Assembly (NCBI RefSeq): GCF_014204865.1
Contig: NZ_JACHMG010000001.1
Span: 1,364,001-1,428,000, forward strand
Reading direction: 5' to 3'
Source of the DNA: Amycolatopsis jiangsuensis
Lineage (GTDB): Bacteria; Actinomycetota; Actinomycetes; Mycobacteriales; Pseudonocardiaceae
Length of the DNA stretch: 64,000 bases
Position numbers and translations under genes: made by a program. Positions 1 to 64,000 of the stretch are shown piece after piece. The notes under the pieces are model-generated. The model was not told the origin of the DNA. It saw only the letters and a list, made by a program, of their open reading frames with translations, and ran no database searches. Position 1 is the first letter of the stretch; each line of letters starts with the position of its first letter.

Positions 1-2233
1 CCGCGGTGCCGTGCGCGAATCCGAGATGGGTCAGCCCGGCGAGCCGCGAGGCGAATGCGGCGGGAATGGGCCAGCGGATTCCGTCTCCGGTGCGGACGAC
101 CCTGGCGGCGAGACCTTCGGCGCACGACTGGGCCCGGTCCCGGAATTCGGGGTCGCCGGTCGCCTGCCAGAACCGCAGTTGCGCGATCCCGGCTCCGGCG
201 GCCCCGTGCGCGACATCGGGGTTTTCCCAGTCGGTCGGGACCTGTTTGGCCAGTGCGACCGCCGCGTCGGCGAGCTGCCGGTCGCCGAGCGCTCCGGCGG
301 CGTCGTGCATGGCCCAGCCTGTGCCCGAGCGGCCGAAGTGCAGACCGGGAAGCCGCCGGGACTCCGTCGCCACGTAGTCGCGCAACCAGTGCGAAGCCGT
401 CTGGACGGTGTCGCGCAGTCCCTGGTCCGGCTGCTGCCGGAAGGCAGTGGTCAGCACGGCGAGCACACCGGCGGCGCCGTGCTGCACGTTGGCCGGGTCG
501 ACGAACCCGGTCGTGCAAGTCCTCGGCCACGGCCCGTGCTTCGTGTTCTGCTGGTCGAAAGTGGCGCAAAGGTGGGCGAGGCCGTCCGCGAGCACCCGCC
601 GCGCGGTCGAATCCGGCCAGTGACCGGGCGTCGCCGGCCGCGCCGCTGGCGTCTCGGCGGCGAGAAATGCGCGGATCTCGCCGCCGGTCCACCGGTGCTG
701 CGGGTCAGGATCGACGAGCCCCATGATCAACGGGGTCAGCGCGACAGCCCCCGCCGAGTTCGCAGCTGCCAGCCAGGGCGACATCCGGTCCCGCGCCGGA
801 CGCGGCTCGGGGCTGTCCGCCGGGAACACCGGGTCCGTGCCGATCACCAGTAAAAACCCGAGTGCGCCGACGCTGTACCAGTCCGCCGCGGCGGCCGCGG
901 GGGCGCCGTCGAGCTGTTCCGGGGCGGCGTACCCGGGTGTGCCGCCCGGCTGCGCGTCGCTGCCGGCCGGGGCGGCGAACTCCAGGTCGACCAGAGCGAC
1001 GGTGCCGTCCGGCCGCACCATGACGTTGCCGGGACTCAGGTCGCGCAGCACCCAACCGGCCTGGTGCACCGATTCCACCACGTCCGCCAGCTGCCGCAGG
1101 ATGGCGCGCGCGGCAAGCAGCGGGACGCCCGGCTCGCGACGCGTCTGCGCGCCGACGACCCCGCTGTGCTCGCGGACCCACCGCCGCAGCGCCGCTCCCT
1201 CGATCTCTTCCTCAGCCAGGAAGAGATCCCCGTCTTGCTCGAACAGGGCCAGCTTCGCCGGAGTGTGCCCCAGCGCTTCGAGTTCCCCGAGCACCGCGGC
1301 CTCGTGCCGCAGCGCCGTCTGCGCGGTTTTTCCCGAGTTTCCGGTGACATGCCGGCGGGCCTGTTTCACGATGACGCCGGTGCTGTTTTCCCGGTCTGTC
1401 GCGAGATACACCCCGCCGCGACTGGAGTGGCGGATCGCCTCGGCCGCGGCGAACCGGCCGCCCAGCAGCACTTCGACCCGCGGAGCGGGCCCGGTGGGCG
1501 CGGCGCTCGGCGCCGCGGGGTCCGCCAGCGGATCCCGCGCCCACGGCGGCGGGGCGAACCAGGCCTCGCGGCGGTCGGGAACCAGCACCGGTTCCGTTCC
1601 GCTGCCGGGAACCACCAGCGCTCCGACCAGTTCCGCGTCATTGGTCAGCATCCGGCGCGGCGAGAAACCGCCGTAGCGGTAGTGCACCGGGCTTCCCGGC
1701 CGGTACGCGCGGTCGGAGAGGATGAGGGGACCCGGAAGTCCTTCGGCCGCCTCGTGCAGCTCTTCGGCGAGCAGCCGGAAATGCTCGTCGTCACGCGGGT
1801 AGCAGGTGATGAACTTGGCCGCGCCTTGCCTCGGATAATGGGCGGAATTGAGCAGGGCCAGCCGGTCCGGGGAACTCGCGAACTTGAACACGCACCGGTT
1901 CCGCAGCAGGACCTCCGCCGAGCGGTCCAGCACTTCGGCCGCCGCCTCGGTCGTCGCGGAGACGTGGATCTTCCAGCCCTGCACGGGATGGGACGCGCCG
2001 TCCGGGCGCACGTGACACCACATCTCGTCGAACTCCACGTCGAGTGCGTCCCCGGACGCCTGGGCGCGCAGCACCCGGACATAAGGCGAATCGGCGGGCG
2101 GGACGGGCTGACCGCCCAGCCTCCAGACGGCACCGAAAACGCTGGGCAGTTCCCGGAAATCCGCCGGCCTCGGCACCCCGCTCACCGTGCCTCCGGCCGA
2201 AATCCGCTCGCGCCCGGTCCACCGCTCAAGCAT
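1..2233 (-). CDS. Class III LanKC-like lanthionine synthetase (3' end outside window)
   Basis: The gene enters from position 2233 and runs off the left edge with no in-frame stop (about 744 codons seen). The N-terminal part has the LanKC lyase-like region with GWKIHVSA, LSDRAYRPGSPVHYRYG and an FKFASS stretch. A kinase domain follows, with VLRDLSPGNVMV as catalytic loop and DLEFA in place of DFG. A LanC-like cyclase begins after about residue 530, with VQHGAAGVL, DVAHGAAGAG and GFAHGTA. Known relatives phosphorylate and eliminate Ser/Thr in a ribosomal precursor peptide and then cyclise it. Zinc ligands that would separate class III from class IV lie outside the window. The start is uncertain: ATG 2233, or GTG 2185, which overlaps the TGA of an 18-codon ORF (2238-2182) preceded by GGAGG. 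It lies 97 bp after the halogenase, on the same strand. No precursor gene is visible in that gap. Confidence 0.85.
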   Translation of the reverse strand, partial: MLERWTGRERISAGGTVSGVPRPADFRELPSVFGAVWRLGGQPVPPADSPYVRVLRAQASGDALDVEFDEMWCHVRPDGASHPVQGWKIHVSATTEAAAEVLDRSAEVLLRNRCVFKFASSPDRLALLNSAHYPRQGAAKFITCYPRDDEHFRLLAEELHEAAEGLPGPLILSDRAYRPGSPVHYRYGGFSPRRMLTNDAELVGALVVPGSGTEPVLVPDRREAWFAPPPWARDPLADPAAPSAAPTGPAPRVEVLLGGRFAAAEAIRHSSRGGVYLATDRENSTGVIVKQARRHVTGNSGKTAQTALRHEAAVLGELEALGHTPAKLALFEQDGDLFLAEEEIEGAALRRWVREHSGVVGAQTRREPGVPLLAARAILRQLADVVESVHQAGWVLRDLSPGNVMVRPDGTVALVDLEFAAPAGSDAQPGGTPGYAAPEQLDGAPAAAAADWYSVGALGFLLVIGTDPVFPADSPEPRPARDRMSPWLAAANSAGAVALTPLIMGLVDPDPQHRWTGGEIRAFLAAETPAARPATPGHWPDSTARRVLADGLAHLCATFDQQNTKHGPWPRTCTTGFVDPANVQHGAAGVLAVLTTAFRQQPDQGLRDTVQTASHWLRDYVATESRRLPGLHFGRSGTGWAMHDAAGALGDRQLADAAVALAKQVPTDWENPDVAHGAAGAGIAQLRFWQATGDPEFRDRAQSCAEGLAARVVRTGDGIRWPIPAAFASRLAGLTHLGFAHGTA

Positions 2234-2332
2234 TTCATCCGTTGTGGCCTCCACTTCGTCCAGGCCGCTTCGAATGCGCGGCCGGTTCCCGTCGAATTTC
2301 GCGCGCGAAAAAAATACCGATCACTGGACCCG

Positions 2333-3784
2333 TCAGGCGCGGCGTTCCCAGGAGAGACCGTCCGCCGAGGACACGAGCCCGTCGGGAAACATTCCCGGCT
2401 CCGGCTCGTCCTGTTCGCCGGCAACCGCCCGCAACTGGAGATCCCCGGCCTCGCGCAGCACGGAACCGAGGAATCTGGTCCCTTCGCCTGCGAACACGGC
2501 GTCCCCCTCGTCGAGCGATTCCGGCCGCGTCGCGTCTCGCAGCGCGTCCCCGAACCGCGACGCGCCGGGCGCGGACACCCCGGCGACCAGGTCGACGAAC
2601 GCCTCCTCGTCCGGCTGGTCGGTGCCGAGCACCTTGCGCGCTTCCCAGAAGTACGACGATTCCGATTCGTTGATGTTGTACATCGCCTGCAGGAACGTGT
2701 GGTACACCTCCAATTCCCGGGCGTACCGCCGTTCGAATTCCCGGAAGCACTCCGCTTCCGGCAGGCTCCCGGACAGGACGGTGCTGATCGATCGCGCGGC
2801 GAGCACACCGCTGTAAGTCGCCAGGTGGACTCCGGTGGAAAACACCGGGTCGACGAAACACGCGGCGTCCCCGACCAAGACCGCCCCCGGCCGCCAGTAT
2901 CGGGTGCTGCGGTACGAGTAATCCTTGCGCACCCGCACCTCACCGTATTTCCCGGAGGTCACGCGCCGCGCTTCCGAAAGATAATCGCGCACGATCGGAC
3001 ACGAGTCGACGAAACCGTGCAAAGCGCCTTCGCGGTCTTTCTGAATCGTAGCCGCCCGCTCGCTCGCCACCACGGCTCCGACGCTGGTCAGCGTGTCCGA
3101 AATCGGGATGTACCACATCCAGCCGTCGTCGAAGGCCGAGCAGAGGATATTGCCTTCGTTCGGCGCGGGAAGGCGTTTCCCGCCTTCGAAATAGCCGAAT
3201 ACCGCGACGTTCCGGAAGAAGTCCGAATAGACTCGTTCGCCCACTCCCTTGTACAGCGCGGTCGAGCTCCCCGCCGCCACCACGACGTACCGCGCGGCGG
3301 CGGTGGCCACCGCGCCGGAATCGTCGCGGAACCGGACGCCCCGGTACCGGCCGTCCTCTTCGATCAGCGCGAGCACCTCGTGCTCCTCGCGGACGTCGAC
3401 GCCGTGCTTGCGCGCGTTCTCCAGCAGGATCTGGTCGAACCGCGCACGGTCGACCTGGTAGGCCGTCGAGGTGCGCCCGGCCAGCTTCCGCGACAGCGCG
3501 AAGGTGAAGGTCCACGGGTCCGGATTGGCTCCCCAGCGGAAAGTGCCGCCGCGTTTGACCGGGAACCCGGCGCGGGCCAGCTCGTCGGAGACCCCGAGCA
3601 TCTCGCACACCCCGTGCACGGTCGAGGGCAGCAGGGACTCTCCGATCTGGTAGCGCGGGAACCTTTCCTTCTCCAGCAACAGGACCCGGTGTCCACGTTT
3701 GGCCAGCAGCGTCGCCGCCGTCGCCCCGCCGGGCCCGCCGCCGGCCACGATGACGTCGAACTCGGGGTGTGCCGATTGATCCAT
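2333..3784 (-). CDS. FAD-dependent halogenase, BhaA-like (carrier-bound aromatic substrate)
   Basis: 483 aa. The FAD-binding motif GGGPGGATAATLLAKRG is at residues 15-31, the halogenase WxWxIP motif is present as WMWYIP, and K77 in VKRGGTFRWG is placed like the active-site lysine of phenolic halogenases. GKYGEVRVRKDYSYR and CFVDPVFSTGVHLATYSG closely resemble my recollection of the balhimycin halogenase BhaA. Family members use FADH2, O2 and chloride to chlorinate a phenol or pyrrole held on a peptidyl carrier protein. The start ATG at 3784 has GAGGGA upstream. The neighbouring A-T didomain, 32 bp upstream, is the obvious candidate to present the substrate. The substrate itself is inference: tyrosine, beta-hydroxytyrosine or another aromatic acid. 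Confidence 0.92.
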   Translation of the reverse strand: MDQSAHPEFDVIVAGGGPGGATAATLLAKRGHRVLLLEKERFPRYQIGESLLPSTVHGVCEMLGVSDELARAGFPVKRGGTFRWGANPDPWTFTFALSRKLAGRTSTAYQVDRARFDQILLENARKHGVDVREEHEVLALIEEDGRYRGVRFRDDSGAVATAAARYVVVAAGSSTALYKGVGERVYSDFFRNVAVFGYFEGGKRLPAPNEGNILCSAFDDGWMWYIPISDTLTSVGAVVASERAATIQKDREGALHGFVDSCPIVRDYLSEARRVTSGKYGEVRVRKDYSYRSTRYWRPGAVLVGDAACFVDPVFSTGVHLATYSGVLAARSISTVLSGSLPEAECFREFERRYARELEVYHTFLQAMYNINESESSYFWEARKVLGTDQPDEEAFVDLVAGVSAPGASRFGDALRDATRPESLDEGDAVFAGEGTRFLGSVLREAGDLQLRAVAGEQDEPEPGMFPDGLVSSADGLSWERRA

Positions 3785-3816
3785 GATGTGCGTCCCTCGT
3801 GTCGTTTGTTCGTCCC

Positions 3817-5598
3817 TCATGGGGTGGGCGGGTCGAGTGCGAGCCGCTTCTCCGCGGCGACGCCGGCGTCCGGGGCGGTGCGGGAAAGCCAGGCGGCCAG
3901 AGTCGCCACGCTCGCGGCCTCGTACACCCACAGCAGCGGCACCTCGACGCCGAAGATCCGGGACAGGCGCAAGGAAATGCGCATCGCGTCGATCGAGCGC
4001 CCCAGGTCCGCGAAGCCCGCCGAGCGGCTGACGTCCGGCAGGCCGAGCACGTCGCACCACACTCGCGCGACCGCCTGTTCCACCGCGCCGCGCGGCGGTT
4101 CCACCGCGGCGGGCACCGGCGTCGCGAGGAGCGCTCGCACCGCCGCGTAGTCGGCCTTTCCGTTCGGGTTGACCGGGAGCGCTCGCACCGGCCGGACGTC
4201 CGGCGGGACCAGGTACGCGGGCAGCCGGCCGGCGAGGAAGTCCCGCAAGGCCGGCAGGTCGGTCCCGGACGGCGCGACGCAGGCCGCGAGCGCGCGGCCC
4301 GGGGCGCGCGGGGATTCGACGACCGCCGCTTGCCGGAGGCCCGGGAACTCCAGGAGCGCCGCCTCGACTTCCCCGGGCTCCACCCGGTAGCCGCTGATCT
4401 TCAGCTGGCGGTCCGTCCGGCCGAGGAACTCCAGTTCGCCATCGGGGCGCCACCGGCCGCGGTCGCCGGTCCGGTACCTTCGCGCGCCCGGAACGCCGTC
4501 GGGGTCCGCGACGAACGCCGCCGCCGTCTCGCCCGGCCTGCCCAGATATCCGCGCGCCAGCCCGGCACCGGCGAGGTAGATCTCGCCCGCGGGCGCCGGA
4601 CGGCCGGACTCGTCGAGCACGCTCACTCGCACGCCGGGGATCGAGCGGCCGATCGGCACGGTGTCGAGTTCGGGCAGCACACCGGACGGCGCGTGCCAGG
4701 CGGTGCTCCACACGGTGCCTTCCGCCGGACCGTATTCGTTCGCCAGCCGCGCGTCCGGAACCCGTTGCCGCGCCCGGCGAACGAGTGCGGGCGGGCAGCT
4801 TTCGCCTGCCAGGACGACTGTCCGCAGGGAGGCCACCTCGTCCGGGCCCGCGGCTTCGAGCACGAGATCGAACAGGGACGGCAGCGCCAGCACCGTGTCG
4901 ATGCGGTGGTCGGCGATCTGGCGGACGAGCGCCCGTGCGTCGCTTTCGGTTCCTGTCGGCGGCAGGTAGAGCGTCCCGCCGCCGGCCAGCGTGCCGAAAA
5001 CCCCGGCGACGGCGCTGTCGAACGCCACCGACGACAACAGGAGAAACCTGCGGTACGGCGGATATGCGGCCAGCCGCGCGCGGGTGGAGTTGACGATCGA
5101 GCGGTGCTCGACGGCGACGCCTTTGGGCCACCCGGTGGACCCGGAGGTGTAGATGACGTAGGCCAGGTTCCTGGGGGCGGCCGCGGGGCCCGGAAGCCCA
5201 GCCGGGGTCCGGTCGTCGCGGTTCTCGTCGAGATCCAGCACTGGCAGGCCGCTACCGGTGAACCGCGCGGCCGACTCGCGTTCGGTCAGGATCGCGCCCC
5301 AATTCCGGCCGAGCGCCCGGGTCGCCGGGCCGTCCGGGTCCATCGGGGCGTACGCGCCGCCTGCCTTGAGCGCGGCCAGCGCCCCGACGACCAGGGCGGG
5401 CGATCTGCGGGCGTGCACGCCGACGACCGTCTCGGGACCGACGCCGAGTGCGCGCAGGTCCCCGGCGAGCACGGCGGCGGCCCGGTCGAGCCGCCGGTAG
5501 CTCAGCACGGTCTCGCCCGCGACCACCGCGGCCGAATCGGGATTCCGGGCCGCTGCCTCCGCCACCAGCTCATGAATGCACAGATCGTGCTCCGCCAT
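3817..5598 (-). CDS. Stand-alone NRPS adenylation-carrier didomain (A-T)
   Basis: 593 aa from ATG 5598. The A domain has [14 protein letters not shown] (A3), FDSAVAGVF (A4), NEYGPAEGTVW (A5), GELEFLGRTDRQ and NPNGKADY with the A10 lysine. My manual specificity code is D-S-A-A-V-A-E-V-W. The A-E-V part recalls some tyrosine codes but I cannot assign it. The carrier domain at the C-terminus reads FADLGRSIDAM, so one glycine of the usual LGGxS is arginine while the pantetheine serine remains. There is no condensation domain, so it probably loads an amino acid for tailoring in trans by the adjacent halogenase or the P450. The frame is open to a TTG at 5721 that overlaps the thioesterase stop (TTGA). 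That 41-codon extension has non-coding-like third positions, so I prefer 5598. Confidence 0.9.
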   Translation of the reverse strand: MAEHDLCIHELVAEAAARNPDSAAVVAGETVLSYRRLDRAAAVLAGDLRALGVGPETVVGVHARRSPALVVGALAALKAGGAYAPMDPDGPATRALGRNWGAILTERESAARFTGSGLPVLDLDENRDDRTPAGLPGPAAAPRNLAYVIYTSGSTGWPKGVAVEHRSIVNSTRARLAAYPPYRRFLLLSSVAFDSAVAGVFGTLAGGGTLYLPPTGTESDARALVRQIADHRIDTVLALPSLFDLVLEAAGPDEVASLRTVVLAGESCPPALVRRARQRVPDARLANEYGPAEGTVWSTAWHAPSGVLPELDTVPIGRSIPGVRVSVLDESGRPAPAGEIYLAGAGLARGYLGRPGETAAAFVADPDGVPGARRYRTGDRGRWRPDGELEFLGRTDRQLKISGYRVEPGEVEAALLEFPGLRQAAVVESPRAPGRALAACVAPSGTDLPALRDFLAGRLPAYLVPPDVRPVRALPVNPNGKADYAAVRALLATPVPAAVEPPRGAVEQAVARVWCDVLGLPDVSRSAGFADLGRSIDAMRISLRLSRIFGVEVPLLWVYEAASVATLAAWLSRTAPDAGVAAEKRLALDPPTP

Positions 5599-5717
5599 CG
5601 CGGCAACCCCGTTCTTCGGAGGCACGGAACGCGCGTCGCCGGCCCGCCGAAATGATTCGCCGCCGCCGGCCGAATAAATCGTGCGATCTCCAGCCTTCTG
5701 ATTCTCGCCCTCGATTG

Positions 5718-6491
5718 TCAAGACGGTCGCTCCGTTCTCCGGGCAGCGCCCGATCCGGCCGCGGCCAAGACTTCCCGGCAGACCGACGGCAACTGGTCCC
5801 GGTAGTAGAAATGGCCGCCGGAATAGGTTTTCGACAGGAAGTCGCGCGAGGTGTGCGCGGCCCAGCGGGCAAGCAGCTCAGGAGGCGCCAAGGCGTCAGC
5901 GTCTCCGCCGATCGCCAGCAGCGGGCACGAAACCCGTTCGGCACTCGGCCGGTACCGCGCCGCCAGCAAGCAGTTCGCGCGCAGCCGGGACACCACGAAA
6001 TCCAGCACTCGCGGGGAATCGAGCATTTCCTCGTCGACAATTCCCTGCGCGAGCACCTCTGCGCGCCACTGCTCGCCGGTCCTGCCCAGCACCTCCGCCT
6101 CGGTGATCGCCGGCTGGCCGGGCGGCCGGCTGGCCGACACCACCAGCAGCAGCGGCGACCGGGACCGGCGGCCGAGGCGGACAGCCATCTCATAGGCGAC
6201 CAGCGCGCCCATGCTGTGCCCGAGCAGCACCAGCGGTCCCGTCGCGGCCTCGGCCACCGCTTCGGCGGCCTCCGCGGCGAACGCGGCGAGCGCGCTGTCC
6301 TCCCCGGACCGCGGTTCCGGGTACCGGAGCACGAGCGCGGCCTCGTCCGGCCCGACCAGCGGGGGCACCCACTCGGCGAAGCCGAAGCTGCTGCCCCCGG
6401 CGTACGGCGCCAGCACGAACGTGCGTTCCGGGTTTCCGCTGCCGTAACGCCACAGCAACGGGCCGAACGGTTCTCCGGTTTCCATGGTCAT
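5718..6491 (-). CDS. Type II thioesterase of the NRPS cluster
   Basis: 257 aa alpha/beta-hydrolase with the TEII pattern: LAPYAGGSSFGFAEW near the N-terminus, nucleophile motif GHSMG at about residues 91-95, an Asp in GGDADALAP and the histidine in SGGHFYYRDQ. Such free thioesterases clear misprimed or stalled acyl groups from carrier domains. It sits 7 bp after the O-methyltransferase in the same operon. ATG 6491 and the second ATG at 6485 are both possible starts. Confidence 0.93.
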   Translation of the reverse strand: MTMETGEPFGPLLWRYGSGNPERTFVLAPYAGGSSFGFAEWVPPLVGPDEAALVLRYPEPRSGEDSALAAFAAEAAEAVAEAATGPLVLLGHSMGALVAYEMAVRLGRRSRSPLLLVVSASRPPGQPAITEAEVLGRTGEQWRAEVLAQGIVDEEMLDSPRVLDFVVSRLRANCLLAARYRPSAERVSCPLLAIGGDADALAPPELLARWAAHTSRDFLSKTYSGGHFYYRDQLPSVCREVLAAAGSGAARRTERPS

Positions 6492-6498
6492 CCTCCGG

Positions 6499-7656
6499 CT
6501 ACCGCGGCCCGGCGAGCAGGACGCGATGCATGGGGGTGTCCAGCAGCGCCACCCTGGTCAGCCCGGCGCCGTCGAGCCAGCGGTCGTAGTCCTCCGTCCG
6601 GTACGCCCCGCCGCCGCCGGTGGCCAGCATCGACGCGGCGAACAGCCGGGAGAACCGGTTCTGGGCGGAGTGCGCGTCGCCGGTGACGATCTGGTCGACA
6701 ACGGCGACCAGGCCGCCGCCTGCCAGCGACTTTGCCGCCCTGCGCAACAGTTCTTCAGCCGAGGCCGGGGTCTGGAGGTGGAAGATGTTGACGAACAGCG
6801 CGAGGTCGTAGCCGAGGCCCCAGTCTTCCGACCAGAAGTCCATCACCGCAGGCCGGAAACGGTCCGCGACCCCCAGCCGGTCCGCCTGGGCGAGCGCCAG
6901 CGGCATGATCCGCCGAACGTCGATCCCGGTCGCGGTGAGCGCCGGAAACCGGCGGAGCAGCAGGTGGCTGTAGATGCCGCTGCCGCAGCCGACATCGACC
7001 AGCGACACGGGCCGCCGGGGCGTCCAGCCGCGCTCGGCGAGCGCTCCGGCGAGCACGTTCACGATCGGCGGCGCCCAGAAGTTGATGCCGTGCACCAGCG
7101 ACCGGTATTCGGTTTCGCCGATCTGGTTCGGCGCATCGGAGCCGTCTTCGACGCGGGTGCCCGCGCGCACCGTATCGGCGAGGTTCCGCCACGCGCGCCA
7201 AGCGAGGGTCCGGTCGTATTCGATTTTCCCGACCAGGCTGAACAATCCGTCCGGGAGCAGGCATTCCCGGAGTTCGGCGGGCAGCGCGTAGCGCGCGTTC
7301 CCGTCCTCCACGAGCAGGTCGTAGGCGCACAGCGCGTCGAGCAAGACCGACATCGCCCGCGGATCCGCGTCGAGGGCCCGCGCGAGTTCGGCTCCGGAAC
7401 GCGGCTCCCCGGCGAGCTCGACGAACACGCCCAGGTCGTGCGCCGCCTCGATCACGCCAGGAGCCCAGAGCGAAATCAAGTGTTCGTACACCCGGTGCGC
7501 GGCTCCGATCTCCGGCCCTCCCCCGCCCCGGTCCTCGAGCGGGGACGGGTCCACCAAGGGCCGAACACCGGAAAAGCCATTCCTTCGGTAACTCATCGAC
7601 AATTCCTCTGCTCTTCCCGGCACGGGACCGGGAACCGGTTCGCTTCCGGCGTTCAT
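6499..7656 (-). CDS. SAM-dependent O-methyltransferase
   Basis: 385 aa. The N-terminal winged-helix/dimerisation region ([25 protein letters not shown]) is followed by a class I SAM domain with [19 protein letters not shown] (motif I) and [14 protein letters not shown]. It resembles the plant-type OMT family. The usual HDW catalytic stretch is replaced by NIFHLQTP, so whether it methylates oxygen is inferred from the family. Its ATG (7656) overlaps the TGA of the terminal NRPS by four bases, so it is translated with the assembly line and probably methylates the peptide or an aromatic side chain. Confidence 0.85.
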
Positions 7657-10600
7657 CGGCCGAGCCGGGTGCGCAGCACCTGGCCGATCTGGGCCAGCGA
7701 CGCGGGTTTCGTCATCGCTCCGTGCGCTGCCCGCACGTCGTGCACCTCGATCCGGCCGGACACAAGGGTGCGCCACGCCTGCGGATCGGGCGGGGCGCCG
7801 GGCCATCCCTGTGCGGCGCGAAAGAACAAGACGTCGCCGTCGAACATTTCCGGCCGGTGCGACCGCGCCAGCGAAACGCTCGCCGTGAGCACTTCGCTCA
7901 TCGCCGACAGGAGCGTTTCGCTGAGATCCGCGATCCCGCGTGCTCGCAGCATCTCCGCGACCGCCGCCGGCCGAAGCGGCCCTTCGGGCACCGCGTCGAG
8001 ACCGAAGTATTCGACGAGAAGCGCCCGCAGGCCCTGATCCGGGGCCGCCGGTTCGCCGAGCGGAATTTGTCCGGGTGGATAGGAGTCCAGCATCGCCACC
8101 AGCGACACCTCCTCCCCCAGTCCGCGCAGCCCGACGGCGACGGCATGGGCCAACTGGCCGCCGAGCGACCAGCCCAGCAGGTCGTACGGTCCTTTCGGCT
8201 GCACAGCACGGATCTGCGCGAGATAGTCGGCGGCCACGTCTTCGATCGTCGCGTCGATCCGGCCGGGGTCGGTCAGGCCACGGGCCTGAAGCCCGTACAT
8301 CGGCCGGTCGACGGGGAGGTAGCGGAGCAGACCCGCGTAGCACCAGCTGAATCCACTGGCCGGAGGCAGGCAGAACAGCGGCCTCCCGACGCCGGCTCGC
8401 AGCGGGAGCAGCACGTCGAGGGACCCTTCCGCGGCAGCGGTTCCCAGCCGCGCGGCGAATGCGGCGGGAGTCGGCGCGGCGAACAACATCCGTACTGTCG
8501 GCCGGTAGCCGAGCACTGTTCGCACACGGGCTACGAACCGGGTGGCCAGCAGTGAATGGCCGCCCAGCGCGAAGAAGTCGTCCTGCGTGCCGACCGACGG
8601 GAGCTGGAGCACTTCGGCGAACAATTCGCAGATCACCTGCTCGGCGGGAGTAGCGGGCGGCGACGCTTCCGGTGAGGCTTCCGGCACCGGCAGAGCGCGT
8701 CGGTCGAGTTTCCCGTTCGGCGTCGTGGGCAGCCGGTCGAGGGAGACGAAGTCGCTCGGCACCAACGCGCGGGGCAGCACTTCGGCGGCGTGCGCGCGCA
8801 GGCCCGCCGCTTTCGCGGTGCCGACGATGTACCCGACCAGCGCCGGTCCGGCACCGGGCCGGGCGCGCACCGCGACCGCCGCGCGCTCGACGCCGGGATG
8901 ACGCGCCAGCGCGGCCTCGACCTCGCCCGGCTCGATCCGCACGCCCCGCACCTTGAGCTGATCGTCCGCCCGCCCCAGATGCTCCAGCGCGCCGTCCCGG
9001 CGCCGCCGGACCCGGTCCCCGGTCCGGTACATCCGCTCGCCCGGCGGGCCGAACGGATCCGCGACAAACCGCGCGGCAGTCGCTCCCGGCCGTTCCGCGT
9101 AGCCCCGGCCGACGCCGATCCCGCTGTGGTAGAGGTCTCCGGCCACCCCGATCGGCACCGGCCGCAGAGCCCCGTCCAGCACGTACGCCCGGGTGTTCCA
9201 CAGCGGACGGCCGACCGGCCGGTCGTCTTCGGTGCAGAAGACGAACAGGCTGTCGCCGCTGACCTCCGTGCAGCCGTAAAGGTTGACCAGCCTGGCATCG
9301 GGGCTCGCGGCCGCGAGCCGAGCGGGCAACTCCGCGGGCATGGGCTCGCCGCTGCTGCCCACCAGGCGCAGCGTCGCCAGCCGGTGGTCTCCGCCCGCCT
9401 CGTCCAGCAACGCCAGCAACACCGTGGGCACCGCGGTGAGGACGCTCGACCGGCTCGCCGCGATCAGGTCCGCCAGCGCCGCCATGTCCCGCGCCGTCTC
9501 CTCGTCGACCAGTACGACGCGTCCGCCGTGCGCCAGCGGGCGAAGCAGCTCAAGCGGGCCGTCGACGAAGCTGATCGAGGTCCGCGCGCACACGACGCCG
9601 TCGCCGTCGGACGGACGCAGATCGCGGTACCACGACACCTGGTTGACCAGCCCGCCCTGAGTGCCGATCACCGCCTTGGGCAGGCCGGTCGAGCCGGACG
9701 TGTAGAGAACCGACGCGGCCGACTCCGCGGTGCGACCGCCCGGCAGTTCGGCGGGCGCGAGGTTGCCGGCGGGGAACCCGGTCAGCACGACGTCCCGCAG
9801 GTCCACCACCGGCGCCTCGGTCGCCGGGATCCCGTCCGCGTCGGTCAGCACGAGCACCGGCCGGGCGTCCCCGATCAGGTAAGCGATCCGTTCGGCCGGG
9901 TAAGCGGTGTCGACCGGCAGGTAGGCCGCGCCGGCTTTGAGCACGGCGATCAGCGCCACCACCAGATCCGCCGACCGGCTCAGCGCCAGTGCGACGGTCC
10001 GCTCGGGACCGGCCCCGCGGGCCACCAGCAACCGGGCCAGCTGATTCGCCCGCGCGTTCACCTCGGCATAGGTCAGCTCCAGCGGTCCGGCGAGCACCGC
10101 GACGCGGTCCGGATGGCGGGCGCGGCGATCCTCGATCAGCTCGGCGACAGTGGCGGCCGGGAGGTCCCGCCCCGTCGCGTTGCCCGTCTCCAGCCACGTT
10201 CGCGACCGCGGTCCCAGCGGGTCGAGGCTGCCGAGCGGGCGGCCGGGATCCGCCGCGAGGGTCTCGAAAACCGATTCGAGCGCGGCGAGCATCGTCTCCG
10301 CGGCGTCCCGGCCGACCGCGTCCGCCTGATAGTCCAGCCGCAGCCGCAGCCGTTCGCCGGGGATCGCGGCCAGCATCAGCGGGTAATGCGAGGCGTCCAG
10401 CCCGCGCACCCCGGCGACCCGGACGCCGCCGAAGTCCTCGGCGTCCAGCGGCTCGACCGGATAGTTCTCGAACACGACGATCGTGTCGAACAATTCGTCC
10501 AGCCCGGCGCGGGCCTGGATCTCGGCGAGCGGCATATGCTGGAACGGCGTCATCTCGAGCTGGCGGTCCCGCACCGTCCGCGCGACGGCCCACGCCGGCG

Positions 10601-11504
10601 CGTCCGAGCGCAGGCGAAGCCGGACCGGGACGGTGTTGACGAACAGCCCGACCATCTGCTCGACGTCCGGCAGGTCCGGCGGCCGCCCCGTCGTCACCGT
10701 GCCGAAGACCACATCGTCCCGGCCGGTCGACCGGCCCAGCACGATGCCCCACGCGGCCTGCACGACATCGGCGAGGGTCACGCCGCGGGCGCGTCCCCTG
10801 CGGAGCAGCGCCGCGGTGGTGCCCGCGGACAGTTCCGCGACGGCCTGCCGGGGCAGCGTGGGCTGGTTCCGGGCGTGCCGCGGCAAACCCACCAGCGTCG
10901 GCTCGTCCAGGTCCGACAGCTCCGCCTGCCACGCCGCGCGCGCGGCCTCCCGGTCCTGGCCCGCCAGCCACCGCAGGTATTCGCGGTACGGCAGGGCGGC
11001 GGGCAATCCGGAAACGTCTCCGGCGGTCCGGTACAGCTGCAGCAGTTCCCGCACGAGGACCGGTAGCGACCATCCGTCCAGCAGGATGTGGTGACCGGTG
11101 AGCACCAGTTCGCTGCGCTCGGGGCCCAGCCGCGCGAGCAGCAGCCGCAGCAACGGAGGCTCGGACAGAACGAAGCGGGATTCCCTTTCCGCGGCCAGCT
11201 GTCCGGCCAGCTCCGCTTGATCGGCGACGTCGACCTCGCGCACCGGAACCGTGACTTCGCGCGGGACGATCTGCACCGGGCGCTCGACATGCTCCACCAC
11301 GAACGCGGCGCCGACGTGCCGATGCCGGGACAGCAGCGCGTTGACCGCGGCGCGCAGCACGTCCCGGTCCAGTCTGCCGGTCAGCTCCACCACGAGCTGG
11401 GTGACGTAGACGTCGGGGCCGTCTTCGTTGTACAGGGTGTGGAAGAAGAGGCCCTCCTGCAACGGGGACAGCGGAAGCACATCGGCGATCCCGGATGCCG
11501 TCAT
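7653..11504 (-). CDS. NRPS terminal module C-A-T-TE (beta-amino-acid type A domain)
   Basis: 1283 aa. C domain (~10-430) with [10 protein letters not shown] domain (~455-955) with [24 protein letters not shown] and TPNGKLDRR; carrier domain (~970-1040) with [11 protein letters not shown]; thioesterase (~1055-1280) with GWSLGG. At A4 the sequence is SFVDGPLEL, so the usual Asp235 is Val with Asp next to it. The code reads V-D-L-T-V-S-L-G-D. Val/Asp at these two positions is the known hallmark of A domains for beta-alanine and other beta-amino acids, so a beta-amino acid as the last residue is likely (inference). The TE releases the peptide by hydrolysis or cyclisation. ATG 11504 overlaps the stop of the preceding NRPS. 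Confidence 0.93.
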
Positions 11505-14500
11505 GGCCGCCGCCAAGCGTTCTCGAGGCGTTCGATCTGGCATTGGTCCAGTTCGACCAGAGCCAGATCGGACGGAGTGAAGCCGCCGGCGTCGTCCCCG
11601 AGTGCGGCCATGGCGACGAGAGCCGCGAGCCACGAGCCGGCCAAGGCGCCGACCGTCGCTTCCGGCACGAGCGCGCTGGGCCAGGTCCAGGTCGCGCGCA
11701 GCAGCGGCCCCTCCGGACGCTCTTCGACGATCGTGTCCAGGGCCAGCCCGTGCTGGAGGGGCAGCTCGGGGCCGGCACCGCCGCCGAAGGATCCGGCGTC
11801 CGGGGCTGTCGACCAATCCTTGTTCTGCCCCAGCGAGAACCGGCCGAGATTGTTGAAAGCGATCCGCGGCCGCCGTCCGGCCAGCTGCGGCGCGGTCTCC
11901 GGATTCAGGTACCGCAGCAAACCGTAACCGAGGCCGTCGCCCGGAGTGCGGCGCAGCTGTTGCTTCACGTGTTTGATCGCGGTGCCGAGCGCCGGGCCTC
12001 CCTGCCGCACCGCGCCCGCGTCGATGCCCCCGAGGTCCGCGTGCACGGGGTGCGCGCTGGTGAACCAGCCGACTGTGCGGGAGGTGTCGACGTCCGCCAG
12101 ATCGGTTCGGCCGTGCCCTTCGACGTCGATGACCGGACAGTCGCCTCGCCACTGGGCGACCGCGAGCACCAGCGCGGTGAGCAGCAGGTCGTCGATTCCG
12201 CAATGGAACTTCGCCGGCACCTCCGCGAGCAGTCGCGCGGTGTGGTCACTGGCCAGCGTGACCGTCAACCGGTCCGTCGTCGCCGTGGTGTCCCGGCCGG
12301 GAACCGGCACGAGATCGGCGGGTTCCGGATGCGAAAGAACCTGCCGCCAGTACGGCAATTCGCCGACTCGGCGCGGTTGGCGTGCCTCGGCGGTCAGGGT
12401 CTTCGCCCAACGCCGGAACGACGTTCGCGGCGGGAGCAGCAGCGGCGACCGGCCCGTGGCCGCCGCGGCGGCCGCGTCGCCGAGGTCGTCCAGAAGAACC
12501 CGCCACGACACGCCGTCGACCGCGAGATGGTGTATCGCGACGAACAGGCGTCCCTGCGCTGTCTCGCCGGCATCGAACCAGACCGGAACCACGACCCGGC
12601 CCGCGTCGGGATCAAGTTTCCGCACCGCATGCGAGGACTCGGCCGCGACGACATCGGCCAGTGCGCCGGAGGTCAGTCCCGCGACCTCCACCCGGCGCAG
12701 CTCGACCGGCACTCCCGCCGGCTCGACCTCGAGCGACCATTCGGCGCCGCGGACGGTTCGCCGCAGCCGCAGGGCATCGTGAGTGTCCACGACGACCCGC
12801 AGCACGGACTCCAGCGTGTCCCGGCCGAGCCCGGACGGCGTCACCACGAGCATCGATTGGTGAAAGCCCGCGCTGGACCCTCCGAGCTCCCGAAGCCAGT
12901 GCATGACCGGGGTGAGCGGCAGTTCGCCGATGCCGTCGTCGGGCTCGGCGGGCGGTTCTTCGCTCGCCTGCCTGGCCGTCAGCGCGAGTCCGGCGACCGT
13001 TCCGTGCCGGAAGACGTCGCGCGGGGCGAACTCCACTCCCGCCTTGCGCGCGCGGCTGCTGAGGCGAATCGCGCCAATGCTGTCCCCGCCGAGATCGAAG
13101 AAGTTGTCGTCGATGCTCAGCGATGGCACGCCGAGCACATCCGAGAAGAGACCGGTCAGCGCCTCCTCCAGCGGGGTCCGCGGCGCGCGCCCGTCCGCCA
13201 GCTGCGCGAAATCCGGCTCAGGGAGCTGAGCTCGGTCCAGTTTCCCGTTGGGAGACAACGGAATCGCCTCGATCACCAGTACCGTGCCGGGCACCATGTG
13301 GGCGGGCAGCCGATCCGCCGCGAAGGCGCGGATCGCGGCCGGGTCCAGTGCCTCGCCCGCACCGGGAACGACGTAGCCGACAAGGTGCGCGCCGCCTGTG
13401 CCCCGGTGCACCGTCGCGGCCGAACCCGCCGTGCCCGGGCAGTCCTGAAGCACCGCCTCGACCTCGCCCAGTTCGACCCGGTAGCCGCGGACTTTGACCT
13501 GCTCGTCGGACCGGCCCACGAACTCCAGCTCGCCGTCCGGACGCAGCCGCGCGAGGTCGCCCGTGCGGTACATACGGGAGCCGGCGGGACCGATCGGGTC
13601 GGCCACGAACCGCTCCGCGGTGGCGGCGGGAAGATCGCGGTAGCCCCGGGCGACACCGGCGCCGGCGAGATAAAGCTCCGCGGCGACGCCGGTCGGCACC
13701 GGGCGCAGCCGCTGATCGAGCACATAGGTCCGCACGCCGTGCAGCGGCTTGCCGATCGGCGGCGGGCCGTCGGTCAGCGGGCCCGCGGCCGTCGCGGCGA
13801 TCGTCGCCTCGGTCGGGCCGTAGGCGTTGAACATCCGGCACCGCCCGCTCCATTCCCGCACGAGACGCGGCGGGCACGGCTCGCCGCCGACGATGATCGT
13901 CGTGCCGTCCGGGATGGCGTCCGCCGGGAAAGCCGCGAGCAAGGAGGGCGGCACCGGGACGTGCGTGACGGCATGCTCGGCGATCAGCGGCACCAGGTCG
14001 CGCCCCGCGTTCCAGCCGCCCGCGGGCGACAGGACGACCCGCCCGCCCGCGAGAAGCGTGACGACGATTTCCCAGTACGACGTGTCGAAACTCGGCGACG
14101 TGGAGTGGAGCAGGACCGTGTCCGGCCCGAGCAGGCCCAGCTGGGTCCGGGACCCGGCGAGCAGGTTGAGCACGCCGCGATGCGGCACCAGCACCCCTTT
14201 GGGGCGTCCGGTCGAACCGGAGGTGTACATCAGATACGCGGGGTGGTCCGGACGCAGCGCCGAACGTCGTTCAGCGTCGGCGACATTGTCCGCCCGCACG
14301 TCTCCGGAATTCTCCTCGACGAGCAGTACCGGGCAGTCGCCTGGAGCCGGCGTGCTCGTCGAGGAGTCGCGCACGACGAGGATCGGCTTCGCGTCGTTCA
14401 GCATGCTGGCGACGCGATGGGCCGGATAGTCCGGATCCACCGGCAGATAGACCGCGCCCGCTTTGCTGATCGCGAGCAGGGTTTCGACCAGCGCCAGACC

Positions 14501-17500
14501 GCGGCGCAACTGCACGGCGACCACGGTTTCCGGCCCGGCGCCATGACCGGCCAGCACGCGAGCGAGGCGGTTCGCGGCGGCATTGAGCTCCGAGAAGGTC
14601 CGCTGTTGCGCACCGGCGACGAGAGCCACGGCGTCCGGCGTTTCCGCTGCCCGCTCTTCGAATGCGCTCGCGACAGTGCCGCTCGTGCCGTGGTCGGCAC
14701 CGGCCTGGTCCGCCGCGGTCAAGGCCGCCCGTTCACCCGGAGTCAGCACGTCCAGGGCATCGAGCGCGATGTCAGGTCCGGCGGCCACCTGCCCGAGGAT
14801 GCCCAGGAGCCGGGACGAGAAGGCGGCGATCGTCTCCTTCTCGAAAATCGCGGTGTTGAATTCCAGATGGCACTCGATCTCGCCCTCCCCGCGTCCGCCG
14901 CGCGGCCGATCGGTGACCGACAGCGAGAGGTCGAACCGCGACACTCCGAAAGGGACGAAGCTCGACCGCACGGCCAGACCCGGCAGATCGATTTCGGCGC
15001 CGTCATCGCGGTCCATCGTGATCATCACGTTGAACAGCGGCTGATAGGTGCCGGAGCGATGCGGGCTGAGGTGTTCCACGAGCAATTCGAAAGGCAGGTC
15101 TTGATTCCCGTAGGCGGCCAGTCCGGTCTTTCGGACCCGGCCGAGCAGTTCATGAAATTCCGGATTTCCGGCGGTATCGGTCCGCAGGACGATCGTGTTC
15201 ATGAAGAACCCGACCAGATCGTCCGCCCGTTCGTCCGCGCGGCTGGCGATCGGAGTGCCGAGCGGGAGGTCAGTGCCCGCGCCGAGCCGCGTCAGCAATG
15301 CGGAGAGGCCCGCCTGCATCACCATGAACAGGGTCGTGCCGGTGTCCTTGGCCAGGGCGAGAAGCCGCTTGCGCAGGGCGGCGTCGATTCCGAAGGAATG
15401 CACCTCCCCCTCGTAAGCCGGCACCACCGGTCGCGAACGGTCCACCGGCAATTCCAGCTGCGCGGGCGCTCCGGAAAGGGCGTCACGCCAGTAGTCCAGC
15501 TGGCGATGCGCGATGCTGTGCGGATCGGTCATCTCACCGAGACGCTCCGCTTGCCAACGCGTGTATTCGCGATAGGTAAGGGGAAGCTCCGCCCATTTCG
15601 GCGAAGTGCCGTCCAGGCGCGCGGCGTACGCCGTGCCGAGGTCGGCGAGAAGCGGGCGAAAGGACCATCCGTCGGCGGCGATATGGTGCAGGAGAAGAAG
15701 CAGAGTATGCGATTCCGGCCCAGTCGTGAACAATTCCGCTCGCAGCGGCAGCTCGGCTTCCAGGTCGAACGGATGCCGGGCGGCGTGCGCGAGCCGGGCG
15801 TCGAGGTCGGCCGCGGCTGTTTCGTGGTGCCGGAACTCGATTCGCTCGGCTGAGGCGAGCTCTTGGAAGGGATCGCCGTCCCTTTCCGCCACGATCGTGC
15901 GGAGTGTTTCGTGCCGGTCGGCGACATCGCGGATCGCGGATCGCAGCGCCGAGACGTCGAGCCTGCCTTCGAGGTGCAAGGCCAGCGGGATGTTGTAAGT
16001 CCGGCTGGGGCCGTGGAAGCGGTGGTGGAACCACAATTGGCGCTGCCCGAAGGACAACGGCGCCGGTTCTGGGCCCGGAGGCGGTTGATCGGGGACGCCG
16101 TCGATCAACCGTGCCAAACCCGCCGGCGTCGGCCAATCGAACAGGTCCTGGATCGTGATCTCCAGCCCCAGCCGTGCCCGCGCGCGCATGATCAACCTGG
16201 TGGCGCGCAACGAATGCCCGCCGAGGTCGAAGAAATCGTCGTCGACGCCCACCGACGGCAACTCGAGCACCTCGGCGAACACCTCGCACAGCCCGCGCTC
16301 CGACGACGTGCTCGGAGCCTCGCCCTTCGGCGCGTACTCGCCGGCCGGGGCGCGCAGGGCCTTGCGGTCGATCTTTCCGTACGGGGTCAGCGGAAGCTTG
16401 TCCGTCGCGACGAACCGATCCGGCAGCAGGTGCGGTTCCAGCCTGCTCTTGGCGAAGGTTTTCACCGTCTTCGCGTCCCCGCGGTCCGGGGCGAGCACGA
16501 CGTAGGCGACAAGCAGGTCTTCGTGCGCGGCGACCGCGACGTGCACCACATCCGGGTGGCTGCCGATCACCGACTCGACCTCGTTCGGTTCGATCCGGTA
16601 GCCGCGCACCTTGACCTGGTCGTCGGTGCGGCCGAGGAAGTCCAGCTGGCCGTCGTCGCGCCAGCGGGCGAGATCGCCGGTTCGGTACATGCGCTCGCCG
16701 CGCGACCCGAAGGGGCACGCGACGAAGCGTTGCGCGGTGAGACCGAACTGGTGCAGGTAGCCCCGGGCGACGCCGGTGCCCGCGAGGTAGAGGTCGCCGA
16801 CGGTGCCGGGAGGAACCGGGCGCAGTGCATCGTCGAGCACGTACCCCGTCGTCCCGGCGATCGGGCTGCCGATCGGCGGCCGCTCCGCGCCGGCGAGCGC
16901 TCGGCTCATCGTCGCGCACACCGTGCTCTCCGTCGGACCGTACGCGTTGATCATCAGGCGACCGGGTGCCCAGCGCTCCGCCGTCGAGCCGGTAACCGTG
17001 TCGCCGACGACTACGAGCGTGGTCACCGACGGGAGCTCGGTCTCCTTCATGACCGACAGCGCGGAGGGCGGCACCGTCAAGTGGGTGGTACCGGTGCGGG
17101 CGGCCAATTTGACCAGCTCCGGGCCAGGCGTGAGTTGCTCCGCCGGGGCGACCACCAAGGTCGCGCCGGCGAACAGGCTCATCGCGACCTCCGCCATGGG
17201 CGAGTCGAAGTTCGTGGACGCGAACTGCAGCACCTGGGACCGAGTGTCGACTTTCAGCGGCTCCACATGCGACAAGACCAGGTTCGCCAGGCCCTGATGG
17301 GTGACGACCACGCCCTTGGGCACCCCGGTCGTGCCGGAGGTATAGATCACGTACGCGGGATGCGCGGGCAGGCAAGGCGGGACGGCCGGGACTTCGCCGG
17401 CCGGGTCGCCGCCCGCCAGGTCATCGACGACCACGGTCGGCAGCCAGTCGAATTCCGAGCCGGGCACCGCGATGTCCCGGGCGCGCACCAGCAGCCGGGG

Positions 17501-17851
17501 CCTGGCCTGGCTCAGCACCGCCTCGATGCGCTCGGCCGGATAGGTGTGGTCGACCGGCAAGTACGCCGCTCCAGCGCGCCACACCGCGAGCATCGCCGTG
17601 ATCAGGGCGCGGCCACGCGGGAAACTCAGCGCGACGATCGACTCCGGGCCCGCGCCCCGCCGGAGCAGCTCGGCGGCCAGCCCTTCGGCGTCGGCCGCCA
17701 ACCGGCGGTAAGAGACCTGCTCCCCGGGGCAGGCCAAAGCAATGGATTCAGGGTGTGCCGCGACCTGTTCCGCGAACAGCTCCCAAGCGGTCTTGAGGTC
17801 CTGCGGTGCGCCCGCATTGACGCTGTTCGAACCTGTCACTTCGCGTTCCAT
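11501..17851 (-). CDS. NRPS A-T-C-A-T-E (modules 2 and 3)
   Basis: 2116 aa. Order with rough residues: A 20-510, T 525-595 ([12 protein letters not shown]), C 610-1040 (HHIAADGWS), A 1075-1565, T 1580-1650 ([12 protein letters not shown], the GGDS form used before E domains), E 1670-2100 ([22 protein letters not shown]). My first A code is D-S-A-T-V-V-A-V-C, close to Phe/Tyr-type codes. The second is D-T-W-P-I-G-A-I-A, which I cannot assign. The protein starts with A rather than C, and the needed C domain sits at the end of the upstream NRPS, so module 2 is split between the two proteins. The E domain predicts a D residue from module 3. ATG 17851 has an AGGAGG ribosome site and overlaps the upstream gene by 16 bp. 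Confidence 0.94.
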
Positions 17852-20800
17852 CCAAGCCTCCTGATGTCAGCCGCACTCGCGTCTCCCGCAGCACCTTCGA
17901 GCAGCAAGGCGCCGACCTTTTTCGCGACGTCTCTCCCCACCTGCTGAAGGATCGCGGCCAGCCGGCTCGCGATCGATGCCGCCGCGTCGGCATAGAAAAT
18001 GTGGCTCTGGTAGTGCACGATGGCGCGCAACGGACTCTCCGAATCCGCATAGACCACGAGCGACAACGGATAGTGATTCGGCGTGAAGGCACGGATGCCG
18101 GTCACGCTGACGCCGGCGCTTTCCCCCTCTTGCGCGATCCCGGCCCGATCGAGCGGGAACGATTCAAAGGAAACCATGGTGTCGAACAAGGTCCGCCTGC
18201 GAGTCAGTTGCTGAAGCTCGCTCAACCCGTGGTGCTGATAACTCACCAATCCGGCCTGCCGAGCCTGCAGCGCGACGATCAAACCGCCGACGGTGCGCTC
18301 CGGGGAGCAGTCCACGCGCACGGGGACCGTATTGAGCAGCATGCCCACCACTGTTTCGATGCCGGGAACCGGCGACGACCGGCCCGAAACCGCCGCGCCG
18401 AAGATAATGTCCGCACGGCCGGTCAACTGCGAAAGCAGCATGCCCCAAGCGGCCTGGAAGACAGTATTGGCGGTGACGCCCAGATCAGCGGCGGCCGAGA
18501 CGAGTGCACGCGAGTCGGCGGCGTCGAGCGGCACGTGCGCCTTTCGGATGGTGTCGGTGCCGCCGGGACGTCCCGCCGCGTCGCCGACCAGCGTCGGCTG
18601 CGCGCCGTCCAGTTCGCGCTTCCAGGCTTGTTCGGCCTCGATCTTGTCCTGTTTCGCGTACCAGGCCAGGAAATCCCGCTGATTTCCGGCCCTGGGCAGT
18701 CCGGCAGTCGCCGAACCGTAGAGCAGCAAGAGATCTCGCACCAGAACCGGCACCGACCACCCGTCGAGAATCGCGTGATGCACGGTCAGGACGAGTTCGG
18801 ATTCGCCTTCCGACATCCGGATCAGGGTCATTCGCACCATCGGCGGCGTGCCGAGAGCGAACCGATCGCGCAGATCCTCCGCGAGGAAACGCTCGAATAG
18901 CCGATCCCTTTCGGCCGCGTCGAGGGCGGACAGATCCCTCGTTTCCCATGGCAGCGCCACCGACTCGAGCACCAGCTGAAACAGCTCGCCGCGGCTGTCC
19001 GGGGCGAAGGTCGTCCGCAATCCGGCGTGCCGGTCCTGCAGCGCCTGTGCCGCGGCCCGCATCCGGCCGGGGTCGAGGTCGCCCGTCAGGCGCAAAACGT
19101 ACTGCATCTGATAGGCGTCGGCGCCGGAATTGCTGTGCAGGCTGTGAAACAGCAACCCCGCCTGCAACGGCAGCAGCGGCCACACCTCGACGAGACCCGG
19201 ATGTTCGTGCGCCCACTGGTCCAGATCGTCCTGCGCGACCGGAGCCAGCGGCACGTCGGACGGAGTCAACGAGGAGGCCGCCGCCCTCGCGTGCCGGGCC
19301 AGCCCCGTCCACGCGGCCGTCAGGAGACCGGCCAGTGCGGTCAGCTCGTCCTGGGACAGCAGGCCGCTCGGCGCCGCCAGCACAGCCTGCAGCCGTTCCC
19401 CCTCCGGACCGGCTTTGAGCAACGCACTGACTTCCAGGCTCGCCGAAGCGGGCATTTTCGGGTCCTGCGCGGCATCCAGCACGGTCAGCGCGGGCACTTC
19501 GACTTGGCTCCAGGCTCCGGAGTCCGTCGGCGCGAAGCGCCCCAGATAGTTGAAGCAGATCTCGCCGAGAGGCTGGCCGTCGAGTTCGGCGGAGGTGTCG
19601 GGGTTGAAATGCCTGAGCAATCCATAGCCGAGACCCTTGTCGGGAATCGACCGGAACAGTTCCTTGGTGAGCTTGACTGCCTTGCCTGCTGCGGCACCGC
19701 CGTCGAATGCGTCTTCGAGGTCGGCTCCGGCGAGATCGAGCCGGATCGGAAACACCGTGGTGAACCAACCCACGGTCCGGGACAGCTCCGCGCCGGGAAC
19801 AGCTTCCTCCTCCCGGCCATGCCCCTCGACATGAAGCAGCAGAGAGCTTTCGTCCATTCCCTTGTCGCTTCGCCACTTCGCCAAGGCGAGAGCCAGACCG
19901 GCGGTCAAGCCGTCCATGACCTCCGCACGGAATGCCGTCGGCACCGCGGTGAGCAGCGGCTCGGCGACCGCCACCGGCAACGAAATCGAGGTCCGGACAA
20001 CGGTTTCCAGCGTATCGACGTCCGGATCCAGCGACCGCGTTCCGAGCGACGAGGCCGGACCCGCCAAGATCGACTGCCAGAGCGGCAACTCCGCCGCGCG
20101 CCGCGAACTGCGTGCTTCTTCGGCAAGGGCGCGCGCCCAGACGCCTGGTGAAGTCCCGGCCTTCGGCAGTTCGGGCCGGCGTCCCTCGCGAACGGCTGCC
20201 CACGCGTCCTCGAGGTCGGCCAGCAGGATGCGCCAGGACACGCCATCGATCACCAAGTGGTGCAACGCGATCAGCAGTCTTCCCGGGTCGCCGTCGTACC
20301 AGACGAACCGGGCGACGTCACCGGTAGCCGGGTCCAGTCCGGCCGCGACCCGTTCCAGTTCCTGCCGCACGCTGGCCTGCCACTCAGCGCCCCACTGGCC
20401 GGTCCACTCGACCCGGTCCAGTGCAGGCTCCGCAGTCCCCCGCGGCGCCAGGACGATCTCGTCGGCCGTCAGACGCATCCGAAACATGTCGTGATGCTCG
20501 AGAACAGCTCGCAATGTCGCAGTCAGCGTCGTGCTGTCGATCCCCTCCGGCAACTGCACGACCATCGCTTGCAGGAACCGGTCGAAGCCCGCTCCCCAGC
20601 CCCGGATCCATTGCGCGACCGGCAGAAGCGGGAACGAGCCCGCACTGCCGTGCTCGAGTTCCGGCGGGCGAGGCGCGGCCCCGGAGGCCGATCGCGATGC
20701 CACCAGAGCGGCGAGCGCCGCGGCCGTTCGCTTCTCGAAGATCTCCCTGGCACTGACCTCGACGCCGTGCCGCCTTGCCCGGGAGACGACCTGAATCGAC

Positions 20801-22479
20801 TGGATGCTGTCGCCGCCGATGGCGAAGAAGTCGTCGTCGATGCCGACCTGGCCTAACCCGAGCACTTCCGCGAAATGCGCGGCGAAGCTCTCTTCGATTT
20901 CATTGCGCGCCGCCCGGTACTCCGTGCGGCGGGGCGCGGGCTGAGGAAGCGCGGACAGGTCCGGCTTGCCGTTCAGCGTGAGTGGTATCCGGTCCACCGT
21001 GACAAAAGAGGCGGGGACAAAAGGGGCGGGAAGCCTGCTCAGGACGAGCTGGCGCAATTCGCTGTGCACGAATTCTGAATCCAGCGCGATGGACCCGTAA
21101 TCGCGGCTCGTCGAGAGGCCGGTCTCCGCGGCGGGCACGACATAGGCGACGAGTTGCTTGCCCCGCGGCAGGTCGAGCGAAGTCACCAGTGCGTCCGCGA
21201 CCCCCGGATGGCCGGTCAGCACCGCCTCGACCTCGTGCGGTTCGATCCGGACGCCGTGGATCTTGATCTGCGAATCGGCTCTGCCGTGGAACATCAGCTC
21301 GCCGCCCGCCGTCCACGAGGCCAGATCGCCGGTGCGGTACATCCGTTCGCCCGCACCGCCGAACGGATCCGCGACGAACCGTTCCGCCGTCAGCTTCGGG
21401 CGGCTCAGATAGCCGCGTCCCAATGCCGGTCCGGCGACGTAGAGCTCGCCGATCGAACCGGGCGGGACCTGAGCGAGCCGTCCGTCCAGCACCTGAATCG
21501 ACGCCTTCTCGACCGGACGGCCGATCGTGGGCATTTTCCCGGTGACGGCCAGCGGACCGCTCATGCTGGCGCAGACTGTGGTCTCCGACGGACCGTAGGC
21601 GTTGATCATCGTGCGTCCGGGCGCCCAGGTCGCCACGAGATCGGGGTTGGTCGTCTCGCCGGCGACGATCAGGCATCGCAGGCCCGGTACCCATTCCGGA
21701 CGCAGCGGGACGACGACCGAGGGCGTCAGCGCGACATGGGTCACCCCGTTCCGGTCGATCGTGCCGGCCAGCGGGCGGCCCGGCTCGAGTTCCTCCTTCT
21801 TCGCCAGCACCAGCGTCGCGCCGGACAGCAGCGTGGCGAACAGCTCCCACACCGAGGTGTCGAACGCGGGCGACGAGGCTTGCAGGACCCGGCTGCCCGG
21901 CGCTATCCGAAGATGGCCGCGTGCCTGCGCGACGAGCGCCTCCATGCCGGAATGGGTAACCGCCACGCCTTTCGGCTGCCCGGTCGAACCTGAGGTGTAG
22001 ATGACATACGCCGACTGCGCGGACCTGATCTCGGGCAGCCGCACAGCACCGGCTCGAAGCTCGGGCAGCTCTTGTACAGGCAGCTCCTGTATGGGCACTG
22101 CCAGTTCAGGCAGCTTCGCCTTGGTCGCACAGTCCGTCAACACCGTTGCGCAGCCGGAATCGGACACGATGAAGCTGATGCGTTGTGCTGGGTAGTCCGC
22201 GTCGAGCGGCAGGTAGGTCGCCCCGGCCTGGACCACGCCGAGTACCGCGGCGACCCAGTCGGGGGAGCGTTCCGCTGCGACCGCGACGACCGATTCCGCG
22301 GCCGCGCCTGCCTGGACAAGGGCCCGCGCGACCCGGTTCGCGGCGGCGCCCAGTTCACGGTAGGTGAGCTTCCGCCGGCCGAGTTCGACCGCGACGGCCT
22401 CCGGAGTTTCGCGCACCCAGCGCCGGAACAGGACCGGGATAGACGGACCGCCAGCTGCGCCACGGCTCGCCGGTCTCAA
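17836..22479 (-). CDS. NRPS loading module A-T-E plus C domain
   Basis: About 1547 aa. A (~15-520), T ([12 protein letters not shown]), E ([24 protein letters not shown]), then a C domain (HHAILDGWS) that should accept the D-aminoacyl donor. The A code D-T-W-A-I-A-A-V-C is very near the GrsA phenylalanine code (DAWTIAAVC), so an aromatic D residue opens the peptide (inference from the code). With no C domain before the A domain, this is the starter. Start choice: TTG 22479 overlaps the methyltransferase TGA (TTGA) and has GGGGAGG five bases upstream. ATG 22518 is possible but has no good ribosome site. Confidence 0.93.
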
Positions 22480-24131
22480 GGTCGCCTCCCCGCGCGGCCG
22501 GGCCAAGCCACGCCGCATTCCAGCACCGACAGCTCAGCGCCCGGCATCTCGTGCACGCCTTCGAGCCGAAACCCGGCCGCACCCAGCAGTTCGCTCCAGC
22601 CGGATCGGGTTCTTTCCCTGCCTCCGCAGGCGGACAACATGAGGAGATCGTTCAGGCGCCCGGACCGGTCTCCGGTCTCGGCCAGCACCCGGTCCACGAT
22701 CAGCAGGCGCGGGGCCGCGTCGCGACAGGCGGCCAGGATGTCGACAGCGCGTTCGTCCGGCCAGTTGTGCAGCACGGCGGCCAGTACAGCGACATCCCCC
22801 CGGGGAAGTTCGTCGGTCAGCATGTCCGCGCCTCGCAGGCGCACCCGGTCCGACAGCAGCGGATGCTCCGGAAGTGCGGACAGCGCCACCACTTCGGGCA
22901 GGTCCACCAAGACCGCGTGCAGCTCGGGGCGCAAACCGAGCAGCAGCTCCAGCAGGGCGCCGGTGCCGCCGCCGACATCGACTATCAGCCCGGTGCCGGG
23001 CCACACCGGCAGTTCCAGCAACGGCTCGTACATTTCGTGCGCGCGGCTGTGCATCTGGCGATGGAACGCGGCGAGCTTTTCGGGCGCGTCCGTGATCCGC
23101 TCGAACACGGGAGCGCCGAACACCTCCGGATAGCAGGGTTCGCCGGTGCGGACACTGTGCATGAAGCCGGTCCACAGGGCGAACATGTCGTTGTCGGCGA
23201 ACTCCGCCCGCAGGCTTCCCGGCGTGTCAGTCGCCAGGAGCGTGCCCGCGGGAAGAAGCCGCCACTCGTCCCCCGGCCCCGGCGCCACCACGTCCAGCGT
23301 CGCCGCGGCCCGCAGGATCCGGTCCAGTACCGGTGCCGGTGCACCGACGAGTTCGGACAGCTGGACGGCGGACCGCGGCGTGGCCAGGTGATCGGCCACC
23401 CCGAGGACGGCCAGGGCGTGCAGCACCCGCCCGGGAGCCGGGTCGGCCAGCGAACGCAGCCTGCGCGCCTCCGAAGGAGCGAGAACCGCCGCGCGCGCCC
23501 GCTCTTCCGCCTCGGCCAGCTTGCGTTCCGCGGCATCGCCGAGCGTACCGGCGAAGATCCGCCGATAGTGCCCGAGCAACCGGAGGGCTTCGTCCCCAGG
23601 AATGTCCGAAGCGGCCAGGAAGGCCAAATCCGTGGGTGCCATATGCCGCGCGCCCAGCAGCGGCACCGGGCTCGCCAACGGGTGAAATTCCGAATTGTGC
23701 AGGCCTGCCGCGGCATTGCCGGGGAAGAACTCCCCGAGCATGAGCCCGGACTCGACAAAGCTCGACTTCAATTCGCGCTGGACACTTTGCACCAGGCCGA
23801 TCAGCTCGTCGTCCGGAATGCCATAGGGCACTACGACGACGCTTCGGCGGGCTGCTTCGGCCGACTCGTCGCCAGCGAGCTCTTCGCGCACGCTAACCAG
23901 AATCCGGTCCAGCTCGACCCGGCCTGCGGTCGCGTCCCACTGCCGCAGCTCCACTCGCCCGTTCCGCAGTGCGTTGCGCATGAACGGACAGACATCGCCC
24001 GGCCTGCCGAGATCGGGGTGCGGCGCGGCGACAAAGCTCTCCATCCACTCCAGCGCCTGGCCGGCCCGGTCAGCCGCGGATTTCCCGGACTCACCGGGTT
24101 CATGCGAACAACGGAATTTTCTGTCCTGCAC
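22476..24131 (-). CDS. DUF6875-like domain fused to O-methyltransferase
   Basis: 551 aa. Residues ~15-185 form a conserved domain with [46 protein letters not shown] and [21 protein letters not shown] recognise it as the DUF6875 family, whose function I do not know. From ~220 on there is a class I methyltransferase: a helical dimerisation part, [20 protein letters not shown] and [10 protein letters not shown] with the catalytic-type histidine, typical of small-molecule OMTs. GTG 24131 is chosen because GGGAG lies eight bases upstream and it follows the antiporter stop directly. The ORF could extend to 24188 but would then overlap the antiporter by 56 bp. It probably methylates a hydroxyl of the peptide or a precursor. 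Confidence 0.85.
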
Positions 24132-24132
24132 G

Positions 24133-25455
24133 TCAGGAACTCCCAGACTTTTCGCGCGGAGTGCGCGTCGTATCGGGCGAATCACCATTCGAGCCGGAAA
24201 GGCCTTCCGGGTCCGGGAAGCCGGCCAAGACCGGCTTCCGCTCGAGCAGCGACAGCAAGGGACCCGTCATCATCGTCGTCACGACCGCCGTTACGACCAG
24301 CGCGACGAAGATCGGCGCGGTGAGCAGCCCCGCGCTGTATCCGACCTTGAGGACGACGAGTTCGGTCAGACCCCGGGTGTTCATCAAGGTCCCGACCTTC
24401 GCGGCCGTCCGGTTCGATTCTCCGGCCAGCCTGGCGCCGAGGTAGCTTCCGCCGCCCTTGCCGAGGACGGCCATCAGCACCGCCACGGCAATGAGCGCCC
24501 AAGGCAGAGAACCGATCCCCGATGAGAACACGGTCAGGCCGGTCGCCACGAAGAACACCGGAATCAGCGCTTTTCCCACTCTGGTCACCGCGGTGACCAC
24601 CTTCGCCCACGCAGCATCGTGCGGCACCGCGAGCCCGACCAGCACGGCGCCGAAGATCGCTGTCAGGCCAAGCCGTTCGACCGCGATCGCGACCCCGACC
24701 GCGAGCGTCCCGAGCCCGACAGCGGTGACCATCGGCCAGCGTCCGCAAAGGACACTCGCGGCCCGGCTGCGCAATGCGTGCCGCACCGCCAAGGCGGCCA
24801 GCGCACCGCCCCCGAGCACCGCGACAGCCTGGAGGAAGCCGTCTATCCGGCCAGAACCGAGCCCGACCGCGACCGACAGCAGCAACCAGCCCGCGACGTC
24901 GATGACCACCGCGGCCGTCATCGACAGCCGTCCCTCCGCCGTTTCGCTGATGCCCCGGTCGGCGAGGATCCTGGCCAGGACCGGCACCGCGGTGATCGAC
25001 AGCGCTACCGCGCACATCAGCACGAACGCAGGCAGCGGCGCGCTGCCGCGCACCTGTCCGTCCTCGACGAAGATGACCCAGCACGCGAACAGCACTCCCG
25101 ACAGCAGCGCGGGCACGAACCCGCCAGCCACGACCCATCCCGTTGTACGCCAGGAGAATTGCTGTCCGCCGAGACGAAGCTTGTGCGCGAGCCCGACAAG
25201 GAACAGGACCAGACCCGCCTCGGCAAACAGCGACAGGATCTTGCTGACCTCGGCGGGCAGGACCGTCGCGAACGACGCCTGGCCCAGCAGCGCGACAGCG
25301 ACGGGACCGGCGAGCAGGCCCGCCACGATCTCGCCGATCACCTCCGGCTGGCGCAGCCGTCGCGCCGCGGTCCGGCCCAGCCAGCCGATCGCGAGGACGA
25401 CGACCAGCGCCGCGAGCACGTGCGAAGTCCGGAGCAGGGCCTCGATACCGGTCAT
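24133..25455 (-). CDS. CPA2-family monovalent cation/proton antiporter
   Basis: 440 aa, about 12 hydrophobic segments, with no C-terminal TrkA domain visible. Features of the NapA/KefB family include PEVIGEIVAGLLAGPV, the SITAVPVLARIL segment and a FFVATGLTV stretch near the end. Such antiporters exchange Na+ or K+ for protons across the membrane. Homologues are regular members of glycopeptide antibiotic clusters such as balhimycin, where their role is not settled. The ATG overlaps the stop of the tryptophan-type halogenase (ATGA), placing it firmly in the operon. Product export or pH/ion balance is inference. Confidence 0.9.
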   Translation of the reverse strand: MTGIEALLRTSHVLAALVVVLAIGWLGRTAARRLRQPEVIGEIVAGLLAGPVAVALLGQASFATVLPAEVSKILSLFAEAGLVLFLVGLAHKLRLGGQQFSWRTTGWVVAGGFVPALLSGVLFACWVIFVEDGQVRGSAPLPAFVLMCAVALSITAVPVLARILADRGISETAEGRLSMTAAVVIDVAGWLLLSVAVGLGSGRIDGFLQAVAVLGGGALAALAVRHALRSRAASVLCGRWPMVTAVGLGTLAVGVAIAVERLGLTAIFGAVLVGLAVPHDAAWAKVVTAVTRVGKALIPVFFVATGLTVFSSGIGSLPWALIAVAVLMAVLGKGGGSYLGARLAGESNRTAAKVGTLMNTRGLTELVVLKVGYSAGLLTAPIFVALVVTAVVTTMMTGPLLSLLERKPVLAGFPDPEGLSGSNGDSPDTTRTPREKSGSS

Positions 25456-27017
25456 GCGCGCAGCTCGGCGAGGTACTCGTACTGGCTCGGCAACGTGTCC
25501 ACCAGGAACTTTGCCTTGTCGCGGATCGCGGCGAACTCCTTGCGCGCGGCCGTTTCGTCGGAAAGGTTCAACGCGGAAGAAGGACGCAGCGGTATGCCGC
25601 CGGTCCCGAGAAGGACGCACATGTACGAGTACGGCGGCAACCCGTGGTAGTACGGGAACACGTTCTCCGAATCCGGCAACTGCACCTGCCACCGTTCGAT
25701 GCGCTCGGCCAGCGCGTCGGGCATGGCGCGGGTCTTCGTGTCCTTCCAGTACCGCGTGTCGTCGCGGGCCGCGCCTTTGTAGTGCACGACAAGGAATTCC
25801 CGCACGCCGTCCATCACGTTGGCGACGGCGGAGTTGTACCGCTCTCGCAGCCTCGGATGCCAGTCAGCCGCCGGGAAGTGCTTCACCAGCTGCTCGATCG
25901 CGTGGTGGATGAAGAAAATCCCGGTGGACTCCAGCGGCTCGACGAATCCGCTGGACAGTCCGACGGCGACGCAGTTGTTCTTCCACGACTGCTCGCTGCG
26001 GCCGATCCGCATCCGGATGTGGTTGGCCTCGACCTCGGCCGCCCCCGGGCCGGCGAACTCGCGCAGAGTGCGTTCGGCTTCCTCCTGCTCGCAATAGTCC
26101 TTGGCGTACACATAACCCGTGCCGATCCGGCCGATCAGCGGGATCGTCCAGATCCAGCCCGCCTTCTGCGCGGTCGCGGTGGTGCACGGCCGGAGGCCTG
26201 CCTTTTCCGTGTCCAGCGGCACTTGCAGGGCTACCGCGCTGTCGTTGGGCAGGGTGTCCTGATAGGATACGAACGGGACATCGAGCGCCTGGTTCAACAG
26301 AACGCCGCGGAACCCGGTGCAGTCGACGAACAGGTCGCCGTGGATCTGTCCGTGTTCCTTCGTGACGACGTGGTCGATCCAGCCCCGTTCGTCGAGCCGC
26401 ACGTGCCGCACCTCGTCGACGATGCGCCGGACTCCCCGGTCGATCGAATACCCGGCGAGATACTCGGCCAGCAGCGCCGCCTCGAAGTGGTAGGCGTACG
26501 GGAACTGGGTTTTGCCCTGGTGCTCGGACATCGTCAGCCCGGCGGGATCCCCGGCCCCCTCGGCGAAATCCTGATCCAGCAGCGAGCCGTCCAGCCGCCG
26601 CGGGCTGCGTCCGTTGTCGCACAAGGACGCCATCACGAAGCAGTCCTTGTCGAAGCGTTCGCTCGGTCCGTTCCGCAGCCACCAATCCGTCAGCGGGAAC
26701 CCGCCTGCCGAGCGCAGCTGCTCGAACGGATGGTAGAAGTGATGGCCCGGCCCGCGCCAGTCCTCGAACCGGACAGCGAGCTTGTAGGTGGCGTTGCACG
26801 CCGGCATCCAGTCTTCTTCCTTGAGGTCGAGAAACTCGAAGAAGTGCCGGATATCGCTGAAAGTCGCCTCGCCGACCCCGATAGTGCCGATCTTCCCGGA
26901 TTCGACGAGGGTCACCGACAACCGGTCGCCGAACGCAGCCTTCAGGTACGAGGCGGTCATCCACCCGGCGGTGCCGCCGCCGACAATGACCACCCGGTCA
27001 GGGTTCTTCGCACTCAC
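25452..27017 (-). CDS. Tryptophan-type flavin-dependent halogenase
   Basis: 521 aa. GGGTAGW at residues 13-19 (FAD), K79 in NATYKLAVRF at the same number as the catalytic lysine of PrnA/RebH, WIWTIP at 288-293, and FVEPLESTGI at about 358-367 whose first Glu probably matches the PrnA catalytic Glu. These are the complete signatures of enzymes that chlorinate free tryptophan through a lysine-bound HOCl equivalent. Regioselectivity (5, 6 or 7) cannot be read by eye. The GTG start at 27017 has GAGGTG upstream. No flavin reductase partner is in the window. It begins the tightly overlapping run of genes that ends at the NRPSs. Confidence 0.95.
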   Translation of the reverse strand: MSAKNPDRVVIVGGGTAGWMTASYLKAAFGDRLSVTLVESGKIGTIGVGEATFSDIRHFFEFLDLKEEDWMPACNATYKLAVRFEDWRGPGHHFYHPFEQLRSAGGFPLTDWWLRNGPSERFDKDCFVMASLCDNGRSPRRLDGSLLDQDFAEGAGDPAGLTMSEHQGKTQFPYAYHFEAALLAEYLAGYSIDRGVRRIVDEVRHVRLDERGWIDHVVTKEHGQIHGDLFVDCTGFRGVLLNQALDVPFVSYQDTLPNDSAVALQVPLDTEKAGLRPCTTATAQKAGWIWTIPLIGRIGTGYVYAKDYCEQEEAERTLREFAGPGAAEVEANHIRMRIGRSEQSWKNNCVAVGLSSGFVEPLESTGIFFIHHAIEQLVKHFPAADWHPRLRERYNSAVANVMDGVREFLVVHYKGAARDDTRYWKDTKTRAMPDALAERIERWQVQLPDSENVFPYYHGLPPYSYMCVLLGTGGIPLRPSSALNLSDETAARKEFAAIRDKAKFLVDTLPSQYEYLAELRA

Positions 27018-27237
27018 ATCAGCACCTCAGTTCACGTGGTCGGCCGTCCCGCGCTCCTGGTTCGCGCGCCCACCGCGGCAATGACGTTCAAAGGAAAACT
27101 GGAAGGGACATTCGAAGGCGGCCGTACGCTCGCCTGACTGTCTCACGGACCGGCGCCTGACTGCGCCAGATCGGACTTTACAGATACTTCGGCCGCACGG
27201 CAAGGAACTCGAAAGACTCCTTGACGAGCGTCGCGCA
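27018..27237 (-). promoter_or_regulatory. Intergenic region with a possible promoter for the halogenase-NRPS operon
   Basis: This 220 bp gap between the P450 stop and the halogenase GTG holds no gene. On the minus strand TTGCCG and TAAAGT are spaced by 17 bases (around 27175-27205), a plausible sigma-70-like promoter. It is the only sizeable gap in the minus-strand run between 28.4 and 5.7 kb, so it is the natural place for an internal promoter. Weak evidence only. Confidence 0.35.
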
Positions 27238-28416
27238 TTATTTGTTTGGCTGTAACGTCAGTGGAAGGCTTCGCAGACCGTTGACCACGATCGAATCCAG
27301 CCGCTCCGGAATTCCCGCGGACCGGACCGAGCCGACCTGTGCGCAGAGCTCCCGGAAGATGGTCCGCATCTCGAGCCGCACCAGCCGGCCGCCCACGCAA
27401 AAATGCGGTCCGGCTCCCAGCGCGAGATGCCGGTTAGGAGAGCGCTGGAGGTCGAACACGTCCGGATCGCCGAATTGCCGGTGATCGCGGTTCGCCGACG
27501 GCAGCCAGCACACCACCAGATCGCCTTCGCGGATCTGCTGATCGCCGACCCTGGTGTCGGCGACCGCCTTTCGCATCATATGCGTCGCGCTTGAGGTCCA
27601 CCGCAGGATCTCGTCGACAGCAGTGCTTTCCACCGCGTCGAAACGCCGGCGCAGCAGCTCCCATTGCTCCGGGTGCTCCAGGAGGGCGAGCATTCCGCTC
27701 GCAGTGGCGAGCCGGACGTTTTCCGTTCCGCCGACCAGCAGGTTGTCGCAATTGAGCACCACCTCGTCGAGTGACATCAGCTCGCCGTCGACCGCAAGCG
27801 AAGCGAGCGCGCTGACCAGGTCGTCTCCCGGTTTCTCCCGGCGCTCCGCCGCCAGGTCCGCGAAATAGCCGAGGATTTTCGCATGCGCGAGGCTGCGCTC
27901 TCTCGCGGTGCCGGCACAGAAGGCTTGATTGGTCCAGCCGGCCACCGCGGGCCGGTCCGCCTCGGGGAGGTCCAGGAAGGCACAGATCAAATCCACCGGC
28001 AACTGCGCGGCGACATCGGCGACGAAGTCGATCGTGCCCGCTTCGACCGCCTTCTGCACAATGCGGTGAGCAGCGACGTCCAGCTCGGCTTGCAAGGTAT
28101 TCAGATGCCGCGGGGCGAACCAGGCCGCGACCGCTTCCCGGATCACCGTATGCCTCGGCGGATCAGACAGCGCGAAAGTGCGATTGCCGCCGGGATCGGC
28201 TCCCTGCGCCGAAGGCCGCAGTACGATCCCCGAGGAGGAACGGAAGTGCTCCGGGTCGCGCAGGACCGCCTTGACGTCGTCGTACCGGGTCGCCGACCAG
28301 AATCCCGGAAACGCCGCCGGTTCGTGCCAGGCCACCGGCTCGTACTCGCGCATCCACTGCCACAGCGAGAACGGCAGGCCGTCGAGATAGGTGGCGCCGT
28401 CGACCAGATTGTCCAT
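27238..28416 (-). CDS. Cytochrome P450 (possible carrier-bound amino-acid hydroxylase)
   Basis: 392 aa. Heme loop GAGPHFCVGGRL with the cysteine ligand, ExxR as EILR, and an I-helix reading VGGTENVR instead of the common AGxDT. A GGxE-type I helix is seen in P450s that beta-hydroxylate amino acids held on NRPS carriers (OxyD/NikQ type); that assignment here is inference. The A-T didomain at 3.8-5.6 kb would be a logical partner. Start ATG 28416; a TTG 12 bases upstream (28428) is also possible. Redox partners are not in the window. Confidence 0.9.
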   Translation of the reverse strand: MDNLVDGATYLDGLPFSLWQWMREYEPVAWHEPAAFPGFWSATRYDDVKAVLRDPEHFRSSSGIVLRPSAQGADPGGNRTFALSDPPRHTVIREAVAAWFAPRHLNTLQAELDVAAHRIVQKAVEAGTIDFVADVAAQLPVDLICAFLDLPEADRPAVAGWTNQAFCAGTARERSLAHAKILGYFADLAAERREKPGDDLVSALASLAVDGELMSLDEVVLNCDNLLVGGTENVRLATASGMLALLEHPEQWELLRRRFDAVESTAVDEILRWTSSATHMMRKAVADTRVGDQQIREGDLVVCWLPSANRDHRQFGDPDVFDLQRSPNRHLALGAGPHFCVGGRLVRLEMRTIFRELCAQVGSVRSAGIPERLDSIVVNGLRSLPLTLQPNK

Positions 28417-28557
28417 GTCTTCGACCAAAACTTCGCCTCTCCGACGACGGCGGCAGGTGCACCGGGGCCGATCTCCCGGCTAGCCGCGGATGTGTTCGGC
28501 TTCGGCGGCGCGCAAAAGGCCCGCGCACCGCGAAAACGGAGCGACTCGCGCGGACGC

Positions 28558-29340
28558 TCAGCGCGAGGCGTAAAGGGTATAGATGGCGATGCCGTCCGGC
28601 AGGTCGTCGGCGAGCACGGCCGTGACAGTGAAACCTCGCTCGCCGAGCAGCGCCTCGGCGGCGGCCAGCGCCCCGCCGGTGTCCTGGATCTCGGCGACCA
28701 CCTGCCGGATCCGGGCCCAGTCGCCTTCGTCCAGTCCGCGCAGCACGTCCACCTCGGCGCCTTCGGCGTCGACCTTCAGCAGGTCGATCGGGCGCGTCGG
28801 CTCGACCTCGGCGAGGACGTCGGACAGCCGCTTGATCTCGACCGGAACCGTCTCGCTCCGGAACGCTCCGGTCGTGGTCACCTCCTGGAAAACCCGTTCG
28901 CCGACCAGGTCGAGCAGCGGGCCTTCCTTGAGTTCCCGGTACCGCGTGGAATTGCCGGGCAGCTGCGGGTAGAACGTGAAGTCCACCCTCGCCTCCGCGC
29001 GCTCGCCCAGCCCGGACGGGAACACCCGGACCCGGTCGGCTCCGTGCAGTTCCAGGTTGGCGCGCAGGGCCGCCACGAGCGCCGGATGCGGTTCGAAGGC
29101 CAGCACGTCGACCTCGGCCGCCTCCTTGCTCGCGAACAAGGAGAACAGTCCCACATTCGCGCCGACGTCCACCACCAGCGCGCGGTCCGGGATGTCGATC
29201 CCCTCCCGAAGATAGCTTCGCCGGGTGAACACCTCGTCGTAGATGAAGTTGATCTCGGCGTACTTGCCTGCCGGATCGACGGTCGCGTAGCACGCGAAGC
29301 CGTCGGCCAGGTCCAGTTTCACCGCAGCCATTTCCACCAC
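28558..29340 (-). CDS. FkbM-family methyltransferase
   Basis: 260 aa. SAM-binding VVDVGANVGLFSLFASK, LAFEPHPALVAALRANLELHG and the FkbM-typical IDLLKVDAEGAEVDVLRGL. The family methylates hydroxyls, for example on sugars or polyketides, so it may tailor the peptide or a sugar. The GTG at 29340 is preferred because GAGGGGAGG lies six bases upstream; the ATG at 29361 would place the ribosome site inside the gene. It is the most upstream minus-strand gene of the NRPS run, with 141 bp to the P450. Confidence 0.88.
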   Translation of the reverse strand: MVEMAAVKLDLADGFACYATVDPAGKYAEINFIYDEVFTRRSYLREGIDIPDRALVVDVGANVGLFSLFASKEAAEVDVLAFEPHPALVAALRANLELHGADRVRVFPSGLGERAEARVDFTFYPQLPGNSTRYRELKEGPLLDLVGERVFQEVTTTGAFRSETVPVEIKRLSDVLAEVEPTRPIDLLKVDAEGAEVDVLRGLDEGDWARIRQVVAEIQDTGGALAAAEALLGERGFTVTAVLADDLPDGIAIYTLYASR

Positions 29341-29431
29341 CGCTGACCTCCCCTCGGACAATGGCAGACTATAGTCGACGATAAACGTGTCAAGCAGGTC
29401 AAGAACAGCCTAAATATGCGGCGCGAGAAAT

Positions 29432-29449
29432 GTTAACTCCCTGCTTAAA
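29432..29449. promoter_or_regulatory. Bipartite motif copy 1, GTTAAC-N5-GCTTAAA
   Basis: GTTAAC (29432-29437), five bases, GCTTAAA (29443-29449), in the AT-rich divergent gap between the FkbM gene and the hydrolase. The same two half-sites with the same spacing recur at 33913-33930. The halves are 11 bp apart as imperfect direct repeats, one helical turn, as expected for a response-regulator or PhoP-like site. Confidence 0.55.
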
Positions 29450-29534
29450 CAGATTGACGGCCCGGCGGCGGCGAACCGATCATTCGGCGTGGAGCGGCAG
29501 TTCCGCCCGCTCGCGCACCGAGGGGGAACTCGTC

Positions 29535-30434
29535 ATGGCGTTCGGTCCGGCACTCGACCGCGACACTCTCGACCGCGAATACTCGCCCAGCTCGCGCATT
29601 CCTGACATCGGCGTCTATCTCGACGAGTACGCCGTGCGCAGCAGGCAGGTCCGCGCCGATTTCCCCCGGCGCCACTGCCTCCGCTACGGTCCCCGTCCCG
29701 AGCAGCTGCTGGACTACTTTCCGCCGACCGGCGAGGGCGCCCCGCTGCACGTCTATATCCACGGCGGGTACTGGCAGCAGCTCGACAAGAACGACTCGCA
29801 CTTCCCCGCGCCAGGTTTCCTGCGGGCGGGCGCGGGTTTCGCCGCGCTGGGCTACGGCCTCGCCCCGCGCTACTCGCTGGACGAGATCGTGACCATGGTC
29901 AGGGAGGGCCTGCTCTGGCTGCTCCGCACGGCGGACAGACTGCCGGGACGGCCGGGCGCGATCCATCTCAGCGGCAGCTCCGCCGGCGCTCACCTGATCG
30001 CGATGGCCCTGCTGACGGGCTGGCTGCCGGACGGACTGCACCCCGCGGACGTCTTCGCCAGCGCGACCCTGCTCAGCGGCGTCTACCTGCTCGACCCGCT
30101 GCGCGGGACCTACATCAACGACGCTGTCGGCCTCGACGCCGAGGCGGCCGACCGGAACAGCCCGATCGCGCTGCTGCCGGAGCGCCTGCCGCCGCTCGTG
30201 GTCGCGCGTGGCGACGACGAGACCGACGCCTTCGCCTGGCAGCACGACGAGTTCGTGGCCGCCGCACGCCCGAGGGCAGCGTCGCTGACCGACTTCGTGG
30301 CGCGGGAGCGCAACCACTTCGACCTGCCGCTCGACCTGAGCACCCCGGGAACCCAGCTCGGGGACGCGGTGCTGGGGCGGACGGTTGGCGCTCAGCCCAG
30401 CCCAGTGCGCACGAAATCCTTGCCGGCCAGCTGA
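29535..30434 (+). CDS. Alpha/beta-hydrolase, kynurenine formamidase-like
   Basis: 299 aa. The oxyanion motif HGGYW, nucleophile region LSGSSAGAHL, an Asp in RGDDETDAF and histidine in ERNHFDLPL match the arylformamidase branch of alpha/beta-hydrolases, which cleaves N-formylkynurenine. ATG 29535 follows AGGGGGA. Together with a tryptophan halogenase this suggests that chlorinated tryptophan is converted to chlorokynurenine, as in taromycin biosynthesis, but no tryptophan 2,3-dioxygenase is in the window. It could instead be an esterase acting on the product. The last 43 bp overlap the tail of the convergent kinase gene. Confidence 0.8.
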   Translation: MAFGPALDRDTLDREYSPSSRIPDIGVYLDEYAVRSRQVRADFPRRHCLRYGPRPEQLLDYFPPTGEGAPLHVYIHGGYWQQLDKNDSHFPAPGFLRAGAGFAALGYGLAPRYSLDEIVTMVREGLLWLLRTADRLPGRPGAIHLSGSSAGAHLIAMALLTGWLPDGLHPADVFASATLLSGVYLLDPLRGTYINDAVGLDAEAADRNSPIALLPERLPPLVVARGDDETDAFAWQHDEFVAAARPRAASLTDFVARERNHFDLPLDLSTPGTQLGDAVLGRTVGAQPSPVRTKSLPAS

Positions 30435-32047
30435 CCGTCCCGGAAACACAACCGGTACAACGACTCCGGCGCGGGCACGATCGCGGCCCCGGTCAGGTAA
30501 TAGCGGCAGGACGCCGCTGCGGGCTGAGGCACCTCGTCAGTGAGCTCAGGTGCGCTCAATTCGAAGGCTGGCAACGACTTCTCCACCTGTTCGCTGGTCT
30601 CGCCGATGCTCAGCCGGTCGAAGTCGGCGCGCGAGAGCACGGTGTTCAACACCCAGACCGCGTAGACGCCGAGCACCAGCATCGTCGCGGCCGCGGTGAT
30701 GCCCACGGGGAGCGCGATCCCCTTCACCAGCCGCCAGCGGATGCGCCGCTGGGCGCGTGCCATTCCGCGCGCCGCCGGCGACCCGGCTTCGCCCGCCGCG
30801 CCCGCCGACGTCCGCACAGCGATCCCCTCGCCGTGCGGAAGCCGTGCAGTGACCCGGAATCCGCCGTCGTGCGGTTCGGCGGCGAACTCGCCGCCCGCGA
30901 GCCGCACCCGCTCCTCCAAGCCGATCAGTCCTCGCCGCCCCCGCACCGCGGAGATCGGCGGGCTGCCCGGAGCGGGGCCGTTGGTCACGGTCACTTCCGT
31001 CTGATCAGCGTGGTAAACCAGCTTGACCAGCACCTGCGCGCCGGGCGCGTGCTTGGTCACGTTGGTCAGGGACTCCTGCACGACCCGGTAGGCAGCCCGG
31101 TCGGCGAGCGGGGCCAGCTCGACCGGTTCGCCCTCGTGCTCCAGCCGGACGGCGAGACCGGATTCCCGGGTGCGCTCGACCAGTTCGGCGACGCTCTCGT
31201 GCACCGGCTCGGCCGGCGCGGGCGCCAGATCGTGCCGCAGCACCCCGACCACCGCGCGCAGCTCCTTGGTCGCGTTGGTCACCGCGAGCCGCATGTCCCC
31301 GGCGAACTCGCGGCATCGCTCGTCCACCGCCGGGTCCACCTCGAAAACCCCGGCCCGCAAGGCGATCAGGCTCAGCGCGTGGCCGAGGGAGTCGTGCATG
31401 TCCTGCGCGATCCTGGCCCGCTCCCGCAGCCGTTCCTGCTCCGCGGTGATCTCCTGCTCGCGTTCCAGCTGACGTGCCCGCTCCCAGCCCGCGCTGATCA
31501 ATCCGGCGTACAGCCTGCGGTACCGGCCGGCCAGCCACGGCAGCACGCCGAGGAACAGCAGCGCGGCGAGGAAGTAGAACCAGTAGAGCAGATTGCTCGC
31601 GATCCGCGGCAGCGAGCCGCCGCTGAGCACTCCCGCCGCCACCGCGACCAGCAGCCCGGCCAGCACGCTGAACGAGAAGCCGAGCAGCGGCCCGCGGACG
31701 GCATCGACCGTGCGGCCGATGCGGTAGCTCACCACGACCAGCGCGACGACGTAGGACAGCAGGAACGGCGGGCTGATGCTCAGGTTCGAGACCTGCGTCA
31801 GCGCGACCGCTCCCACGAGCAGCCAGGAGACCAGCGGCACCGCTCTGGCGAGCGCGCCCGCGACGGCGAGCGCGCCGACCCCGGCGAGCAGGGACAGCCA
31901 CGGCACGCCCCGCTCCCCCTGCAGCGTGCGCTCGGCCAGCACCAGCAGGATCAGCCCGGCCCACATGCCCAGTTCCCGGTACGTCCTGTCGGTGGCGAGC
32001 GCGCGTAATCTCGCGACGCGGGCGGCGGCGATCTTCACAAGGTCCAT
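30392..32047 (-). CDS. NarL/DesK-family sensor histidine kinase with C-terminal membrane and external domain
   Basis: 551 aa. Six or so N-terminal membrane helices (residues ~25-180), a HisKA_3 dimerisation helix with ARIAQDMHDSLGHALS (phospho-acceptor His), and an ATPase with QESLTNVTKHA and GRRGLIGLEERVRLAGG. Unusually, the protein continues past the ATPase: another hydrophobic helix (GIALPVGITAAATMLVLGVY) and about 80 residues with two cysteines and FDRLSIGETSEQVEKSLP, which recalls BamE-like 'Gmt..qV' folds. It is divergent from the response regulator 70 bp away and is almost certainly its partner. The signal is unknown. Confidence 0.92.
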   Translation of the reverse strand: MDLVKIAAARVARLRALATDRTYRELGMWAGLILLVLAERTLQGERGVPWLSLLAGVGALAVAGALARAVPLVSWLLVGAVALTQVSNLSISPPFLLSYVVALVVVSYRIGRTVDAVRGPLLGFSFSVLAGLLVAVAAGVLSGGSLPRIASNLLYWFYFLAALLFLGVLPWLAGRYRRLYAGLISAGWERARQLEREQEITAEQERLRERARIAQDMHDSLGHALSLIALRAGVFEVDPAVDERCREFAGDMRLAVTNATKELRAVVGVLRHDLAPAPAEPVHESVAELVERTRESGLAVRLEHEGEPVELAPLADRAAYRVVQESLTNVTKHAPGAQVLVKLVYHADQTEVTVTNGPAPGSPPISAVRGRRGLIGLEERVRLAGGEFAAEPHDGGFRVTARLPHGEGIAVRTSAGAAGEAGSPAARGMARAQRRIRWRLVKGIALPVGITAAATMLVLGVYAVWVLNTVLSRADFDRLSIGETSEQVEKSLPAFELSAPELTDEVPQPAAASCRYYLTGAAIVPAPESLYRLCFRDGQLAGKDFVRTGLG

Positions 32048-32117
32048 AATAGTTGCGGCGGCGCCGCGGACAACGGCGGTCCGCTAGCATGGCCGCGGAA
32101 CATGAGGAGGCACAAGC

Positions 32118-32780
32118 ATGATCCGAGTGGTGCTCGCCGACGACGAGGCCATGGTGCGCACTGGGGTCTGCGGGATCCTGACCACCGATCCGGAGATCGA
32201 AGTGGTCGCCGAGGCGGGCAACGGGCTGGAGGCGATCGAACTGGTCGCCCGGCACCGGCCCGACGTGGCCGTCCTCGACATCCGGATGCCCAAATTCGAC
32301 GGTTTCGCCGCGGCGGAACGGATCTGCGCCGCCGAGTCGAACCGGACCGCGGTCATCATGCTCACGACGTTCTCCGAAAGCACTTACATCGCCAAGGCTT
32401 TGCGGGCCGGGGCCAGCGGGTTCCTGGTGAAGTCCGGCGACCCGCGCGAGCTGATCGCCGGGGTGCGGGCCGTCGCCGACGGCGCCGCCTACTTCTCGCC
32501 GCACGCGGCCACGACCGTGATCGGCTCGTTCAACGATGACCGGACCGCCCGCGGCGACGCGGCCAGGCAACGGATCGAAGCGCTGTCCGAGCGGGAACTC
32601 CAGGTGCTCGCGCTGGTCGGCGCGGGCCGCTCCAATCAGGAAATCGGGCGCGAGCTCTACCTCGTCGAGGGCACGGTGAAGAGCTACGTCAGCACGATCC
32701 TCAACCGGCTCGACGTCCGCAACCGCGTGCAGGCCGCGATCATCGCCTATGAGGCCGGAGTGGTCGAGAAACTGAGCTAG
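32118..32780 (+). CDS. NarL/FixJ-family response regulator
   Basis: 220 aa. Receiver domain with VLADDE, phospho-acceptor Asp in VAVLDIRMP, Thr in MLTTF and Lys in FLVKS; then a LuxR-type HTH (LSERELQVLALVGAGRSNQEIGRELY). GAGGAGG lies upstream of ATG 32118. It is paired with the adjacent kinase and lies between the two NRPS arms, so it is the best candidate cluster regulator. Its last 4 bp overlap the convergent glycosyltransferase. Confidence 0.95.
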   Translation: MIRVVLADDEAMVRTGVCGILTTDPEIEVVAEAGNGLEAIELVARHRPDVAVLDIRMPKFDGFAAAERICAAESNRTAVIMLTTFSESTYIAKALRAGASGFLVKSGDPRELIAGVRAVADGAAYFSPHAATTVIGSFNDDRTARGDAARQRIEALSERELQVLALVGAGRSNQEIGRELYLVEGTVKSYVSTILNRLDVRNRVQAAIIAYEAGVVEKLS

Positions 32781-33853
32781 CGTCCCGAGGCGGCTTCGTC
32801 CTTGCCGGAGAAGACGAGGTCGCGGAGCCGGTCCAGCCGCCGGCGGTCCACTGTGGACAGCAAGGTGCGGACCCGGTCGGCGTGCGTGCCGCCGAGGCAC
32901 GGGACGGGGATCACGACCGCATAGCCGTCCGCGCCGGGCCGGAAGGTGAGCGCACTGGTCAGGGGAAGTTCGGCGGTCACCGGGATCTTGGCGTCCATCT
33001 CGTCCCACGCCCGCACCAGATCGCGATCGGTACGGCCGGCGGGAAGCGACATCGACCCGGACGAGTACATGTCCAGCAGCCACTTCCGCATGTCCTCGTG
33101 GAAAAACCGGCGCAGATCGGCGCGAACGGGTGCGGAGCGCGCTTCGGCCAGTACTCGCTCGGCGGCTTCTTCGCTGGGCACGGTGCCCAGCACGAGGTCC
33201 GCGAAGCCCTCTTCGGCCGTGCGCTGCCTGCTTTTCGGGTCGAACCTGGTGACCACGGTGATTTCGCCGGTCACGGTCAGCCGCTCGCCCGCTTCGGCCA
33301 GCCGCAGCCAGAGATCCCAGTCCTCCATGGCGATGCGCTCGGTCGCCCAGCCGCCCGCGGCCTCGGCGATGCCCCGCACGTGGCCGATCCGCGACGGCTC
33401 GTACATCGGCAGCATCAGCTGCAGATCGGGATGCCACACGGTGCCGAACAGACTGGGGTTGTTCAGTTCCCTGCCGTCCCCGGCGACGTGCACGTTGCCG
33501 GTGCCCGCCCACCTGGCACCCCGCTCCAGCAGGCCGAGCAGCACTTCGAGGTGGTTCGGCCGCCAGCGGTCGTCGTCGTCGAGATAGGCCACGTACGGAG
33601 CGGTCGCCAACTCCAGCGCCCGGTTGCGGGGTCCGCCGGGGTGCCCGCTGTGCGGCGCCGCGACGAAGCTGATCCTCGCGTCGTCGAACGACCGCACGAC
33701 TTCCTCGGTGTCGTCGGTCGACCCGTCCGACACGATGATCAGGCGCCAGTCGCGCACACGCTGTTCGAGCACGCCCAGCACCGCGGCCTTGAGCAGCTCG
33801 GCCCTGTTGTAGGTCGGGCAGACCACGTCGATCCTGCTGGGCACGGCGGGCAC
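32777..33853 (-). CDS. Family 2 glycosyltransferase
   Basis: 358 aa. GT-A fold signature: DVVCPTYNRAELLKAAVLGVLEQ, IIVSDGSTDDTEEVVRSF, GGPRNRALELATAPYVAYLDDDDRW (DxD metal site) and later MEDWDLWLRLAEAGE. It transfers a sugar from a nucleotide donor; acceptor and sugar are unknown. Cluster members of this family can glycosylate the peptide. The GTG at 33853 is taken as start and a second in-frame GTG lies three codons in. No sugar-biosynthesis genes are in the window. Confidence 0.88.
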   Translation of the reverse strand: MPAVPSRIDVVCPTYNRAELLKAAVLGVLEQRVRDWRLIIVSDGSTDDTEEVVRSFDDARISFVAAPHSGHPGGPRNRALELATAPYVAYLDDDDRWRPNHLEVLLGLLERGARWAGTGNVHVAGDGRELNNPSLFGTVWHPDLQLMLPMYEPSRIGHVRGIAEAAGGWATERIAMEDWDLWLRLAEAGERLTVTGEITVVTRFDPKSRQRTAEEGFADLVLGTVPSEEAAERVLAEARSAPVRADLRRFFHEDMRKWLLDMYSSGSMSLPAGRTDRDLVRAWDEMDAKIPVTAELPLTSALTFRPGADGYAVVIPVPCLGGTHADRVRTLLSTVDRRRLDRLRDLVFSGKDEAASGR

Positions 33854-33912
33854 CTCGTCTCGAACCGGTTTCGGCTCGAACGCTAGTGCCCGCCGGAGCG
33901 GGACACCACGTG

Positions 33913-33930
33913 GTTAACGGTCGGCTTAAA
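33913..33930. promoter_or_regulatory. Bipartite motif copy 2, GTTAAC-N5-GCTTAAA
   Basis: GTTAAC (33913-33918), five bases, GCTTAAA (33924-33930), between the glycosyltransferase and the dioxygenase, 101 bp before the dioxygenase ATG. It is identical in both half-sites and spacing to the copy at 29432. The whole reads as two 11-bp direct repeats beginning GGTTAAC and GGCTTAA. Confidence 0.55.
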
Positions 33931-34030
33931 GCCTTGTCGGCTCCGCGCGGAGCCAGGTTGAATCGGCGCGGGGCTGACGATGTCATGGCCGGGCTGGCCG
34001 TTCTGCCACTTCTAGGGGGACTCACACAGC

Positions 34031-35008
34031 ATGACGGAAAGCCGCGAAGAGTTCGATGTCGTAACGGAGCGGGGAAAGCCCGCCGTGATCCTGGCGAAGC
34101 CGGAGCGGGTCGGCGGTCCCGAAGCGTGGGTCGAGCGGCAGTGCGACCGGATCCGGTCCGTTGTGGCCGGCCACGGCGCCGTGGTCGTGCGCGGGCTCGA
34201 ATTGGTCGAGCTGCCCCGGATCGATTTGGCCAGCAGGCTGCTCAGCACGAGCGTCATGGTCGAGCGAGAAGGCTTCGCGCCGAGGGAACAGCGCAGACGC
34301 CACCTCTACTCCGGCACCAAATGGCCCTCGGACCAAGTGATGTGCATGCACCACGAGCTCAGCTACCTGCGCACCGCGCCGAGCCTGCTGATGTTCTCGT
34401 GTTTGACCGCGCCGGGCGAAGGCGGCGCCACGGCCGTCGCCGACGCCGCCGCGGTGCTCGGCGATCTGCCCGGCGACCTCGTGCGCCGGGTGGCAGGCGA
34501 AGGGTGGTGGCTGGACCGCAACTACCACGAGGAGATCGGCGTTCCCTGGGAAGCGGCCTTCGGCACCTCTGACCGCGCCGCGGTCGAAAAGTACTGCCGG
34601 GACAACGACATCGAGTTCGCTTGGACGGACGGCGGGCTGCGCACCAGCCAGCTCCGGCCCGGTGTGGTGACACATCCCGGCACCGGCGAGCGCTGCTGGT
34701 TCAACCAGCTGGCTTTCCTCAACGAGCACACCATGGAACCCGACGTCCGCGACTACCTGCTGGCGGCGTTCGGCCCGGCCGGGCTCCCGTTCACCACGAG
34801 GTTCGGCGACGGCGAACCTCTCGACCGGGCCACCGTGGACCTCGTCAACAAAGTCTACGGCGAGCGCACCTCGCGCGAACCGTGGCAGCGGGGCGACCTG
34901 CTGCTGGTCGACAACATCCGGATGGCGCACAGCAGGGAGCCCTACCGCGGCGAACGGGACGTCGTGGCGGCCTTCGCCGACCCGTTCGAGCCCGCGGCGC
35001 TGCGCTGA
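34031..35008 (+). CDS. TauD/SyrP-like Fe(II)/2-oxoglutarate dioxygenase
   Basis: 325 aa. Iron ligands in MHHELSY (HxE) and the distal histidine in IRMAHSREPY; GEGGATAVAD and a C-terminal Arg in PYRGERDV support 2-oxoglutarate binding. The HxE rather than HxD triad and surrounding sequence resemble SyrP, which beta-hydroxylates aspartate on an NRPS carrier. Hydroxylation of an amino acid used by this arm is therefore likely (inference). It is the first gene of the plus-strand operon, with the conserved motif upstream and an AGGGGGA about a dozen bases before the ATG. Confidence 0.9.
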   Translation: MTESREEFDVVTERGKPAVILAKPERVGGPEAWVERQCDRIRSVVAGHGAVVVRGLELVELPRIDLASRLLSTSVMVEREGFAPREQRRRHLYSGTKWPSDQVMCMHHELSYLRTAPSLLMFSCLTAPGEGGATAVADAAAVLGDLPGDLVRRVAGEGWWLDRNYHEEIGVPWEAAFGTSDRAAVEKYCRDNDIEFAWTDGGLRTSQLRPGVVTHPGTGERCWFNQLAFLNEHTMEPDVRDYLLAAFGPAGLPFTTRFGDGEPLDRATVDLVNKVYGERTSREPWQRGDLLLVDNIRMAHSREPYRGERDVVAAFADPFEPAALR

Positions 35009-35036
35009 CCGTCCACCACACCCGACGAAGGAAGTC

Positions 35037-36089
35037 ATGACCGCAGCGAAAACACCTTTCCGGGAAATCACCGAGGCGCAGTCGCTGCCCCGGCTGGTCC
35101 GGCTCGGTCCCAACCTCTACGGCGCCGTGTTCACGCTGATGAAGCTGGTGCCCGCCCGCTACATCCTCCGGTCCGCTTACGACCGGGGCGAAATCGGGCC
35201 GGACACGGTCATCGTCGAAACGACGTCCGGCACGTTCGGGCTGGCGCTGGCGATGCAGTCCGCGTTGCTGGAACGCGAACTGGTGCTGGTCAGCGATCCG
35301 GTGATCGACCGGAACCTGTACCGCAGGCTCACCGATCTCGGGGCCGAGGTCGAAATCGTCGACCAGCCCGCCGCCGAAGGGGGCCATCAGGGCGCGCGGC
35401 TGCGGCGGCTCGCCGAGATCCGCGCGGAGCGGCCCGACACGTTCTGCCCCGAGCAGTACACCAACCCGGACAACCCGAAGTCCTATCAGGTCGTGGCCGA
35501 GCACCTGCGGGATTCGCTCGGCGAGATCGACTGCGTGATCGGGCCGGTCGGCTCCGGAGGTTCGTTGTGCGGCACGGTGTCCGCGCTGCGTTCGGGGTCG
35601 CCGTTGACCGCCGCGGTCGCGGTGGACACCCATCGCAGTGTCCTTTTCGGACACGAGGACGGGGTCCGCCCGTTGCGCGGGCTCGGCAACAGTCTCTGGC
35701 CCGCGAACCTGGACCACCGGATCTTCGACGAGGTGCACTGGTGCTCGGCGGGCCAGGCGTACGCGGCCACCCGCGAGCTGCACCGCAGGCATGCTCTGTT
35801 CCAGGGGCCGACGAGCGGCGCCGCCTACGTCGCGGCGCGCTGGTGGGCGGCCAAGAACCCGGACGCCCTGTGCGTGGTGATGATGCCCGACGAGGGCTAC
35901 CGCTACCAGGAGACCGTCTACGACGACCAGTGGCTGGCCGGTCAGGGTCTCACGGCCGTGCTGCCGGCCGCCGAGCCGGTCGAGGTGTCCGAACCGCGCG
36001 CGGCCGACGGCGACTGGAACCGGTTCCGCTGGGCGAGGCGGGAGTACTCGGAGGTTCTCGGGACGGCGCCCTCGGCGGGGCGGCAGTGA
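35037..36089 (+). CDS. PLP fold-type II enzyme, SbnA/cysteine-synthase-like
   Basis: 350 aa. VETTSGTFGLALAMQSAL and VSDPVIDRNLYRRLTDLGAEVEIV match SbnA, and GPVGSGGSLCGTV is the phosphate loop. The usual NPGGSxKDR segment before the PLP lysine is shortened by about nine residues; only MKLVPARYIL remains, where MK-xx-PARYI aligns with SbnA MKDRPAKYI. The lysine is kept but the loop is altered. SbnA-type enzymes swap the phosphate or acetate of an activated serine for an amine donor. The next gene, a lyase of the argininosuccinate family, suggests aspartate as donor and 2,3-diaminopropionate as product (inference). Confidence 0.85.
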   Translation: MTAAKTPFREITEAQSLPRLVRLGPNLYGAVFTLMKLVPARYILRSAYDRGEIGPDTVIVETTSGTFGLALAMQSALLERELVLVSDPVIDRNLYRRLTDLGAEVEIVDQPAAEGGHQGARLRRLAEIRAERPDTFCPEQYTNPDNPKSYQVVAEHLRDSLGEIDCVIGPVGSGGSLCGTVSALRSGSPLTAAVAVDTHRSVLFGHEDGVRPLRGLGNSLWPANLDHRIFDEVHWCSAGQAYAATRELHRRHALFQGPTSGAAYVAARWWAAKNPDALCVVMMPDEGYRYQETVYDDQWLAGQGLTAVLPAAEPVEVSEPRAADGDWNRFRWARREYSEVLGTAPSAGRQ

Positions 36090-37549
36090 CCGACACCGGA
36101 CGGCTGAAGGCAGGACTCGGTCGCCGGACGGGGTCGCTTGTCTTCGGCACGTCCCGTCAGCACGACATCGCTCCCGAGCTCGAACTGAGCACGACCGTCG
36201 ACCTCGCGCACGTGGTGATGCTGGCCAGGCAGGGCCTGCTCGACGGACTCGCCGCGGCCGAGCTGCTGCGGCTGATCACGCGGCTGCGCGAGGGGAACTT
36301 CGCCGAAGTGGCCGGCCGGCCCGCCCCGCGCGGGCTCTACTTGATGTACGAGGACTTCCTGGTCGCCGAACTCGGTGCGCGGACGGGCGGGATGCTGCAC
36401 ACAGGCAGGTCCCGCAACGACCTCAAGGCCGCCTGCACCGCGCTGCGGCTGGGCCGCTGGGTGCGCGAGGCGGGCGAGCAGGCCGTGCGGCTGCAGGCCG
36501 TTCTGCTCAACCGGGCCAGGACGTTCTGGGACGCCGTGATGCCGGTGCACACGCACTTCCAGCCCGCCATGCCGATCACCTACGGCTACTACCTCGCCGG
36601 GATCGCCCAGCTGCTCGGCCGTGACCTCGCCGCGCTGCGGCAGGCCGTGGACGGGCTCGACCGGTGCCCGATGGGCGCGGGCGCGGTCGCGGGCACCGAC
36701 CTGCCGATCGATCCGGCGGCGGTCGCCCGGCTGCTCGGGTTCGCCCGGCCCGCCGGGCACGCGCTCGACGCGGTCGCCAGCCGGGACGTCCCGCTGCGGG
36801 TGCTGGGCGCGGTCGCCGGGCTGGGCGTGACGTTGAGCAGGCTCGCCACCGACCTGCAACTGTGGTCGTCGGCCGAGTTCGGGTTCGTGACGTTCCCCGA
36901 GCGGCTGGTCGGCGGAAGCTCCGCGATGCCGCAAAAGCGCAACGCGTTCCTGCTCGAACACCTCAAGGCGAAGGCGGGGCACGCGATCGGCGCGTGGACC
37001 GCGGCCGCCAGCACGATGAAGTCGACCCCGTTCACCAACTCCATCGAAACCGGCACCGAGGCGGTCGCCGCGATCTGGCCCGGCCTGGACGCGGTGGCCG
37101 AGGGCGTGCTGCTGGCGCAAGTGGTCGCGAGCGGGGCCCGTCCGATGCCCGACCGGATGCGGGCCTCGGCGGAGCGCGGATTCGTCACCGCCACGGCACT
37201 GGCCAACGATCTCGTCCGGGCGGGAGTGCCGTTCCGGGCCGCGCATCATCTCGTGGGCGCCGCGGTCCGCGCCGCGCTCGAACGCGGCGGCTCGGCCGTC
37301 GAGGCGGCGGACCTGCCGCAGGACCATCGCGCCGCGGTGTCCGGCCGGTCCTACGACGTCGCCGCGGCCGCCGAAGCGGCGTCCTTCGGTGGCGGGCCCG
37401 GCGCGTTCGACGAGGTGTTCGCCGAAGCGTGCCGAGATTGGTCCGAGCACCGCAGCTGGCTCGCCGCGGCGCGCACGGCCCAGCAAACGGCCCGCGAGGA
37501 ACTCGACATGGCTGTCGCCGCGATGATGAACGGGGAGACCGCGAAATGA
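36086..37549 (+). CDS. Argininosuccinate lyase homologue
   Basis: 487 aa. Superfamily signature GSSAMPQKRN, plus HTGRSRNDL and VHTHFQPAMPITYGYYL as in argininosuccinate lyase. GTG 36086 overlaps the stop of the PLP enzyme (GTGA), so the two are made together. A primary arginine-pathway role is unlikely here. Lyases of this superfamily eliminate fumarate from N-substituted aspartates, which fits releasing an amine from an aspartate adduct formed by the preceding enzyme. Exact substrate unknown. Confidence 0.88.
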   Translation: MTDTGRLKAGLGRRTGSLVFGTSRQHDIAPELELSTTVDLAHVVMLARQGLLDGLAAAELLRLITRLREGNFAEVAGRPAPRGLYLMYEDFLVAELGARTGGMLHTGRSRNDLKAACTALRLGRWVREAGEQAVRLQAVLLNRARTFWDAVMPVHTHFQPAMPITYGYYLAGIAQLLGRDLAALRQAVDGLDRCPMGAGAVAGTDLPIDPAAVARLLGFARPAGHALDAVASRDVPLRVLGAVAGLGVTLSRLATDLQLWSSAEFGFVTFPERLVGGSSAMPQKRNAFLLEHLKAKAGHAIGAWTAAASTMKSTPFTNSIETGTEAVAAIWPGLDAVAEGVLLAQVVASGARPMPDRMRASAERGFVTATALANDLVRAGVPFRAAHHLVGAAVRAALERGGSAVEAADLPQDHRAAVSGRSYDVAAAAEAASFGGGPGAFDEVFAEACRDWSEHRSWLAAARTAQQTAREELDMAVAAMMNGETAK

Positions 37550-37675
37550 GCACCCGGCGAGAACAATGGTTCGCCTTGGTGGAGAGCAACACCACCGGGT
37601 CCGGCCGGGAATTCTGCCGGGCCGCCCGCGCCCGCGGGCTGCGCCCGGTCGTGCTCGCGGCCGACCCCGTCCGTT
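37546..37675 (+). pseudogene. N-terminal fragment of an ATP-grasp ligase
   Basis: ATG 37546 overlaps the lyase stop (ATGA) and opens [18 protein letters not shown] and [13 protein letters not shown], the typical first strand-helix-strand of ATP-grasp amide ligases. After about 43 codons the homology stops and the sequence becomes an NRPS carrier domain in another frame. The ATP-grasp core is absent. Either the gene was fused by deletion to the downstream NRPS or the intervening DNA is missing from the assembly. Confidence 0.7.
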
Positions 37676-40600
37676 ATCGACGACGACTTCTTCGCCCTCG
37701 GCGGGCATTCGCTGCTCGCCACCAAGCTGGTCAGCCGCGTCCGCTCGGTGCTGGGCGCGCAACTCGGGCTGCGCCAGTTGTTCTCCACTCCGACAGTCGC
37801 GGCGCTGTCGGAGATCCTCGACGGCGACGGGCCGGTCCGGCCCGCGGTCGTCCGAGCCAAGCGGCCGGACCGGCTGCCGCTGTCGTTCGCGCAGCGACGG
37901 CTGTGGTTCCTCGCCCGGTTGGAGGGCGCCAGCCCGGTCTACAACATGCCGGTCGTGCTGCGTCTGTCCGGAAAGCTGAACGTGGACGCGCTGAGCGCGG
38001 CGGTCGCCGACCTCGTCGCGCGCCACGAGGTACTGCGCACCGTGTTCGGCGAGGACGAGCAGGACGCGTTCCAGCGAGTGCTGCCCGCGACGGAGACTCC
38101 GCCGGTGCGGGTCGCCCGGATCGACGCGAACGAGGCGGCCGCCGCCGTGGACGAGATCGTCCACGAACCGTTCGACCTGACCGAACCTCCGTTGCGGGTC
38201 GCCGTGCTCGAAATCGGGCCGGAGGAGCACGTCCTCGTCCTGGTCTTGCACCACATCGCGGGCGATGGGTGGTCGCTGCCGCTGCTCTCGGGCGACCTGC
38301 TGACCGCCTACCAGGCCCGCGACCGCGGCACCGCGCCCGGCTGGACGCCGTTGCCGGTGCAGTACGCCGACTATGCCTTGTGGCAGCGGGACTTTCTCGG
38401 CAACGAGGACGACCCGGCGAGCGTCGTCGCCGGTCAGCTCGGTTTCTGGCGGGACGCGCTCGCCGACGCCCCGGAGGAGCTTCGGCTTCCGGCGGACCGG
38501 CCCCGGCCCCCGGTCGCCTCGCACCGCGGGGGCTCGGTGCGCTTCGAAGTGCCTCCCGAGGTGCACCGCAAGGTGCTCGACGTGGCGCGGCGATACCGGG
38601 CCAGCGCGTTCATGGTCGTGCAAGCGGCGGTCTCGGCGCTGCTGTCCCGGCTCGGCGCCGGGCCGGACATCGTCATGGGCACTCCCGTCGCGGGCCGCTC
38701 CGACGAAGCGCTGGACCGGATGGTCGGCTTCTTCGTCAACACCCTCGTGCTGCGCACGGACACCTCCGGCGACCCCGCGTTCGCCGAACTGGTCGGCCGG
38801 GTGCGGGACTGGGACCTCGCGGCGTTCGACCATCCGGACGTGCCGTTCGAGCGGCTGGTGGAGGCGCTCAACCCGGAGCGCTCGCTGGCCAGGCACCCGC
38901 TGTTTCAGGTGATGTTCTCCTGGGACAACAACGATCACGGCGCGCTCGCCACGGGCCCGGCCGGGCTCGCGGTCACCCCCGAACTCCCGGGCAAGCAGAT
39001 CGCCAAGTTCGACCTGATGCTGTCCTTCGCCGAGCGCTACGCCGAGACCGGCCTGCCTGGCTGGATCAGCGGGTCCGCCGAGTTCGCCGCGGACCTGTTC
39101 GACCGCGGCACGGTGCAGGTCATGATGTCGCGGCTGGTCCGGCTGCTCGACGCGCTCGTCTCCGCGCCCGCCCGCCGGATCGGCGCGGCTCCCCTGCTCG
39201 ACGAGTCCGAGCGCGGGCGGCTGGCCGAATGGTCGGGGCTCCCCCGGCCGCTGCCCGGCCGCACGCTGTCCGACCTGCTCAGGGACCAGGTCGCGCGGAC
39301 CCCGGACGTCGTCGCCGTGGCGGACACCGGGCTGACCTACCGCGAACTGGACCTCGCCGCCAGACGGCTGGCAGGCACGCTGCTCGCCGCCGGGGCCGAG
39401 CCGGACGCCGTCGTCGCGGTGCTCGCACCGCGCTCGGCGGAGCTGGTCGTCGCACTGGCCGGCACGGTGCACGCGGGCCTGGCCTACCTCCCGCTCGACC
39501 CGGACCTGCCCGCCGAACGCATCGAGCTGATGCTCGCCGACGCCGAGCCCGCCGTCGTGCTTGTCGCCCCCGGTCACGAAAGGCTGCTGCCCGAGGAGAC
39601 CGACGCGATCAGGCTCGACCTCGCCGCGTTCGGCGAGCCGGCCGCCGCCCTCTCCGGGCGAGTACGACCGGCGCAGCTGGCGTACCTGCTTTATACCTCC
39701 GGCTCGACCGGGCAGCCGAAGGCCGTCGCGATGCCCGGCGGAGCGATGGTCAACCTCATCGAGGGCCAGCGGGCGCAGCTGCCCGCCGAGCCGGGCACCC
39801 GGACCGCGCTGGCCACTGCCGTCGGATTCGACGTTTCGGTGCAGGAAATGCTGCTGGCACTGGCCACCGGCCGGACCCTCGTCGTCTGCCCGGAGGAGGT
39901 GCGCACGGACCCGGACCGGATGGCAGGCTGGCTGGCCGAACAGGAGATCGCGGAGCTGTTCGCCCCGAACCTGGTGATCGAGGCCGTCGCCGAAGCCGCG
40001 CTCGCCCGCGGTGCGGAACTGCCTGCGCTGCGCCGGATCGTGCAGGCGGGCGAGGCGCTCGTGCCACGCGCCGCGCTGCGTTCGCTGTACCGCACGGGGC
40101 CGGACCGGGACCTGGTCAACCAGTACGGACCGACCGAGAGCCACGTCGTCACCAGCGCCGCCGTCGCAGGCGATCCGGACCGGTGGCCCGCCGCACCGCC
40201 GATCGGCAGGCCCGTGCCGGGCGCCGGCGCGCACGTGCTCGACGCGTCGCTGCGGCCCGTCCCGCCCGGCGTGCCCGGAGAGCTGTACCTCTCCGGCGCC
40301 GCGCTGGCCCGCGGCTACCACCGCAGGCCAGGGCTGACCGCGGAGCGGTTCGTCGCCGCGACCGGCGGGGTGCCGGGTTCGCGGATGTACCGCACCGGCG
40401 ACCTGGCCCGCTGGCGTGCCGACGGGCTGCTGGAGTACGTCGGCCGGTCCGATGCCCAGGTCAAGATCCGCGGCGTCCGGGTGGAACCGGGCGAGGCGGA
40501 GGCCGTGCTGGCCGAGCACCCGCAGATCGCGCGGGCGGCAGTGGTGCCGAAGCGCGCGGCGGGAGGGGAACTGTGGCTCGTCGCCTACGTCGTGCCGGCT

Positions 40601-41842
40601 TTGGCCGCGCCGGACGCGGGAGTCCTGCGCAAGTATCTCGCCGAACGGGTGCCCGGCTATCTCGTGCCCTCGGCGTTCGTGGTGCTGGAAGCGCTGCCGC
40701 TGACCCCCAACGGCAAGCTCGACCGGCGTGCCCTGCCCGAGCCCGAGAGCGCGGGCGGCGGCGCTGCCGCGGGCACCCCGCTCGAGGAGACCCTCTGCGG
40801 GCTGTTCGCCGAGATCCTCGAAGTGCCGGAGCCCGGGATCGACGACGACTTCTTCGCGCTGGGCGGCCATTCCTTCCGTGCCACCAAGCTGGTCGCCGGG
40901 ATCAAGTCCAGGGTCGGCGTCGAACTGTCGGTGCGCAGCCTGTTCGAAGCACCCACGGTGCGGCTGCTCGCCGAGGAGGTCCGGCGTGGCGGCGAGCGCC
41001 GCTCGGCGGGCTCGTACGACGCCCTGCTTCCGTTGCGCGGAACCGGAAACGAGCCGCCGCTGTTCTGCGTCCATCCGGGCGCGGGGCTGAGCTGGTGTTA
41101 CGCCGGGCTGATGACGCACTTGCCGCGGACAGTGCCCGTCTACGGGCTGCAGGCCCGCGGGCTGGACCGGGCCGACCCGCTCGCGGCGAGCGTGCCCGAA
41201 ATGGCCGCCGGCTACGTCGCCGAGCTGAGGCGGATCCAGCCGGAAGGGCCCTATCGGCTGCTCGGGTGGTCGTTCGGCGGACTGGTGGCCCACGAGGCCG
41301 CCCGCCTGCTCCAGGACAGCGGTCAGGAGGTGTCCCTGCTGGCGCTGGTGGACGCCTTCCCTCCGCAGCAGGGGCTCGATCCCGGGGACCTGGACGAGCA
41401 CTCCCTCGTCGCGGGCAACCTGCGGGCGGCGGGTTTCGAGGTCGACGACCGCGAACTGGCCGCGGACCCCGATGCCGTGCTCGCCCGGTTCGTCCGTCAT
41501 CTGGCCGAGACCGGCCAGGCCATGGGCGGCGTGGGCGAGGACCGCGTCGGCGGGCTCAAGGACGTCTACGTCAACAACGTTCGCCTGATGCGGGGCTACC
41601 GGCCGAGGGTGCTGGACAGCGGAGCCGTGCTGTTCACCGCGGCGCGAGTCCCGGCGAAGCTGGCCGGCGTGCTCGGGCCGCACTCCTGGGCGCCCTACCT
41701 GCGAGGCGAGGTGCGCACGCACGAGATCGACGCGGAGCACGAACAGCTGCTCACCGAGTCCGCGCCCACCGGCCAGATCGGACGTCTGCTCGCCGGCTAC
41801 CTGGAAGGTCGTGACCAGGGCTTTATAACGAAAGTCAGGTGA
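37673..41842 (+). CDS. NRPS T-C-A-T-TE, 5' truncated, proline-like A domain
   Basis: About 1389 codons from where homology starts. T ([14 protein letters not shown]), C (HHIAGDGWS), A ([43 protein letters not shown]), T ([12 protein letters not shown]), TE ([21 protein letters not shown]). My A code is D-V-Q-L-V-A-Q-V-V, very near the proline code DVQLIAHVV. The frame has no ATG, GTG or TTG between the lyase stop (37549) and GTG 37748, and starting there would lose the first carrier's pantetheine serine. The upstream part (at least a C-A or A) appears to have been lost at ~37.67 kb, so this NRPS as seen is probably not functional without the missing segment. Confidence 0.85.
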
Positions 41843-41851
41843 GGACCTGAC
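41834..41851. terminator. Short hairpin over the NRPS stop codon
   Basis: GTCAGGT - GAGG - ACCTGAC forms a perfect 7-bp stem with a 4-base loop that includes the NRPS TGA (41840-41842). There is no T run. It could end transcription or stabilise the 3' end of the NRPS message. Confidence 0.4.
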
Positions 41852-41972
41852 GAAGGATGCGGCGGCCGTTGCCGATCGATCGCAGCGCCGGACCCGTTCG
41901 GTTACCTACCGTGGTGATCATGAAAGCCAGGCAGCGCGGCGAACACCGCGAGCCGAACGGGGAAGGACAGCG

Positions 41973-43019
41973 ATGATCAAGAAGGTGGGTGCGGCCGGCG
42001 GGATCGCCGCCGCGATCGGTGTGCTGGGCGCGGCTCCGGCCTACGCCGCCGCCGATCCGGACGCGATCGGCGCGGGCACCGGCAACGGCCTGTACGACGC
42101 CGTCATCAAGTTCGCGGCGAGCACGCCGTCGTGGATGCAAAGCCTCGGCGCGGCGTTCACCAAGGCGGGTCTGCTGATCATCGCCGTGCTGTACCTCGTG
42201 ACCTGGTGGCGTGCCCGCGGCCGCGGTCCCGGCAATCCGCGGGAGGTCGCGCTGGCCATCCTCGCTCCGCTGGCCACCGGCGTCGCCTACATCATCAGCG
42301 AAGTGGTCAAGACCCTCGTCAGCGAAGACCGCCCGTGCCGGGGACTGCCCGGCACCGCCACGGTGGTGGAGTGCCCGGAGGTCGGCGACTGGTCGATGCC
42401 GAGCAACCACGCCACGATCGCGGCCGCGGGCGCGGTCGGGTTGATCTTCGCCTGGCGCAAGCTGATGCCGTGGGTGATCGCCATCGCGCTGCTGATGACC
42501 TTCTCCCGGGTCTTCGTCGGTGTGCACTACCCGCACGACGTGCTCGTCGGGCTCTTGCTCGGCGCGGTGGTCGCGGCGGCGGCCGTGTACTTCTCGACCG
42601 GCGTGATGACCGGCCTCGTGGAGCGGTTCACCGGCCACCCCCTGGTGGGCAAGCTGCTCACGGCCGAGGCCCCGGCCCAGGCGGAACCGAGCGAGCGTGC
42701 TGCCGCCAGGGCTCCCTCGGCCCGGCGCGTCGCGAACCCGGCCGAGCAGCCCACGGAGCAGCTGAGGAGGCCACGGCAGGGCCAGCCGATGCAGCCGCAG
42801 GGGCGCCCCGCGCCGCGGCAGGCGCCGAACGTTCAAGAACCGATGCGGCACCCGCGGCAGAACCGGCCCGCCGACCACGGCTACGGCGACCAGCCCCGCA
42901 GGTCTGGCCCCCCGCAGTCCCGCCAGACGCCGCCGGACCGGGGACAGACCGCCTGGCCCTCGGACGGCCGCGCCGAGCCGCGGCCCGGTTTCGACCCGCG
43001 CAGCCGCGATCACCGGTGA
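41973..43019 (+). CDS. PAP2-family membrane phosphatase with Pro/Arg/Gln-rich tail
   Basis: 348 aa. A secretion signal-like N-terminus ends AAPAYAAA, followed by several membrane helices. The PAP2 motifs are complete: KTLVSEDRP, PSNHATIAAAG and SRVFVGVHYPHD. Such enzymes dephosphorylate lipid pyrophosphates such as undecaprenyl-PP on the outer face of the membrane. The last ~110 residues are low-complexity and rich in Pro, Gln and Arg, probably disordered. ATG 41973 follows GGGGAAGGA. Its place beside the exporter suggests cell-envelope adjustment or self-resistance, which is inference. Confidence 0.9.
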   Translation: MIKKVGAAGGIAAAIGVLGAAPAYAAADPDAIGAGTGNGLYDAVIKFAASTPSWMQSLGAAFTKAGLLIIAVLYLVTWWRARGRGPGNPREVALAILAPLATGVAYIISEVVKTLVSEDRPCRGLPGTATVVECPEVGDWSMPSNHATIAAAGAVGLIFAWRKLMPWVIAIALLMTFSRVFVGVHYPHDVLVGLLLGAVVAAAAVYFSTGVMTGLVERFTGHPLVGKLLTAEAPAQAEPSERAAARAPSARRVANPAEQPTEQLRRPRQGQPMQPQGRPAPRQAPNVQEPMRHPRQNRPADHGYGDQPRRSGPPQSRQTPPDRGQTAWPSDGRAEPRPGFDPRSRDHR

Positions 43020-43028
43020 CCGTACGTC

Positions 43029-43063
43029 GCCCTGGAATCCGGGTCTGACTCCGATTCCAGGGC
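43029..43063. terminator. Strong hairpin after the PAP2 gene
   Basis: Arms GCCCTGGAATC and GATTCCAGGGC are a perfect 11-bp inverted repeat with a 13-base loop, ten bases after the PAP2 stop. There is no U tract, as is common for actinobacterial terminators. It separates the PAP2 gene from the carrier protein-ABC operon. Confidence 0.7.
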
Positions 43064-43113
43064 CGCACCTCCGTGGCACCGAGCCGGTGCCGCGTCCACT
43101 GTGGAGGTGGCCT

Positions 43114-43425
43114 ATGCGCTCAACCGACCAGAGCGCGAATTTCGACCGGATCATGCGGGATCTGATCCCCGCGCTGGCCGACGAGCCCACGATCGACGAC
43201 GACCAAGACCTCTCCGAAGCGGGCCTGGACTCGATCGGCGTGGTGGAACTGGTGCTGCGGCTGGAGAAACAGCTGGGCGTCCGCTTCCCGGACAGCGCAC
43301 TGGACCCGGATGTCTCCCTCACCGCAGGGCATTTCCGGCACCACGTCGAGGACCAGCTGCGGCAGCAACGGGAACGGCGTGCCGTCTGCCCCCTGCGCTC
43401 GCATGCGACCGAAGGACGACCATGA
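43114..43425 (+). CDS. Free-standing acyl/peptidyl carrier protein
   Basis: 103 aa. LSEAGLDSIGVVELVLRLEKQLGVRFPDSAL contains the phosphopantetheine serine in LDSIGV and the usual helix II, followed by a basic tail. GGAGG lies six bases before ATG 43114. It overlaps the ABC ATPase start (ATGA) so the three genes form one operon. It may carry a modified amino acid or acyl cap; the partner enzyme is not identifiable. Confidence 0.88.
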   Translation: MRSTDQSANFDRIMRDLIPALADEPTIDDDQDLSEAGLDSIGVVELVLRLEKQLGVRFPDSALDPDVSLTAGHFRHHVEDQLRQQRERRAVCPLRSHATEGRP

Positions 43426-44393
43426 TCTCCATTCAACGACTCACCAAGCATTTCGGTGACCGGGTCGCCGTCAACGACCTGAGCTTCACCGTGCAAGCCG
43501 GCAAGGTCACCGGCTTCCTCGGCCCCAACGGCGCCGGGAAGTCGACCACGATGCGGATGCTCCTCGGGCTGGACAGCCCCACGTCGGGCGCCGCCCTCGT
43601 CGACGGCAAGCCCTACCGGGAGCTGAAGGACCCGCTGCGCAAGGTCGGCGCGCTGCTGGAGGCCAAATCGCTGCACCCGAGGCGTTCGGCCCGCAATCAC
43701 CTGCTGGCCCAAGCGCACAGCCACGGCATTCCCGCTCGCCGGGTGGACGAGGTGCTGGCCGAAGTGCACCTGACCGAGGTCGCGGGCAAGCCCGCGGGCG
43801 AGTTCTCGCTGGGCATGAGCCAGCGGCTCGGGATCGCCGGCGCGCTGCTCGGCGATCCCGAGGTGCTGATGTTCGACGAGCCGGTGAACGGTCTCGACCC
43901 GGACGGGGTGCGCTGGGTGCGCGAGCTGGTTCGCGCGATGGCCGGGCAAGGCCGGACCGTGCTGCTGTCCAGCCATCTGATGAGCGAGATGCAGCTGACC
44001 GCCGACCACCTGGTGATCATCGGCCGGGGCGAGCTGATCGCGGACACCTCGATGGCCGACCTGATCAGGAACAACGAGGGCAACACCGTCACCGTGCGCA
44101 GCCCGGAGACGCGCGGGCTCGGCGCCGTCGCCGAGCAGTTGCGCGCGGCGTTCCACGACGTCCGCCGTCCCTCGCCTTACGAACTGGTGGTCCGCGGCGC
44201 TGCACCGGAGCAAGTCGGCGACGCGTGCTTCCGCCATCGCGTGCCGGTGCACCGCTTGCAGACCTCAGAAGCCTCGCTGGAGAACGTGTACATGGAGCTG
44301 ACAGCGGGAGCGGCCGAGTACGCCGCACCGGTCGAGCGGGTCCCCGAAGCCGGGGCGCTGATGGAGCAGAAGGCGAAGGTGGGGCAGTCATGA
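43422..44393 (+). CDS. ABC transporter ATP-binding protein
   Basis: 323 aa. Walker A GPNGAGKST, signature EFSLGMSQR, Walker B VLMFDEP and the H-loop LLSSHLMSEM. Drug-exporter (DrrA/CcmA-like) type with a C-terminal extension of about 90 residues. The ATGA overlap with the permease indicates a two-gene exporter, probably for the NRPS product. Confidence 0.95.
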   Translation: MISIQRLTKHFGDRVAVNDLSFTVQAGKVTGFLGPNGAGKSTTMRMLLGLDSPTSGAALVDGKPYRELKDPLRKVGALLEAKSLHPRRSARNHLLAQAHSHGIPARRVDEVLAEVHLTEVAGKPAGEFSLGMSQRLGIAGALLGDPEVLMFDEPVNGLDPDGVRWVRELVRAMAGQGRTVLLSSHLMSEMQLTADHLVIIGRGELIADTSMADLIRNNEGNTVTVRSPETRGLGAVAEQLRAAFHDVRRPSPYELVVRGAAPEQVGDACFRHRVPVHRLQTSEASLENVYMELTAGAAEYAAPVERVPEAGALMEQKAKVGQS

Positions 44394-45199
44394 CGGTCGC
44401 GCACGAAGTGGCCGCCGACCGCGCGGACACCGGACGAGGCAAGGCGGGCCTGCTCGGGGCCGTGCGCAGCGAGTGGACGAAGTTCCGCACCCTGCGCTCG
44501 TCCTGGTGGACCCTCGGCGTCGCGTTCGCCCTGCTCGCCGCGGGTGTCATCGTCGCGTCGGTGTCGACGAGGTCGCAGCACGCGGCGGGTGGCGCGGACG
44601 CCTTCTCCAGTTCGGCGCCGTACGTGGCGGCGCAGACCGCGGACTTCCTGGTGCAGTGGGCGGCGGTGATCCTCGCGGTGCTGATGATCGCCAGCGAGTA
44701 CAGCACCGGGAGCATTCGCACGACCCTGCAGTGGGTGCCCAACCGAGGGCGCATGCTGATGTCGAAGGTCCTGGTCCTGGTGCCGATCCTGTTCCTCGTC
44801 GGCCTGGCGGTCGGCGTGGTCGGAATCGGCGGGGCGATCATCGGGCTCGGCGAGTTCGGCGAGCCCTACCCCCTGTCCTACGCGACCGAGGTCGTCCTCG
44901 GCATCGCCCTCTACCTCCCGATGGTCGGGGTGTTCTGCCTCGGGCTGGCCACGATGCTGCGCAGCGCGGCGAGCGCCACCGTGGCCGCGTTCGTCCTGCT
45001 GCTGATCCTGCCGTCCCTGCTGCCCTCGGTGGGGCTGAAGGTGGTCGGCGCGATGTTGCAGGGCAAGGCCGGATCGGTGCTGATGTCCGGGATTCCCAAC
45101 GAGTACTACGGCAGGCCGGGGGCGATCGTCATCGCACTGTGCTGGGCTGTGGCAGCCGTGCTAGGCGGCTACCTGACACTGCGCCGGCGGGACGTCTAA
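44390..45199 (+). CDS. ABC-2 type transporter permease
   Basis: 269 aa with six predicted membrane helices. SEWTKFRTLRSSWWTL and ASEYSTGSIRTTLQWVPNRGRML are typical of ABC-2 permeases that pair with the ATPase above. It is the last gene of the plus-strand arm; the IS5-type element begins 28 bp after its stop. Confidence 0.93.
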   Translation: MTVAHEVAADRADTGRGKAGLLGAVRSEWTKFRTLRSSWWTLGVAFALLAAGVIVASVSTRSQHAAGGADAFSSSAPYVAAQTADFLVQWAAVILAVLMIASEYSTGSIRTTLQWVPNRGRMLMSKVLVLVPILFLVGLAVGVVGIGGAIIGLGEFGEPYPLSYATEVVLGIALYLPMVGVFCLGLATMLRSAASATVAAFVLLLILPSLLPSVGLKVVGAMLQGKAGSVLMSGIPNEYYGRPGAIVIALCWAVAAVLGGYLTLRRRDV

Positions 45200-45227
45200 C
45201 AGGCCTCGTGAGTGTTTATCCCAGTTA

Positions 45228-46095
45228 GAGCGTGTCTCACTTGGTTGTTGGTTGAGGTGTGGGCATGATCATGAGCTGTGATGGACGAGTTGTCGCGACG
45301 GCTGGTGCCCGACGAGTTGTGGGCGCTGGTCGAACCGTTGATCCCGCCGGGAAAGACGCGCCCGCAGGGTGGCGGCATGTCACGAGTGGGCGACCGGGCG
45401 GTGTTCACCGCGATCGTGTTCGTGCTGACCAGCGGCTGCGCCTGGCGGCATCTGCCGCGCAGCTTCGGGGGCACCGTGCCGACAGCGCATCGGCGGTTCA
45501 CCGAGTGGACCAAGGTCGGCCTGTGGCGCGATGTGCACCGGGCGGTGCTGGACAAACTTGGCGGCAAGGGCATGATCGACTGGTCGCGTGCGGTCCTGGA
45601 CGGAGCATCCGTCAGGGCCAAAAGGGGGGCGGTCTGACCGGTCGGAGCCCGGTCGATCGCGGCAAGCCCGGCTCGAAGATCCATGTGCTGTCCGACCGGG
45701 CCGGACTTCCGTTAACCGTTGGGATCTCCGCGGCCAACACTCACGACAGTCACGCGCTCAGACCCTTGGTCAACGCGCTGCCGCCGATCCGGTCTCGCCG
45801 CGGACCGCGCCGCCGGAAACCGGCCAAGCTCCACGCCGACAAGGCCTACGACATCCCAGCCCTACGCGACTGGCTCCGCCGGCGCGGGATCATCCCGCGC
45901 ATCGCCCGCAAAGGCATCGAATCCACCGAGAAACTCGGAAGACACCGGTGGGTGATCGAACGGTCCATCGCCTGGCTGACCAGCTACCGGCGCCTGACCA
46001 TCCGCTACGAACGCAAACCCAGCCACTACCTCGCCTTCCTCACCCTCGCCGCCACCATCACCTGTTACAAGAAACTCGCCAAATGAGACACGCTC
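45228..46095 (+). mobile_element. Intact IS5-family (IS427-like) insertion sequence
   Basis: 868 bp. Terminal inverted repeats begin GAGCGTGTCTCA on both ends (45228 onward; 46095 inward), with further partial matches. TTA flanks both ends (45225-45227 and 46096-46098), the 3-bp target duplication usual in this group. The element carries a two-frame transposase. Confidence 0.9.
45281..46086 (+). CDS. IS5-family DDE transposase, two frames joined by frameshift
   Basis: Frame 1 (45281-45637) encodes PDELWALVEPLIPPGKTRPQ and ends AVLDGASVRAKRGAV, carrying the first catalytic Asp. The second frame, closed at 46086, continues GKPGSKIHVLSDRAGLPL, HADKAYD (second Asp) and HRWVIERSIAWL (Glu). The shift occurs at a run AAAAGGGGGG at 45619-45628, the usual programmed slippage site for this group. 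Catalytic residues are all present. Confidence 0.9.
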
Positions 46096-46098
46096 TTA

Positions 46099-47311
46099 TG
46101 CCACTTGATCTTGAGAGGGTGGTATGGGACGACGTGGGTATCCGCCGGAGTTCCGGCGGAGGGTGCTGGACCTGATCGAGGCCGGCCGCAAGGTCGCCGA
46201 CGTGGCGCATGATCTGGGGCTCAGCGATCAGACGATCTACAGCTGGCGGCGACAGGATCGGATCGACCGGGGCCTGGAGTCCGGGTTGACCAGCGCGGAG
46301 AAGGCCGAGCTGACCGCCGCGAAGAAAAAGATCGCCGAGCTGGAGAGCGAGTTGGCGGTGCATCGGCGAGCGACCGAGCTGCTGAAGGAGGCGGTGCGCC
46401 CAAAAGCCCGCTACGCCGCGATCGCGGCGATGACTGAGGAGGGTTTGCCGGCCCAGCTCGCGTGCCGCGTGCTGGGAGTGTCGGAGTCGGGGTTCTACGC
46501 CCGGCGATCCCGGTCACCGTCAGCCCGATCGATCCGGCATGCCTGGCTGACCGATCTGATCACCGAGATCCACCAGAACTCCCAGGGGCGCTACGGTGCC
46601 CGCCGCGTGCACGCCGAGCTGCGGCTGGGGCGGGGGATCCAGGTCGGTCACGGGGCAGTGGAGATGCTGATGCGCCGCGCCCGTCTGGTCGGCGCGATGA
46701 GGCGGCCGCGGTGGAAGCGCACCAAGCCCGATGAGATCGCCAAGGATCTGGTAAAGCGTGATTTCACCGCCGCGGGGCCGAACCGCAAGTGGCTCACAGA
46801 CATCACTGAGCATCGCACCCGCGAGGGCCAGGTCTACTGCGCGGTCGTTCTCGATGTCTACTCCCGCCGTGTGGTCGGCTGGTCTATCGATTCCTCACCG
46901 ACAGCGGGCCTGGTGACCAACGCGCTCGGCATGGCCATCGACAACCGGGCACCGCAGTCTGGCACGATCATCCACTCCGACCAGGGAGTCCAATACGGAT
47001 CATGGGCCTTCACCAAGCGCGCCAAGGATTCTGGGCTGGTTCCGTCGATGGGCAGCGTCGGCGACTGCTACGACAACGCGATGATGGAGTCGTTCTGGTC
47101 GCGCATGCAGGTCGAACTACTCGACCGCCACCGATGGCGTACCCGGGTCGAGCTGGCCAACGCGATCTTCGAGTACCTCGAAATCTGGCACAACCGCCAA
47201 CGACGCCACAGCAGCCTCGGCTGGCTCAGCCCAGTAGAGTACGAAAAAGCAACCATCGTGGCATGACAATCCAGCAACCGGACTCCACGAAACCCGGGGC
47301 AGACCAGTCCG
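46099..47311 (+). mobile_element. IS3-family insertion sequence, ends uncertain
   Basis: It immediately follows the TTA of the IS5-type element. I could not find long matching inverted repeats. TGCCAC at 46099 matches the inverse GTGGCA at 47258-47263 for only six bases, so the left terminus may be truncated. The right limit is set by where IS5-remnant coding resumes. Confidence 0.6.
46124..47266 (+). CDS. IS3-family transposase (single-frame OrfAB)
   Basis: 380 aa. The N-terminal HTH_Tnp_1 (YPPEFRRRVLDLIEAGRKVADVAHDLGLS) and a leucine-zipper-like helix are followed by the rve integrase core: KWLTDITEH (D), IIHSDQGVQYGS (D) and CYDNAMMESFWSRMQVELL (E). OrfA and OrfB are in one continuous frame, rather than the frameshifted arrangement common in IS3 elements. 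It appears intact. Confidence 0.92.
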   Translation: MGRRGYPPEFRRRVLDLIEAGRKVADVAHDLGLSDQTIYSWRRQDRIDRGLESGLTSAEKAELTAAKKKIAELESELAVHRRATELLKEAVRPKARYAAIAAMTEEGLPAQLACRVLGVSESGFYARRSRSPSARSIRHAWLTDLITEIHQNSQGRYGARRVHAELRLGRGIQVGHGAVEMLMRRARLVGAMRRPRWKRTKPDEIAKDLVKRDFTAAGPNRKWLTDITEHRTREGQVYCAVVLDVYSRRVVGWSIDSSPTAGLVTNALGMAIDNRAPQSGTIIHSDQGVQYGSWAFTKRAKDSGLVPSMGSVGDCYDNAMMESFWSRMQVELLDRHRWRTRVELANAIFEYLEIWHNRQRRHSSLGWLSPVEYEKATIVA

Positions 47312-47537
47312 CGACCGCGGCATCAAGGTCCGGATCGCCCGCAAAGGCATCGAATCCAAGGACAAACTCGGTAAACACCGTTGGGTGATCGAACGAACCA
47401 TGGCCTGGTTCACCGGCTACCGGCGCCTGACCCTGCGCTACGAACGCAAAGCCGAGCACTTCCTCGCCTTCCTCATCCTCGGCGCAGCACTCACCTGCCA
47501 CAAGAAACTCCGCAAACTCACCACATGAGACAAGCTC
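47312..47537 (+). pseudogene. 3' remnant of a second IS5-family transposase and right end
   Basis: The frame reads RDRGIKVRIARKGIES, HRWVIERTMAWFTGYRR and HKKLRKLTT stop, homologous to but different from the intact IS5 copy at 45.2 kb. The right terminal repeat TGAGACAAGCTC (47526-47537) is followed by TTA. All sequence upstream of the catalytic Glu region is missing, cut at the IS3 boundary. Confidence 0.85.
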
Positions 47538-47540
47538 TTA

Positions 47541-47719
47541 TCCCGGCCAGTGGGAGTCCTCGGCTTCGGCCGATGGCGGCATCAGCAGAGCCGACGACGA
47601 CCGCATCCGCTGCGATCGCCTGCGAGGACCGGGTACGAGCGAGTCCCCGCACCTCTGCGGTCTCGTTCGTTCAGGCGGCGAACCGCTCCGCGAAGCGCGC
47701 CGTGAAGGCTGCGCCTCGA
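47541..47719. other. Gap without recognisable gene
   Basis: After the IS5 remnant there are about 180 bp in which I see no coding homology, leading into the degraded metallo-hydrolase. Confidence 0.5.
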
Positions 47720-48069
47720 CCTCGAGGGAGCACCGGTGCAGGCCAGTTGCCTCGGTCCCGCGCACACCGAGGGCGACAGCGTCGTGCTCGTGCCCTCGGA
47801 GGGCGTGCTGTACGCGGGCGATCTGCTGTTCATCGGTGGCACACCGATCAGCTGGGCCGGCCTTTGTCGAACTGGATCGCCGCGTGCAAGACATGTCCGC
47901 GGAGGAGGCCATGCGCGACATCTCCCCCGGTCGCTTCGCCGGACTCGACGAGCGCGGCCGGATCGCACAAAACGTGCTGGCCGCCTACTACGAACTGGAT
48001 CCCGGGATGGAACGGGTCGACACCCGCGAGGTCTTCCGCCGCATCGCCGAGCTGGAGGGATTCGCCTGA
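47720..48069 (+). pseudogene. Degraded MBL-fold metallo-hydrolase
   Basis: The first part reads LDLEGAPVQASCLGPAHTEGD and GVLYAGDLLFIGGTPISWAG, the second half of a metallo-beta-lactamase fold. Another frame then gives PLSNWIAAC, and a third gives FVELDRRVQDMSAEEAMRDI through RVFRRIAELEGFA-like sequence to a stop at 48069. The N-terminus with the HxHxDH motif is missing, and the middle is shifted and shortened. Not functional as written. Confidence 0.75.
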
Positions 48070-48232
48070 TCGCCCGCGGGAATCCGCGGATCTCTGTTCG
48101 AATCGGTGCCGGTGCGCAACCCGGCGGCCACAACGGTAATTCCGGGGCGGACATCGATCTTTCGGCGGGCGTGGTCGCCCGTTGAAGCGCAAACGGCGCA
48201 TGAACCGTGGAATGTGCGGTCGCGCTGCGTTT

Positions 48233-49216
48233 TCAGTCTCGGACGAGTGCGAACTGCTGGCGATACGTGGCGGGGCTGAGTCCGGTGTGCCGTCGGATCA
48301 GGGTTCTCAGGTTTGCCGTTGTGCCCAGGCCGCTGCGACGGGCGACTGCTTCCAGGGAAAGATCGGTCTGCTCCAACAGCCGTTGCGCCAGCTGTACGCG
48401 CTGTGTGGTCAGCCAAGCCAACGGTGTCGTACCCATCTCGGCCTGAAAACGGCGGTGAAAAGTCGTCGTGCTCATGTGTGCCTGTTCGGCCATTTCGGCG
48501 ACCGAGATCTGCTCACTCAAGCGGCTGCTCACCCGCTCCAAAGCCGCGGCGAGAGGGCGTACTGTCGTCTCGGGCACCGAGTGTTCGATGAATTGCTTTT
48601 GGCCGCCTTCGCGGAAAGCACTGAACACCAGTCGTCGGGACACCTGGTTCGCGACGTCCGCGCCCCAGTCCTTGCGCACGATATGCAACGCGAGGTCGAG
48701 CGCCGCGGCGCTGCCTGCCGAAGTCAGCACGTCGCCGTCGTCGACGAACAGGACGTCCGGCTCGACCCGCACATCGGGGTGGCGGCCCACGAAATCGTCG
48801 AGCAGCTGCCAATGGACCGTTGCCCGCCGCCCCGCGAGCACCCCTGCTTCGGCGAGCGTGTAGGCACCTGTGCACAGTCCGACCAGCCGCGCCCCGCGTC
48901 GATGCGCCTTCCGGATGGCGTCGAGGACAGCCGGACGCGTGCCGGCGTCGACGTCCGGACGGTTGGGCACGATCACGGTGTCGGCCTCCGCGATCGCATC
49001 GAGACCGGCGACGCCCGACAGGCGAAACAGGCCGTCCCGCATCACCGTGGTCGAACGAGGAGAACCGATCCGCAGCGAGTACGCCTCGAACCCGAGCTCC
49101 GGGCGGCGGGCGCCGAACACCTCGCACACGCACGCCATCTCGAACGGGTTGGACCCCTCGTCGACCAGCAACGCAACGGAGCGCGGACCGGCAGATCGGT
49201 AGGATTCTTTCGTCAC
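48233..49216 (-). CDS. GlxA-type AraC-family regulator with DJ-1/PfpI domain
   Basis: 327 aa. Residues ~10-180 form a DJ-1/PfpI-like domain with the cysteine elbow LVGLCTGAYTLAEAG. The C-terminal ~100 residues are an AraC HTH (ISVAEMAEQAHMSTTTFHRRFQAEMG, AVARRSGLGTTANLRTLIRRHTG). Divergent from the cupin gene with 52 bp between, so it probably controls it. GTG 49216 is the only in-frame start near the conserved N-terminus. Confidence 0.9.
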   Translation of the reverse strand: MTKESYRSAGPRSVALLVDEGSNPFEMACVCEVFGARRPELGFEAYSLRIGSPRSTTVMRDGLFRLSGVAGLDAIAEADTVIVPNRPDVDAGTRPAVLDAIRKAHRRGARLVGLCTGAYTLAEAGVLAGRRATVHWQLLDDFVGRHPDVRVEPDVLFVDDGDVLTSAGSAAALDLALHIVRKDWGADVANQVSRRLVFSAFREGGQKQFIEHSVPETTVRPLAAALERVSSRLSEQISVAEMAEQAHMSTTTFHRRFQAEMGTTPLAWLTTQRVQLAQRLLEQTDLSLEAVARRSGLGTTANLRTLIRRHTGLSPATYRQQFALVRD

Positions 49217-49268
49217 GTGCCATTTATACCACTGCCGGGCCGGCGCCGACGGCTTTACTGTCGAGGGC

Positions 49269-49643
49269 ATGAACGCACCGGTCACGCTGGCGGACCACCT
49301 CGACGCCCTCACCGAATACTGGTCCCAACGTGTCGTCGCGGAGGCCAACGGCAGCCTCTTCAAGGTGGCCAAGGGCATCGGTTCAACGCGGTGGCACGCC
49401 CATGAGGACGAGGACGAAACGTTCCTTCTCCTCGCCGGCGAACTCACGATTCAACTGCGTGCCGGAGACGTGCGACTGCGACCCGGCGACCTGTTCGTGA
49501 TTCCGCGCGGGGTGGAGCACTGCCCGGTCGCCGGCGACGAAGCCCGTTTCCTCATCATCGGCCCTTCGGTCACGTCGAACGCCGCCGGCGGCAAACCGGA
49601 GTGGAGCTACAACGGTGGCACGCAGCCGGTCGAAACTGCGTGA
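49269..49643 (+). CDS. Small cupin-domain protein
   Basis: 124 aa, one cupin barrel. HAHEDEDETFLLLAGELTIQL carries the HxH...E metal motif, and GDLFVIPRGVEHCPVAG is the second motif. Proteins of this size are often sugar- or metal-binding, or isomerases; no substrate can be given. Divergent from the GlxA-type regulator. Confidence 0.88.
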   Translation: MNAPVTLADHLDALTEYWSQRVVAEANGSLFKVAKGIGSTRWHAHEDEDETFLLLAGELTIQLRAGDVRLRPGDLFVIPRGVEHCPVAGDEARFLIIGPSVTSNAAGGKPEWSYNGGTQPVETA

Positions 49644-49676
49644 ATCGCCACATTCTTTACGCGTGACAGAGGCTGG

Positions 49677-51596
49677 TCACGTGGTCATGAACTCGTCCGT
49701 ACGCAGTGCGCGGTTGACGATGCGGACGTCGCCGATCCAGCCGTGGAATACGTTGTCGAGACCGCCGCCGTATTCGTGGGCGCCCAACAGCCAGGTGAGA
49801 CCGAGGGACGAAATTCCGGCGGAGTCGGTGAAGGGGTTGTCGGCCACCGGGGAGCTTTCCACGTACAGCGTGGTGCGGTGTCCGTCGTTGACCACCGCGA
49901 TGTGCCACCACTGCTCTTCGGGCAGGCCGTGGCTCCAGTTGGTGGTCGGGTAGGTCTGGTTGAGCGGATAACAGTTGAACTGCACCTCGCGACCGTTGTT
50001 CGTGGTCATCAGCTGTGCCACCGGCTCTTTCGGGTCGGTGTTCTTGCCGTGCTTGCCCGCGTCGCCGGACGCGCCACGGCGGACGAGTACGGGCATGTTG
50101 CCGTTGGTGCCACCGTCCCAGTCGCGCGGGATCTTCACGAACGTCTCGATGGTGTAGCCGCGCCGGAACGTCTCGGTGTTCAGCGGCGCGCGCGAGCCTG
50201 TGCTCAGGTACGCGCCGTGCAGCGGCTCCTTGCCGCCGTCGAACCGCAGGCTGGCGTGGCCCGGCTGGTCGGGATGGTGTTCGTCGGTCCAGACCAGCGC
50301 ATCGGGAGCGGTGCCGGCGACCGCCCGCAGCGTGAGGTCGTTGCCATGGCCCGACAGGTCGCGTACCCGCTGCGCGCCGGTGACGGGACTGCCGTTCGCG
50401 CCGACCCCGTCGAAGCGCCAGTACGCCACCGTGCCCGGGACGAGCATCCTCCCGGCCGGCCGCGCCGGGCGGACCGGAATCGGGAGGAAGCCGGCGAAAC
50501 GCTGTTCGAAGTCGAACGGCATCGAGAAACGGTCGACCGGCGTCGTCAGCCGCGACTCCAGCACCTCCATGCGGTTGCGCTTCGCCGGGTCCTTTTCGAG
50601 GATCCACGGCGAAATCGTCTCGACGTCGATCGTGTTGCGCTCGAGGTCGAAATGGTACAGGCGCAGCATCCCGCCACCGCTCATGTACCGGTTCTGGTAA
50701 TTCGTGATGTGCAGATGCACGTCGTGGCCGGCCGCGTTCTTCTTCGTCATCCGGCCCGACGGCCAGTAGTGCCCGTTGAGCGTGAGGAAGACCTGGTCGT
50801 TGTCCTTGACCAGCGAGTCCCACACGGTCTGCCCGTAGTCGGTGATCTCGGCGTTGCTCTCGGGATCGCCCGATTCGTACGGGTAGACCTCGTCACCGTA
50901 AGTCGGCGCGACGATCTCGTGACAGGTGAGAATCACCGGCATTCGCGGGTTTTTCGCGATCACGTCATTGGCCCACGCGAAACCGGCGGCCGAGGTGCGC
51001 CAGTCCATGGCCAGCAGCAGCCACTCCTGCCCGGCCGCGCGAAAAACGTGCGCGGTGTTGTAACCACTGGCGTCAGATCCCAGGAACGACTTCCGGCGGC
51101 GGAACCGCCGCGGTCCCATCATCTGCAGATACGGCGTGTTGCCACGCGTGTCGTCACCGGAAACATCGTGGTTGCCGGCAAGCACGCTGTAGGCGACGCC
51201 CGCCGAGTCGGCCGTCTTGAACGTCCGGTCCACCGCCCGGAACGACGTGACGTCACCGTCCTGCGTCAGGTCGCCGAGGTGGGCCATGAAGACGACGTTG
51301 GCGTCCGGCCCGCGGCTGTTCTCGATCACATACCGCAGCGACGCTTCCTGCGGCTCCGGGTTGATGCTGTTCTGGCTGCCCCAATACAGATACTGGGTGT
51401 CGGGCATCACCGCGACGGTGAACTGGCGGCTCTCGCCGTCCGGGTTCCACCTGCCGCCGCGGCTGTTCGCGCTGACCGGGCTGTCAGCGGCCGCGGGCGC
51501 GACCCCGAGCGCACCCAGCGCCGTCGCGCCGACGCCGGCCAGCCCTGCGTTCCGCAGGAAGGACCGTCGGTCCGACCCCACCTGATTTTCGCGCAT
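49677..51596 (-). CDS. Tat-exported metallophosphoesterase with C-terminal LamG-like domain
   Basis: About 639 aa. A twin-arginine signal (DRRSFLRNAGLAGVG...APAAADS) directs export. The phosphoesterase has all metal motifs: VMPDTQY, HLGDLTQDG, AGNHD, TCHE and LNGHYW. The last ~230 residues are a concanavalin/LamG-like lectin fold (VAYWRFDG..., YTIETFVKIP, WHIAVVNDG, GDVRIVNRAL). Probably an extracellular or wall-associated phosphatase. The second ATG (51596) is preferred because GAGGCAGAGC lies before it; the first is 51608. Confidence 0.9.
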   Translation of the reverse strand: MRENQVGSDRRSFLRNAGLAGVGATALGALGVAPAAADSPVSANSRGGRWNPDGESRQFTVAVMPDTQYLYWGSQNSINPEPQEASLRYVIENSRGPDANVVFMAHLGDLTQDGDVTSFRAVDRTFKTADSAGVAYSVLAGNHDVSGDDTRGNTPYLQMMGPRRFRRRKSFLGSDASGYNTAHVFRAAGQEWLLLAMDWRTSAAGFAWANDVIAKNPRMPVILTCHEIVAPTYGDEVYPYESGDPESNAEITDYGQTVWDSLVKDNDQVFLTLNGHYWPSGRMTKKNAAGHDVHLHITNYQNRYMSGGGMLRLYHFDLERNTIDVETISPWILEKDPAKRNRMEVLESRLTTPVDRFSMPFDFEQRFAGFLPIPVRPARPAGRMLVPGTVAYWRFDGVGANGSPVTGAQRVRDLSGHGNDLTLRAVAGTAPDALVWTDEHHPDQPGHASLRFDGGKEPLHGAYLSTGSRAPLNTETFRRGYTIETFVKIPRDWDGGTNGNMPVLVRRGASGDAGKHGKNTDPKEPVAQLMTTNNGREVQFNCYPLNQTYPTTNWSHGLPEEQWWHIAVVNDGHRTTLYVESSPVADNPFTDSAGISSLGLTWLLGAHEYGGGLDNVFHGWIGDVRIVNRALRTDEFMTT

Positions 51597-51785
51597 GCTC
51601 TGCCTCATTCGGGTTTCCAGGGAGAATCACTCGGCGAACCGGACGCTATTCCCGGCTGCTTGAGCCGATGCGAACAGCAGATGGCCCGCTTGCGTCGGCT
51701 CGCTTACTTCGCGCGTCTTCGGCAGCCCGCGCCTTGTCACGCGGCGCGGCCGGTCCGGTGCCCGGTGACGAACTGCTCAGTGCCC

Positions 51786-52637
51786 TCAGAACAGGGTCGC
51801 GGGCTCGATCGGCTCCGGCTCGGGCAGTGCCTCGAGACCGGGAAGCAGCGCTCGCACGTCGTCGTGGAAGCGGCGGGCGAGCGCCGGCGCGTCGACGTTG
51901 TCGGGCGTGTGCAGGAAGACCGTCGGCGACCGGCCCTCGCGCAGCCAGCCGGCGACCACCGTGGTCCACGGCCGCCACCCCGCGACGGTCTCCTCGACCG
52001 AGTCCCGGCCCAGGTAGCGGACGATCGGCTGGTCGGTCAGCGCCCGCGTCCGCCGCGGCAGCCGCGGCTTCTTGGCCCAAGCCTCCTGCTCGGCCTCGCT
52101 GACCGGTGGGCTCTGAAAGAAGACGGTGGTGTCGAACGGAACCCACTCGGCATCCGCGCCGGCGAGCGTCCGCTCCAGCAGCGACGTCGACCCGGCTTCG
52201 GTGAAGAACCCGGGGTGCCGCACCTCCACGGCGCGCCGGCGGTCGGCGGGAAGCCGCCGCAGGAAGCGGCCGAGCACATCGACGTCCGCGGGACCGAACG
52301 AGCCGGGCAGCTGGGTCCACAGGACCGCCCGCTCCCCCAGCGGTTCGATCGCGTCCAGGAACGCGCGCATCTCGGGCTCGACCCCGGCGAACCGTCGCTC
52401 GTGCGTGACGGCCTTGGGCACCTTCACGACGAACCGGAAGCCGGGGCCGGTCTGCCGCGCCCACGTCGCGACGGTGGCACTGGCCGGGGTCGCGTAGAAG
52501 GTCGTGTTGCCCTCGACGGCGTTGCACCAGCCGGCGTAGGCCCGCAGACGCTCCCCGGCCGGCAGCGACTGCGGCACGAACCGGCCGGGCCACGCTTTGT
52601 GGGTCCACATCGCGCATCCGACATGAAGACGTGCCAC
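51786..52637 (-). CDS. DUF72 (YecE-like) protein
   Basis: 283 aa. LHVGCAMWTHKAWPGRFVPQ at the N-terminus, AVEGNTTFYATP, FRFVVKVPKAVTH, VLWTQLPGSF and EVRHPGFF are diagnostic of DUF72, a TIM-barrel family of unknown function. GTG 52637 has AGGAG nine bases upstream; the open frame extends further but without homology. Confidence 0.9.
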   Translation of the reverse strand: MARLHVGCAMWTHKAWPGRFVPQSLPAGERLRAYAGWCNAVEGNTTFYATPASATVATWARQTGPGFRFVVKVPKAVTHERRFAGVEPEMRAFLDAIEPLGERAVLWTQLPGSFGPADVDVLGRFLRRLPADRRRAVEVRHPGFFTEAGSTSLLERTLAGADAEWVPFDTTVFFQSPPVSEAEQEAWAKKPRLPRRTRALTDQPIVRYLGRDSVEETVAGWRPWTTVVAGWLREGRSPTVFLHTPDNVDAPALARRFHDDVRALLPGLEALPEPEPIEPATLF

Positions 52638-52752
52638 TCCCCTGCGCTCCTCTCGATCGCGAATCGAAGCTACTACGCGGGCGACCGTTTCCGCGCGCGG
52701 CCGAGAGCGACCGGCGCTGCCCTGTCGCGTCGGAGTGGAGAACGGCGGTGTG

Positions 52753-52909
52753 TCAGGCCACGATCGCGCCCCAGTCATGGCCGACGAGGTGTGCTTCGGC
52801 CACTCCGGCAGCGTCGAGGAGGCCGATCACGTCGGCCACCGGCATCGGAATCCCGTAGTCGGCCACCGCCGCCGGCGAGCTCGCCGAGGCGGATTGTCGT
52901 CAGTGGCAT
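52753..52909 (-). pseudogene. Remnant of an alpha/beta-hydrolase (epoxide-hydrolase-like)
   Basis: Within a 382-bp gap, the minus strand encodes DYGIPMPVADVIGLLDAAG then AEAHLVGHDWGAIVA stop, the helix and nucleophile elbow (GHDWG) of an epoxide hydrolase/haloalkane dehalogenase-type protein. An ATG at 52909 starts MPLTTIRLGEL in another frame. Only about 50 codons survive. The rest of the gap (52910-53019) shows nothing. Confidence 0.65.
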
Positions 52910-53019
52910 GGGGTCCGTCCATTCTCGTTCGGGCGGAGCCCGGGCCGCCGCGGCACCGGGCCCCGGTTCGGGCGCCGGTCAGCGTGTTTCATGGCCCCAC
53001 TAGGGACGTGGACCGGTCA

Positions 53020-54216
53020 TCAGTCCCGTGCCGTGCTCCCGCACCCGGTGGCCCTTCGCGCGGCGGTGACCAGCGCGCTCAGCAGTCGCAGGTGATCGGC
53101 GTCGGCCTGGGCTGGGAACAGGAAGCGTCGGCGCAGGAAGGCGTAGGAAAGCTCGTGGCGTGGGTCGGCCAACGCCTGTTGTCCACCGGCTCCGCTGTGG
53201 CCGAACGCGCCGGCGCCGAGGACTGGGTAAGTCTCTGACACAGCGTGGAATCCGACTGCCCACGCCTTGGGCTGCCGCAGGACCAGGTCGAAACCGTGAG
53301 ACTGGATCTGGCCGAACGCCGACACGGTGGCGGGTTCGAGCAGCGGGGTGCCGCTGTCAACCGGCGACACGAGTGCCGAGTACAGCTTGGCCAGGCTGCG
53401 GGCGGTGCCGATGCCTCCGAACGAGGCCGGCCCGCGGGCGCGGACGACCGGAAGGGTGGGCAGTTCCCACACCTCGCGGTTGCGCGGATGGTGGCGGTTG
53501 AAGGCGATACCGCTGAGACTGTCCGGGGCGGTCGCCGCCGCGGCCAGCTCGCGCAGGCGTTCCGGGGTCGCCGACATCGGTTGCGCGCTGAGGAACCGGT
53601 CGTCCTGCCCCGCGGGCAGGCCCAGGTGCAGGTCCAGCTTCAGCGGCGCCTGGAGCCGTTCGGCAAAGTGCTCCTGGACGGAGCGGCCGGTGGCGCGGCG
53701 CACGACTTCCCCGCTCAGCGCGGCCAGCACCAGCGCGTGGTATCCCGCTGCCCGGCCCGGTCGCCAGAACGGGCGCTGCGCGCCGAGTCGTTCGGCCACG
53801 ACCTGGTCGTCGGCGAGTTCCTCCATCGTGAACCCGTCCGTGGCGCCGACCACACCGGCCTGGTGGGCGAGCAGTTCGCGCACCAGGAGGTCCTGCTTGC
53901 CCTCGACCGCGAACTGGGGCCAGTAGTGGCTCACCTTCCGGTCCAGATCCAGCACGCCGTCCTGGACCAGCAGCGCCACCACCAGATGGGCGACCCCCTT
54001 GCTCGCCGAGTAGATCCCCATGATCGAGTCGGTGTTCATGTCCGGCCCGGCCCACAGGTCGACCACGTTCTCCCCGCGGTGGTAGGCCGCGACCTGCACG
54101 TCCAGTTCACCGCCCTCTGTCGCCAGCAGCGCGGCGAACTGCTCGCGCACGGCCTCGAATCCCGGCGCGACTGTGCCCTGGACACCAGCAGCCGCACCCT
54201 CGCCTGCTTGCCTCAT
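53020..54216 (-). CDS. Beta-lactamase-fold serine hydrolase (EstB-like)
   Basis: 398 aa. SxxK motif in IYSASKG, tyrosine in AGYHALVLAAL and FGHSGAGGQ near the C-terminus. The family includes esterases, D-aminopeptidases and class C-like enzymes; no signal peptide is seen, so an intracellular esterase is likely. Divergent from a TetR regulator with an imperfect palindrome between them. Confidence 0.88.
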   Translation of the reverse strand: MRQAGEGAAAGVQGTVAPGFEAVREQFAALLATEGGELDVQVAAYHRGENVVDLWAGPDMNTDSIMGIYSASKGVAHLVVALLVQDGVLDLDRKVSHYWPQFAVEGKQDLLVRELLAHQAGVVGATDGFTMEELADDQVVAERLGAQRPFWRPGRAAGYHALVLAALSGEVVRRATGRSVQEHFAERLQAPLKLDLHLGLPAGQDDRFLSAQPMSATPERLRELAAAATAPDSLSGIAFNRHHPRNREVWELPTLPVVRARGPASFGGIGTARSLAKLYSALVSPVDSGTPLLEPATVSAFGQIQSHGFDLVLRQPKAWAVGFHAVSETYPVLGAGAFGHSGAGGQQALADPRHELSYAFLRRRFLFPAQADADHLRLLSALVTAARRATGCGSTARD

Positions 54217-54271
54217 CGTGCCTCCCGCTGTCCCTGGTGGCGGCCGATCCGCCGAACACGACCCACGATAG

Positions 54272-54300
54272 CTAGTTAATAACCAGTGGTCACTAATAAA
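54272..54300. promoter_or_regulatory. Likely TetR operator in divergent gap
   Basis: An AT-rich imperfect palindrome: arms 54272-54285 and 54287-54300 around G54286, 9 of 14 positions symmetric, with core ACCAGTGGT. It stands out from the GC-rich surroundings and lies between the serine hydrolase and TetR starts. Confidence 0.55.
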
Positions 54301-54383
54301 TCCGGGTGTGCCGTTGTCAGACTTGTCACCCCCGGCGGCCCACGACGGCCCGCCCGGCGGCGGGTCCTGGCTATCGTCGTGCC

Positions 54384-54971
54384 ATGACCGACGAAGTGGC
54401 CGAGCGACGGCGTCCGGGACGTCCCGCCCGGATCAGCCGGGACAAGATCGTCGAAGCGGTCTCGCTGGCCGAGAACGTGGACACGCTGACCATGCGCGAG
54501 CTCGCGGCGCGCCTCGGCGTCAGCCACGGCGCGCTCTACCGGTGGGTCAGGAACCGCGACGAACTCTTCGATCTCGTCAGCGATGTCGTTGTCGAACGCA
54601 TCCTGCAGCAGGCCGACGCCGGGGACCCGGAATACCGAGCCTGGCTCACCCGGCTCGCGTGGGCGATGCACGACGGATTCCTCGCTCTGCCTGGCTATGC
54701 CACGCACCTGTCCCGTCCGCACAAGCACAACGCGCACTCCATCGACCGGCTCGGTGGCGCGGTCAACGCCGCTCTCCGCCGGTCCGGCGTCACCGCCGAG
54801 ATGGCCGGGCACAGCTGGCAGATCTTCATCACCTGTGTCGTCGGCTGGCTGGCGGCAACCGAGAATCTCCTCCATCTCGGCGCCGACGCACCGAGATTCG
54901 ACCTGTTCCTCGACACACTGTTGCGTGGCCTGCCCGCCCGTGAGCCCGGTGCCGTACGGCCGGCCCCTTGA
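54384..54971 (+). CDS. TetR-family regulator
   Basis: 195 aa. N-terminal HTH: ISRDKIVEAVSLAENVDTLTMRELAARLGVSHGALYRWVRNRDELFDLV. The C-terminal ligand domain resembles TetR_C. It probably represses itself and the divergent serine hydrolase gene through the palindrome at 54.28 kb. Confidence 0.92.
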   Translation: MTDEVAERRRPGRPARISRDKIVEAVSLAENVDTLTMRELAARLGVSHGALYRWVRNRDELFDLVSDVVVERILQQADAGDPEYRAWLTRLAWAMHDGFLALPGYATHLSRPHKHNAHSIDRLGGAVNAALRRSGVTAEMAGHSWQIFITCVVGWLAATENLLHLGADAPRFDLFLDTLLRGLPAREPGAVRPAP

Positions 54972-55032
54972 TCTTGGTCAGCGTCGACAGTCGGCGTGTC
55001 GGCTCGAGTGAAGGTCACAGCTGCCGAAGTAC

Positions 55033-56295
55033 TCAGCCCTGACTGTCTCCTCCTTCGAGTACCGCTGTGTCCACAGTGGAGAGGCTGATCGTCGAGCCGG
55101 CGAGCACGGCCTGTCCGACGCCCAGGTCCGGGATCGGCCATCGGGGGAAGGACGAGCCGGCGACGAGCAGGACGATTTCCGTGCCCGCCGGCAGCAGGAA
55201 GAAGGTGTCGCCCAGTTCGACGGTGACCTCATCGTCGTCCGGGGAGCTGGTGGCGACCCCTTCGACGAGGTTGTGCAGCCGGCCGTCGGGGTGGTCGACA
55301 CACAGGGTGGCAGTCCACAAGCGAGCGTCGATGCCCAGGCTCGCCATTGCCGGGCCGGGGGTGGCGTCCGGTGCCGCCTGCTCGGCCTGTGTCCGGGTCT
55401 TGAGCCGGGCCACGATGGGCCCGGCCAGCAGCGTCTCGTGCTCGAGGCGATACCGGAGCGCGACGTGGACGTCCGGACGGCCCACGAGCGGCTGCTGGTC
55501 GATGACGCCGAAGCCGCCGTTGACGAAGACCTGCACGCCTCGTCCGCCCCGGGTCGGGACCGGGTTCTCCGGGTCGACGGTGAAGTGCCCCGCGGTCAGG
55601 TCGAGCACGACTTCCCCGGTGCCCGGCGGCGGCCAGGTTTCGAGATCGACCCACTGCCGGGCGCCCAGCGCGTAGGCCCGCACCTTCGGCAGGTCGGGCG
55701 CGCGGTCCTGCAACACCGCGTCGTGGAAGTCGAGAATCCAGTCGTAGACCGCGGTTCCGGCACCCCTGAACCCGACGTTCGCTTCGCCGACCAGCTGTGA
55801 AAGAAACCCGGAGTCGTGGCCCCAGTCCTCGACCGCGGCAGGGTACGGATTCTCGGGCGCCAGCCGGTACTCCACCGAGACCACGACCGCCCGCAGGTGC
55901 TCGGCGTAGTCCAGCGCCTCGCCGATCCCTGTCTGATTGGTTCCGGCGACCAGGCCGCCGCCGTGTATCCGGTAGAGCACGGGGGCCGGTCACGCCGCGC
56001 CGGCCGGCCGGCAGATCAGCACCCTCACCTCCGGTGCGACACCGCGGCCGGGGACCGGCAGCTCCGCCACTTCGAACCGCCCGTCGCGGCCCAGCCGCCC
56101 GGGAGTGAGCCGGACCGAGCGCACGGCAGTGGACCGGATGGGCGGGATCATGTCCGGGGTGAGGGACGGCACCACCGGCCCCGCGTCGACCAGCTCCGCC
56201 AGCGCTGTCGCCAACTCGGGGTCGAACGGCAGTGGTGGCGGCACAGCGAGTTCCGGCCCCGTGGGCCGACCCTGTCCCGGCGGAATGGTCGCCAT
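55033..56295 (-). pseudogene. Chimeric hydrolase: HSL-type N-half joined to CocE/X-Pro peptidase C-half, with in-frame stop
   Basis: From ATG 56295, PELAVPPPLPFDPELATAL and APEVRVLICRPAG are the cap region of an HSL/Aes-type alpha/beta-hydrolase. An in-frame TGA at 55992-55990 interrupts, after which the same frame continues with LYRIHGGGLVAGT and SVEYRLAPENPYPAAVEDW. It then switches to GHDSGFL, VYDWILDFHDAVL and a C-terminal jelly-roll typical of CocE/NonD and X-Pro dipeptidyl-peptidases. The nucleophile elbow and catalytic Asp/His of the HSL part are missing. It looks like two neighbouring genes fused by deletion, plus a nonsense change. Confidence 0.75.
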
Positions 56296-56353
56296 GGTGT
56301 GCCCTCGTTCTTCTCCTGCGCCGTGGGTTCCTGCGCACGGTCTCGCGCCGCAT

Positions 56354-56404
56354 CACGGGAGCTCGTCCCATCACGATAACGTTTCCACGGGACTTTCTCC
56401 CGTG
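56354..56404. promoter_or_regulatory. Tandem dyads upstream of TetR gene
   Basis: CACGGGACTTTCTCCCGTG (56386-56404) is a perfect 7-bp inverted repeat with a 5-base spacer. A second, imperfect copy (GGGAGCTCGTCCC at 56357-56369, same spacing) lies about 32 bp upstream. They sit 15 bp before the GTG of the next TetR gene, so they are probable operators. They could alternatively form a hairpin in the transcript. Confidence 0.65.
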
Positions 56405-56419
56405 ACCTATGATGGCGCC

Positions 56420-56992
56420 GTGGCTAGATGGGAACCCCACCCGCAGGAGCGGCTGGCACGGGCGGCACTGACCCTGTTCGCCGAGCGCGGGTACGACGCG
56501 ACGACGGTCAACGACATCGCCGAGCGGGCGGGGCTGACCAAGAGCACTTTCTTCCGGCACTGCAACGACAAACGCGAGGTCCTCTTCCTCGGCCAGGACG
56601 GCATGACCGCCCAGGTGGCCGAAGCTGTCCGCGCGACCCCGGCCGGGGCACCGCCGGCCGACGTCCTCGCCGCCGTGCTCGAAGTGTTCGCCGGCTACTT
56701 CCCTCCGGAATACCGCTCCACCGCGGCGGCCCGCGCGACGGTCGTCGCCGCGCATGCCGAACTGCGGGAACGCGAGTTGCTCAAGGCCGCCAAGCTCGAG
56801 AGCGCCATCGAGAACGCGGTACGGGAGCAGGGACGCGGCGAGGTCGCCGCCCGCTTCCTGGCGGCCGTCGGACTTCTCGCACTCGACATCACCTACCGCC
56901 GCTGGATCTCCGACCCCGGGCAGCGCAGCTACCGCGACCATGCGGCCGAGGTCCTCGACGAGTTCGCCGCGCAGGCGGGCAAGCTGGCATGA
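56420..56992 (+). CDS. TetR-family regulator
   Basis: 190 aa. HTH: ERLARAALTLFAERGYDATTVNDIAERAGLTKSTFFRHCNDKREVLF. The ligand domain is generic. GTG 56420 fits the usual short N-terminus. Its stop overlaps the start of a truncated acyl-CoA ligase (ATGA), so it once led an operon. Confidence 0.92.
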   Translation: MARWEPHPQERLARAALTLFAERGYDATTVNDIAERAGLTKSTFFRHCNDKREVLFLGQDGMTAQVAEAVRATPAGAPPADVLAAVLEVFAGYFPPEYRSTAAARATVVAAHAELRERELLKAAKLESAIENAVREQGRGEVAARFLAAVGLLALDITYRRWISDPGQRSYRDHAAEVLDEFAAQAGKLA

Positions 56993-57138
56993 ACATCACC
57001 CAGAGGCTGCACCGGGCGGTGCAGCAGACCCCGGACCTCGCGGCGACGGTCTTCGGCGATCGCAGCCGGCCCTGGCACGAAACCGCGGACCGCGTGGCAC
57101 GCGCATCGCGACGCACTCCGGAAGTGAGGGACTCATGA
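56989..57138 (+). pseudogene. N-terminal fragment of an acyl-CoA ligase
   Basis: 49 codons: LHRAVQQTPDLAATVFGDR and WHETADRVAR are typical of the first strand-helix of fatty-acyl-CoA/AMP-dependent ligases. The frame then loses homology and stops. The remaining ~450 residues are absent downstream. Confidence 0.75.
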
Positions 57139-57637
57139 GCCTGTTCCGTTGATCGCCATAGTCGACGCCGACGACATAGCGCCCGAGAGTCTCTTCCGTC
57201 GCCCCGATGAAGTCGGACCCCGGCTCATCCCCGGCCCGGTGAGTTCGCCCTCGAGTGTGCAGATCCGGACCTGGCTGTAGGTGTTGTCGAGCCCGAGGAC
57301 CTACAGGTGCTCACCGATCGGAGTACGAGGCCGGATTCCGGCGCTATTTCGTCCCGGGCGGACGGATACGCGGGCGGGACGCGCCGGATCCGCCCGGCCG
57401 CCCGCCGTGCCGGAAAGTCTCCGGTGGGCCGGACGGTGCCCGCTCTTCCACTGCCCGCGCCATCGACATCCGTTCACCGAGCGGAACCCGTTTCCCGACA
57501 GATGTCACTACCCGCCTCGCGCGCGGGGGCGTCGACTTACCGGTGCATGCGCCGCGCGGCGCTGTCGGGCATTCTCGGAGCACCGGGCGGCTGCCCGGAC
57601 CGCAGACGCGCACCACGAACTCGCCGGGAGGCCACGC
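57139..57637. other. 500-bp stretch without a convincing gene
   Basis: Open frames here are GC-driven. The minus strand at ~57.15-57.3 kb has phrases such as RYVVGVDYGDQ and VLGLDNTYSQVRI that hint at a decayed gene, but no family can be named. A good ribosome site (GGGAGG) at the right end belongs to the amidohydrolase. Confidence 0.4.
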
Positions 57638-58870
57638 ATGAGCACGACGTTGTTCCGGGACGCCGCCATCTTCGACGGGATCAACCCCGGTCTGCGCCCC
57701 GGCCACGTCCTCGTGGAGGACGGAGTGATCCGTGAGATCTCCGACCGCCCGATCGCCGGAGCCGACACGACGGTGGCGGTCGGCGGCCGCACGCTGATGC
57801 CCGGGCTGATCGACCTGCACGTCCACATCTGGGCCGCGGACCTCGACGTCACCAGGCTGGCCCAGCAGCCGACCGAGTACTACTCGCTGTTCGCCGCCCG
57901 GTTCCTGCAGACCAGCCTCGACCACGGCTTCACCACACTCCGCGACGCGGGCGGCACCGACGCCGGCTACGCCCGCGCGATCGAACGCGACTGGCTGGCG
58001 GCACCCCGGTTCTTCCACTCGGGCCGCTACATCTCGCAAACCGGCGGGCACGGGGACTTCCGCGCCGGCTCGCAGCAGGACCTCACCGGCTGCGAGTGCT
58101 GCCCGCCGCGGCACGAACGGTTCACCGCGATCGCCGACGGCGCCGACGCGGTGCGCCGCGCCGTGCGGGAGGAGTTCCGCCGCGGCGCCCGCGCCATCAA
58201 GATCATGGCCTCCGGCGGCGTGGCATCGCCCAGCGATCCGATCGACGCGTTGCAGTTCACCGACGACGAGATCCGCGCCGCCGTCGACGAGGCGACCATG
58301 CGGGGCAGCTACGTCTTCGCGCACTGCCATCCGGACGCGGCCATCCGCCGCGCCTCCGAACTCGGGGTGCGCTGCATCGAACACGCCACCTTTCTGACGC
58401 CCGAGACCGCGGAAGTGCTCGCCCGCAACGGAACCTTCGCCGTGCCGACCCTGGCCGTGGTCAAGGCGCTGGAGGACGACGGGCTTGCGCTGGGCCTTCC
58501 CGAGGCCAGCCGCCGCAAGCTCGCCGGCACCTACGACGCGATGCTGCACGCGCTGAGCCTGCTCAACGCCGCCGGCGTCAAGACCGGGTTCGGCACCGAC
58601 CTGCTCGGCGCGCACCACGTCCGCCAGGGCATCGAGTTCGAGCTGCGTGCCGAGGTGCTCGATCCCCACGACATCCTGCTCTCGGCCACCAGCGTCGCCG
58701 CCGAAATCCTGCAACAGGAAGGCCGGCTGGGGGTCATCGCCCCGGGCGCGCACGCCGATCTGCTCGTCGTCGACGGCGATCCGTTGACCGACATCGGCGT
58801 GCTGGGCCGTCAGGGCGCCACGCTGCCGGTGATCATGAAAGCCGGGCGGTTCCACAAGAACGAACTGTGA
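57638..58870 (+). CDS. Metal-dependent amidohydrolase (prolidase/imidazolonepropionase-like)
   Basis: 410 aa. MPGLIDLHVHIW gives the HxH ligands, AIKIMASGG the carboxylated-lysine position, FAHCH and CIEHATFL two histidines, and FGTDLLG the Asp. This pattern belongs to the amidohydrolase branch that includes Xaa-Pro dipeptidases acting on N-acyl or dipeptide substrates. ATG 57638 follows GGGAGG. The 3' end overlaps the convergent serine hydrolase by 38 bp. Confidence 0.92.
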   Translation: MSTTLFRDAAIFDGINPGLRPGHVLVEDGVIREISDRPIAGADTTVAVGGRTLMPGLIDLHVHIWAADLDVTRLAQQPTEYYSLFAARFLQTSLDHGFTTLRDAGGTDAGYARAIERDWLAAPRFFHSGRYISQTGGHGDFRAGSQQDLTGCECCPPRHERFTAIADGADAVRRAVREEFRRGARAIKIMASGGVASPSDPIDALQFTDDEIRAAVDEATMRGSYVFAHCHPDAAIRRASELGVRCIEHATFLTPETAEVLARNGTFAVPTLAVVKALEDDGLALGLPEASRRKLAGTYDAMLHALSLLNAAGVKTGFGTDLLGAHHVRQGIEFELRAEVLDPHDILLSATSVAAEILQQEGRLGVIAPGAHADLLVVDGDPLTDIGVLGRQGATLPVIMKAGRFHKNEL

Positions 58871-60092
58871 GCACAGCGGCGCCGGGCCGGGGAACCGGCG
58901 CTGCGTACCCGGATCGGGCGCCGAGGGACTTCCGGAGCGCCGCGGTGAGGCGGTTGGCTCGTTCGTCGCCGGGGTTGGCCAGCTGGTTGTTGAGGTAGCC
59001 GAAACCGATTTCGGCGTCGGCGTCGGCGAAACCGAGGCCGCCGTTGGCGCCGTCGTGGCCGAAGGAACGATCGGAGAGAAGGGGCCGGCCCGGGTATCCG
59101 TTGACGAGAAACCCGGTGGAGAAGCGAATCCCGGGTGGGGTGAGCACGCCGGGCCAGCCGTCGCCGGCAGAACGGGGGGTCACCGCGTCGGCGATGCTCT
59201 TGTCGTCGAGGAGCTGCGGCGTGCCGTCGATCGTGGACACCGCCGCGGCGTAGATCCGGGACAGCGCGGCGGCGGACATGATGCCGTTGGCCGCGGGGAT
59301 CTCGGTGGCGTGCAGGGCCGGGGAGTTGAAGTCGGCGGGACCGTCGCCGAGGAACCGGGCGGGCAGTGCTCCCCCGAGCGTCATCGACCTCAGGACGGCC
59401 GGCATGGCCATCACTTTCTCGAAGAGGGCGCGGGTTTCCGCGTCGGCGACCTCCGGCGCCGGGTGGATCCGGGCGACACGGGGCTCGATGTCGGCGGGGA
59501 GACCGATCCAGGCGTCGGCTGCCAAGGGAGCCGAGAGGTACTCGGCCAGCAGCTCATGCGGCCGCAGACCGGTGGCACGTCGAAGGATCTCGCCGGTGAG
59601 CCAGCCGAAGGTCAGGGCGTGGTAGGCGAAATCGGTGCCGGGTTCCCACTGCGGCCGCTGGGCTTCGATGGCGGTGGTCACCGGGGTCCACCGGGTGAGG
59701 TCCGCGAACGTCAGGTCGGTGTCGAGGGCGACCAGGCCGGCGCGGTGGGCGAACACGTCGCGGATCGTGGTGTTTTCCTTGCCGTGGGCGCCGAACTCCG
59801 GCCACAGGGACGTGACGGGCGCATCGAAGTCGAGGAGACCGCGCTGCTGGGCGAGGTACCCGGCGAGGGCAAGAAGACCTTTCGTGGCGGAGAAAGCGAC
59901 GGCGACGGTGCCGGCGTTCCAGGGTTGTCCGGCGGTGGCGTCCGCGAGACCACCGTGTACATCGACGACCAGCCGGCCGCGGTGGTGGATCGCGAGAGCA
60001 GCGCCGGTCTCGGCACCGCGGGCGAAGTTGTCCCTGAAGGCGTCGGCGACCGGCCCGAAGCCTTCTTCGGCGAAGCCGTGGATCGTGGTCAT
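58833..60092 (-). CDS. Beta-lactamase-fold serine hydrolase
   Basis: 419 aa. FSATKG (SxxK), DFAYHALTFGWL (Tyr) and FGHDGANGG near the end, as in the EstB/DD-peptidase-like esterases. A paralogue-like relative of the 53-kb gene. AGGAG lies before ATG 60092. The C-terminal ~35 residues are coded in the overlap with the amidohydrolase gene and are not conserved-looking. Confidence 0.88.
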   Translation of the reverse strand: MTTIHGFAEEGFGPVADAFRDNFARGAETGAALAIHHRGRLVVDVHGGLADATAGQPWNAGTVAVAFSATKGLLALAGYLAQQRGLLDFDAPVTSLWPEFGAHGKENTTIRDVFAHRAGLVALDTDLTFADLTRWTPVTTAIEAQRPQWEPGTDFAYHALTFGWLTGEILRRATGLRPHELLAEYLSAPLAADAWIGLPADIEPRVARIHPAPEVADAETRALFEKVMAMPAVLRSMTLGGALPARFLGDGPADFNSPALHATEIPAANGIMSAAALSRIYAAAVSTIDGTPQLLDDKSIADAVTPRSAGDGWPGVLTPPGIRFSTGFLVNGYPGRPLLSDRSFGHDGANGGLGFADADAEIGFGYLNNQLANPGDERANRLTAALRKSLGARSGYAAPVPRPGAAVLTVRSCGTARLS

Positions 60093-60129
60093 GAGAACTC
60101 TCCTGCGCGCTGTCGTGGAGTCGGGTGGG

Positions 60130-61422
60130 TCAGCTGGGAGAAGGCGCGGCTTCGGCCGTGGCCGGTTCGACGGCCTTGCGCCGGTAGAGCAGGGCGGTGA
60201 GCACCGCGCCGGCCGCGAAGAGTCCCGCCGCCCACCAGAAGGCAGTGGTGTAGCTGGCGATGGCGGCATCCGCGCGTGCCGTGGGGTCCGCGGGATTCTT
60301 GCCGACGAGGAAGGCGGCCGCGGCGCCGGCGGCGAGGGTGTTGAGCAGGGCGGTGCCGATCGAGCCGCCGACCTGTTGCATCGCGTTGACCGAGCGGGGA
60401 ACGAGCTTCATCGTCGAGAACTGGGCCACGCCCATCATGAGGACGATCATCGGCAGGAACGCCAGACCGGTGGTGATGGGGCTGAAGCCGAGATCGAGCT
60501 GAAGGTAGTAGGTGAGGAACAGCAGCACCCCGAACAGACCGGCGCCGGTGAGCAGGAGCGTGGCGAAGGAGGCGGCGCGGTTGCGGTCGGTGAGGATGCG
60601 CAGCGGCAGCAACGGGTGCTCCGCGCGCGTCTGCCACCAGGCGAACGCGGCGACCAGCAGGACACCGGCGAGGAGGAATCCCCACGTCAGCGGCGAATCC
60701 CAGTGCTGGGACTCGGCGTTGGACAGCCCGAAGACCACGGCGAACAGGCCGGCCGAGATGAGCACCGTGCCGGGCAGGTCCAGCCGGGAGTTCGCGGCGT
60801 CGCGAGTGTTGGTCAGCAGCTTCCAGCCGCCGAAGAGAGCCACCGCGGAGAAGAGGACGTTCACGAACATCGTCCAGCGCCAGTCGAGGGCCTGGGTGAG
60901 CGCGCCGCCGATCAGAAGTCCGACGACGGTGCCGGAAGCGCCGATCGCCCCGAAGATCCCGAAGGCCTTCGCCCGTTCCCGGGAATCGGTGAACGTCGTG
61001 TTCAGCAGGGAGAGCGCGGCCGGTGCGAGCAGCGCGGCGAACACACCCTGGAGGGCGCGCGCGGCGACCAGCATGCCGAAGCTGGTCGACACACCACCGA
61101 GGATCGAGGCCGTGGCGAAGCCCGCGGCACCGATGAGCAAAGCGGGCTTCCGGCCGAAGAGGTCGGCGAGACGGCCGCTGAGCAGCAGCAGCGAGGCGAA
61201 AGCCAGCGCGTAGGCGGTGATGATCCACTGCCGGCTGCCGTCGGAGAAGCCGAGGTCCGCCTGTGCCGAGGGCAGAGCGATGTTCACGATGGAGGTGTCC
61301 AGGGTCACCATCAGCTGGGCGACGCCGATGATCACGAGGATCCACCAGCGCCGGGAGTCGAGAGGGGGTGCGGGTGGTGCCACGGCGGGCGCGGGGCCAC
61401 GGAACAGGCGTTCTTCGGGCAT
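60130..61422 (-). CDS. MFS transporter (DHA2 type) with apparent internal deletion
   Basis: 430 aa, shorter than the usual 480-500. N-terminal motifs LDTSIVNIALPSAQADLGF, GRLADLFGRKPALLIGA and RALQGVFAALLAPAALSLL are typical drug:H+ antiporters with 14 helices. Near residue 345 the sequence jumps from STMKLVPR directly to SVNAMQQVGGSIGTALLNTL. Relatives normally have about 65-70 residues (two helices) between these motifs. The frame is kept, so a protein is made, but topology and activity are doubtful. Confidence 0.88.
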   Translation of the reverse strand: MPEERLFRGPAPAVAPPAPPLDSRRWWILVIIGVAQLMVTLDTSIVNIALPSAQADLGFSDGSRQWIITAYALAFASLLLLSGRLADLFGRKPALLIGAAGFATASILGGVSTSFGMLVAARALQGVFAALLAPAALSLLNTTFTDSRERAKAFGIFGAIGASGTVVGLLIGGALTQALDWRWTMFVNVLFSAVALFGGWKLLTNTRDAANSRLDLPGTVLISAGLFAVVFGLSNAESQHWDSPLTWGFLLAGVLLVAAFAWWQTRAEHPLLPLRILTDRNRAASFATLLLTGAGLFGVLLFLTYYLQLDLGFSPITTGLAFLPMIVLMMGVAQFSTMKLVPRSVNAMQQVGGSIGTALLNTLAAGAAAAFLVGKNPADPTARADAAIASYTTAFWWAAGLFAAGAVLTALLYRRKAVEPATAEAAPSPS

Positions 61423-61485
61423 GACAGGACCGTTTCTGGGGGGTGAGCGGGTGGTGCTCGGAAAGGACAGGGGTGGTGGCCGGAC

Positions 61486-62337
61486 TCAGGGACGGCGGGC
61501 GACCCAGGTGGTGCGGGTGGTCCGGACGGTGAGGTCGTCGCGCCGCAGGACGCTGTGGGGGCCGTCGCCGGCGAGGACCGCGTCGAGCGCGGCCAGGTCG
61601 TCGCCGGGCAGCCGGCCCTCGAGGTGGGAATGCAGGCGCTGCAGGCACACCTGCGCGTAACGGGCCGTGGCGGCCGGCAGCGGAGCGGGCAGATCGATGA
61701 CGAACGGCCGCTGCGCTTCCAGGACGAATCCCGCGCGGACCAGGTGTGCGGACCAGTCGGCGGGCGGGTACGGGTTCAGCGTGGCGTGGACGCGGGCTTC
61801 CACCCCGGGACGTCCCACGCCGAGGTCGTCGGGCAGAAACCGCGGGAAGAAGTCCATTTCGGTCACCGCCAGCAGGCCGCCCGGCCGCAGAGCGCCGAAC
61901 GCCTCGGCCAGGACGCGGTCAGGGTCGGCCAGGTGGTGCACCGAGGCGGCCGCCCAGATCAGGTCGCTGGTCTCCAGCCGCGGCCAGCCCTCGTCGAGAT
62001 CCGCCTGGACGCCACGGACCCGGTCGGAGAGGCCGAGCGCGGCTGCCTTCTTCGAGAGCCGGTGGAGCATCTGCGGGGAAAGATCCACGGCCGTGACGCC
62101 GGCGCGCGGGAAGCGCCGCGCGAGGGCGAAGCTGCCAGTCCCGGTCCCACTGCCCAGATCGACGATGTGGCGGGGTTCCTCGTCGGACAGCTCACCCAGC
62201 CAGTCGACCAGCTCCGCCAGGTAGTCGTGCAGGACCTCGGCGTCCAGTTCCAGGAGCTCGGCCATCGCGGCGGTGCCGGCACCGGCAGCGGCGTGGTCCC
62301 GGTGCGGGTCGAACGGGCTGCTCTCGGTGCTTTTCAT
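61486..62337 (-). CDS. Class I SAM-dependent methyltransferase
   Basis: 283 aa. HIVDLGSGTGTGSFALARRFP (motif I), VTAVDLSPQMLHRL, DLIWAAASVHHLADPDRVLAEAFGALRPGGLLAVTEMD. A UbiE-like small-molecule methyltransferase; substrate unknown. ATG 62337 is divergent from the XRE regulator, with a perfect palindrome in the 48-bp gap. Confidence 0.92.
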   Translation of the reverse strand: MKSTESSPFDPHRDHAAAGAGTAAMAELLELDAEVLHDYLAELVDWLGELSDEEPRHIVDLGSGTGTGSFALARRFPRAGVTAVDLSPQMLHRLSKKAAALGLSDRVRGVQADLDEGWPRLETSDLIWAAASVHHLADPDRVLAEAFGALRPGGLLAVTEMDFFPRFLPDDLGVGRPGVEARVHATLNPYPPADWSAHLVRAGFVLEAQRPFVIDLPAPLPAATARYAQVCLQRLHSHLEGRLPGDDLAALDAVLAGDGPHSVLRRDDLTVRTTRTTWVARRP

Positions 62338-62370
62338 GACTTCGAAGGTAGCGTCGCCTTGCACAAATTA

Positions 62371-62388
62371 CATATGCTCTTGCATATG
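62371..62388. promoter_or_regulatory. Perfect palindrome over the XRE start codon
   Basis: CATATGC-TCTT-GCATATG; the last ATG is the start codon of the XRE gene (62386). The site would let the regulator block both its own translation-initiation region and the divergent methyltransferase promoter. Confidence 0.7.
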
Positions 62389-62985
62389 ACGCAAGAAAGC
62401 GATCTGGAAGGCACCGTCCGCATGCGCATCCGGAGCCTGCGCCAAGCCCGGGGCTGGTCGCTGGACAACCTCGCCGAGCGCGCCGTCATGAGTCCGTCCA
62501 GCCTGAGCCGCATCGAGACCGGCCGCCAGCGCCTCGGACTCGACCAGCTGACCGCACTGGCCCGCGCACTGGGGACCTCGATCGATCAGCTGGCCGAGAC
62601 CATCAACGACGACGACGTCGTGATCCGGCCCGAGCGGGACGAGCATCGTGGCCTGACCACCTGGCTGCTGAGCCGCGGATCGGCGCCCGCCGGGGTCACC
62701 GTCGCCAAGATGCGCATCACCGACGAGGCCGCCGGCCCCCAGGCCGTTCAGCTCGGCGTGCACCCCGGCAAGGAATGGTTCACCGTCCTGTCGGGCACCG
62801 TCGCGCTGTTCCTCGGCGAGCGGACCGTCCGCGTCGAAGCCGGCGAGGCCGCCGAGTTCTCCACCATGACCCCGCACGCCATCAGGGCACACGGCGGACC
62901 CGCGGAAATCCTCGTCATCCTCGATCACGACGGACGCCGCACCCATCTCCACCCGCCCGAATCGGGGCGATCCTCCGCCGACTGA
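62386..62985 (+). CDS. XRE-family regulator with C-terminal cupin
   Basis: 199 aa. HTH: MRIRSLRQARGWSLDNLAERAVMSPSSLSRIETGRQRL; the C-terminal cupin (VHPGKEWFTVLSGTVALFLGERTVRVEAGEAAEFSTMTPHAIRAHGG) senses a ligand. Autoregulation via the palindrome at its start is likely. Confidence 0.93.
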   Translation: MTQESDLEGTVRMRIRSLRQARGWSLDNLAERAVMSPSSLSRIETGRQRLGLDQLTALARALGTSIDQLAETINDDDVVIRPERDEHRGLTTWLLSRGSAPAGVTVAKMRITDEAAGPQAVQLGVHPGKEWFTVLSGTVALFLGERTVRVEAGEAAEFSTMTPHAIRAHGGPAEILVILDHDGRRTHLHPPESGRSSAD

Positions 62986-63018
62986 CCGGCCTCGCCGCGC
63001 AAGCGGCGGCGCGAAGGG

Positions 63019-63693
<675 letters not shown>

Positions 63694-63726
63694 CGGCCGG
63701 CTCCTAAAGACACTGACGGGCGGGTA

Positions 63727-63749
63727 TTTCGACTACGCCGTAGCCGAAA
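63727..63749. promoter_or_regulatory. Likely TetR operator
   Basis: Arms TTTCGACTAC and GTAGCCGAAA around GCC form a 10-bp inverted repeat with one mismatch, in the gap between the divergent SDR pseudogene and TetR gene. Confidence 0.6.
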
Positions 63750-63793
63750 ATGAAAGAGCCTGTCATGTCGCGCAACTCGGCGATACTGGAGCC

Positions 63794-64000
63794 GTGTCAT
63801 CACGCACCGAGCACAGCGCGTCCCGCAGTACCGCCACGCTGTACCGGCATTTCACCGGACGTGACGACCTCGCGCGGCAGGTCGTGGACGCGATGCTCGC
63901 CGAGATCACCCTGGACGAGGCACGCCTCGCCGCAGAGCCGTGGCACCAGTGCGTGGCACACATCGCCGAGGAGCTGTTCGCCGCGCTGGTCCGGCACGAG
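63794..64000 (+). CDS. TetR-family regulator, shortened N-terminus, cut by window end
   Basis: From GTG 63794: SASRSTATLYRHFTGRDDLARQVVDAMLAEI, which is the recognition helix and following helix of a TetR protein. The ~25 residues before the recognition helix (helix 1 and most of helix 2) are missing, so DNA binding should be impaired. The gene continues past 64000. Confidence 0.75.
   Translation, partial: MSSRTEHSASRSTATLYRHFTGRDDLARQVVDAMLAEITLDEARLAAEPWHQCVAHIAEELFAALVRHE

Follow-up and report, generated by a model that had tools for sequence, protein, structure and literature searches.

The closest described counterpart of the locus analysed here is the biffamycin A cluster (bif) of Streptomyces albidoflavus. 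In the accessible part of its report (PMC13285481), bif encodes a tetrapeptide NRPS of the order A-PCP-C-A-PCP / C-A-PCP-E-C-A-PCP-SurE, with an E domain and a D residue at position 3, which combines Ile, chloro-methoxy-Trp, OH-Lys and Gly in a mannosylated product. For the 5-chloro-4-methoxy-tryptophan residue, a Trp hydroxylase and a separate O-methyltransferase are described there together with bifJ and bifK, encoding a Na/H exchanger and a Trp halogenase; a beta-amino acid does not appear in that text, and its authors, writing in 2026, knew no earlier chloro-methoxy-tryptophan. Joint methoxylation of an indole is described in the accessible part of the zigralone report (PMC13307353) for ZigI (DUF6875) and ZigH (methyltransferase), separate proteins of a meroterpenoid pathway, which as presented there has neither NRPS nor halogenase; DUF6875 proteins are reported in the same text as heme tryptophan oxygenases. 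Actinobacterial NRPS lines taking beta-Ala or beta-aminoisobutyrate are known from kribbellichelin and kasichelin (PMC9962454, PMC12305651), which according to the accessible portions of these papers are siderophores and not halogenated Trp peptides.

The window, i.e. the whole stretch of 64,000 nucleotides of Amycolatopsis jiangsuensis DNA that was analysed, shares with bif a tetrapeptide NRPS with an E domain and a predicted D residue at position 3, as well as a predicted Trp hydroxylase, an O-methyltransferase, a Na/H exchanger and a Trp halogenase (Table 1). The match to this Trp set is one of families and neighbourhood, and BifE may belong to another family than DUF6875. In contrast to bif, release would be by a TE, the line has two E domains, a second halogenase is encoded, hydroxylase and O-methyltransferase are fused, and a beta-amino acid is predicted. 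A SurE (PBP-like) release domain is absent from the line, and NrpsC ends with a TE of family PF00975. The locus is read here, with moderate confidence, as an NRPS cluster for a halogenated, methoxylated tetrapeptide of the predicted composition D-Phe-like / modified aromatic / D-(chloro-methoxy-Trp) / beta-Ala, which the TE would set free.

Table 1. Features of the window (positions within the window) and location of the two homologous clusters
Feature	Position	Strand	Description	Basis
CndH-like flavin halogenase	2333..3784	(-)	carrier-bound phenol halogenase family; ATG 3784	PDB 3e1t, 561 bits
Stand-alone A-T didomain	3817..5598	(-)	code DSALVAEVW (His-type clade); T motif LGRS; ATG 5598, TTG 5721 possible	
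Type II thioesterase-like protein	5718..6491	(-)		Pfam
O-methyltransferase OMT1 (second one)	6499..7596	(-)		Pfam
NrpsC	7653..11543	(-)	1296 aa: C3 (DCL-type motif), A4 (VDLTGSLGD), T4, TE; start 11543 or 11504	Pfam, code alignment
A4 adenylation domain	8709..10133	(-)	Val-Asp replaces Asp235	Pfam, code alignment
NrpsB	11501..17851	(-)	2116 aa: A2 (DSATVVAVC), T2, C2 (LCL-type motif), A3 (DTWPIGAIA), T3, E3	Pfam, code alignment
NrpsA	17836..22518	(-)	1560 aa: A1 (DTWAIAAVC), T1, E1, C1 (DCL-type N-terminal motif)	Pfam, code alignment, motif scan
DUF6875 + O-methyltransferase fusion	22476..24188	(-)	570 aa; end overlaps NrpsA start	Pfam
Na/H exchanger (CPA2-type)	24133..25455	(-)	BifJ-like by family and position	Pfam, NCBIfam
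Flavin-dependent tryptophan halogenase	25452..27017	(-)	closest solved relative tryptophan 6-halogenase 5hy5	Pfam, PDB sequence search
Cytochrome P450	27238..28428	(-)	third-best PDB relative 4l0e, 275 bits	Pfam, PDB sequence search
FkbM-family methyltransferase	28558..29361	(-)		
Homologous clusters	G343:C1:~116200-143400; G332:C1:~1730400-1757700			

The order of the domains and the common direction and close spacing of the genes can be read directly; the rest of the pathway is inferred as follows. A Phe-like residue would be loaded by A1 and turned to the D form by E1, and a larger aromatic residue, plausibly an O-methylated or chlorinated Tyr, would be loaded by A2. The fused DUF6875-methyltransferase would hydroxylate and O-methylate tryptophan, and the tryptophan halogenase would chlorinate it; A3 would load the residue in this modified form, and E3 would convert it to the D form. 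A4 would load a beta-amino acid, in the simplest case beta-alanine supplied by primary metabolism, and the TE would release a linear or cyclic peptide. A carrier-bound residue is probably beta-hydroxylated by the P450sky-like enzyme. If this is true, the window would hold a second, differently built line predicted to use chloro-methoxy-tryptophan, after biffamycin, and hydroxylase and methyltransferase in one chain would constitute a compact enzyme for methoxy-tryptophan. More tentatively, and with the balance leaning slightly against it, a single bifunctional heme-oxygenase/O-methyltransferase making methoxy-Trp may, together with a halogenase, feed a line ending in a beta-amino acid and thereby define a new, possibly cyclic, class of tetrapeptides with chlorines on two residues. 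A product of matching composition was not found in open-access full text, which gives no proof of novelty; the first-pass annotation had likewise recognised no product among halogenated tetrapeptides with a beta-amino acid. The cluster is a defined target for expression.

Over three ORFs on the minus strand, Pfam revealed the domain order A-T-E-C / A-T-C-A-T-E / C-A-T-TE, with AMP-binding scores of 260-500 bits per NRPS protein, far above chance. Module 2 spans two proteins, its C domain being located at the end of NrpsA and A2-T2 at the start of NrpsB. The four-module order and the split module had both been proposed in the first-pass annotation and were borne out by Pfam and motif scan, as were D residues at positions 1 and 3 by the E domains found there. 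The motif scan detected GG[DH]S in all four assembly-line T domains, the motifs A3 and A10 in each of the four A domains, HHxxxDG[VW]S in E1, E3, C2 and C3, and GWSLGG in the TE; C1 was missed by the pattern, and its translation shows HHAILDGWS. The line is a modular NRPS with C, A and T domains carrying intact active-site motifs, plus a TE. C1 and C3 start with PLxPLQxGLxFH, characteristic of the D-accepting C sub-type, and C2 opens with another motif of 11 letters, a start of the L-accepting sub-type. These sub-types fit the line, since C1 and C3 follow E domains and C2 follows T2. An ATG is present at all four NRPS starts considered (NrpsA 22518, NrpsB 17851, NrpsC 11543 and 11504); if the first ATG is used, NrpsA begins at 22518 and not at 22479. 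For NrpsC, homology to the terminal protein of G343, a genome described below, extends from residue 12 (blastp) or 3 (tblastn) of the 11543 version. A TTG at 12203 was discarded as start of NrpsC; the resulting protein is overlong, and this homology only begins near 11543.

Codes of the A domains were read off against an aligned GrsA fragment, and the domains were placed in a tree of 64 rows, in which bootstrap values were not fully settled. The codes agree in 35 of 36 letters with those read by hand in the first pass; position 299 of A4 is G, not V (segment LVGSSGE). When six window codes were searched as strings in open-access full text, one was found, the plus-strand DVQFVAQVV, listed as Pro; of six codes neighbouring the window codes, DSALIAEV was the only one detected there.

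With A4 as query, orthologous terminal modules (61-62%) were detected in two of 397 genomes of the order, G343 and G332, with three candidates scored per genome, and in the same two of 160 genomes of the genus of G343, with nine per genome; others may be missed. The four neighbouring genes compared are 93-98% identical between these genomes, which therefore amount to hardly more than a single case. Both carry a gene for an NRPS of ~5.1 kaa with the A codes DAWTVAAVC, DAYFWGVTF, DAWTVAAVC and DTWAVGAIA, followed by a C-A-T-TE protein with the code IDVTLSFSE. DAYFWGVTF is tabulated for Val (PMC9113097). In common with the window, these clusters have orthologous versions of the last module and of the A3-E module, as well as a P450, DUF6875 and an O-methyltransferase. 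Different from the window are the five A-type modules, which apparently open with a C domain and have a Phe/Val/Phe-type front end, and the presence of a KamA-family aminomutase gene; no halogenase and no stand-alone A-T were seen. Searches of both 57-kb stretches at E 1e-15 revealed no Trp halogenase, CndH-like halogenase or exchanger. NrpsC is 57% identical to the G343 terminal protein over 1296 columns (56-57% across both genomes), C2-A3-T3-E3 of NrpsB 55% to the end of the G343 large NRPS over 1535 columns, and A2-T2 56% to its first A-T over 572 columns. From these matches, NrpsB appears to combine the opening A-T of such a line with its final elongation module, NrpsA apparently having been recruited in front. 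DUF6875 and O-methyltransferase are encoded by neighbouring genes in G343 and G332 (34% over 186 and 35% over 311 columns to the fusion halves), and a P450 next to the terminal NRPS of G343 shows 40% over 388 columns to that of the window. The window P450 scored 275 bits to 4l0e, which we take to be P450sky, acting on carrier-bound amino acids, and 205 bits to 3mgx, presumably also of the P450sky/OxyD type, but two CYP125MRCA entries were higher (305-307 bits; 8vxi 307).

Replacement of Asp235 together with Asp at position 236 (VD signature) is known from the bleomycin literature as a mark of beta-amino-acid A domains, and A4 carries it. In the tree, A4 groups with IDVTLSFSE (100/99), and both belong to a [VI]D clade (100/99) that also includes IDTTISLGD domains from the genus of the window. 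Independent support comes from the clusters with the orthologous [VI]D terminal module, because a gene of the lysine-2,3-aminomutase family is contained in them. In G343, the product of this KamA-type gene has a CxxxCxxC motif. The gene is located two genes upstream of that for the large NRPS, the partner of the terminal protein, and with it a gene for a GntC/VioD-like PLP enzyme is found directly upstream; the G332 copies are 96% and 98% identical, respectively. The G343 KamA-type protein reached 128 bits against a TIGR00238 cut-off of 199, well below the curated cut-offs, so that its substrate is not told by the score. Signature, clade and aminomutase-family gene thus support the terminal beta-amino acid suggested earlier. 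Since no aminomutase or other beta-amino-acid supply gene was present among the window ORFs scanned, beta-alanine from primary metabolism would be the simplest choice for A4. A substituted or basic beta-amino acid (beta-aminoisobutyrate, 3-aminobutyrate, beta-Lys or beta-Arg) in its place is unlikely, at perhaps one chance in a few. The closest relatives of A4, with IDVTLSFSE, are encoded near KamA-family and GntC/VioD-like PLP genes, indicating a processed beta-amino acid there, and an 80% match to a beta-aminoisobutyrate domain is described in the accessible part of PMC12305651 for a domain of a line that takes this residue as well as beta-Ala. However, a supply gene was lacking among the window ORFs scanned, and six of nine code positions differ between A4 and IDVTLSFSE (V/I, L/V, G/L, L/F, G/S, D/E), so that their substrates probably differ as well. 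The two A domains, orthologues whose codes differ and whose beta-amino acids probably differ too, make the [VI]D code directly testable. Six beta-Ala code strings and a word search for beta-Ala and Asp235 gave no hits in open-access full text, and the A4 code did not recur in the genus of the window (80 genomes; codes from the 24 best loci besides that of the window). The top solved relatives of A4 in PDB are linear gramicidin synthase domains for alpha-amino acids, which is uninformative on the substrate.

A1 and A2 both belong to a section of the tree that comprises 19 rows and includes the Phe/Tyr-type codes (87/94, below the tree's starred level), in support of the aromatic residues first assigned to them. 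The nearest row to A1 is a DVCMVGVAA domain of another genome (97/84). A2 is sister to the first DAWTVAAVC domain of the G343/G332 lines (96/87), a code which we assume to be Phe-type. At position 239, A2 has Ala where this sister has Trp. GrsA altered by W239S reportedly accepts O-propargyl-Tyr, and by analogy the A2 pocket may accommodate an O-substituted tyrosine, one that OMT1 and the CndH-like halogenase could supply. The latter is related over nearly its whole length to 3e1t, presumably CndH of chondrochloren biosynthesis; unlike CndH it adjoins a His-type A-T, and its substrate is only predicted. Homologues at 53-60% were inspected at 20 places with 19.5 kb of context. Four of these showed DPYHGGTLC, which we take to be the Dpg code of glycopeptide type, and four a DPCQ/DPIQ-type code, presumably that of beta-tyrosine domains in C-1027-like clusters.

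The stand-alone A domain groups with DSALIAEVW domains (100/98), and its code is one residue off the first nine of DSALIAEVWK, listed for His and beta-OH-His in the accessible part of PMC12283262. This His-type code speaks for a role of the A-T other than supply of an O-substituted Tyr. Together with the CndH-like halogenase and the type II thioesterase, it might make free chlorinated and/or hydroxylated His for loading by A2 at position 2, and the codes of A2 and the A-T do share DSA and two more letters. Nevertheless, this appears improbable: the sister of A2 is Phe-type, and both CndH as the nearest solved relative of the halogenase and the codes beside its homologues point to phenolic substrates. 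There is likewise a small chance that the left operon (A-T, CndH-like halogenase, thioesterase, OMT1) serves another product, or that the genes do not work together as one functional cluster. The 57-kb surroundings of the G343 and G332 clusters showed none of the left-operon genes, the region is bracketed by IS copies, and a plus-strand neighbour has a broken junction. Against this, the genes trail NrpsC on the same strand as one operon with gaps of 56, 7, 119 and 38 bases, and the 119-base gap vanishes if the A-T starts at TTG 5721. A composite transposon formed by the IS pair was dismissed, as the outer flanks (GAC, GTC) give no matching target-site repeat and the right copy has no left end.

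The DUF6875 part of the fusion scored 148 bits against a Pfam cut-off of 24.5. Its fold appears to resemble that of AglA, a Cys-ligated heme-thiolate enzyme, and all 18 rows of the alignment keep Cys67; the DUF6875 profile gave zero matches to PDB sequences up to E 1. The tryptophan halogenase is related to 5hy5 over residues 1-518 with 1042 bits, beside 801 bits for the 5-halogenase 8fov (C6 regioselectivity check), and this full-length relation and a WxWxIP motif (GWIWTIPL in the translation) place it in its family. Indole ring positions differ among the relatives: ZigI is of C-7 type, BifE hydroxylates C-4, and the solved halogenase nearest to that of the window is a 6-halogenase. Support for a chlorinated product, as foreseen in the first-pass annotation, comes solely from the two flavin halogenase genes. 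A3 is sister to DTWAVGAIA of G343 and G332 (100/100), and the best evidence for A3 as predicted loader of a methoxylated tryptophan is that the DUF6875/O-methyltransferase pair and the A3 module are both shared with these clusters. Its substrate is thus most likely a tryptophan derivative, methoxy/chloro-tryptophan; of the D-X residue proposed at position 3, the D form stands and the unspecified X can be refined accordingly. That A1 loads the methoxy-tryptophan and A3 another residue is very unlikely. Both codes share D-T-W, and nothing closely related to A1 is known from the homologous clusters, but a sister of near-identical code in clusters sharing the DUF6875 and O-methyltransferase genes exists for A3 alone.

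A query with the fusion in a named genome collection yielded 37 pattern matches and no confirmed relative, and none of the matches listed for 60 relatives, with at most 23 candidates scored per genome, spanned both domains. PF21780 matched in three of 396 genomes of the phylum at E 1e-15, the window included, a thin sample with more in the window's genus. From 49 named loci obtained with the halogenase as query, 55 A-domain codes were collected within 10 kb on each side, none of them equal to a window code, and this query thus yielded no orthologous cluster. One of these loci, L060 (Actinomadura), was dropped as a similar cluster because of other codes nearby, including DVFSVAAFY. At another, L046 (Virgisporangium), a separate DUF6875 gene is located beside the halogenase gene.

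The entire NRPS cluster is contained within about 47.5 kb between two copies of an IS3-family element, which are in identical orientation and share 97.2% identity over 1213 bp. No near-full matches other than these two were found in the 8.05-Mb genome. The left end is missing from the right copy, and a matching target repeat was not observed for the pair. Beyond the left copy, a defence-like island is located, encoding methylases of the Eco57I/MmeI type, a helicase-domain protein, a PLD-domain protein, a UvrD helicase and a protein kinase. Directly adjoining the halogenase operon on its left, a RamC-like kinase plus LanC-like protein is encoded.

Features in and around the NRPS cluster and in related loci (L095, stretch left of the window; G000:C1, contig of the window; L234, cluster locus of the relative G343)
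Feature	Position	Strand	Remarks
Defence-like island	L095:1-15928		left of IS3-family copy
IS3-family copy, left	L095:16289-17539 = G000:C1:1361289-1362539
RamC-like kinase + LanC-like protein	window 1-2254, extending into L095	-	class III/IV lanthipeptide synthetase type
Second operon	window 34031-41842	+	TauD-like oxygenase, SbnA-like PLP enzyme, argininosuccinate-lyase-like protein, gene start, T-C-A-T-TE NRPS
SbnA-like + argininosuccinate-lyase-like pair	window 35037-37549	+
IS3-family copy, right	window 46094-47306
Large second NRPS locus	G000:C1:3667611-3704973		codes DVFSVAAVY/DVFSVAIVY + DTWTIASVD
KamA-type radical SAM protein + GntC/VioD-like PLP enzyme	L234:12650-15219

In the plus-strand operon, the argininosuccinate-lyase-like protein scored 278.2 bits against an argH cut-off of 279.5. 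Among the window ORFs scanned, no SbnB-like partner for the SbnA-like enzyme was found, and the pairing of these two enzymes without such a partner hints that 2,3-diaminopropionate may be formed via aspartate and fumarate. The gene start that follows, ATP-grasp-like as judged by eye, runs out of frame at about 37660-37675 into a T domain of the NRPS, whose A domain carries the Pro-type code DVQFVAQVV. This junction looks like a natural deletion joint.

In G343, the KamA-type and GntC/VioD-like genes are part of the same cluster as the orthologous terminal NRPS module, which may indicate that the sister product contains a cyclised guanidine beta-amino acid.

Searches of 24 loci from the genus (L071-L094) revealed IDTTISLGD-coded A domains in 20, 17 of them in open frames of around 6000 aa (5990-6094). 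An NRPS of this type, with a predicted beta-amino acid substrate, is widespread in the genus. For the second NRPS locus of the genome, DVFSVAAVY and DVFSVAIVY are codes of the piperazic-acid type; the DTWTIASVD domain was read from two overlapping loci. CndH-like halogenases in two genus members (L145 and L146) have A domains with the codes DAWELGLVF/DAWEVGLVF as their immediate neighbours.
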